Source: a virus. Taken from it: a DNA stretch of 26,126 nucleotides. Made by a program: the position numbers and the translations under genes. The DNA lies in IMG/VR virus record IMGVR_UViG_3300023084_000110, positions 1 to 26,126 of that record, one strand, 5' to 3'. Below are positions 1 to 26,126 of the stretch, piece after piece. The notes beneath the pieces are model-generated. The model made no database searches. It was not told the origin of the DNA and worked only from the letters and a program-made list of their open reading frames with translations. Numbering within the stretch: the first letter of the stretch is position 1; each line of letters starts with the position of its first letter.

Positions 1-107
1 TGTGAGCCCTCGTTAAACTTTAAAAGCTTACCACAATACTTTTCATTCGTAGCAAAGATGAGTTCATGACCCCAACCCTTTTCTACAAAGCCCTTTAGTC
101 TAGTCAT
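1..107 (-). CDS. Cupin / mannose-6-phosphate isomerase-like protein (N-terminal 35 residues, cut by window edge)
   Basis: The frame opens at an ATG whose first 8 bases overlap the stop of the sugar kinase gene (ATGACTAG) and runs off the low-coordinate edge. Residues 7-35 read VEKGWGHELI...NEKYCGKLLKF, the usual opening of small cupin proteins annotated as mannose-6-phosphate isomerase-like, where a KGWG(H/Y)E motif is followed by a Tyr-Cys-Gly-Lys-Leu strand. The metal-binding His/Glu motifs would lie outside the window, so catalysis cannot be judged. Its position as the next gene after an HldE-like kinase and nucleotidyltransferase suggests a sugar-nucleotide or surface-glycan role, probably as an isomerase or epimerase. 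That role is inferred from the family and context only. Confidence 0.6.
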   Translation of the reverse strand, partial: MTRLKGFVEKGWGHELIFATNEKYCGKLLKFNEGS

Positions 108-864
108 TCTCTATCTCTTCTATGGTTGGTGCATATACGCCATGATTCTGTACCGTAATTGATGCTGCTTTCATAGCAAACGGGATTGCTTTCATCCAAT
201 CTTTTGTATCCAGATGTTTCTTAACCATGGCTGCAAGGAACGTATCTCCTGCTCCACACACGTCGTGCACATCTATTTTTGGCGGGTGGAATTCTTTACC
301 GTTGAAAACTACTTTCTGCCCGCCGTATGTGATAATCATATTATCAGCGTAGGAAGTAGCTTTATTATATTCATCCTCGTTAATCTTTATGTAGGCTCCC
401 TGGAGTCTATATAGCTCAGGTTTTTTCGTATCAATATAGATTGGAATTTTATTCATCCGAGCAATAGTGATTAGATATTCTATATCTACATACTGCAAAT
501 AACCCTTGTCATAATCACTAACGACAATGGCATCTGCATCTAATTTATGAGGGAAATTTAAATCTTCAAAAGGCTCTCCGTTGTCTCTATCCACTCGCAT
601 CAGCTGATAGTTTGTTTTGCTATCTATGTATCGGGTTTTTACACTGATCTTAGGGCTGGTCCACAGATCCACTTCACAACCTAGATTCTCTAGGTTCTGT
701 TTTACATTCAAGGCCATCCCGCCTTTTCGAGATTTATATTGGGATTTAAATATAGGTACTGGTGCTTCAGGGCTTAGTCTATCCACATTACCGTAGATAT
801 AAAGGTCTGTGCAACTGTCTCCTATCAATGTAATTTTCCAAGGTATTTGTTGTCGACTCATCAT
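100..864 (-). CDS. HldE-N-like PfkB-family sugar kinase (heptose-7-phosphate kinase type)
   Basis: This 254-aa protein matches the ribokinase/PfkB fold of the HldE kinase domain, which phosphorylates D-glycero-beta-D-manno-heptose 7-phosphate at C1. Visible signatures are GDSCTD...RLSPEAPVPIF (residues 15-39), GGMALNVKQNLENLG (48-62), SDYDKGYL (116-123) and the catalytic GAGDT (204-208, Asp207 as base). The protein is about 60 residues shorter than a usual HldE kinase domain. The stretch after the GG...NL motif goes almost directly to the substrate-loop VKTRYID (75-81), so a helical segment seems to be missing. The start at 864 is needed to keep the first beta-strand, which forces a 77-bp out-of-frame overlap with the upstream nucleotidyltransferase gene. 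Other PfkB sugars as substrate cannot be excluded. Confidence 0.8.
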   Translation of the reverse strand: MMSRQQIPWKITLIGDSCTDLYIYGNVDRLSPEAPVPIFKSQYKSRKGGMALNVKQNLENLGCEVDLWTSPKISVKTRYIDSKTNYQLMRVDRDNGEPFEDLNFPHKLDADAIVVSDYDKGYLQYVDIEYLITIARMNKIPIYIDTKKPELYRLQGAYIKINEDEYNKATSYADNMIITYGGQKVVFNGKEFHPPKIDVHDVCGAGDTFLAAMVKKHLDTKDWMKAIPFAMKAASITVQNHGVYAPTIEEIEND

Positions 865-1216
865 TCACTCTATCAAAGAACTCTATACTCTTACAGAACT
901 CTTCACCTACTATATTACCATTCTTCCAATCCGAACCAATCACCCTGACGTCGGGATTATACTCTTTTATAATTGTAACTAATTCTTCGTCATTTGTAAA
1001 TACCCTAACTTCATCAACAGCCTTTAAATTTTCTAAAATACATTTACGTGTCTGAAGATTATTGACTGGACGATCCGGGCCTTTGGCTTCACTTACTCTG
1101 GAATCCGTATCAATGGCTACCATAAGATAATCACCCAGGGACTTAGCATAATTGAGTAATGCTATGTGCCCTGGGTGTAATATATCATATGCACCATTTG
1201 CCATTATGTATCTCAT
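788..1216 (-). CDS. HldE-C-like sugar-1-phosphate nucleotidyltransferase
   Basis: This 142-aa protein belongs to the cytidylyltransferase-like HIGH superfamily. NGAYDILHPGH (residues 7-17) carries the HxGH nucleotide-binding motif at 14-17, and the later PDVRVIGSDW segment with the following IVG matches the RfaE/HldE C-terminal domain, which makes ADP-heptose from heptose-1-phosphate. In many bacteria this domain is fused behind the kinase. Here it is separate and lies 5' of the kinase in the transcript. Its start overlaps the stop of the methyltransferase gene (ATGA), and its own end overlaps the kinase by 77 bp. Phage glycerol-3-phosphate or other sugar nucleotidyltransferases are alternatives, but the adjacent kinase favours ADP-heptose synthesis. 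Confidence 0.8.
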   Translation of the reverse strand: MRYIMANGAYDILHPGHIALLNYAKSLGDYLMVAIDTDSRVSEAKGPDRPVNNLQTRKCILENLKAVDEVRVFTNDEELVTIIKEYNPDVRVIGSDWKNGNIVGEEFCKSIEFFDRVNDESTTNTLENYIDRRQLHRPLYLR

Positions 1217-1788
1217 TTTCTTTTGATCAGCATAGCCCCTACGCCCTCAGTAAGCTCTTCTACTAATTCAAACTGACTACCAACAATATCAGATTTCATC
1301 CACTCTTTTACTCCAGGGCCAATAGGAGAAGGTTTACCATGAATCATTGCTGTATCATGAAATACAATCCAATCCCTAACTGATGAGGCATGAAGCTCTA
1401 ATTCTCTTTGAACCCATGGCCAAGTATGAACAGAGTCGATCAGCATTGTATCACAAGGACCCACGCATTGTTTATCATGGGAGCTACAGTTGTAAAGACG
1501 GAGTTTGCCGTTATGCTCTTTTAAATATTCGTCAAAGTATTTTTTATGGGTGTTGAATGGCTTAAAGTCAACGTCTACTAGATGTAGCTCTCGGGCACCG
1601 TGTAGAGCTGCATACGCTGCACTCCATCCATAATATGTACCTAGCTCTTTGTGTACATATCCTTCTTTCATGTTTTCGCGAATAAGATCGTAATGGCATC
1701 GATATTTGTAATCCTTAGTACCGATCGCCTTAAATCTTTCGGTAAGGTCAAACAGATCTTTTGCATCTGTTACTTGTAAGTTCCTCAT
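1213..1788 (-). CDS. Class I SAM-dependent methyltransferase (Methyltransf_24/TylF-like)
   Basis: This 191-aa protein has a Rossmann methyltransferase pattern: glycine-rich motif I at residues 48-57 (ELGTYYGWSA), an acidic strand-2 end LVDVD (70-74), and the MLIDSVHTW plus later VFHDT segments typical of small-molecule or glycan O-methyltransferases of the Methyltransf_24/TylF/cephalosporin-hydroxylase-like group. It sits inside a run of glycosyltransferases and ADP-heptose-type genes, so a sugar or lipid-linked glycan substrate is likelier than DNA. No DNA methyltransferase motif such as DPPY is present. It starts two bases after the stop of the GT25-like gene and overlaps the next gene by ATGA, indicating translational coupling. 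Confidence 0.72.
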   Translation of the reverse strand: MRNLQVTDAKDLFDLTERFKAIGTKDYKYRCHYDLIRENMKEGYVHKELGTYYGWSAAYAALHGARELHLVDVDFKPFNTHKKYFDEYLKEHNGKLRLYNCSSHDKQCVGPCDTMLIDSVHTWPWVQRELELHASSVRDWIVFHDTAMIHGKPSPIGPGVKEWMKSDIVGSQFELVEELTEGVGAMLIKRK

Positions 1789-1790
1789 AA

Positions 1791-2483
1791 TTACTCTCCG
1801 TGGCTTGTTCTTTGGTTTCCGAAAACATAATGGGATAGTTCAAAATAATCAGGAAACACGTATTGCATATGTATAGATTTAGTATTAATAATATAGTCAG
1901 CTTTATCCCAACCATATTCTTTTACATTGTTAATGATTCGCTTAGCACCCTTAGGAGATATAGCATAAGCTGCACTGCCGGGGATCAGGCCAGCACCCCT
2001 CCAAAGATTATCTGAGCGATATACTAGAAAGGGATTGACATATGTATGTATACCTTCCGTAAGGGTTGGCTTGCTTATGGTATCAAATAGGTTTTGATGT
2101 AAACCACTGTGCATATTTAAAACCAGCATCTCATCGAACTGTGTGTCACCCCAGGGCTTTTCTGCAAACACATCGTGCTCTAGGATTACAATCGGTTCAT
2201 CTAGTTCTATACACTTATTCCATAGTGTGTAGTGGTTTAAGAAATTAGAATACTTACACTCATATGTGTACTTGCTGCCATTCTTTCCGATCTGTCTATC
2301 GTACATATGGCTGGGATTCATTACAGTTAAATTGTATTTCTTATCGAACTCTTTTACATTCTTAGGCGTAATCCCTTCGAATAGTTCTGCATCATATCCA
2401 TGCTCAATACAAGAATCATATGCCCAGCCTGCGGTCTTTTCCGAGTTAGCATTGCCTTTAATATGAATTATGAACGTTTTCAT
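1791..2483 (-). CDS. GT25-family (LPS-type) glycosyltransferase
   Basis: This 230-aa protein resembles glycosyltransferase family 25, which includes LPS beta-1,4-galactosyltransferases. The N-terminus TFIIHIKGN is followed by an A-W-(Y)-S-C-(I)-E-H-G-Y-D-A-E-L-F-E-G region, then KYSNFLNHYTLWNKC (77-91, the GCALSH-like segment). Next comes PIVILEHDV (97-105), where the usual EDD metal motif appears as EHD. There is no signal peptide or membrane helix, so it is expected to be cytoplasmic and to act on a lipid- or nucleotide-linked sugar. Its ATG directly follows the stop codon of the GT9-like gene (TAAATG). Donor and acceptor cannot be read from the sequence. Confidence 0.72.
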   Translation of the reverse strand: MKTFIIHIKGNANSEKTAGWAYDSCIEHGYDAELFEGITPKNVKEFDKKYNLTVMNPSHMYDRQIGKNGSKYTYECKYSNFLNHYTLWNKCIELDEPIVILEHDVFAEKPWGDTQFDEMLVLNMHSGLHQNLFDTISKPTLTEGIHTYVNPFLVYRSDNLWRGAGLIPGSAAYAISPKGAKRIINNVKEYGWDKADYIINTKSIHMQYVFPDYFELSHYVFGNQRTSHGE

Positions 2484-3179
2484 TTATCCTATTCTCAAGG
2501 TCTTTTTCTGGTAGTCAGCGTATGGGGGAACACTTACTTTATTTTCTTTGGAATATTGATAGTACTGTTCCTCAGTAGCTACTCTTACACCTTTGCCAGT
2601 CTGCTGATACACTGTTACACCTGGTTGGGTTTGGAGGTATCTCATATAGTGATACGCATCAGCAAAGTAATAACTATTTTTTGATATAACGGTAGTTGGT
2701 ATTTTTAGTGCTGCAGCTAACCAGGCAGTGCCCGAATCTATAGTTATGTGCCGTTCAGATTTTTTCATTAACTTTAAAAGGCTGTCAATATCCTTGCAAT
2801 CCAATGTATCTTTGGGATTGGTTAGCTTTGATAAATTTTCATTGACCTCTTCTGCAGTTAGTGCTCTGTCCGCAGCATTATCACTATTTGTTTTAAATTG
2901 AAAAGTAGAATGTTCTGCTTTGGATCGATTCGTGATACTAATCAAAGGTGCTTTATCGATTCGCATTTGATATAATAGATCAGGCATCGTTTCAGTAATA
3001 CGTCCATCGATCTGCACAAACTCTGGTACTTCTACCTTTGCTATTTCTAGGATTTTTAATAGCGTTTTAAAGTCGCCACGGTTATAATATACGGTCTTCA
3101 CAGAGTAATGCTTAAAGTAACTGGCAAGGATAATGCTGTCACCTAGAGCATTAAATATTCTATACAAGCTTACATTCAT
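2484..3179 (-). CDS. GT9-like (ADP-heptosyltransferase-type) protein
   Basis: This 231-aa protein looks like a compact GT9/heptosyltransferase relative. It begins with a GDSIILASYFKHY segment (residues 13-25) comparable to the GD.i.a.P....K opening of WaaC/WaaF. It then carries HITIDSGTAWLAAALKIPT (144-162), close to the family's nucleotide-binding pattern with a D-S/T-G...H/W-L-A-A-A-L...P-T core. At 231 residues it is well short of typical heptosyltransferases (about 320-350), so it may be reduced or a distant relative. Because the same operon encodes HldE-type kinase and nucleotidyltransferase activities that would supply ADP-heptose, a heptosyltransferase role is attractive, but it remains inference. 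It overlaps the upstream glycosyltransferase stop by ATGA. Confidence 0.55.
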   Translation of the reverse strand: MNVSLYRIFNALGDSIILASYFKHYSVKTVYYNRGDFKTLLKILEIAKVEVPEFVQIDGRITETMPDLLYQMRIDKAPLISITNRSKAEHSTFQFKTNSDNAADRALTAEEVNENLSKLTNPKDTLDCKDIDSLLKLMKKSERHITIDSGTAWLAAALKIPTTVISKNSYYFADAYHYMRYLQTQPGVTVYQQTGKGVRVATEEQYYQYSKENKVSVPPYADYQKKTLRIG

Positions 3180-3889
3180 GATGCAAATTCTTTCATTCTA
3201 GTCTTGGCCTTTGCGAGGAAGTGATTTATCTTACCATCTGGTATTCCAAATGGCCACATGTAGTTCATACGATTCCATTGGTTGGATAGCTCCACTACGT
3301 GCATATTATGTTTATTAATCATAAGGTTCAGATAAGGTTGTTCATTCATTCGAAGTGTATTTCTATATCTTTCGATCTCAGGCATTCCACCAAATAGCTC
3401 TCGGGCTTTCAGTCTGCCTTCTTTAGTCCATAGAACCACACCACCATTTAAATATCTTTTTTCTGATGGGAATGTAGTGGACCTTTTAAATTGAATATTT
3501 CCATACGCTTCTAATTTACTTATAGCACTATTAATGAAGCCCTGTGGGCTTCCTGGCCCACCATCTTGAATCATACCCATCTCTTTGATATTATGGTCGA
3601 ATATATTATCAGTAGTATCTACAAGCGTATCTACATCCAACATCAGTACCTTATCAAACTGATCGAAGTATGGATCAAGGAATACCCGACAGGCTTCTAG
3701 ATTTTGGTTAGGGGCATTGATAGTTACCTCAGTAGATAATTCATATTCAACACCGATTGCGGAAGCATACTTTTTAGCGGATTGAATACCTAGATTAGCC
3801 CAACGTGGAAATCCGTTGGCTTCTTCTTTGATAATATCTTTATTGTCGCCTGTAAAAGGTAGATAGTATTGATAGATTAGATTAGCCAT
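3176..3889 (-). CDS. GT-A fold glycosyltransferase, paralogue 1
   Basis: This 237-aa protein has a GT-A/GT8-like layout. An N-terminal NLIYQYYLPF strand leads to a SAKKYASAIGVEY helix and then FDKVLMLDVDTLV (residues 77-89), which contains the metal-binding DxD. A YLNGGVVLWTKEGRLKAREL segment (146-165) resembles the FNSGV/NGG acceptor region of GT8 enzymes. It is a clear tandem paralogue of the next gene upstream (3882-4646): the DVD, NGG..LW..xGRLKARELF and PYLN(L/M)M motifs occur in the same order and spacing. Its start overlaps the upstream paralogue's stop by 8 bases (ATGGCTAA). The substrate is unknown; a surface or LPS glycan is suggested by its neighbours. Confidence 0.65.
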   Translation of the reverse strand: MANLIYQYYLPFTGDNKDIIKEEANGFPRWANLGIQSAKKYASAIGVEYELSTEVTINAPNQNLEACRVFLDPYFDQFDKVLMLDVDTLVDTTDNIFDHNIKEMGMIQDGGPGSPQGFINSAISKLEAYGNIQFKRSTTFPSEKRYLNGGVVLWTKEGRLKARELFGGMPEIERYRNTLRMNEQPYLNLMINKHNMHVVELSNQWNRMNYMWPFGIPDGKINHFLAKAKTRMKEFAS

Positions 3890-4646
3890 GGGTCTTCATC
3901 TTATCTTTCACTATATCATTAAAGTGTGTGATCTTACCTCGATCACCGTCTGCTGCCCACTGGAAGTTTAGTTTATTCCATTCTATGGGTAGCTCCGTAA
4001 TATCAAATTTGTGGTGGAATAACATCATGTTTAGATATGGCGTTTCCGTACGGCCAGTTTCTTTTCTAAAATGATCATGGCCTTTTCTTTCAAACAGTTC
4101 TCTGGCCTTTAGCCTTCCTTGCTTAGACCATAACTGTAATCCGCCATTATAGATTGCAAATGGTTCATCGGGGTATAGCTTAGACTTCTGCCACTGAAAG
4201 TTCTTATCTAGGTGTTTCCGCGCGTACGAGATAATGCCTTGTTGTGGATGATAGAAATATCTATTCCAGAAAGGCTCATCAAATCTTGCACCAGGAACTG
4301 GCGGGCGATTCTTAACGCCTTTCTCATGAACCATAGCAATGTCACCAACCGGTATATCAAATATATTCTCTTTGGTGTTAATAATCATGTCAACATCAAG
4401 TACCAACACATTATCATACTCGTCGAACTTCTTATTAAATATCACGCGAAGAGATTCGAATACATTTAATTCTGAAAACATAAACTTTTGATCAGAAAAC
4501 ATGTACTCTGCACCAATAACCTCGGCATATTTCTCTGCCGAGGTTTTGCCAATATTGACCCAGGATGGAAGACCTATTCCTGATTCGTTTAAATGGGTTT
4601 GGTGGTCGTTATAAGGTATAAAATATTGAAATATAAGATTTCTCAT
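3882..4646 (-). CDS. GT-A fold glycosyltransferase, paralogue 2
   Basis: This 254-aa protein is the tandem duplicate partner of the gene at 3176-3889. Shared features are NLIFQYFIPY at the N-terminus, a SAEKYAEVIGAEY helix, YDNVLVLDVDMII with the DxD metal site, IYNGGLQLWSKQGRLKARELF, and a TPYLNMM segment near the C-terminus. It carries a short insertion of about 15 residues after the DxD region (KNRPPVPGARFDEPFWNRY) relative to its partner, which could change acceptor choice. It starts two bases downstream of the stop of the HAD gene, so it should be co-transcribed from the promoter at 5256-5284. Donor and acceptor are unknown. Confidence 0.65.
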   Translation of the reverse strand: MRNLIFQYFIPYNDHQTHLNESGIGLPSWVNIGKTSAEKYAEVIGAEYMFSDQKFMFSELNVFESLRVIFNKKFDEYDNVLVLDVDMIINTKENIFDIPVGDIAMVHEKGVKNRPPVPGARFDEPFWNRYFYHPQQGIISYARKHLDKNFQWQKSKLYPDEPFAIYNGGLQLWSKQGRLKARELFERKGHDHFRKETGRTETPYLNMMLFHHKFDITELPIEWNKLNFQWAADGDRGKITHFNDIVKDKMKTHG

Positions 4647-4647
4647 G

Positions 4648-5232
4648 TTAGCCTAATGTTAATGTATGATAGATTTCGTCCCAATTCTTATAGACTGGAA
4701 GTTTGGTATAATGCATATTATGACCATGTTCCATAATAATAGAGTTAAGACCAAGCCGATCCCCAAGTTCAGCATTCTCGATCTTATCTTCGACCCATAG
4801 TAAACCGCTGTCACGATATGGTTCAAGAACCTCGTCCTTATCTGCACCAGTATCAGCAAAGATAAAACGTTCAAAAGCAGTAGGACCGAAGAGCTTCCGA
4901 GTATTATCAATCCGAAGCTGTTGAGCAGCGGGATCTAATGACAGGGAAGTGATCATATGAAAAACGTATCCATGCTTCCGATGGAGAAGATCAATGTAGT
5001 ACATAGCATCCCGAAGTGGAGGAAGGAATCCAATAGCAGCAGATTCATTAAAGGTTCTAACGACTAATTTTTTAGTCTGATTGTCTAAACCATAACGGTC
5101 ACCCATGTCGTATGCATCAGGATCTGCTAAGGTTTCATACCCTTTAGTTTTCATCCAAACGTTAAAAGCATACTCCCAATTCATAAGTACGCCGTCGCAG
5201 TCGGTTAGTATTACGTTACTCATATATTTCAT
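4648..5232 (-). CDS. HAD-superfamily 5'(3')-deoxyribonucleotidase-like phosphatase
   Basis: This 194-aa protein contains HAD motif I LTDCDGVL (residues 9-16, the catalytic Asp-x-Asp being D11 and D13), motif II in MITSLS, and motif III/IV in LLWVEDKIENAELG. This is the NT5C-type arrangement with a helical cap between motifs I and II. Members hydrolyse nucleoside monophosphates, and phages are thought to use them in nucleotide salvage; a sugar-phosphate substrate is possible given the downstream glycan genes. The start at 5232 is set by an excellent Shine-Dalgarno sequence, AAGGAG, 8 bases upstream, directly behind a predicted promoter. It is the first gene of the run that continues through the glycosyltransferases to the window edge. 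Confidence 0.72.
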   Translation of the reverse strand: MKYMSNVILTDCDGVLMNWEYAFNVWMKTKGYETLADPDAYDMGDRYGLDNQTKKLVVRTFNESAAIGFLPPLRDAMYYIDLLHRKHGYVFHMITSLSLDPAAQQLRIDNTRKLFGPTAFERFIFADTGADKDEVLEPYRDSGLLWVEDKIENAELGDRLGLNSIIMEHGHNMHYTKLPVYKNWDEIYHTLTLG

Positions 5233-5255
5233 ATTGTATATCTCCTTATACTACT

Positions 5256-5284
5256 AATATAAGGGTTCTAACCTCATTTGTAAA
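5256..5284 (-). promoter_or_regulatory. Early-type promoter P1 for the HAD/glycan operon
   Basis: On the minus strand, TTTACA (5284-5279) preceded by a G-run is followed after exactly 17 bp by TATATT (5261-5256). Transcription should begin near 5249, giving a leader of about 17 nt that holds little more than the Shine-Dalgarno sequence of the 5232 gene. The G-run abuts the TAA of the upstream gene at 5291. The same GGGGGTTTAC element recurs at four more minus-strand places and one plus-strand place in the window. T4 early promoters also carry GTTTAC at -35 (recalled family knowledge). Confidence 0.75.
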
Positions 5285-5290
5285 CCCCCC

Positions 5291-5509
5291 TTAGGAGATT
5301 TTTTTCCAATAATTTGATATTTTTTCTGCTGCTGCAAGAGCCTCTGGGTACCTTTTCCTGAACCGATTGTTAGTACAACCATGCTTTAAAAAATACTTTA
5401 TACTTTCAATATCGCTCTCATAGTTAGGAAGGTTAAATGATTGTCTGTAAGAAACAGCTTCCTCGAATCGGCTTCTTTGGTTTAGGATCTCGAAAAACTG
5501 ACTATCCAT
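5291..5509 (-). CDS. Small conserved-looking phage protein, 72 aa, unknown function
   Basis: I do not recognise this protein. The start MDSQFFEILN at 5509 is preferred because its ATG overlaps the stop of the upstream 61-aa gene by 8 bases (ATGGATAG), the same coupling geometry seen elsewhere in this genome. A longer in-frame reading to 5566 would start inside the neighbour with a Met-rich, unlikely N-terminus. The protein is mostly helical by composition, with aromatic and charged residues (FEEAVSYRQSF, NRFRKRYPEALAAAEK) and a single Cys. It is the last gene before promoter P1, and its TAA stop directly joins the promoter's G-run. Confidence 0.6.
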   Translation of the reverse strand: MDSQFFEILNQRSRFEEAVSYRQSFNLPNYESDIESIKYFLKHGCTNNRFRKRYPEALAAAEKISNYWKKIS

Positions 5510-5687
5510 TAAGCTGTTGTTCTTCGTATCCCTCATAGTCATATTCATCATCATACATAACCTCATTCAACATTTGTTTGGTATCACCATCTAATACTTC
5601 ACGGATCCGAAGATCCTTTTCTAGGTGTTCGTACTTGTGCTTTCCGCGTTTCTTATTGCGGGGATCAAATCTAGAATATTTTGCCAT
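5502..5687 (-). CDS. Small charged phage protein, 61 aa, unknown function
   Basis: This 61-aa protein is strongly bipolar. The N-terminus is basic (residues 1-20: MAKYSRFDPRNKKRGKHKYE) and the C-terminus is acidic (DDEYDYEGYEE, about residues 46-56). A similar basic N-terminus is familiar from small proteins next to phoH in marine T4-like phages (recollection only). A clear Shine-Dalgarno sequence, AGAGGAG, precedes the ATG by a few bases, and it begins 10 bases after the phoH stop. It has no predicted enzyme motif; a nucleic-acid or protein-adaptor role would fit its charge pattern but is only an inference. Confidence 0.65.
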   Translation of the reverse strand: MAKYSRFDPRNKKRGKHKYEHLEKDLRIREVLDGDTKQMLNEVMYDDEYDYEGYEEQQLNG

Positions 5688-5696
5688 TTTCTCCTC

Positions 5697-6392
5697 TTAA
5701 TATCCTAACATTTCTTTCGTCATAATATAATCCCGGACAAAGTCGGATCTTACAATATCTTCCCATCCGAAATTAACTATCGTAAAGTTCCTCAGTTGTT
5801 CTACAATCTGTAAGAACTTAACAATTCCTTGTTTGTCGTCATCATATTTAAAATCACTTTGTTTATAATCACCACAAAATATCACTTTACTATTTCTACC
5901 AACTCGTGTTATTACCGAATCAAGTTCATGAAAATTTAAATTCTGCATCTCATCAACTACTATGATGGAATTATCAAATGTAGCACCTCTAATAAACGAG
6001 GTTGACTCAAACCGGATTTGGCCTGCTGTAACCATTTTTTGGTATGAGCTCTTATCCCCAAATAGCTCTGTACATATAGATTTATAAGGTGATGTGAACG
6101 CTTCTTCTTTCGCTTCTTTGTCGCCTGGTAAGAATCCCATTTCTCTAGTAGGTACCATAGATCTAACTATAATAAGCCTATCCCATTCGGTATCTCTTTC
6201 TAGGACATCCTCAAGCGCTAAATAAAGAGCCATAAAGGTTTTACCTGTTCCAGCTGTTCCAGTTAAAACTAAGTTATCACCTTCGTCCCATGATTGGTAT
6301 GCTTTTTCTTGATTTAAGGTTAGTGGGTCAAATTGGAGAAGATCATCCAGCTTAACCGTCATACTATTATTCTGACTTTTGGTTCTTTTCAT
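5697..6392 (-). CDS. phoH: PhoH-like ATPase
   Basis: This 231-aa P-loop ATPase is of the PhoH family, widespread in marine phages. Walker A is GTAGTGKT (residues 45-52), Walker B is IIVVDEMQN (143-151), and the family segments RSMVPTREMGFLPGD (77-91), SFIRGATFDN (132-141) and FCGDYKQSD (172-180) are all present. PhoH proteins bind and hydrolyse ATP and are proposed to act in RNA metabolism; despite the name, a link to phosphate starvation is not established for the phage copies. The ATG shares its A with the stop of the preceding gene (TAATG), and there is no Shine-Dalgarno sequence close to it, so translation probably depends on coupling. The length is normal for phage PhoH. Confidence 0.93.
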   Translation of the reverse strand: MKRTKSQNNSMTVKLDDLLQFDPLTLNQEKAYQSWDEGDNLVLTGTAGTGKTFMALYLALEDVLERDTEWDRLIIVRSMVPTREMGFLPGDKEAKEEAFTSPYKSICTELFGDKSSYQKMVTAGQIRFESTSFIRGATFDNSIIVVDEMQNLNFHELDSVITRVGRNSKVIFCGDYKQSDFKYDDDKQGIVKFLQIVEQLRNFTIVNFGWEDIVRSDFVRDYIMTKEMLGY

Positions 6393-6619
6393 TAGTTATT
6401 AATCGTACTACCTGGATGATCTTTTTTTACTTTACTTAAAAAGTTATTCCATTCTCCACCTGCCTTGCGAAGAGTGCTGGTGGTAGAAGACACAAATTTA
6501 GCAGTAGAAAGCTTTTGCTTATACTTACCAGTTTTCAATAGCTCTTCGCGTTCGGATAGCGAAAGAACCATTTCTTCTTCTTGGTTAGTTTCTAGATTAA
6601 TCATTGTATATGATGGCAT
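6392..6619 (-). CDS. FmdB-related small T4-like phage protein lacking the zinc ribbon (75 aa)
   Basis: The N-terminus MPSYTMINLETNQEEEMVLS followed by an SEREELLKTG helix and the C-terminal KVKKDHPGSTINN resembles a short conserved protein of cyanophages. Those are often annotated as FmdB-like, with an MPTY.....TGEE N-terminus, a ...ELLKxN helix and a STINxF-type tail. Unlike true FmdB regulators there is no Cys pair, so it cannot form the zinc ribbon. The function is unknown. The start codon lacks a nearby Shine-Dalgarno sequence; the purine-rich GGAGAGG lies on the far side of an 18-nt hairpin (6630-6647). Its stop overlaps the phoH start (TAATG), so it probably controls phoH translation by coupling. 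Confidence 0.65.
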   Translation of the reverse strand: MPSYTMINLETNQEEEMVLSLSEREELLKTGKYKQKLSTAKFVSSTTSTLRKAGGEWNNFLSKVKKDHPGSTINN

Positions 6620-6629
6620 GTTTGTAAGA

Positions 6630-6647
6630 GGCTAGCTTGCGCTAGCC
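6630..6647 (-). promoter_or_regulatory. Intercistronic hairpin that could loop out to bring a distant Shine-Dalgarno to the start codon
   Basis: On the minus strand, GGCTAGC (6647-6641), a GCAA tetraloop of GNRA type (6640-6637) and GCTAGCC (6636-6630) form a perfect 7-bp stem. GGAGAGG lies immediately 5' of the stem, and the ATG at 6619 is 10 nt 3' of it. Unfolded, the GAGG-to-ATG spacing is 28 nt, too long for initiation. Folded, it becomes about 10 nt. There is no U-tract, so it is not a typical intrinsic terminator. Confidence 0.6.
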
Positions 6648-6654
6648 CCTCTCC

Positions 6655-6807
6655 CTAGCTTGAAGTTACCAATTTAGATTTTAAAAAATCTCGTTTACGT
6701 TTCAACTTTGATAATAGATCTAAATCCCCTCTTGTCTTAATCTTATCTATATAATTATTAAGTTCAGTTAGGTCTTTAGTCAATCTGTCAAGTTGTACTT
6801 TACTCAT
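6655..6807 (-). CDS. 50-aa basic coiled-coil protein, unknown function
   Basis: This short gene has a strong Shine-Dalgarno sequence (AAGGAG, 5 bases before the ATG) and fits exactly between its neighbours. The protein begins MSKVQLDRLTKDLTELNNYI and continues with an almost purely helical, Leu/Lys/Asp-rich sequence (DLLSKLKRKRDFLKSKL, about residues 30-46). It has heptad-like leucine spacing and no Pro or Cys. It is likely a small coiled-coil or adaptor protein; I do not recognise a family. It ends 35 bases before the next ATG, with the hairpin at 6630-6647 in between. Confidence 0.65.
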   Translation of the reverse strand: MSKVQLDRLTKDLTELNNYIDKIKTRGDLDLLSKLKRKRDFLKSKLVTSS

Positions 6808-6823
6808 AAGTTCTCCTTATTTG

Positions 6824-7258
6824 TTAACGTAAAATTAAATCGGGAAATGCCTCCTGTACTAGTTTTTTTGTGACACCTTTAATGGGAAGCTTCTTGTTGA
6901 TCATGCCAGCAAGGAGCTCTGCATCTCGAGGGTGCACGGTCTCGAGAATGTCTAAAAACATTTTCTCTCTTTTAATGGTGTTCATCTTTTCACCTGGTCC
7001 GCCTTTAATAAAATATGCCAGCTTTTTATTATGCTGTGACCAGTTAGATGGATGAGAACTTGGATCCGCAGGCTCATACGGAACTGGACCCTTGGGTAAG
7101 ATCCATTGGACCACATCATCGAAAGTACCGCGGAGGAGATCTTTCAATGCCCAGTTATTATTCTGTGCCTGTAGGAGTTTAATCTTATCAGCCTTTGTTT
7201 TGGCTTCTGATACTTTTTCTAATATTTCAAAAGTATAATGTGTTGTTTTGTTGACCAT
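6824..7258 (-). CDS. Conserved T4-like marine phage protein (DUF6433-like), unknown function
   Basis: This 144-aa protein has the layout of a hypothetical family common in T4-like cyanophages that I recall as DUF6433. It has an N-terminal helix with EKVSEAKTKADKIKLLQ (residues 14-30), an LLRGTFDD(V)VQW segment, an LPKG..PY.P loop, a KLAYFIKGG strand (79-87), IKREKMFLDILE (95-106), and a C-terminal KLVQEAFPDLI. The middle and C-terminal parts are helical and look like a protein-protein scaffold; no catalytic motif is seen. Its ATG shares a base with the RNase H stop (TAATG), with AGGA nine bases upstream. It is co-transcribed with the replication-associated genes here, so a replication or repair accessory role is possible but unproven. 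Confidence 0.6.
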   Translation of the reverse strand: MVNKTTHYTFEILEKVSEAKTKADKIKLLQAQNNNWALKDLLRGTFDDVVQWILPKGPVPYEPADPSSHPSNWSQHNKKLAYFIKGGPGEKMNTIKREKMFLDILETVHPRDAELLAGMINKKLPIKGVTKKLVQEAFPDLILR

Positions 7259-8112
7259 TAAATAAATTCCTGAATTACATCAATCAAGTTTCTGCAGTTT
7301 TTCGCGATCAGATATGGGAAAACCTTACCTTTGTTTTCATAGGGATCCTGGGTTTCAAAACTATTTATAATAGCTTTACGTACATTTTCAGGGGTAGACG
7401 GATTGACCAGGTCAATCATCATTTTGTTACGTTGGTAGTTACGATACACCGCTTCACCTAAAGCTTTAGGATCTTCTAGTAGTGATTCTTTCTTTTTCTT
7501 GGATAGAATGTTTTGACGCTTACCCTCTACTAGGAATGTATCGTCATCGGAAAGAACATTTGGTACACCATCACCAGTGTCACCAGTTAGAATATGCTCT
7601 GCTAGATATGTACGTGGGTGTTCCTCCTTTACGAGCTTTTTAAGCATAGGAGAATACTGTGAAACGTTATCGAATATTTGTAGCTGTCTAAAATCTTTGT
7701 CTGCGGATACAATCATTACCTCTTCATAGTTGCCAAACTTTTGTGTGTGGTGTACTATTTCAGCAATGGCATCATCTGCTTCGCATCCCCATTCGTGTAT
7801 AACTTTATATGGAAATTCGTCTTTTAGTTCTTGGAGAACCATATTAATAATACGGAAGGCTTCATCCCAATCGATCTTAGATTCATCACGGCTTGTTTTA
7901 CGTTTACCTTTGTATTGTGGATAAACATCTTTACGCCAGTTGCCACCAGCATCTGCTACGATTACTACTTCGCCATATTGCTCTTTGAATTTTTTCCGAT
8001 ACATACGGATGGAGTTAAGGATCATGTGACGGATAAGGTTTTCGTCTCCATGATGTGCGTGTCCCATAGCAACTGGTGCGATGCTGATCCCACTATAGTC
8101 AATTAAAATCAT
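7258..8112 (-). CDS. rnh: RNase H / 5'-3' exonuclease, T4 Rnh (FEN-1 family)
   Basis: This 284-aa protein matches the T4 RNase H family, the FEN-1-like nuclease that removes RNA primers from Okazaki fragments. Metal ligands are visible in order: D5 (ILIDYSG), D54 (IVADAGGNWRK, with the conserved R60), the EADD cluster (111-114), SADKDFRQL (136-144), and the GDTGDGVPN segment (177-185), which is the helix-hairpin-like DNA-binding turn with two acidic ligands. The length is close to that of T4 Rnh (about 305). The start at 8112 has only a modest GGAAG upstream, and it lies behind promoter P2. It begins the unit that runs through PhoH to 5291. Confidence 0.9.
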   Translation of the reverse strand: MILIDYSGISIAPVAMGHAHHGDENLIRHMILNSIRMYRKKFKEQYGEVVIVADAGGNWRKDVYPQYKGKRKTSRDESKIDWDEAFRIINMVLQELKDEFPYKVIHEWGCEADDAIAEIVHHTQKFGNYEEVMIVSADKDFRQLQIFDNVSQYSPMLKKLVKEEHPRTYLAEHILTGDTGDGVPNVLSDDDTFLVEGKRQNILSKKKKESLLEDPKALGEAVYRNYQRNKMMIDLVNPSTPENVRKAIINSFETQDPYENKGKVFPYLIAKNCRNLIDVIQEFI

Positions 8113-8144
8113 TGGTCTTCCATTTTTTAATCATGTTATATAGT

Positions 8145-8173
8145 ATACTAAACTATTTAGCAGGGTTTGTAAA
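8145..8173 (-). promoter_or_regulatory. Early-type promoter P2 for rnh-phoH unit
   Basis: On the minus strand, GGGGG then TTTACA (8173-8168) is followed after 17 bp by TAGTAT (8150-8145); a better -10-like TATACT sits three bases further on. The G-run again joins directly to the TAA stop of the upstream gene (8179-8181), as at P1. The predicted start near 8138 leaves a leader of about 25 nt. The -35 region is palindromic (GGGTTTRYAAACCC), unlike the other copies. Confidence 0.68.
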
Positions 8174-8178
8174 CCCCC

Positions 8179-8427
8179 TTAATCGTAATGACCGCCAAGA
8201 ACAGCTACATGTTTAACGTCTTCTTGTAGCATTTCTGCTTCTCTGGCCTTCCATGCCTGTTCGAAACCACCTTCATGGAGATAGTTTTCGTTGTTACCCC
8301 ATAATCGTTTCGTATATGAATGATAGGTTTTTTCTACATCTTCATCGGACCAAGATTTATCGATAAGTTTTCCTTTGATAATCCAATTTAATCGATTTGC
8401 TTCTTTACGGACGAATGGTGAGCACAT
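8179..8427 (-). CDS. 82-aa hypothetical phage protein
   Basis: I do not recognise this protein. The start MCSPFVRKEANRL at 8427 is chosen because AAGGAG lies about seven bases upstream; a longer in-frame reading to 8463 has no ribosome-binding site. The sequence is rich in Trp and charged residues (NWIIKGKLIDKSWSDEDVEKTYH, KRLWGNN), suggesting a small globular helical protein. It ends HVAVLGGHYD. It follows the GIY-YIG-like gene by 60 bases and is the last gene before promoter P2, so it probably belongs to the nrdJ unit. Confidence 0.6.
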   Translation of the reverse strand: MCSPFVRKEANRLNWIIKGKLIDKSWSDEDVEKTYHSYTKRLWGNNENYLHEGGFEQAWKAREAEMLQEDVKHVAVLGGHYD

Positions 8428-8487
8428 AGAAAACTCCTTTTGGTTATCTATGAAATATTGCAAAAATGGTAACGCATGTCATAAAAA

Positions 8488-8904
8488 TTATTTCAGACTT
8501 TGTATATGTGCTCTATGAATTCTACAATTAATAATACCATTATAGTATTCATCATCCAATAATACATTTCGATCGAACTGTTCCTTTGCTTCTAGGTACC
8601 CCATTTCGCCCTTGGACTTACAGAAATATAATATCTCTCTGTAAAAGTTTTCTTCACCATGCTCAACAAGTAGCTGCTTCACAAGTTCACTGGACCCATA
8701 GTACTTACGCCAATCGGATTCAACAATCTTTCTTCTTTTTTGTTTTTTGCCTTTTAGAGGAGGAAGGGTTTTACGTGACCAAAATAATTTTTTACCAACG
8801 TATTTTTTGTTAGTAGATTGGTCAGTAATAATATAGACAAATCCCTTCCACTCTTTTAGGTCTTCTTCTGTAGGATTATATTCTTTCCCTTGATAATGCC
8901 ACAT
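8488..8904 (-). CDS. GIY-YIG-like nuclease (putative homing-endonuclease-type)
   Basis: This 138-aa protein has the GIY-YIG fold pattern in degenerate form: GFVYIIT (residues 21-27) for GIY and KKYVGKK (33-39) for YIG. A basic patch follows (SRK and KGKKQKRRK, 43-59), then KYYGSSELVKQLLVEHGEENF (68-87), and LEAKEQF with a candidate catalytic Glu near 105. Proteins of this shape are common in T4-like marine phages and are annotated as putative endonucleases. The N-terminal WHYQGKEYNPTEEDLKEW segment is shared by that subgroup (recollection). It may be a domesticated nuclease, since it lies inside an operon rather than in an intron. The ATG shares a base with the zinc-ribbon stop (TAATG). Confidence 0.65.
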   Translation of the reverse strand: MWHYQGKEYNPTEEDLKEWKGFVYIITDQSTNKKYVGKKLFWSRKTLPPLKGKKQKRRKIVESDWRKYYGSSELVKQLLVEHGEENFYREILYFCKSKGEMGYLEAKEQFDRNVLLDDEYYNGIINCRIHRAHIQSLK

Positions 8905-9044
8905 TACTCATCAATTTCTTCGAAGTCTGCCGGAGATCCACACAGTGGGCAGAACTCCGGTTTTTCCTCGACGTCCTCTGAGGGTAAGAATTCCCCAGAG
9001 TTGTCGCAGACGTCACATTCGAACCAGTATTTTGTTTCTATCAT
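8904..9044 (-). CDS. 46-aa zinc-ribbon protein (two CxxC knuckles)
   Basis: This small protein has two Cys pairs, CDVC at residues 10-13 and CPLC at 32-35, separated by an acidic linker, with a Trp-Phe just before the first knuckle. This is the geometry of a single rubredoxin-like or zinc-ribbon domain. The remainder is very acidic (ending ADFEEIDE). AAGG lies a few bases before the ATG. It sits directly downstream of the class II ribonucleotide reductase (8-base gap), so it could be an electron-transfer or regulatory partner of that enzyme, or a transcription-modulating ribbon. The latter is equally possible because such ribbons are common in phages. The stop overlaps the next ATG (TAATG). 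Confidence 0.7.
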   Translation of the reverse strand: MIETKYWFECDVCDNSGEFLPSEDVEEKPEFCPLCGSPADFEEIDE

Positions 9045-9052
9045 TTTTTGCC

Positions 9053-11281
9053 TTAGAATGCGATTTCACAGGCACCACCTTGACATGCTGTTGCGCCCAT
9101 CGTATCAATATCAGTAAACCTCTTTTCACTCAGCTGGGTCACAAAATCTACTGCGGCAAAGTTCTGTTGGATCTTAGTCCATTTATGTAATAGGAATACG
9201 TCCTTCAAACAATACTCCGTTTCTTTCATATCACCCATAAAATAGTTATCAGCAAACTTCTTGAAACGACGAATCCATTCCTTATTAATATCAGAAACCT
9301 CTCCACGATATTGTTCATCCATTTGAGCAACCGAACAAGCGTCCCATAGATCTCTGAAACCGGATTTACGTGTATCAACGATAAGACCAGAAGCAAAGAG
9401 AGCTGCTTTACCGTATTTATCGACGATTTGGTCTTCAGTCATGATTTCTGTCATAGGTGCTTGAGCAAAGTCCTTATCACCAGAACCAGCCAAGAAACTA
9501 ATACCAGCAAAGCTGTGGCGGTTGTCATATACATAATCCTCTACCTGTCCCCACATGTGAGGTTGAACTGTTACAGTATTTGAAACGTTATGTCGCACGC
9601 GCGAGTCCGCGCATCTGTCTGGATTAGTACCTTCCTCGACCCAATTCTGTTGAACCATTTTTACTTTTTCTAATAGAGCTGTACCATATAGGTCTTCTTT
9701 ATATAAAGATCCTTCTGGTGAGATAACTGGGAAAGCTACACAGTAATCTGTATTAGATGCAGACCATACTGATTCCTCGACCATATATGGATTTGAAGTA
9801 GCGATTAGTTGTGCAACCTCTGATTCTTTATTTAACTGGACGTGACGTAGATACCTGGCAGAATGCTCAGCATGAATACCACTAGCTGTTTGAAGTAGTA
9901 CTGACGCATTGCCAGATGGTTTAACACATGTTGTCCGTGCTGCCGGATTGATACCGATAAGGGCAGAAACTTCTTCATTAACCGATTTAACAATGCGAGC
10001 GCCTTCTCTTTGAACCTGGTCATCTAACAGAATGTCCGGGTTATTCATCCACCCAGTAATTGATACGCCTAACAGAGCTTCTCGATCAAATATTTTTTTA
10101 CTGGTGGGACCTAGATATTTAAAGTCTGTATATCCTGCTTGGAGTGTACCCATAATGGATGCTGCCCGGCAGGCTTTAAAGAACTCAGAGGTGCTCGTAC
10201 ATTTACCGCCATTGATTTCTGTCAGGTTACAACCTTGCCAACCAGACTCTCCATCGATTTGTGGATACATACCAATCTCAACACATGGATTCGTAGTAAA
10301 GTCCTTATCGTCAACAAAATAAAATCCAGGCTCACCAAATTCTTTAATTGATTGCATTATAGTTCTAAATTGATCCCGAGAGATCTCGTCACGAACAATC
10401 ACTGCAGAGTTATTACTACGTCCACGTTGTGGGTTATCAACAAACCAATTACCAGTTTTAGCATTAATCATTTCTTCATCATCTGCACTAAACAAACAAA
10501 TGGTTGCGGAGCGGCGTACACCGCCGGCTAGCACGGCGTCAGCCGCATGCATTGCAATGTCATACACTTCAATAGGCTTCAATCTGTCACGCCCAGATAA
10601 TACGATTCCTTGAAGCATATGCTCAATTTTATCTAGCGCACGACGAAGTGGTTCTGGACCTGGTGCTTTAAATCCGCCAGAGATTTTTGAACCTTTTGGA
10701 CGGATGTTTTGCAGATCGAAGTAAACCTTGCGACCTTCGAAGTCAGGATGCGTACCACCGCCGACAAAAAAAGAAGACATAAGGACTGAAAGAGAATCCG
10801 CCCAGCCTTCAATGGAATCTTCAATCACATAACCCTTGGCTTGTTTCTTACGCTCTGCAACATTAGGGAGTTTTGCAACATGATGATTTTGTACACTGAA
10901 GCCAGCACCTGCGCCACATAGTAAAATGTAAAAGAGCTCACCAAAAAAGGCCGCACGGTCCGCGTAGGAGCTCGTACAGTTATACATTCTCATCTGGTGC
11001 TTACGTAACTGCTCTCCGCCAAATTGCAGCGCTCTCTGAGCGCCTAGTGCATACTGTAGCTTATACAGGGATTCTGCCTCATCAATATACTGGGCAAGCT
11101 CTGGGGTCATTTTGTCAGCATAATATTCACGATGCATATCCATGACACGGGCTACAGATTCCTCCCATGTTTCATATCTATCTTTATCCTCACTCCATCT
11201 GCTGTATCCTTCATAAAATTTAGTTTCTGACATTAACTTCCTAGTATTTTTATCTGGGTTATTAGGAATGAGTTTGAGCAT
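9053..11281 (-). CDS. nrdJ: Class II (adenosylcobalamin-dependent) ribonucleoside-triphosphate reductase
   Basis: This 742-aa protein resembles the monomeric class II RNR of the Lactobacillus leichmannii RTPR type, which makes deoxyribonucleotides using adenosylcobalamin as radical source. Active-site features are C102 in MYNCTSS (one of the redox Cys pair), NPCVEI (331-336, with C333 as the thiyl radical Cys and E335), C351 in GCNLTEIN (the second redox Cys) and KPSGNASVLL in the phosphate-binding region. A C-terminal redox pair lies at C733 and C738 in the CQGGAC tail. It needs no beta subunit, and none is nearby. AAAGGA lies eight bases before the ATG. T4 and most cyanophages carry class I NrdAB instead. 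The product supports phage DNA synthesis and implies that B12 is available in the host. Confidence 0.93.
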   Translation of the reverse strand: MLKLIPNNPDKNTRKLMSETKFYEGYSRWSEDKDRYETWEESVARVMDMHREYYADKMTPELAQYIDEAESLYKLQYALGAQRALQFGGEQLRKHQMRMYNCTSSYADRAAFFGELFYILLCGAGAGFSVQNHHVAKLPNVAERKKQAKGYVIEDSIEGWADSLSVLMSSFFVGGGTHPDFEGRKVYFDLQNIRPKGSKISGGFKAPGPEPLRRALDKIEHMLQGIVLSGRDRLKPIEVYDIAMHAADAVLAGGVRRSATICLFSADDEEMINAKTGNWFVDNPQRGRSNNSAVIVRDEISRDQFRTIMQSIKEFGEPGFYFVDDKDFTTNPCVEIGMYPQIDGESGWQGCNLTEINGGKCTSTSEFFKACRAASIMGTLQAGYTDFKYLGPTSKKIFDREALLGVSITGWMNNPDILLDDQVQREGARIVKSVNEEVSALIGINPAARTTCVKPSGNASVLLQTASGIHAEHSARYLRHVQLNKESEVAQLIATSNPYMVEESVWSASNTDYCVAFPVISPEGSLYKEDLYGTALLEKVKMVQQNWVEEGTNPDRCADSRVRHNVSNTVTVQPHMWGQVEDYVYDNRHSFAGISFLAGSGDKDFAQAPMTEIMTEDQIVDKYGKAALFASGLIVDTRKSGFRDLWDACSVAQMDEQYRGEVSDINKEWIRRFKKFADNYFMGDMKETEYCLKDVFLLHKWTKIQQNFAAVDFVTQLSEKRFTDIDTMGATACQGGACEIAF

Positions 11282-11298
11282 CGATAAAATCCTTTCTG

Positions 11299-11317
11299 GC
11301 CATAAACGACATATGGC
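11299..11317 (-). promoter_or_regulatory. Hairpin in the nrdJ leader
   Basis: On the minus strand, GCCATA (11317-11312) and TATGGC (11304-11299) form a 6-bp stem with a 7-nt loop, ending just upstream of the AAAGGA Shine-Dalgarno sequence of nrdJ. The leader from the predicted start near 11332 is only about 50 nt, too short for a cobalamin riboswitch. The hairpin may position or protect the ribosome-binding site. Confidence 0.4.
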
Positions 11318-11338
11318 AGTTGTTACTGACTTAAATAC

Positions 11339-11367
11339 ATTATATATGATTATTGTGATTTAGAAAA
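11339..11367 (-). promoter_or_regulatory. Promoter P3 for nrdJ, with perfect -10
   Basis: On the minus strand, GGGG then TTTTCT (11367-11362) is followed after exactly 17 bp by a consensus TATAAT (11344-11339). The -35 hexamer is weaker than in the other copies, but the G-run and the spacing are kept. Transcription should start near 11332. Its -35 lies back to back with that of a plus-strand promoter (11384-11389), so the two are divergent. The whole 134-bp gap 11282-11415 is occupied by these promoters and the nrdJ leader; I see no gene in it. Confidence 0.68.
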
Positions 11368-11383
11368 CCCCTAAAAATGGGGG

Positions 11384-11411
11384 TTTACAGAATTATTTTT
11401 TCTGATATAAT
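11384..11411 (+). promoter_or_regulatory. Divergent plus-strand promoter reading antisense into the spanin genes
   Basis: On the plus strand, GGGGG followed by TTTACA (11384-11389), a 16-bp spacer, and a perfect TATAAT (11406-11411) give the best sigma-70-like match among the family in this window. Initiation near 11418 would make RNA complementary to the 3' end of the outer-spanin gene and beyond. A hairpin at 11427-11451 (two 5-bp stem segments around a GAT loop, followed by TTTAT) begins about nine bases into that RNA and might terminate or stabilise it. No plausible plus-strand gene follows. Confidence 0.6.
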
Positions 11412-11415
11412 TAAT

Positions 11416-11799
11416 CTACTGATTTTCCGAAGTGGATGGATCATCCTTCGGTTTATCCGGTGTAAGCGCTTCTTCATAGTATGCAATTATTGCTTGTTGG
11501 TCTTTCACATACCGGCGAAGATCTGCTATACCAATGGCTAGATTCTCATAACCCTTAGGGGTAATAGTAAACATAACTACGTTTCCAGTCTTCGATTGGA
11601 TCTCGGTTAGTTTCTCTTCTAGATTTTCTTCTGTAATTACAAACCAATCGACTGGAGGGAATTCTACAGCTTTAGGCCGTTCTTGGATAGGAATATTTTG
11701 TTCCTGGTATTCAGTTGTTACTACTACTTCCGGTTCCGGTGTTCTCCCCAGACACCCCATCAGTAGTATCGGGCTTGTCAGAAGGAGGAGTAGTTTCAT
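11416..11799 (-). CDS. Outer-membrane spanin lipoprotein (o-spanin, Rz1-like), 127 aa
   Basis: From the start at 11799 the protein begins with a lipoprotein signal, MKLLLLLTSPILLMGC, with lipobox L-M-G-C and the lipidated Cys at residue 16. A short Pro-rich stretch follows (RTPEPE...IPIQERPKAVEFPPVDW), then a helical part (ENLEEKLTEIQ; IADLRRYVKDQQAIIAYYEE) and a Pro/Ser tail. Spanins join inner and outer membranes in the last step of lysis of Gram-negative hosts. The upstream in-frame ATG at 11862 would bury the signal peptide. The first 89 bp overlap the 3' end of the i-spanin gene in another frame, the classic partly overlapping spanin arrangement. It is the last gene of the late block. 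Confidence 0.78.
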   Translation of the reverse strand: MKLLLLLTSPILLMGCLGRTPEPEVVVTTEYQEQNIPIQERPKAVEFPPVDWFVITEENLEEKLTEIQSKTGNVVMFTITPKGYENLAIGIADLRRYVKDQQAIIAYYEEALTPDKPKDDPSTSENQ

Positions 11800-12160
11800 C
11801 TTGGATCCGCCCAATAAGTTTGTTAACGGCGTTGTTAACTCTGTCTTCAAGTCCTTGTGCATTCGTTAATGCCTCCATAGTCAAATCGATTTTTGCAAAA
11901 ACACCTCTTAGCTTATCAAGATGCTCCTGGGATTGTTGTAACCTTTTAGTAAGGTCTTTATTTAATTGTTCGTTCTTTTTCGCATCGGCTGCCATTTTCT
12001 CTACAGTGTTCTGTAATGTTTCGGCAGCGGATTTTAGTTTAACATTGTTTTCTCTTAAAGTACTTATGGTAGCTTCAGACCAAAGATAATACTGGTATCC
12101 ACCGTATCCAACACTGGACAATAAGCCTGCAACAATGATAATTAAATATAGCTTAGCCAT
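11711..12160 (-). CDS. Inner-membrane spanin (i-spanin, Rz-like), 149 aa
   Basis: The protein has an N-terminal membrane anchor (about residues 4-26, KLYLIIIVAGLLSSVG.... YYLW) and then a long charged coiled coil (about 33-115, TLRENNVKLKSAAETLQ ... NKLIGRIQDE). It ends in a disordered Pro/Thr/Ser/Gly tail. This is the N-in, periplasm-facing topology of Rz-type i-spanins. Its disordered 3' part is exactly where the lipoprotein partner's signal sequence is encoded in another frame (11711-11799). The ATG overlaps the upstream gene's stop by 8 bases (ATGGCTAA). No annotated-type endolysin is visible in this window, so lysis genes are probably dispersed, as in other T4-like phages. Confidence 0.75.
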   Translation of the reverse strand: MAKLYLIIIVAGLLSSVGYGGYQYYLWSEATISTLRENNVKLKSAAETLQNTVEKMAADAKKNEQLNKDLTKRLQQSQEHLDKLRGVFAKIDLTMEALTNAQGLEDRVNNAVNKLIGRIQDETTPPSDKPDTTDGVSGENTGTGSSSNN

Positions 12161-12557
12161 TGTATTTACTAAACCTTTTCAGCAAAACTGGCGGACGATT
12201 TTTCTTACGTCTGCGATCAGTCATATTTATTGGTATACCTAGACGACGTCTTAGAATGTGTTTCGGTAGCATTGGACCCATATCTCTAGTGTCATGTGGA
12301 ATTCCAGCATCAGCTGTGGTAGTCATTTCTTCTTGGACGTCCTCAGGTAAACGGGATTTGGCATTCTCTTTACCATGGACTGTATCGTGCCAGTGCCAGT
12401 CGTGACCACTGTAGACATTCTTCTTTTTAACTTCGATTCTATACTCACCTGTGTGACGATCATTGTGGTCGTAGTTTTTACGAACTCTCCAAGTCTCACC
12501 TTTATGTTGGGTATGGATCTCTCCGTCAGGTCCGCCTCTGGTCCATTTCCGTTTCAT
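12153..12557 (-). CDS. 134-aa basic hypothetical phage protein
   Basis: I do not recognise this protein. It is rich in His, Arg, Lys and Trp, with a KRKWTRGGPDGEIHTQHKGE N-terminus, a GETWRVRKNYD...TGEYRIEVKKK beta-hairpin-like region, a DWHWHD cluster (about residues 53-58), and a GIPHDTRDMGPMLPKH segment. The C-terminus is highly basic (RRRKKNRPP). The His/Trp cluster might bind metal or DNA, but no known site is matched. It lies in the late block between a conserved virion-region gene and the spanins and overlaps both neighbours (ATGA upstream, 8 bases downstream), so a late role, structural or lysis-linked, is likely. Confidence 0.6.
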   Translation of the reverse strand: MKRKWTRGGPDGEIHTQHKGETWRVRKNYDHNDRHTGEYRIEVKKKNVYSGHDWHWHDTVHGKENAKSRLPEDVQEEMTTTADAGIPHDTRDMGPMLPKHILRRRLGIPINMTDRRRKKNRPPVLLKRFSKYNG

Positions 12558-13153
12558 CTAGTAATCTCCGGTATAGAAATATATATGGGTTTATTAGTCC
12601 TAATATGTGTGACTTCATATATGTTAATACCAAACATTTCACCGACAGGATAGCAGTCTTCTCCAACCCTGATCTTATCACGAACGTTAACTATTTCCTC
12701 TAAAGAATCATTTAGAAGTTTTTCATTCATGACCTTATATACACCGGGGGAAAGCCTTTGGTCCTCTAGAACAAACCACTCGGTCTGCTCTTCTAAAAAG
12801 TCTAGGGAATCTATACCAAATTCCTTTAGACCCTTTAGGATAGTTCCTTCATTAACAGAATACTTATCCTTCAACAAATATAATGCTGCAGCATAAGATG
12901 CAATCTTAGTTTTACCAAATGGGAGTTTATTCAGTAATCTTTTGACATTAAACACAAGCCGGATGAACGGCGTATAGTAGTTTTTATACGCGTCTCTATC
13001 CTCTAGACTATTCGTGTTAAACGATTTAAGTCTTTTACCGTCTTTATCTATAATACCGTATTCATATGCCTTAGTCTTTTCCCATGGCGTTGTAAGAAGC
13101 CTAAGGAATCTAAGTGTATAAATTATATCACCGGTAGATTTAAATATACCCAT
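12554..13153 (-). CDS. 199-aa conserved T4-like phage protein, unknown function
   Basis: The N-terminal half (IIYTLRFLRLLTTPWEKTKAYEYGIIDKDGKRLK, split by a hydrophobic helix around residues 10-20) and the following ...YYTPFIRLVFNVKRLLNKLPFGKTKIASYAAALYLLKDK helix resemble a conserved hypothetical of marine T4-like phages, recalled only by pattern. The C-terminal third (VYKVMNEKLLNDSLEEIVNVRDKI, then GEMFGINIYEVTHIRTNKPIYIS) looks like a small beta-domain of the type found at the end of packaged or regulatory phage proteins. No catalytic residues are apparent. It starts one base inside the next upstream gene's stop and ends with an ATGA overlap. I assign no function. Confidence 0.6.
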   Translation of the reverse strand: MGIFKSTGDIIYTLRFLRLLTTPWEKTKAYEYGIIDKDGKRLKSFNTNSLEDRDAYKNYYTPFIRLVFNVKRLLNKLPFGKTKIASYAAALYLLKDKYSVNEGTILKGLKEFGIDSLDFLEEQTEWFVLEDQRLSPGVYKVMNEKLLNDSLEEIVNVRDKIRVGEDCYPVGEMFGINIYEVTHIRTNKPIYISIPEITR

Positions 13154-13521
13154 TATATTTTTCTTAGCCTTTCTACCACAGTCTTATCCATCGGAATCTC
13201 TGTATATTGATCATTCTTAATATGACGAAGGAATATCAAAAACGGTTTCAACATAGGCCAATAGTCTGGCTTAATTTGAAATTCTAACATTTTTAAACTA
13301 GGCTCTATATCAAACACATTAAATATAACAATAAGATGGTTCAGTATCAATCTTTCAGAAAGCTGACCATCATTAGCATACCTGTAGAATAGCCTTTTTA
13401 AATATTTAAATCTTTTCAGGTCATCATAAAATTCTTCTGCATCTATAACATTCGGTTTATAATAATTTCGAGCTGCGTATAACAAAAAGTTTTCATCAGT
13501 TAGAGTTTCAAATAATTTCAT
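13153..13521 (-). CDS. 122-aa conserved T4-like phage protein (DUF7207-like), unknown function
   Basis: The sequence MKLFETLTDENFLLYAARNY continues with a DAEEFYDDLKRFKYLKRLFYRY helix and LSERLILNHLIVIFNVFDIEPSLKML. It ends in a WPMLKPFLIFLRHI segment. This order is well conserved in T4-like cyanophages (recollection; I believe it is classed as DUF7207). It is almost entirely helical and lacks Cys and catalytic motifs. AAGGGC precedes the ATG. Its constant position beside virion genes suggests a virion-assembly or DNA-packaging-related function, but there is no direct evidence in the sequence. Confidence 0.65.
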   Translation of the reverse strand: MKLFETLTDENFLLYAARNYYKPNVIDAEEFYDDLKRFKYLKRLFYRYANDGQLSERLILNHLIVIFNVFDIEPSLKMLEFQIKPDYWPMLKPFLIFLRHIKNDQYTEIPMDKTVVERLRKI

Positions 13522-13533
13522 CTTAGGCCCTTA

Positions 13534-13917
13534 TTAACCTAGGATACCTCTCAAAGTCTCAATTAGTTTCGCTTTCGATTTTCTACGATCTAGTTCTACA
13601 CCATTTTCTCTGCCGAGAGATTCCAATTCTGCTTTAGTCATTTCTTCTAGACTATCTATAACACCATCATCATTCAGGTCTGCGATAACGTCATCGTTCT
13701 CTTCTTCGACGAATCCGGCTGCAGCCATTGCTGCTTGGATTTTACCCTCTTGATTCATATCTTGAATTTCTTCAAACGAAGGCATTCCATAGAATTCGTC
13801 GATCTGGGCTTGATTAAATCTAGATGAAACTAGAAGTTCATTTGTGTTAGGATCAACCCAGCCCTTCGATAAGACTGGGACTGCACCTCTGCACCAATTA
13901 GGTGGTTTTATAGCCAT
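13534..13917 (-). CDS. Virion-region protein with EF-hand and SAP/HeH-like motif, 127 aa
   Basis: Residues 80-91 form a canonical EF-hand calcium loop (D-L-N-D-D-G-V-I-D-S-L-E, with ligands at positions 1, 3, 5, 9 and 12). Residues 93-126 (MTKAELESLGREN...KAKLIETLRGIL) match the two-helix SAP/HeH/LEM-like motif often found at the ends of phage proteins. The N-terminal 45 residues (PPNWCRGAVPVLSKGWVDPNTNELLVSS, then QAQIDEFYG) resemble a conserved T4-like cyanophage N-terminus. The two small motifs abut each other. Calcium binding in seawater and nucleic-acid or protein contact are both plausible. The function is unproven. AGGAG sits seven bases before the ATG. Confidence 0.65.
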   Translation of the reverse strand: MAIKPPNWCRGAVPVLSKGWVDPNTNELLVSSRFNQAQIDEFYGMPSFEEIQDMNQEGKIQAAMAAAGFVEEENDDVIADLNDDGVIDSLEEMTKAELESLGRENGVELDRRKSKAKLIETLRGILG

Positions 13918-13926
13918 TATATTCTC

Positions 13927-14550
13927 CTACTCTTTAGTTACCGCTCCAGCTACAGGATTAATAATTTTCTTATCACCTGCCTTATTATCGTTGGAACGTG
14001 GTTTAGCATTCGGCCCGGCTCTATTTGCTTTAGAAGCATCGTCATGACCTAGCTTATCATAGTTGCTTTGCTTGCTGCTATCATCTACAGCATTATCAGC
14101 TCTCATATCCTCAGCACCTTTGTTACCTTTTTCGGTGTCGCCCCACTCTTGAGACTTAGCTGCTTTTTTATAGTGTGCATCGCGTTTCTCAAGAATACGG
14201 GCATATATGGTTGGGATAGTAGATTCTGCAGCCATTCCAGCTTCTGCATTAGGATCCTTTTTCTCTTTCTTATCCTTTTTAGGATTCATTATCACTTCTT
14301 CCTCTTCACCCACAGGTTTTTTGCTTTCCTTTTGATCGGCGATAGCTTTCGCTGTATCTTTTTTCATAGTCACTGGGTGTTTCTTACCATTAAAGGTAAA
14401 GTGGGATTGTCCAGCTTTATGCGCTGCAGCAGCTGCACCCATATAGGCATTACGTTCTGCTGTTGGAATCTCTTCCGGAATTAAAAATTTTGATTCATTA
14501 ACGCTGACTTCAGAATATCTTTCAGCCAACTTTTTGATCCATTCGCTCAT
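13927..14550 (-). CDS. 207-aa low-complexity, charged late protein (possible internal virion protein)
   Basis: The protein opens MSEWIKKLAERYSEVSVNES and then has an Ala/Lys-rich middle (YMGAAAAAHKAGQSHFTFNGKKHPV, residues 36-60) and a Lys/Asp/Glu stretch (NPKKDKKEKKDPN). A C-terminal half follows, rich in Asp, Lys, Asn and Ala with almost no hydrophobic core. The segment ARILEKRDAHYKKAAKSQEW recalls modules found in the packaged low-complexity proteins of cyanophages. It is probably disordered. AAGGAG lies six bases before the ATG, one of the strongest in the block, implying high expression. An internal capsid protein is my best guess; a scaffold-type role is also possible. Confidence 0.55.
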   Translation of the reverse strand: MSEWIKKLAERYSEVSVNESKFLIPEEIPTAERNAYMGAAAAAHKAGQSHFTFNGKKHPVTMKKDTAKAIADQKESKKPVGEEEEVIMNPKKDKKEKKDPNAEAGMAAESTIPTIYARILEKRDAHYKKAAKSQEWGDTEKGNKGAEDMRADNAVDDSSKQSNYDKLGHDDASKANRAGPNAKPRSNDNKAGDKKIINPVAGAVTKE

Positions 14551-14563
14551 GATTGTTTTCTCC

Positions 14564-14842
14564 TTACATCCAAAGTTGAGCTGCGATTGATCCTGAAATA
14601 GCTATTAGTGCTATCCAGAATAGTTTATTTATTGTATGTACCGTACGACAGTTGTCTTCAACTTTTTTTTCTATTGCGTCAAGTTTTTCTGAAAACTTGT
14701 TCATACGTTCCCATGATCGTTCACGATATTCATTATAAGCATCCATCTTCTCTTCAAAGCGAGCAATAGAGACTATTACATCACCAAGCTTGTCGAGCTT
14801 TTCTTCGATCCGATCTAGTCTGTTATTTGTACTCTCTGGCAT
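14564..14842 (-). CDS. 92-aa coiled-coil protein with C-terminal transmembrane helix (holin/XhlA-like topology)
   Basis: From the ATG at 14842 (AGGA eight bases upstream) the protein is MPESTNNRLDRIEEKLDKLG..., an uninterrupted charged coiled coil to about residue 70. A single membrane helix follows (LFWIALIAISGSIAAQLW, 74-91) at the very C-terminus. This tail-anchored topology is that of XhlA-type hemolysin/holin accessory proteins found beside lysis genes. A longer in-frame reading to 15034 lies inside the neighbouring DUF6321-like gene and is rejected. It begins 10 bases after that gene's stop. A membrane role in lysis is likely, but a structural coiled-coil protein is also possible. Confidence 0.65.
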   Translation of the reverse strand: MPESTNNRLDRIEEKLDKLGDVIVSIARFEEKMDAYNEYRERSWERMNKFSEKLDAIEKKVEDNCRTVHTINKLFWIALIAISGSIAAQLWM

Positions 14843-14852
14843 ATCTATAATC

Positions 14853-15161
14853 CTACCACTTTTCCTTATCAGCCCAATAAGCGGCTGACATTTTGCCTTT
14901 AGCAATGTTCTTAGCGTGTCTAGCCTTAAACGACTTACGTCTAGCTTTTTGACGATCCGACTCACCTTTCTTAGGTGCTCCTGCAGTAGTAACACCAGCT
15001 TGTCCAAATCGAATTGTTTTAACTTTATCGCCATCCTTTGCTACCACAATGTGACTCTTTGTTGGGTGACCGGGAGTACGTTTAGGTTTATTGAAACCTT
15101 TTACCCCCGCTCTAGCAATCCTAGGATCTTTTTCTTCGCAGAAAATCTTAAAGGTAATCAT
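14853..15161 (-). CDS. DUF6321-like basic phage protein, 102 aa
   Basis: The C-terminal two thirds (KTIRFGQAGV, then KARRKSFKARHAKN and GKMSAAYWADKEKW) are a motif set I associate with DUF6321, common in cyanophage and other phage virion clusters. The N-terminus MITFKIFCEEKDPRIARAGV resembles the M-x-F-x-x-(F/Y)-(L/I/C)-E pattern shared by other late proteins here. It is strongly basic, so contact with packaged DNA is plausible. The ATG overlaps the stop of the 851-aa gene (ATGA). The domain name is from memory. Confidence 0.68.
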   Translation of the reverse strand: MITFKIFCEEKDPRIARAGVKGFNKPKRTPGHPTKSHIVVAKDGDKVKTIRFGQAGVTTAGAPKKGESDRQKARRKSFKARHAKNIAKGKMSAAYWADKEKW

Positions 15162-17713
15162 TTCTTATTCCTATTTTTAGAATTATAAGGATGATCTGGA
15201 CCTAACATAGAATCTACTGCTGCCTGTCTATCTTGGGGCCTACGCTTTTCCCAGTTGTTAGTCGTAGCGTCTTTTTTTCCCGACATAGAACCTGTTTTTA
15301 CTACGCCAGATTTTTTAATCTTATTAATAAGCTGCATGTTTCTCATAGAGGCGGATTCGGTCTTAGGGGCTTCTGCAGATTTTTTAGCGGCCATTTTTGC
15401 CAGCCGTTTCGCAAGATTTTTTGTTTTTATAACATTACCAAACTGATCTTTTCTTTCAGGCTCGGGCTTCTTCCATCCGGTATCTGTTTTCCATTCACCT
15501 TTTTCTTCCCTAATCGAAGCTTTATAAAGTTCTAATCCCTTCGCATACTTAGGATTCTTCATCATTTTTTTAGACTCGGGATTATCAGGATTTTGGTGAG
15601 CCATACGTACAGTTGGTTCATCTAAATTATGCTTTTTCATATGATCCTTATATACACCAAACTTTTTAGAGTCCACACTTGGCCCGAATCTATTTCTCAT
15701 TGTGGTCATTGTGTGGCGTGGTCCGGCCTCAGATACGGTTTCTTCTTTTCTTAGCATTTTAAAAGTTTTGTTAACAGCTTTATCATCAGCCCTTTTTAGA
15801 CCAGTTTCACGGTTAGACATCTTCTTTACAGCTTTATCAAACCCAGGCTTATCGCCACGTACGGTACTGGCAAGAGCAGAGTTTTTAGCACGGTTTAAAC
15901 CAGACTTAGCTTTATCTTTGTAACTTCTCATTGCCTGTGGTGTATCAAGAACTTCATCAACTTGTACAGAATCTTTGATATTGTTTTTCTTTTTGTACTT
16001 GTCGTATTGACCGTCTGGATTGATACCACGCTTACGAGCTTTTGCATCAGCCTTATCAGTGTCCATCATATGCTTAGCATAACCCATTTTAGCCATTTTT
16101 GGATCTTGCTTTTTATGCTCTGCATCTTTCTGATCTTGCCGCTTCTTACGAATTGCCTGCATGTTCTTCATGGTCATTAGACGATCTTTAGATGTGTACT
16201 TACCACCAAACATACCAGACTTATCAGCATACTTAGCAGATGTGCCAACTGCTTCGTCAAGTTCTACTTCTTCTTTTTTGAGGCCGGATAATTTCATACG
16301 AGCATCATAGTGTTTAGCTCTATCCATACTACGATTTAGACCCATTTTATGAAGTTTATCAGTTGCCTTATTTCTATCAATTTCTGTTTTGGCTGTTGCT
16401 GTCCGTGCTTTATTTCTAGCTTGTTTTTCTCTTTCACGTCTAAGGTCGGAAGCTAAGTCCTCATTCGTTTGGGCATCGTCGTCATTCATCATATAACGAT
16501 GTGCAGTGTTTAAATAGTCTGCGGCCTTAGTGATTTTATTTTGTACCCACTCTGGTAAGTTTTGATCGTCAGAGAACATCTTAATCATGTGCTCTGCATC
16601 TGTTAGAATACCTTTTAGCTGGGTCTTAGCCATTGCACCTTCGTTATCATATTCGCCAGGATCTTTCTCTTCCATTGTTGACCGAGGTCTTTTATTCATA
16701 ACTGTTTGAGTACGCTTTGTTACTTTATCAAGTTTTTTATCAATGTGTTTCATAGTCGGACTAGTTATACCAAGACGGCCAAACGCATCAGCTTCTGTGT
16801 AAGACTCTTTTTTAATCCAGTTCTTTCCTTCTGGATTATATGCATCGTACATGCAGCTTTCACTCTTTGGTTTACCAAATTCGTCACCACAGTGTTTGCA
16901 GCACATACCGTTCATGTCTTTTTCTTCTTTGACTGCCTTACGGGCTTTATTGAACATAGCATCGTCACCAGTAATCATGCCAATTAATTCTCCAAGCATA
17001 TCGAATAGAATGCCCCGTTCTTTTTGTGGAACAGCTTTACCATCCTTCATAAGTGTTAAGGCACGAACGATCTTCGTCATATCCTTTTTATCCATAAGAC
17101 CTAGGCGAACAAGCTGCTTAACCTTTTCCATTTCCGGATCTTGTGCTTCTAGAATCTCTGTCCCTTCTTTTACTGACTCGTTATATTGATTGGCCCTCTG
17201 AGTTGCTGCATGTGCCGCTCGGCTTCCTCCGCCACTAGCTACCTCAGGACGAAGATGTTTTGGCTTAGAAAGATAATTATCGTAATATGATGCGGCTTTC
17301 ATATGGGCTCTTGCAGCAGCTTTGTGTACTGATGCAGCCATTCTATCACCATCTTTATGTGCTTTTTCAGCTTGTCGCTCGTGATGATTAGCTTGATCTT
17401 CATGTGCATCAGCGCGGCTCTCAATGCTACCTTTTAAATATGCTCCTTCTGCAACTCTTTTGGCTGTGGCGGTTGCAATGGCCATTTTCTTTTTCATATC
17501 CATACCTGGGTTATCCCTTTCCATAGCCTTTGCAATCTCCTCCCGCTTCTTTTTCTCAGCAGGGGTCAAAGTCTTTTCATTGGTCTCTTCCTTTTTCACA
17601 GGAACCATCCGGATTTTAATTTTACCATCCTTATCAGTATATTTCTCAGGCTTCTTATCAGCCGATTGCGTGGTCCTATCCCAGTTTTCTTTCATTTCTT
17701 TTATGGTTTTCAT
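15158..17713 (-). CDS. 851-aa modular Lys/Ala/Met-rich virion protein (LPEWVQ-module)
   Basis: This large, highly charged protein appears to be a string of modules. An Ala/His/Lys-rich helix lies at about residues 95-145 (repeated A-H-K-A pattern). A helical ITGDDAMF(N)KARKAVKEE unit lies near 220-263, and a Cys cluster (CCKHCG, 271-276, plus C287) might bind zinc. A module ending LPEWVQNKITKAADYLNTAH (386-405) is very frequent in cyanophage and pelagiphage structural proteins (recollection). A long Lys/Asp/Met-rich disordered tail follows. Sites of the form ILE/A (187-190), LDE/A (485-488) and VAE/G (88-90) resemble T4 prohead-protease cleavage points. It is probably an internal or core protein, possibly processed. 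Confidence 0.6.
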   Translation of the reverse strand: MKTIKEMKENWDRTTQSADKKPEKYTDKDGKIKIRMVPVKKEETNEKTLTPAEKKKREEIAKAMERDNPGMDMKKKMAIATATAKRVAEGAYLKGSIESRADAHEDQANHHERQAEKAHKDGDRMAASVHKAAARAHMKAASYYDNYLSKPKHLRPEVASGGGSRAAHAATQRANQYNESVKEGTEILEAQDPEMEKVKQLVRLGLMDKKDMTKIVRALTLMKDGKAVPQKERGILFDMLGELIGMITGDDAMFNKARKAVKEEKDMNGMCCKHCGDEFGKPKSESCMYDAYNPEGKNWIKKESYTEADAFGRLGITSPTMKHIDKKLDKVTKRTQTVMNKRPRSTMEEKDPGEYDNEGAMAKTQLKGILTDAEHMIKMFSDDQNLPEWVQNKITKAADYLNTAHRYMMNDDDAQTNEDLASDLRREREKQARNKARTATAKTEIDRNKATDKLHKMGLNRSMDRAKHYDARMKLSGLKKEEVELDEAVGTSAKYADKSGMFGGKYTSKDRLMTMKNMQAIRKKRQDQKDAEHKKQDPKMAKMGYAKHMMDTDKADAKARKRGINPDGQYDKYKKKNNIKDSVQVDEVLDTPQAMRSYKDKAKSGLNRAKNSALASTVRGDKPGFDKAVKKMSNRETGLKRADDKAVNKTFKMLRKEETVSEAGPRHTMTTMRNRFGPSVDSKKFGVYKDHMKKHNLDEPTVRMAHQNPDNPESKKMMKNPKYAKGLELYKASIREEKGEWKTDTGWKKPEPERKDQFGNVIKTKNLAKRLAKMAAKKSAEAPKTESASMRNMQLINKIKKSGVVKTGSMSGKKDATTNNWEKRRPQDRQAAVDSMLGPDHPYNSKNRNKK

Positions 17714-17967
17714 TTATTTAACCTCGCTTTTTGCTTAGCCCATAGATCGGGATCGCCTTTAACTCTTGTTCTTCCACCAGTAATAAAACTATTTACTCTA
17801 GCCATTCCCCATTGTTGTGGGGTGGTACCAGGCTTGTGGCCAACCTTCCAAGCTGCTACGCCTCTGCTATAAACCTTTTTCAGGATTCCTAATGAGAATC
17901 CTGATTTCTTAGCTTTATCAGCCAGAGCTGAATCTGAACTCTCCAAGAATAATTGAAATGATTTCAT
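17710..17967 (-). CDS. DUF5824-like phage protein, 85 aa, with capsid-targeting-like N-terminus
   Basis: The segment AWKVGHKPGTTPQQWGMARV (residues 39-58) followed by NSFITGG is a recurrent phage motif that I recall as DUF5824, preceded here by a K-K-S-G-F-S-L-G-I-L-K-K-V-Y-S-R-G helix. The N-terminus MKSFQLFLES strongly resembles the T4 internal-protein capsid-targeting sequence MKTYQEFIAE as I remember it. The ATG shares a base with the upstream stop (TAATG), and the stop overlaps the 851-aa gene start (ATGA). Its function is unknown. Confidence 0.65.
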   Translation of the reverse strand: MKSFQLFLESSDSALADKAKKSGFSLGILKKVYSRGVAAWKVGHKPGTTPQQWGMARVNSFITGGRTRVKGDPDLWAKQKARLNK

Positions 17968-19370
17968 TAGTTATCCCCGTACATTTGTTTAAACTTTTTC
18001 GTATACTGTGATGGCTTTGTGCCTTTTGCTCTAGCCTTCTTATCACCTGGTGCATCTTTATATAGATCTGGATTACCGTGATCATCACGCTTAGACATTT
18101 TCTTAAAGTGTGCGTCACGTGCTGTCTTTGTAGACTTAGACTTTATACCCATTTGGAATGTAGCAGGCTGTGAGCCTTTGCGGTCATCAATATCAGGATC
18201 TTGGCGAACCTGAATCTTTTCCTGCATAGGTTTTTGCTTTAGATATTTTTTACGAGAGATTGGCGGTCCACCATATTCATTTACATCTTCACCTTGAGCC
18301 TTTTTAATAGCATCAGGTGTAGGCGCACCTTTTTCGCCTTTCTTTCTCATCCGCTCGCCACGTGCGCGCTTAGCCCAAATGTTAGCCCAAAGACCTTCAG
18401 ATTTTTCTCCGGGTGTCATGGATTTAGCTTTTTTAGTAGAATCTGGTGTACCCCATTCGGGTTGATTTGCTTCTTGTAATGATTCTCTAACCACACCATC
18501 ATTGTCGTCGTTAGGAATATCCTGTACATCCCAGTTTACTTGTTGATTGGGATCAACCTTAGAAATATCATCCAGCCAACATCTCCAGGTCTCTCCTTTA
18601 GATTCCACAATAACATAATTCGTACCAAGATGTTGGATGTTACCAACAATCCCATGTCTAGTCATTACGACCTGGTCACCCTTCTCAAATATGTTATCTC
18701 GAATGTAGGCTTCCCTAAGTTCGGATACTGGCTCTAGTTGTACGTGGTTTTTAAATTGCTTAGCCTCTTTTAATCCCATTGCCTTACGAATAGTGTTAAA
18801 CATTTTTTTGGCATCAGGATTAGAAACTGCCTTTGGTAATCCTTGTGAAAAGGATACAAAGTCATTATCCTTTGCAAAGCCTCTCATCTTAGATGCTGAC
18901 ATACCTTCAACACCTTCTGAATCAGGATCTCTTTCACCTGCAGAGATTACTTTAATTGATTTAAAATTATAGAATCCATGGGTAGATTTCTTACCATTAT
19001 ATTTGTTTAGTAAGATGTCAAACTCTCTAAGACGATCTGATCCAACCACCATTACTAGGTTAATAAACCCTTCGTCATACAGAGCAGATGCTGCGGCCAT
19101 AGGATTATTAACTTTTTTATTCATCATAATGGATCGAGCATGCTTAGGGAATAACTTCCTAGCAAATTTAATCTTTTCTTGATATTTTAATGGATTCTTA
19201 TTTTGATCCTGGGATTGGGATAGAAAGACTCTATACGGATTGGATCCAGATTTCTGGGATAAAACATCAAGCAACTTACCATGACCAATCGTCGGGGGAT
19301 TCATCCTCCCGAACGTAAAGAATACAGTCTTTTCCTCTTCTACTAAAAACTGTGAAAAACTGTTAAACAT
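17967..19370 (-). CDS. HIGH-superfamily nucleotidyltransferase fused to a packaged-protein-like tail, 467 aa
   Basis: Residues 15-165 are a cytidylyltransferase/NMNAT-like domain: FFTFGRMNPPTIGHGKLL (17-34) carries the (T/H)xGH motif, VVGSDR (108-113) is the substrate loop, and SASKMR (158-163) replaces the ISSTxxR motif. An SH3/KOW-like beta segment follows (about 228-272, GDQVVMTRHGIVGNIQHLGT then ETWRCWLDD). The remaining 170 residues are basic and low-complexity, including ARDAHFKKMSK and SQYTKKFKQMYG modules. The N-terminus MFNSFSQFLVEEE looks like a capsid-targeting signal, and LKE/A (200-203), LRE/A (218-221) and LQE/A (298-301) could be prohead-protease sites separating the parts. The start at 19370 is favoured because it is one base after the upstream stop. 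The substrate (NMN, CTP-linked or other) is unknown. Confidence 0.75.
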   Translation of the reverse strand: MFNSFSQFLVEEEKTVFFTFGRMNPPTIGHGKLLDVLSQKSGSNPYRVFLSQSQDQNKNPLKYQEKIKFARKLFPKHARSIMMNKKVNNPMAAASALYDEGFINLVMVVGSDRLREFDILLNKYNGKKSTHGFYNFKSIKVISAGERDPDSEGVEGMSASKMRGFAKDNDFVSFSQGLPKAVSNPDAKKMFNTIRKAMGLKEAKQFKNHVQLEPVSELREAYIRDNIFEKGDQVVMTRHGIVGNIQHLGTNYVIVESKGETWRCWLDDISKVDPNQQVNWDVQDIPNDDNDGVVRESLQEANQPEWGTPDSTKKAKSMTPGEKSEGLWANIWAKRARGERMRKKGEKGAPTPDAIKKAQGEDVNEYGGPPISRKKYLKQKPMQEKIQVRQDPDIDDRKGSQPATFQMGIKSKSTKTARDAHFKKMSKRDDHGNPDLYKDAPGDKKARAKGTKPSQYTKKFKQMYGDN

Positions 19371-19371
19371 A

Positions 19372-19827
19372 TTAAGATCGCTTTTTACCCATTTCTGCAC
19401 GTCTTAGTTGTGGTAACAACTTTTTAGCCAACCGGTTAACCCGGGGCTTCATTTTATCTAGACGGGCTTCTATTTCTTTTTTTCTAGAGGGGGTAAGATC
19501 TCTCTTAGCAATACCTTGAGTCAGCTTTTTAGCCATTGCTCTACGAGCAGCTTTTTGGGCTCTCTTAGCTAGAACCTTAGCACTAGCAATTTTAGCTTTG
19601 GCTTTTTTTGCACCAACTTGGATACGGGCTTGGAACTTTTGCATCCGTCTCTTAGCCTTCCGGCGTTGAGCTACTGTCCACGCTTCATCCATTTCTGAAT
19701 TCTCTATCTGGGTTTCCTCTGAAGTGGAAACATCCATTTTTCTTTTTTTCGCCTGACGTTTGATTAATTCATCTTCGCCTGGCATGTTATCTACAGGGGT
19801 AAAATCTTTAAAACTGACCTTTGCCAT
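19372..19827 (-). CDS. 151-aa extremely basic Lys/Arg/Ala-rich protein (probable DNA-binding internal protein)
   Basis: Residues 48-151 are almost entirely Lys, Arg, Ala and Met with helical periodicity (AQRRKAKRRMQKFQARI, AKKAKAKIASAKVLAKRAQK, then KARRAMAKK). This resembles histone-like or condensing internal virion proteins and a basic protein conserved at this place in cyanophages. An acidic N-terminal part (about 1-46) ends at MDE/A, a prohead-protease-like site, after which the basic part begins. Removal of the acidic segment inside the capsid would free the basic part for DNA. GAGGA lies five bases before the ATG, which directly follows the upstream stop (TAAATG). Confidence 0.65.
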   Translation of the reverse strand: MAKVSFKDFTPVDNMPGEDELIKRQAKKRKMDVSTSEETQIENSEMDEAWTVAQRRKAKRRMQKFQARIQVGAKKAKAKIASAKVLAKRAQKAARRAMAKKLTQGIAKRDLTPSRKKEIEARLDKMKPRVNRLAKKLLPQLRRAEMGKKRS

Positions 19828-21066
19828 TTAGTTCCTCGTTGGTTTGTCCCATCCTTTTAATATATCTGGTGAAAAGTTGTTGTATGAGAACTCCATACGA
19901 TCAACAAGTTTCACAGCGTCACCACCTAATTTGTCAATAGCAACAAAGCCTTCGGCTCCCGTTACTTTAAATCCATTCTTACTCTTAACAAAAGTTGAAA
20001 TATTTTGTAAAGTATTAAGCTTATTTATAAGTTTTAATTTCACAAGAACGATCAATTTTTGTAGATCAAACATCTTTTCTAGTGATTTTTTATTATCGTT
20101 CGAAAAAAAGCTTAATATTTTTTCTAGTTTATCTCTTTGGGTTGCTTTACCCTTTTCGCTTGTTCTTTTAGCTATTTCTTTGGCGTATCTAAGTCTGATC
20201 CACCTAATGAGCATTGATACGTGTCTTCCTGAATCTCCAATGACCTGTCCCTTTCTGACATACTTATTATTGAATTGCTCAATGAGGCGCGGTAGCTCTT
20301 CATGTGATTCAAGCTCCCTAAGGGTTGATCCGGCGATCTGGTTAAATAGTTTGCCAATTTCGGAAAGATTCGCGTTAACATCATCTGTGTCCTTTTTACT
20401 CATGGTTGCTTTGGTTAGATCTCTTAACATTGCATCCTGCGACCAAACGTTTTTACTTTTCTTTAGCGAGGAAACGTCGACTCCATAGTCTGCCCGATAG
20501 GTGGCAAAACCTCCACTTGGATTGGAGGACCGATAAGTGGTATGCCATACGATTCCGATTTTCGCGGATCTGACCGCTGCAGCAGAAGGGCTGCTAGCAG
20601 GTATAGCATAGACGATAGTATTAGGGTGGAAAGTAATATAGTCCTCACCATTAATCTTTTTCCTTTTAATATCCCCTGGCCCATATAAAAAATCACCCTG
20701 GATAATGCCTTTAATTCCTAATTCTGGTAAATGCTTTAGTGCGAGCTTAAGCTTAACAGCCAGATCACCGCTAGTATCAGCATCCACGTCAGCGTCAGAT
20801 TTATAGACCTTAGGATTCTTATTAAAGATTCCCTTTTTGGCGACAAAGAATTTGCCGTCACGTGGATCAGTGCCAGCAAAAATAGCAGGAGCACCATCCC
20901 ACTTAACAGATACATTACCGTCATGCTCACCTCTTAACATATCTCTTAGGCTCCGAAGAGCCATTATAGCATCCCGTGTTCCTTTGACCCCGCCATATAG
21001 AACTTTGTCCTCGATATGGGTCATGTGTGTATTTTTAGATTCTGTTATATATTCTGAAAAATTCAT
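19828..21066 (-). CDS. Covalent-nucleotidyltransferase/ligase-like protein (KWDG motif; DUF6267-like), 412 aa
   Basis: The protein shows ligase-superfamily motifs: VSVKWDGAP (residues 52-60) with K55 as the likely adenylated lysine (KxDG), IIQGDFLYG (121-129, the motif III acidic position), EGFV (372-375, motif IV) and AVKLVDR (384-390, motif V). About 240 residues, largely helical, separate motifs III and IV, far more than in a minimal ligase. A YITFHPNTIVYAIP strand pair (147-160) and IGIVWHTTYRSS (172-183) complete the fold. I recall this as DUF6267 in T4-like marine phages. The N-terminus MNFSEYITESK is capsid-targeting-like. Whether it seals nucleic acid or AMPylates another target is unknown. 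Confidence 0.7.
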   Translation of the reverse strand: MNFSEYITESKNTHMTHIEDKVLYGGVKGTRDAIMALRSLRDMLRGEHDGNVSVKWDGAPAIFAGTDPRDGKFFVAKKGIFNKNPKVYKSDADVDADTSGDLAVKLKLALKHLPELGIKGIIQGDFLYGPGDIKRKKINGEDYITFHPNTIVYAIPASSPSAAAVRSAKIGIVWHTTYRSSNPSGGFATYRADYGVDVSSLKKSKNVWSQDAMLRDLTKATMSKKDTDDVNANLSEIGKLFNQIAGSTLRELESHEELPRLIEQFNNKYVRKGQVIGDSGRHVSMLIRWIRLRYAKEIAKRTSEKGKATQRDKLEKILSFFSNDNKKSLEKMFDLQKLIVLVKLKLINKLNTLQNISTFVKSKNGFKVTGAEGFVAIDKLGGDAVKLVDRMEFSYNNFSPDILKGWDKPTRN

Positions 21067-22670
21067 TACTCGATCTCGTAGTTAATGTTGACTGCGTGTT
21101 CGTTTAGAGTACCAGTAGAGCTTATTGACATGCTTAATCTATCAAGTGGTGTTAGAATAATCCTTAGGTTTGATACATCAAGTGTAACATCAGAACCTGG
21201 TGAGAATGAATAAGAACCAATCAGCTTTTCTGTTTGGCCTGCTACAATAGTAGTCACAGTTTCTGATGTATCTGTACTTCCATCTCCGACCCCTGTATAT
21301 TGTAAATTCGCAGTAGTATCAGCATTAAGATATAACTTTAATTGAACAGGATCTGATGATGTACCAGTACCAACAACTGCAGCAGAAATTGTTTGAATAA
21401 TAATCTCACGTTGATTTAGTACACTCGGTTTACCATTTTCATTAATTCTATTATTCTTAATGGTTAATACATGGTGATCAGAACCAGAAGCTTTAGATGC
21501 TGATGAAGAAGCAGATACAGATCTTGCTGTATTATTACGAATGATCTGACCTTCAATACCTCCCATCATAGAAGCACCTTTCACTCGGACATCAGTTCCA
21601 GTGCCTAGACCAGGAGCAGCATTTACTACTGCATATCCAATACGCAATGATGGATTCGATAAGTGTGGTACTGTATTACTGTTTGCATATAATATTTCAT
21701 GGAATGGGAACAGTAGGCCAGTATTACCATCTTCAATCATAAACCTAATACGTCCTGCACCTAACCATCTAAAGTCAATTTGAAATACATTAAGTTTGGT
21801 TGTATCAATAATCATACCTGATGGGCCTCTACCATTAAGAGGATCAATATTAAAATCATCTTGATATACCCAAGTGTCATTAGGAACCGCACCAGGTTGA
21901 AGTTCAGTATATGTAGCTGCAAAGGTACCATCACTTGTAACCGAGAATGTTCCAGGTAATACACCGGGAGGTCCATTATAAAGCATCGTAATAGTATCTT
22001 GACAGTAATCAACGATCCATCCGGGAATGGGAAAATTACCTATCTCAGATGAGTTATGAGAAATAGTTCCTGCAGTAACTGGAACCGGAATTACAACATC
22101 ATTAAGAGTAAACGTAACTGTTTCATTACCAGTTGCTGCAGCAGTAATAACAAACTTAGCAACATGAGCATTTGAATTGTATCGACGAAGGACTGCAAAC
22201 TTGGAATTGTTTACGTTATATCCTACACCCAAAACGTTATTCTGATTGATAAATCCAGCAACTTGTTGATAACCATTTACTTGACCATTTGGCCACATTG
22301 CAGTAAATCGTGCAACTGAACCTTGACCTGGTCTATAACGAACTGATCTGTTCGATCTGAGTGTGGCAAAGGATCCAGCAGTACCACCTGATGATACTGT
22401 CATAATACCATCACTATCAATCAAAGAAGATCCAGAACCGGATTGGTTTTGTCTGAACTCAGATTCTATTCCATATAAACCATCAAGTTGAAAGAACGGA
22501 GAAAGTTCCGATGTGATTAATTCACCAAATGCACCAGCTGTAGCAGATCCACCTTGACCAGCAGGGTTAATGATGTTGCCATAACGATCAGAGATCATCA
22601 TAACCTCATGAATGTCATTTCTAGTTGCTTGTGTTAGATGTTTTTGTCTGTTTACACTAAATTGTGCCAT
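21066..22670 (-). CDS. 534-aa beta-rich virion structural protein (fibre or decoration type)
   Basis: This Ser/Thr/Gly/Asn-rich protein has no Lys-rich stretch and only one Cys, unlike its neighbours. Its composition and alternating hydrophobic strands indicate beta-sandwich domains. Recognisable segments are GAFGELITSELSPFFQLDGL (residues 46-65), VRYRPGQGSVARFTAMW (110-126), GYNVNNSKFAVLRRY and LLFPFHEILYANSNTVPHL (near 320), followed by NPSLRIGYAVVNA. I remember this pattern from structural proteins of marine phages and some large eukaryotic algal viruses. A C-terminal beta-domain (about 410-534) looks separate. It is probably an exposed virion protein; host-receptor or glycan binding is possible but not shown. 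The ATG overlaps nothing and directly follows the upstream TAA, with GGAG six bases upstream. Confidence 0.62.
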   Translation of the reverse strand: MAQFSVNRQKHLTQATRNDIHEVMMISDRYGNIINPAGQGGSATAGAFGELITSELSPFFQLDGLYGIESEFRQNQSGSGSSLIDSDGIMTVSSGGTAGSFATLRSNRSVRYRPGQGSVARFTAMWPNGQVNGYQQVAGFINQNNVLGVGYNVNNSKFAVLRRYNSNAHVAKFVITAAATGNETVTFTLNDVVIPVPVTAGTISHNSSEIGNFPIPGWIVDYCQDTITMLYNGPPGVLPGTFSVTSDGTFAATYTELQPGAVPNDTWVYQDDFNIDPLNGRGPSGMIIDTTKLNVFQIDFRWLGAGRIRFMIEDGNTGLLFPFHEILYANSNTVPHLSNPSLRIGYAVVNAAPGLGTGTDVRVKGASMMGGIEGQIIRNNTARSVSASSSASKASGSDHHVLTIKNNRINENGKPSVLNQREIIIQTISAAVVGTGTSSDPVQLKLYLNADTTANLQYTGVGDGSTDTSETVTTIVAGQTEKLIGSYSFSPGSDVTLDVSNLRIILTPLDRLSMSISSTGTLNEHAVNINYEIE

Positions 22671-24071
22671 TTATGCTCCGGCCTCCACTTTTACATACAC
22701 TGAAGAATCAGAGGTTTTAGATCCGGCCAGATTAACTAGATAAGAAATAAACTGATCCCGTTTTGTTTTAGTTGCTTGATCCACTGCATAGATTATTTCT
22801 GTAGCACCCAAGTTAGCATGAATCCGATCAACACTTTGTTTTTTTAGTTCCTCCCAAAACGGCTCCCAGGCTATATCCGAATGAATTGAATGTGCTTTTT
22901 CCCAAAGCGCTTTTGCCGAAGTTTCATTCTTTCCACCTAGCATTGCTCGCGAAGCAGTTTTAAGCTGATCGTTAGTTTTTAATGTTACACCTAAATACTC
23001 CTTCGCAGCGTATTCAATTGAACCATATCCACTACGTCCACCTCTTGCGCCAGTTCCTTGAATCTCTACGTTTAGTGGACCTAAATTAGTAGGGGCTCTA
23101 ACATCCATTTTCTTTTGACGATCAAAGAATATATATCCGCCTTTTGATGACCAGAATGTAGCGTTTCTAGTAGAAGCTTTAAGAATAGAATGATCATAGG
23201 TGTGCTTACCAAGCTCCACGCCATCCAAATTATAATCGGTTAACTTTGCTTTGGTAGTAAGTTTATTAATCTGCTTTAGAGAAATACCAACAATATCTCG
23301 ATCTATGAAAGCCTGCTTAATTGTAGAATTAAGATTCTGTACACTAGTAGCATCCAATTTAGTAGATAGATTAATGGTTTTCTTAATCGCCCATATATCT
23401 CCAGGGTTCCATTTATCGCCTGCCAACTGGGGTTTCCCATCCGCCCTAAAAGCTTTCGTTTTCATTTTATAGATTTCATTCATTTTAGTAGAGCCTCTAT
23501 GGAAAGTGTGATCCTTCCCCACATATTTTTTATCGATTAACGCTTTACCTGATACGTATGCAGATATGTGCCAACCTTCTGCCGAGCTCATCATATCTTC
23601 AAATGTACGATCAGTATCAATAACCGTAGAATATTTCTTTAGGACCTCAGGAGTAAAATGTGAAAATTCCTTCTTTACCCCTTCACCTATCAGTGCGGCA
23701 AGATATAAACACTGAAGGGCTTCTCCGTTAGCGGTAACACCTGTCGCACCAGCTCCTTGTCCCGCACCTCCGAATATCGGTGCTTTACCCAGTGTGTTAG
23801 AAAGTATGTTAGATTTATCAGCAAGGGTAAGAATGAAATATTGATCTTTGCTAGATTTAAAGTTTTCAATAGCATCTAGATTTGCTTTAGTGTTAGGTAT
23901 AGAAACATCCTTACCATTTACATCTGGGACTGCACTCCCATCTTTTATAGCTTGTGCTAAAATGTCCAATCGCACGTCAGTGGTTCGCGCCTTTACTTTT
24001 AGCCACTGAGCACGTGTCATAGGTGAATACATACTACGTCTTTCCGTTAAAAAATCTCTGAATCGAAGCAT
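22671..24071 (-). CDS. 466-aa late virion-region protein, unknown (first gene of late operon)
   Basis: The N-terminus MLRFRDFLTERR is of the capsid-targeting-like type seen in several late genes. A polar region follows, then AIFGGAGQGAGATG-type glycine stretches (about residues 98-112) and an alpha/beta part containing GDKWNPGDIWAIKK (near 220) and, about 40 residues later, DIVGISLKQI. The PxDIW...GISLK order is reminiscent of the D...(S/E)xK core of PD-(D/E)XK nucleases, but the other motifs are not obvious. The family appears common in T4-like marine phages (recollection). It has only a weak ribosome-binding site. It lies 25-30 bases behind the late promoter, so it opens the virion operon. 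Function unassigned. Confidence 0.6.
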   Translation of the reverse strand: MLRFRDFLTERRSMYSPMTRAQWLKVKARTTDVRLDILAQAIKDGSAVPDVNGKDVSIPNTKANLDAIENFKSSKDQYFILTLADKSNILSNTLGKAPIFGGAGQGAGATGVTANGEALQCLYLAALIGEGVKKEFSHFTPEVLKKYSTVIDTDRTFEDMMSSAEGWHISAYVSGKALIDKKYVGKDHTFHRGSTKMNEIYKMKTKAFRADGKPQLAGDKWNPGDIWAIKKTINLSTKLDATSVQNLNSTIKQAFIDRDIVGISLKQINKLTTKAKLTDYNLDGVELGKHTYDHSILKASTRNATFWSSKGGYIFFDRQKKMDVRAPTNLGPLNVEIQGTGARGGRSGYGSIEYAAKEYLGVTLKTNDQLKTASRAMLGGKNETSAKALWEKAHSIHSDIAWEPFWEELKKQSVDRIHANLGATEIIYAVDQATKTKRDQFISYLVNLAGSKTSDSSVYVKVEAGA

Positions 24072-24093
24072 TACCGTTACTTGTTTTTAACTG

Positions 24094-24109
24094 TATTTAT
24101 GTATTTATA
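24094..24109 (-). promoter_or_regulatory. T4-type late promoter (TATAAATA) for the virion operon
   Basis: The minus strand reads TATAAATACATAAATA from 24109 to 24094. The first octamer is the exact T4 late promoter consensus, recognised by the gp55 sigma factor with gp33/gp45 support in T4. A near copy (CATAAATA) follows immediately. The expected start is about 25 bases before the ATG at 24071. It lies directly downstream of a strong terminator, as expected where an early gene is insulated from a late operon. Confidence 0.78.
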
Positions 24110-24115
24110 AGACAC

Positions 24116-24143
24116 AAAAAACCCGGGGAAAGACCCGGGTTTT
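24116..24143 (-). terminator. Strong intrinsic terminator after the 84-aa gene
   Basis: On the minus strand, AAAACCCGGG (24143-24134), a 6-nt loop, and CCCGGGTTTT (24127-24118) form a perfect 10-bp stem running into six U residues (24121-24116). It begins four bases after the stop codon of the 24147-24401 gene and is the clearest terminator in the window. Confidence 0.92.
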
Positions 24144-24146
24144 GAA

Positions 24147-24401
24147 TTACCGATCGTATACGTATATGTCTGCTTTTTCAGCAAAGGAAAGAGGAAGTGA
24201 TTGATTGTAACGACGATTACCCATTCTATGGCCCCGACCTTGAAGCTTTACATACTGACGTCTTGAACTACCTTTAGACTTTTGGAATTCATTGGATTCT
24301 TTTACGGTCTTGCGGATTGCCTTGATCCAAGCTTGGTCATCGGGGTCTTTCAGATCTACAGTTGCGATATAAGAGTTTGTGCGGTCAGACTTAATAATCA
24401 T
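24147..24401 (-). CDS. 84-aa basic hypothetical protein, independently transcribed
   Basis: The protein begins MIIKSDRTNSYIATVDLKDP and has a DDQAWIKAIRKTVKES helix (about residues 21-36). A Lys/Arg/Gln/Gly-rich middle follows (KGSSRRQYVKLQGRGHRMGN, 43-62), then NRRYNQSLPLSFAEKADIYVYDR. Its basic central part could bind nucleic acid; no family is recognised. It has AAGGAG seven bases before the ATG, its own early-type promoter (24428-24456) and a strong terminator, so it forms a one-gene unit. That arrangement is common for small phage proteins that act on the host soon after infection, but nothing in the sequence fixes the role. Confidence 0.7.
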   Translation of the reverse strand: MIIKSDRTNSYIATVDLKDPDDQAWIKAIRKTVKESNEFQKSKGSSRRQYVKLQGRGHRMGNRRYNQSLPLSFAEKADIYVYDR

Positions 24402-24427
24402 AGAGGTATCTCCTTATTGATAATACT

Positions 24428-24456
24428 ACTCTACCGCTTTTCAAATCGATTGTAAA
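24428..24456 (-). promoter_or_regulatory. Early-type promoter P4 for the 84-aa gene
   Basis: On the minus strand, an A-run then GGGGG and TTTACA (24456-24451) are followed after 17 bp by TAGAGT (24433-24428), a 4/6 match to TATAAT. The A-run and G-run immediately follow the stop codon of the Na+/phosphate gene, as the other copies follow stop codons. The predicted start near 24421 gives a leader of about 20 nt containing AAGGAG. Confidence 0.6.
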
Positions 24457-24466
24457 CCCCCTTTTT

Positions 24467-24940
24467 TTAAAATTTATAAAGATATTTTGCTATATGCCCA
24501 ACAAATGGTAGAAGCATCAATGCCATTATTAAATTCATTCCAGTATGTGCCATAGCTATTCGAAGGGTATCACCTCTAGGCCATCCGTCTGAAACAAAAA
24601 AGCCAGCTAGCCATATCGTACCCGTGGTACCAATATTAGCCCCTAGAACTGCTGCAACTGCAGCTGGAAGAGGTAAAGCCCCAGATGCAACTAATGCAAT
24701 AATAGCTGTAGTTGAAAGAGAGGAGGATTGCCACAAAAGAGTCATGACTATTCCACCGACGAACATATAAATTGGATTACCTAAAAAGAATTGTAGGTGA
24801 TCCATATTTCCCATCGACTTCATACCTCCCGAGAAGGTTTTAAGGCCAATATAAAATATTACCAACCCGACCAGAGCTGTAATTACAGGATTACCTAGAT
24901 CCATCTTCTTTACCCTTTTCCATAGTTTTGTGTTACCCAT
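24467..24940 (-). CDS. Half-length Na+/phosphate cotransporter-like membrane protein (PF02690 type), 157 aa
   Basis: This integral membrane protein has one Na/Pi-cotransporter repeat. A first helix (about residues 18-35) is followed by VGGIVMTLLWQSSSLSTTAI (61-80), carrying the QSSS signature, then LPAAVAAVLGANIGTTGTIW (91-110) with the GANIGTT motif, and a C-terminal helix (128-150). Full-length NptA/PNaS proteins contain two such repeats in inverted topology plus a PhoU-like part, so this copy is about half a core. It could act as a homodimer or modify a host transporter. The start at 24940 is chosen for AGGA eight bases upstream; an ATG at 24958 lacks a ribosome site. It could help phosphate supply during infection, an inference. 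Confidence 0.78.
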   Translation of the reverse strand: MGNTKLWKRVKKMDLGNPVITALVGLVIFYIGLKTFSGGMKSMGNMDHLQFFLGNPIYMFVGGIVMTLLWQSSSLSTTAIIALVASGALPLPAAVAAVLGANIGTTGTIWLAGFFVSDGWPRGDTLRIAMAHTGMNLIMALMLLPFVGHIAKYLYKF

Positions 24941-24972
24941 TTCTACTTCCTGTTTCATTTATGAGTAATTAT

Positions 24973-25003
24973 AAAAAAAGTACCGCCGACTTCGCAACGG
25001 TAC
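24973..25003 (-). terminator. Intrinsic terminator between the 72-aa gene and the phosphate-transporter-like gene
   Basis: On the minus strand, GTACCG (25003-24998) pairs with CGGTAC (24985-24980) across a 12-nt interior that can add two G-U pairs and one G-C pair, followed by seven U residues (24979-24973). It is weaker than the terminator at 24116-24143. I see no convincing promoter between it and the transporter gene, so that gene may depend on read-through. Confidence 0.7.
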
Positions 25004-25032
25004 CGCTATAATTCAAATGTGTATATAAAGTG

Positions 25033-25251
25033 TCACACCCCTAAGATTCTTGCTGCCTCACGTTTATTATCGTGCGGTAAGGACTTACCAGCCATAAGGT
25101 GTTCCACAATTTGATGGAAGTAAAAGGCGGCATCCTCCTGACCGTCAGCATCTAAGACCTCTGCGCAATCCTTGAAAAACATTTTTAGTTTCATATCCTG
25201 CAGACCGTCACCTAATGCTGCCTTATGTGTTTTACCCCGCCGTTGATTCAT
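25033..25251 (-). CDS. 72-aa hypothetical protein
   Basis: The start MNQRRGKTHKAALGDGLQDM at 25251 is favoured by a strong GAGGAGG five bases before the ATG; an in-frame reading to 25302 has no such site. The body is helical and acidic (FFKDCAEVLDADGQEDAAFYF, then HQIVEHLMAGK), with a single Cys, and it ends KREAARILGV. I do not recognise a family. It overlaps the preceding gene's 3' end by 20 bp. It is served by the internal promoter at 25340-25368 and followed by the terminator at 24973-25003. Confidence 0.65.
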   Translation of the reverse strand: MNQRRGKTHKAALGDGLQDMKLKMFFKDCAEVLDADGQEDAAFYFHQIVEHLMAGKSLPHDNKREAARILGV

Positions 25252-25423
25252 ACCATCCTCCTCTTGTAAGCATCTCTTTGAATTTAACCACAGCGTCTGC
25301 ATCCAAGGTTATCTTAGATGCAGGAACGCCATCGTCTTTACTATACTGCCTTAAGGTTGTTCCGTAAACCCCCTCAGACAAATAGTATACGTGAACATGA
25401 TTATCGTGCACGTACTTGGTCAT
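25232..25423 (-). CDS. 63-aa hypothetical protein
   Basis: The start MTKYVHDNHVHVYYLSEGVY is placed at 25423, one base after the stop of the 180-aa gene, so translation is probably coupled; the longer frame to 25477 lies inside that gene. The N-terminus looks like a two-strand beta-unit rich in His and Tyr. The second half is helical (DADAVVKFKEMLTRGGW). Its C-terminus overlaps the next gene by 20 bp. The promoter-like element at 25340-25368 lies within its coding sequence (encoding the EGVYG region). Unknown function. Confidence 0.55.
   Translation of the reverse strand: MTKYVHDNHVHVYYLSEGVYGTTLRQYSKDDGVPASKITLDADAVVKFKEMLTRGGWYESTAG
25340..25368 (-). promoter_or_regulatory. Promoter P5 inside a coding region, reading toward the 72-aa gene
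   Basis: On the minus strand, GGGGG then TTTACG (25368-25363) is followed after exactly 17 bp by TATAGT (25345-25340), a 5/6 match. It has the same G-run, core and spacing as the intergenic copies, but lies inside the 63-aa gene. Initiation near 25333 would give an RNA starting about 80 bases before the ATG at 25251. Confidence 0.55.
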
Positions 25424-25424
25424 T

Positions 25425-25967
25425 TTAAGTCGCCAATAAGCTTTCCGGAAGAGTAGAAGCAGGAACCCCAGACTCAACTAATTTAGTTGAAAGTTTACCG
25501 TTATACCGACGATTGAATCGACTGGCTACACTAAGAGTTTGCTGCTTTGCTCGGCGGATTGTACGACCGTCTTTTTCTCCTTTATATCCTGCAAATTTAT
25601 AATGAGTAGCAACATCCTCCCAGTTGGTAAAACGTTTATCAGAATCGTCCATATTTTTAAGAGCTTTAGCTATAGACTCATAATCTGTACCTTCGAAAGT
25701 CACCTTAAAAGTTTTCTTAGGCTCGTTATTTACTGGTTGAACGAAATTTCCGCCGCTGACGTAATCAGCAGTGTCGGTATAAAGATACATCTCATCCCCA
25801 TGTTCAATCTCAATATTGTGTTTATCTACTAGTAGCCAATCATGGTCACCGTTATCATCAGCGATGATCTGACATACATACGTCTCTGACATGGGCTGAT
25901 AACGCATCACGTCCAGTGCAAGATCGCCATACTTTTGACTTTTAAGCATAATTTCCGTAATTTCCAT
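25425..25967 (-). CDS. 180-aa hypothetical phage protein
   Basis: The start MEITEIMLKSQKYGDLALDV at 25967 is fixed by AAGGAG about eight bases upstream; the in-frame extension to 26108 overlaps the upstream gene. The N-terminal part looks beta-rich (ETYVCQIIADDNGDHDWLLV, then DKHNIEIEHGDEMYLYTDT), and the region at about 100-150 looks like a small alpha/beta domain. The C-terminal part is basic (TIRRAKQQTLSVASRFNRRY). No catalytic motif is seen and no family is recognised. Confidence 0.62.
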   Translation of the reverse strand: MEITEIMLKSQKYGDLALDVMRYQPMSETYVCQIIADDNGDHDWLLVDKHNIEIEHGDEMYLYTDTADYVSGGNFVQPVNNEPKKTFKVTFEGTDYESIAKALKNMDDSDKRFTNWEDVATHYKFAGYKGEKDGRTIRRAKQQTLSVASRFNRRYNGKLSTKLVESGVPASTLPESLLAT

Positions 25968-25983
25968 AATGTATCTCCTTAGA

Positions 25984-26126
25984 TTAAGCGGCAGTCGCCA
26001 GTTCGACTGCCTTGTTTGCTGCAACAACCTTACGTGCTGCGTTTTGACCAAACCACTGAGAGTGGAGGCGGTTATCTTTGTTCCGACCTTGTACGTGATC
26101 GGTAACAAAGGTTACTGAGTTGAAGG
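25984..26126 (-). CDS. C-terminal 46 residues of a gene entering from the high-coordinate edge
   Basis: An open frame comes in from beyond the window and stops at TAA 25984-25986, 16 bases before the next ATG. The visible residues begin FNSVTFVTDHVQGRNKDNRL and continue HSQWFGQNAARKVVAANKAV, ending in an Ala-rich tail (VELATAA). The codon use and the Shine-Dalgarno-bearing gap that follows support it as real coding sequence. It is too short to identify. Confidence 0.6.
   Translation of the reverse strand, partial: FNSVTFVTDHVQGRNKDNRLHSQWFGQNAARKVVAANKAVELATAA

Follow-up and report, generated by a model that had tools for sequence, protein, structure and literature searches.

The nrdJ-spanin junction

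The window, by which we mean the whole stretch of 26,126 bases of viral DNA that was analysed, has all its genes on the minus strand. The gene for a class II ribonucleotide reductase, nrdJ, occupies 9053..11281 (minus strand; PHROG 367, E=1.3e-99). At higher coordinates it is followed by two lysis genes that overlap each other, the o-spanin gene (11416..11862, minus strand; PHROG 812, Rz-like spanin, 3.6e-14) and the i-spanin gene (11711..12160, minus strand; PHROG 739, Rz-like spanin, 1.3e-10). A SegE-like GIY-YIG endonuclease is encoded between nrdJ and the RNase H gene (8488-8904; Pfam PF19835, 7e-36), and an 851-aa protein encoded at 15158-17713 has no PHROG match.

Two promoters stand back to back between nrdJ and the o-spanin gene, as the initial annotation had described, and both can be read in the sequence. 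The minus-strand promoter of nrdJ (11339..11367) consists of TTTTCT (11362-11367), 17 nt and TATAAT (11339-11344). On the plus strand, an extended -35 element of the T4 early type, GGGGG (11379-11383) joined to TTTACA (11384-11389), is followed after 16 nt by TATAAT (11406..11411), with a TG at 11403-11404. The spacing places the predicted transcription start 7 nt past the -10, at an A (11418). The repeat AAACCCC/GGGGTTT is simply the two -35 regions, as had been suggested, and it splits along with the promoters in relatives. There is no plus-strand gene where the plus promoter points: the o-spanin gene ends at 11416. We call the promoter and its start region together the cassette; the final codons of the o-spanin gene with their stop (PSTSENQ-stop), complementary to 11416-11440, overlap it. 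Within the start region a small inverted repeat, AATC-TACT-GATT (11413..11424, plus strand), is centred on the predicted start and recurs in relatives with the same architecture and changed arms. Further on, in the initially transcribed region, lies a G-rich box, GTGGATGG (11432..11439, plus strand), that is conserved in relatives. A hairpin reported at 11427-11451 on the plus strand is present, but it is neither exceptional against shuffled sequences (z = -0.98) nor kept in relatives.

In a scan of window positions 1-20000, the closest match to sigma-70 (11/12) is the plus-strand site. Promoter-like sites as a class are not enriched in the window (52 found vs. 60 expected in shuffles); with the scan at chance level, the sequence alone is no proof, and comparison with relatives must decide. 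The same -35, GGGGGTTTACA, also precedes minus-strand genes of the window (24460, 8177 and 5288), where the -10 boxes are weaker; the antisense copy has the best -10 within this promoter family in the window.

Conservation and wandering of the cassette

Relatives of NrdJ were collected from 80 viral-contig loci (99% to 75% identity), 76 of which had sufficient upstream sequence. Scored with the pattern TTTAC/TTGAC/TGTAC-N17-TATAAT, an antisense promoter lies upstream of nrdJ in 30 of the 76, as 11 distinct strings, compared with 0.04% of shuffles. The boxes and their spacing are constant in these relatives while the spacer and flanks vary freely. The plus -35 reads GTTTAC, the signature of T4 early promoters, and some of these phages have GTTGAC, which is the form preferred by RB49, RB43 and Aeh1 (PMC1524935). 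With a GTTTAC or GTTGAC -35 and a sigma-70 -10 TATAAT with TGn, the promoter is of the T4-like early type. As to the A-rich UP region of such promoters, upstream A+T averages 73% in the family, but the window copy has AAACCCCTAAAAATGG there. Taken together, the comparison makes it very probable that the cassette is a real, functional promoter element.

The -10 of the nrdJ promoter is kept in relatives, including those that lack the plus cassette. In one group (L014-17, L020-21, L036-40) the cassette is gone from upstream of nrdJ and the nrdJ promoter remains, the very pattern that the initial annotation had named as counting against its reading; some of these genomes have a copy elsewhere (L014-17, L020, L037-40). 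The surroundings of the cassette vary as well. In L327, L334, L354, L359 and L369 nrdJ and the cassette are separated by an inserted gene of 175-176 aa, whose start codon overlaps the -35 on the opposite strand. In L022 and L050-type relatives the antisense (o-spanin) gene ends before the cassette, and L036 keeps a similar o-spanin tail without the promoter.

Other sites were taken from pattern scans of viral contigs, among the matches listed; the broad first scans returned mostly chance matches. At these sites the cassette occurs next to quite different genes. It is antisense to a 133-152-aa gene between uvsW and gp55 in six loci (L214, L331, L341, L425, L436 and L460), and in L214 the identities of gp55, the late sigma factor, and of UvsW/UvsY were confirmed. 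Elsewhere (L419-L454) it is antisense to gp4 adjoining gp2, also where an extra gene has been inserted beside it; in L424, L440 and L445 a 179-aa gene (PHROG 8156, methyltransferase) lies between the cassette and gp4, and the cassette still adjoins gp2. The 194-aa gene beside gp4 was at one stage taken for gp53; PHROGs gives it as the DNA end protector, gp2. Sense copies occur too, in L037-L040 directly upstream of a T4-type RNase H gene and in L014-17 and L020 past that gene, at 0.7-1.6 kb. In the window the cassette lies 3.3 kb upstream of the RNase H gene and points away from it. The contigs examined, which are partial, carry one or two copies each, at changing positions. Contigs G001 (positions 22 and 91950) and G006 have two, and copies within one genome are alike: TTTAAAGGTATCCTTTA is present in both copies of G001. 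The plus promoter of the window is one copy of a recurring cassette. This wandering among unrelated genes is the main ground for rejecting a role specific to the spanin genes, which we consider unlikely to be its regulatory targets.

In 37 distinct family members, the G-rich box, GTGGATGG or a close form, is found 16-20 nt past the -10. TATAAT, the fixed 17-nt distance and the box or a close variant were part of the pattern by which the family was found, so that presence of the box is by construction, unlike its wider T- and G-rich context. Where the box overlaps the end of the o-spanin gene, as it does in the window, coding could explain it. L050/L054 and L214 keep it as well, although there the antisense gene stops earlier and the box is non-coding. 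In L379:20-110 it is changed to GTGGGCTGG, with promoter and start region kept. The first 25 nt of the predicted RNA are G-rich and C-poor, with a GC skew of +0.69 in the window's family and +0.51 in the cyanophage family considered below; further downstream the skew is -0.01 and -0.22, respectively. Promoters of sense genes of the same family, used as controls, likewise have a positive skew (+0.38).

A short stable RNA, as envisaged in the initial annotation, finds no support. Folding of the first 43 nt is on a par with shuffled sequences across 12 representatives (z from -1.2 to +1.1), relatives share neither a terminator nor a 3' end beyond the cassette, and a search of Rfam gave only sub-threshold chance matches. 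Several other readings of the start region were tried and dropped. A terminator formed by downstream pairing of GTGGATGG looks good in L014/L020 and L214 and is absent elsewhere. Small peptides starting at an ATG or GTG in the box vary in frame and length (2 to ~40 codons, read by eye). Because GGA/GGAG is not constant, the box was not taken for a CsrA-, RegB- or leader-type element. The start-site palindrome was rejected as an RNA hairpin: the predicted start falls in its middle, which makes recognition as DNA the likelier. A BLAST search with the cassette among known phages returned nothing credible.

A counterpart at gp55 in cyanophages

Known phages were examined between the gene that follows uvsW and gp55. 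An antisense early-type promoter precedes gp55 in C48C1, Melnitz (a weak match), AG-345-F15, S-RSM4, S-SKS1, MED4-213 and S-CAM1; none was found at this site in P-TIM40. In viral contigs, TTGAC[AG]-N17-TANNNT occurs antisense within 230 nt upstream of gp55 in 80/80 loci (64 distinct strings; 0.5% of shuffles), these loci being the 80 best relatives of a single protein, S-RSM4 gp55, and hence not independent. The same pattern is present on the sense strand too in 46 of the 80.

The -10 at gp55 loci is followed by AACTCTGTCAAGGGTTCAAGAG or a variant, which forms an inverted repeat over the predicted start. Its mean pairing score, a figure inflated by relatedness, is 10.1, against 5.4 for shuffles and 6.0 for a downstream segment. 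The arms covary: pair 4 is TG in 33, CG in 8, TA in 3, AT in 3 and GC in 2 of 49 sequences, and here too relatedness inflates the count. The T-G at the predicted start is invariant in all 36 aligned cyanophage sequences. S-SKS1 has a second copy, in sense upstream of a helicase gene, with 21/21 start bases identical, and copies near gp5, second or only ones in their genomes, were matched in S-RSM4 and P-TIM40 with 2 and 3 mismatches, respectively. The palindrome arms vary in concert from phage to phage and are similar in copies of one genome.

The cyanophage element and the window cassette may be of common descent or may share only an architecture. With some reserve, we suggest that they represent a family-wide, Kyanoviridae-type element for replication initiation or regulation, whose start-site palindrome, covarying between phages, would point to a dedicated phage factor. 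No description of such an antisense-promoter/palindrome element was found in the literature searched.

Possible functions of the cassette

Our best guess, held tentatively, is that the cassette is a promoter-primed origin of replication comparable to oriE, oriF and oriG of T4; below this reading come a trans-acting RNA, a border device and ordinary promoters, with a spanin-directed role last. In such an origin the strong T4-type early promoter would fire away from nrdJ and produce a non-coding RNA from about 11418. Host polymerase would make this G-rich RNA early in infection, the RNA would stay annealed to its template as an R-loop, and its 3' end would prime leading-strand DNA synthesis. A phage protein may be able to switch the promoter through the palindrome.

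In T4, oriE depends on an early promoter, and oriF and oriG on middle promoters; at oriF the origin RNA persists as an R-loop (PMC3016281). According to the T4 record, both the oriE and the oriG primer RNA run antisense to late genes, the former annotated as the complement of gene 5 and the latter as opposite gene 34. The cassettes resemble these origins: the promoter has no gene of its own (as at oriE and oriG), its predicted RNA is antisense to late genes, the gene neighbourhoods are related, and some genomes have more than one copy. UvsW, UvsY and a T4-type RNase H are encoded, which we count in favour of an origin. Most of the places taken by the cassette are within ~3.3 kb of orthologues of the genes that flank oriE, oriF or oriG (distances were read off), a nearness confounded by the fact that T4 origins, too, lie at transcription-unit borders. 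For the copies at gp4/gp2, T4 oriE is 2.5 kb away; the S-RSM4 and P-TIM40 copies are beside gp5, and oriE is inside T4 gene 5. For the copies between uvsW and gp55, T4 oriF is beside uvsW/uvsY, and for the RNase H copies T4 oriG lies 2.2 kb upstream of rnh. The helicase copy of S-SKS1 has no T4 origin counterpart. The direction of the cassette fits that of the T4 origin at rnh and uvsW. At gp4 it is opposite to the oriE primer, the apparent match in direction having been reversed once the 194-aa gene proved to be gp2 and not gp53.

The cassettes also differ from T4 origins, and so far they are known from sequence alone. They have a conserved G-rich box and a start-site palindrome, neither of which is seen at T4 origins; R-loops in T4 need neither a sequence-specific box nor a genome-specific palindrome (PMC3016281). 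The downstream A+T-rich element is weak or missing: a T4-style stretch is absent in the window's family (64% vs. 60% background), and in the cyanophages A+T is mildly raised (77% vs. 67%). A comparison of sequences showed no homology with the T4 origins. GC skew tracks the gene strand, with no switch at the cassette, and lends no support to an origin.

An origin at the cassette may mark where T4-like marine phages begin DNA copying. A single theta origin has been predicted for Syn9, vs. several in T4 (PMC2984593), and it is listed as an open question whether R-loops are used at origins beyond oriF and oriG (PMC3016281). With a small and recognisable cassette at hand in cultured cyanophages, the start of replication in T4-like marine phages can be tested directly. 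Should the cassette not be an origin, a gene-less antisense early promoter present at every one of the 80 gp55 loci examined, and missed by gene annotation, is still unexplained.

A second reading, which we think unlikely, is that of a trans-acting short RNA or leader, whose conserved 5' segment, GUGGAUGG, would pair with or bind a partner elsewhere. Its location would then be irrelevant, which would account for the wandering. Conservation of the box in sequence, beyond composition, and its retention outside coding sequence are in keeping with this, as are the shared first transcribed bases of copies in one genome (S-SKS1 and G001). Against it speak the lack of a conserved fold, of a conserved terminator or 3' end and of any Rfam match near threshold, and the fact that some copies run directly into a coding gene.

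The cassette might instead serve the border between transcription units. An early promoter set against the end of the preceding block would block read-through by collision, or would aid the divergent promoter via negative supercoiling. The antisense copies are indeed divergent to the start of the next gene (nrdJ, gp55 or gp2), and in over half of the gp55 loci the sense strand matches that promoter pattern too. Such a role, however, does not exist for the sense copies upstream of RNase H and helicase and leaves the conserved box and palindrome unexplained, and we regard it as doubtful.

It is improbable that these are ordinary early promoters sharing an ancestral start region, with the antisense copies as functionless left-overs of rearrangement. 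The same -35 family does drive sense genes in the window, and some copies are in sense. Left-overs would be expected to decay, however, whereas the antisense consensus -10 is kept at 30/76 nrdJ loci and a related promoter at all 80 gp55 loci. The cassettes share the -35/-10 signature (GTTTAC/GTTGAC-N-TATAAT) and the TG before the -10 with T4-like early promoters, but published promoters of this type nearly all precede genes, and the cassettes are largely antisense with a conserved start region.

Least probable is the cis-antisense RNA proposed in the initial annotation, which would silence or delay the overlapping spanin genes: an early-type promoter does face the lysis genes, in the required position and direction, but elsewhere this cassette faces unrelated genes in antisense or precedes RNase H in sense, so that the target differs in relatives, and at the spanins it is missing from relatives that have retained the nrdJ promoter and the reading frame of the o-spanin. 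There is a precedent for antisense RNA in CfrI of cyanophage S-PM2 (PMC2984593). Unlike the cassette of the window, for which no defined RNA end was found and whose target is not fixed, CfrI is tied to psbA and a homing endonuclease gene; the two are alike in antisense transcription in a T4-like marine phage, here predicted from sequence.

Follow-up and report, generated by a model that had tools for sequence, protein, structure and literature searches.

Five proteins encoded by one gene cluster of a 26,126-base viral DNA (an entire IMG/VR virus record, hereafter the window) begin with short sequences that are probably T4-type capsid-targeting propeptides, which would dock the proteins in the prohead, be cut off by a gp21-type protease and leave a cargo that may pass into the cell along with the DNA. 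The packaging of the tagged proteins is well supported; docking, tag removal and an injection preceding phage gene expression would follow by analogy with T4. The tag system is already established for T4; what is novel is that marine Kyanoviridae-type phages use it, that a conserved NMNAT-like virion enzyme bears it and that so many different proteins are tagged. This enzyme recurs in cyanophage virions with its entry unexplained, and the tag offers a testable route; more generally, the sequence rule would predict which unknown proteins of some of the most abundant ocean viruses ride in the particles and act before phage genes are expressed.

The window, a fragment without head genes, had no match to known phages in a DNA similarity search of 50,697 phage records; judged from their sequences, its proteins belong with those of T4-like marine phages of the Kyanoviridae type. 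Among complete genomes that of Phage C48C1 comes closest, with protein identities of 63% for the DUF6267 protein and 58% for the nucleotidyltransferase, and a neighbouring gene pair of the window is also found in Methylophilales phage Melnitz, Stenotrophomonas phage DLP_6, pelagiphage HTVC008M and many cyanophages. At 24467-24958 the window also encodes a short hydrophobic protein resembling, by eye only, half a sodium/phosphate symporter.

Mutagenesis of the T4 leader has assigned targeting to residues 4 and 7 and processing to residues 8 and 10, the gp21 cleavage site lying after L/I-x-E (PMC9026906). In the T4 record, used as a control, IPII and IPIII begin MKTYQEFIAE and IPI begins MKTFKEF; the sequence-only reading, which took the IPIII start to be a capsid-targeting sequence, agrees with the record, and the window signal matches the residues that matter (PMC9026906). 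The five N-termini, at 15161, 17967, 19370, 21066 and 24071, are indeed genuine starts of minus-strand reading frames and lie at the coordinates first given for them. The pattern M-x(1-3)-[FY]-x-x-[FY]-[LIVMC]-x-E is fitted by four (MFNSFSQFLVEE, MNFSEYITES, MLRFRDFLTE and MITFKIFCEE) but not by MKSFQLFLES, whose Glu comes one residue early. These four match T4 MKTYQEFIAE at positions 4, 7, 8 and 10, one of them with Cys at 8; the spacing is shifted by one residue in two of the window N-termini, and the aromatic pair of positions 4 and 7 is kept in all five. The processing site L/I-x-E at positions 8-10 is present at 24071, 21066 and 19370 and reads C-E-E at 15161, while MKSFQLFLES retains positions 4 and 7 only, has Glu at 9 rather than 10 and is without a normal cleavage site; because the orthologues of its gene carry the normal form (MIRFKNFLYE, MITFKSYLAE and similar), it looks like a local departure. 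At the position that follows the predicted cut, E, Q or K is common, as against A or S in T4.

All genes of the cluster lie on the minus strand. The 466-aa candidate cargo protein (22671..24071, PHROG 1462) opens with the tag MLRFRDFLTE (24042..24071, predicted cut LTE/R), which in relatives reads MLRFKAFLLE, MKSFKSFITE, MLRFKSFILE or MLGFKGFLAE; it is followed by an untagged 534-aa virion structural protein (21066..22670; PHROG 1645, head and packaging, E=1e-26) and by the DUF6267 protein (19828..21066; Pfam PF19782, E=1e-98) with the tag MNFSEYITE (21040..21066, predicted cut ITE/S). The very basic 151-aa protein at 19372..19827 (45 K+R vs 17 D+E) is the sixth gene concerned: its N-terminus, MAKVSFKDFTP, contains a degenerate tag, MAKVSFKDF (19801..19827), with the aromatic pair and no L/I-x-E, and its C48C1 orthologue has a complete one, MLSFKQFVSE. 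The nucleotidyltransferase (17967..19370; PHROG 3041/395), in which a predicted NMNAT/PPAT (HIGH) superfamily domain is joined to an SH3-like domain and a basic tail, carries MFNSFSQFLVE (19338..19370, predicted cut LVE/E), and the DUF5824 basic protein of 85 aa (17710..17967; Pfam PF19141, E=1e-15) carries the variant MKSFQLFLE (17941..17967). Finally, the basic 102-aa protein at 14853..15161 (PHROG 7595) begins with MITFKIFCEE (15132..15161), having Cys at 8 (P3), where orthologues have MIKFKEFLEE, MIKFKAFVEE or MKKFAQFIEE. Between the last two genes lies an untagged, charged 851-aa protein of the same cluster (15158..17713) with several L/I/V-x-E-A/G/S sites; it has five [LIV]-x-E-[AGS] sites vs 1.4 expected (at least five in 11 of 1000 shuffles), some of them within repeats such as KEEVELDEAV, and could be cut at multiple points by the prohead protease.

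Whether the resemblance exceeds chance was assessed by comparing start-region Met with internal Met of the same proteins, by Fisher's test and by shuffling. In the window, 3 of 71 start-region Met carry the motif and none of the 216 internal ones does (p=0.015); the 15161 gene is absent from this count since the automatic caller missed it on account of an overlapping ORF. The complete C48C1 genome yielded seven genes and an enrichment at starts (8/314 start Met vs 0/866 internal, p=2e-5); six of the seven are grouped within roughly 11 kb (CDS 81-96). The seventh, UvsW of C48C1 (MKDYSHFMVEA), was considered as tagged cargo and set aside as probably a chance match, being a replication/repair helicase encoded outside the cluster. 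S-SM1 and T4, each taken alone, give too few matches for significance, so that the case rests on the wider set; the scan of HTVC008M gave no match. Among IMG/VR loci fetched by homology of the protein bodies, with N-termini disregarded, the motif occurs at 183 of 3,016 start-region Met and at none of 7,260 internal Met (p=7e-100 by Fisher's test, with 1.1 expected from shuffling), related sequences in this set not being independent; it is found on 175 of the 1,544 genes of related viral contigs. When tagged proteins were clustered by their sequence past the first 16 residues, 113 unrelated body clusters were obtained overall, 25 of them represented outside motif-selected contigs (among these 25 are two internal proteins of T4 and one or more chance matches, UvsW being one); unrelated bodies having only the leader in common is exactly the pattern of the T4 internal proteins. 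Given F4, F/Y7 and an L8-type residue, Glu follows at position 10 in 338 of 400 starts. The motif enrichment at protein starts, far from chance, is thus confirmed.

That the N-termini owe their likeness to chance, to shared ancestry by duplication or to a sequence preference at translation starts is accordingly an explanation of almost negligible probability; homologues within one family are not independent, and C48C1 UvsW illustrates a single chance match, but there are no internal matches at all, the bodies are unrelated, and 183 observed matches stand against 1.1 in shuffled sequences. The constraint, moreover, acts at the protein level with free synonymous change: in 57 distinct DNA versions of the DUF6267 gene the key tag residues are kept while their codons change synonymously, and positions 5 and 6 vary freely.

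Support for packaging comes from the virions of related phages. Sullivan and colleagues detected a cytidylyltransferase (T4-GC 190) in S-SM1 virions (PMC3037559), and mass spectrometry identified the same enzyme in the virions of S-SCSM1 (PMC9602691), S-CREM2 (PMC10665884) and S-SZBM1 (PMC9146016). The T4-GC 190 gene is S-SM1_190, whose product begins MKKFSAFLNEA; the others begin MKSFLQFLKEA (S-SCSM1), MKNFSSFLTEA (S-CREM2) and MRFRQFIIEA (S-SZBM1). All four thus bear the full tag, and in each of them Ala comes directly after L/I-x-E; these four are every checked isolate whose virion proteome reports the enzyme. Peptide counts are low, 2-3 in S-SZBM1 (PMC9146016) and S-CREM2 (PMC10665884), where carry-over is possible, and carry-over is allowed for by the S-SCSM1 authors themselves (PMC9602691); with low counts in two of the four, these proteomes count as support rather than proof. 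The available text of the S-SM1, S-SCSM1, S-CREM2 and S-SZBM1 papers mentions neither a targeting leader nor an entry route for the enzyme, and a literature search found no paper tying such a leader to the virion enzymes of these phages. The 466-aa protein of the window is in turn a distant homologue of S-SCSM1_90 (23% over 248 aa, E=4e-10), which is annotated as a virion protein; the RegA translational repressor of S-SCSM1 (locus L300, 22559-22993) bears the same annotation.

Head and tail proteins are not told apart by virion proteomics, and the tag gene cluster adjoins virion structural genes, both of which would suit a peptide that docks proteins onto the neck, portal or tail instead of the head core. 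Such a role is nevertheless highly improbable, since the match to the head-targeting and processing residues of T4 is exact, down to the L/I-x-E of the gp21 site, and in C48C1 and S-SM1 the motif was not found in genes for tail or baseplate. The annotation of both these genomes includes gp21, gp22 and gp23, and C48C1 gp22 has six L/I-x-E-(A/G/S) sites; Peptidase_S77 was found in 15 of the 24 records searched and in 10 of the 11 exceeding 100 kb. On the contig from which locus L238 was taken (G008), a 593-aa open frame at 40032-41672 gives two separate Peptidase_S77 matches; this prohead protease may be a fusion or may be interrupted by an insertion.

By the T4 model of head targeting, the aromatic residues 4 and 7 would attach the proteins to the prohead's scaffold core, a gp21-type protease would cut after L/I-x-E at positions 8-10 and free the cargo inside the head, and the freed cargo would stay with the DNA and enter the cell together with it. 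The cargo of the window cluster would comprise the NMNAT-like nucleotidyltransferase, the ligase-like DUF6267 protein, the 466-aa virion protein and the small basic proteins; the best guess at its purpose is an immediate action on NAD-type cofactors of the host, on nucleic-acid ends or on host defence.

The nucleotidyltransferase had been correctly named from the sequence, as its predicted structure is NMNAT/PPAT-like: Foldseek matched it to NadD, NMNAT and PPAT (prob 1.00, E down to 4e-5), although a PDB profile search gave no match. The GRxNPPTxGH and SASKMR-type motifs are invariant or nearly so, and on the predicted structure, with its Rossmann-type fold, the protein is an NMNAT/PPAT-like member of the HIGH superfamily with NMN, NaMN or phosphopantetheine as putative substrates. 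Its start at 19370 lies two bases past the upstream stop codon (a mechanical ORF would start at the GTG at 19400), and the C48C1 orthologue encodes MIKNFSQYLLEE at the corresponding position, the GenBank start being 22 codons downstream; the latter appears to be placed too late (locus L001, 23449-23514), with loss of the leader and of part of the catalytic motif. The tag is predicted to be disordered and stops just short of the catalytic domain's first strand, so that cutting would leave the whole enzyme. Similar N-termini occur in other isolates: MKKFSAFLSEA in syn9, MKKFSAFLKEA in P-SSM4, MKNFHQFITEA in S-SRM01 and MKRYTNFLSEA in S-CREM1. The C-terminal half of the enzyme includes a GLWANIWAKRARGERMRKKGEKGAPT-type module that is also present in proteins of other phages, for instance in HTVC008M (locus L011, 8551-9063).

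The other enzyme candidate, which had been called ligase-like, does have conserved ligase-type motifs, but structure and profile searches did not confirm the fold. K55, D57, G58, E372, G373, V375, K386 and R390 are invariant in 23 DUF6267 sequences and fall in K55-W-D-G58, E372-G-F-V and K386-L-V-D-R390, resembling motif I (KxDG), motif IV (EGxV) and the motif V lysine (K-x-V-x-R) of nucleotidyl-transfer ligases. The AlphaFold model is of low confidence (mean pLDDT 68), with no Foldseek match at E<=0.001, and a PDB profile search and hhalign against T4 RnlA and gp30 gave no match to a ligase fold; with a weak model and no fold or profile match, the ligase label is tentative. The tag itself is an add-on to this protein: in the window, C48C1, DLP_6 and Melnitz it immediately precedes the conserved domain, at which the untagged P-HM2 and S-SZBM1 orthologues begin directly (MSKNTHLEHLED and MAKNTHLEHLED), and the proteins of HTVC008M, P-HM2 and most cyanophages are without it. 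DUF6267 was not found in the available part of the S-SZBM1 virion list (PMC9146016), nor is it reported in the available portions of published virion proteomes of related phages. The proposal that both enzymes are packaged is strengthened for the nucleotidyltransferase, by its orthologues detected in virions, the tag, its modular use and the protease in relatives, and less so for the DUF6267 protein.

When viral DNA was scanned for the pattern MKTFK[EQ]FIxE, at least 120 stretches matched, and several contigs, e.g. L181, L238, L243 and L279, have four to seven tagged genes close together, most such contigs being motif-selected and hence informative only for the neighbouring of tagged genes and for their functions. 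In L181 (5912-9422), L238 (3920-9838), L243 (1023-7692) and L279 (176-3845), neighbouring genes with unrelated bodies each carry a T4-like leader (MKTFKQFIxE and variants). Pfam assigned tagged proteins to the SAM lyase family, HD_4 (as in SpoT), Zeta-toxin-type kinases, glucosaminidase and DPBB, and weakly to ADP-ribosyltransferases. These wider scans suggest that an extensive and for the most part unstudied cargo bears the tag; on balance it seems likely that the tag delimits a broad, exchangeable repertoire of proteins that marine and other environmental T4-like phages package in the head and inject, encoded in places by runs of tagged genes, with NMNAT-like, SAM lyase, SpoT-like HD, Zeta-type kinase and ADP-ribosyltransferase-like cargo. 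If so, the delivered proteins of a phage could be read from sequence alone by means of the tag.

The nature of the cargo also bears on the idea that the tagged proteins act in the prohead core, in assembly, DNA condensation or head maturation, rather than being delivered in working form as enzymes. Many of them are small and very basic, and T4 IPIII does affect head assembly (PMC9026906); yet the nucleotidyltransferase has conserved catalytic motifs and an NMNAT fold, the SAM lyase, HD hydrolase and Zeta-type kinase cargo found elsewhere makes little structural sense, and the T4 internal proteins and Alt are injected, which makes a purely core role unlikely. Several known systems are close to this one. 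The likeness to T4 IPI, IPII and IPIII extends to the position at the protein start, the spacing, the aromatic residues 4 and 7, L/I8, E10 and the small basic cargo; unlike in T4, the cargo here includes conserved enzymes, the spacing can differ by one residue, a wider range of residues follows the cut, and the phages are Kyanoviridae rather than T-even coliphages. As with T4 Alt, a packaged and injected ADP-ribosyltransferase, a head-packaged enzyme would act on host components right after infection, but Alt has another leader (MELITELFDE) and another chemistry than the NMNAT/PPAT-like nucleotidyltransferase. The NMNAT-like or cytidylyltransferase protein of S-SM1, S-SCSM1, S-CREM2 and S-SZBM1 virions is an orthologous enzyme with the same gene neighbourhood in most of these phages. 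Phage polyvalent or injected effector proteins (PMC5512222, PMC9503650) are likewise enzymes carried in the head for early use; they are, however, large fusions recognised by their domains (PMC5512222, PMC9503650), whereas here a short tag is found on separate proteins and delivery is predicted.

SAM lyases and SpoT-like hydrolases have functions that would benefit from arrival with the DNA. The SAM lyase family protein at L187 (6790-7278) and its 15-member cluster have the complete leader MKTFKEFIHES, and these lyases are possibly injected anti-restriction enzymes; in a close relative of the window, an HD_4 (SpoT-like hydrolase) protein at L100 (336-905) begins MMESFKQYISEE.
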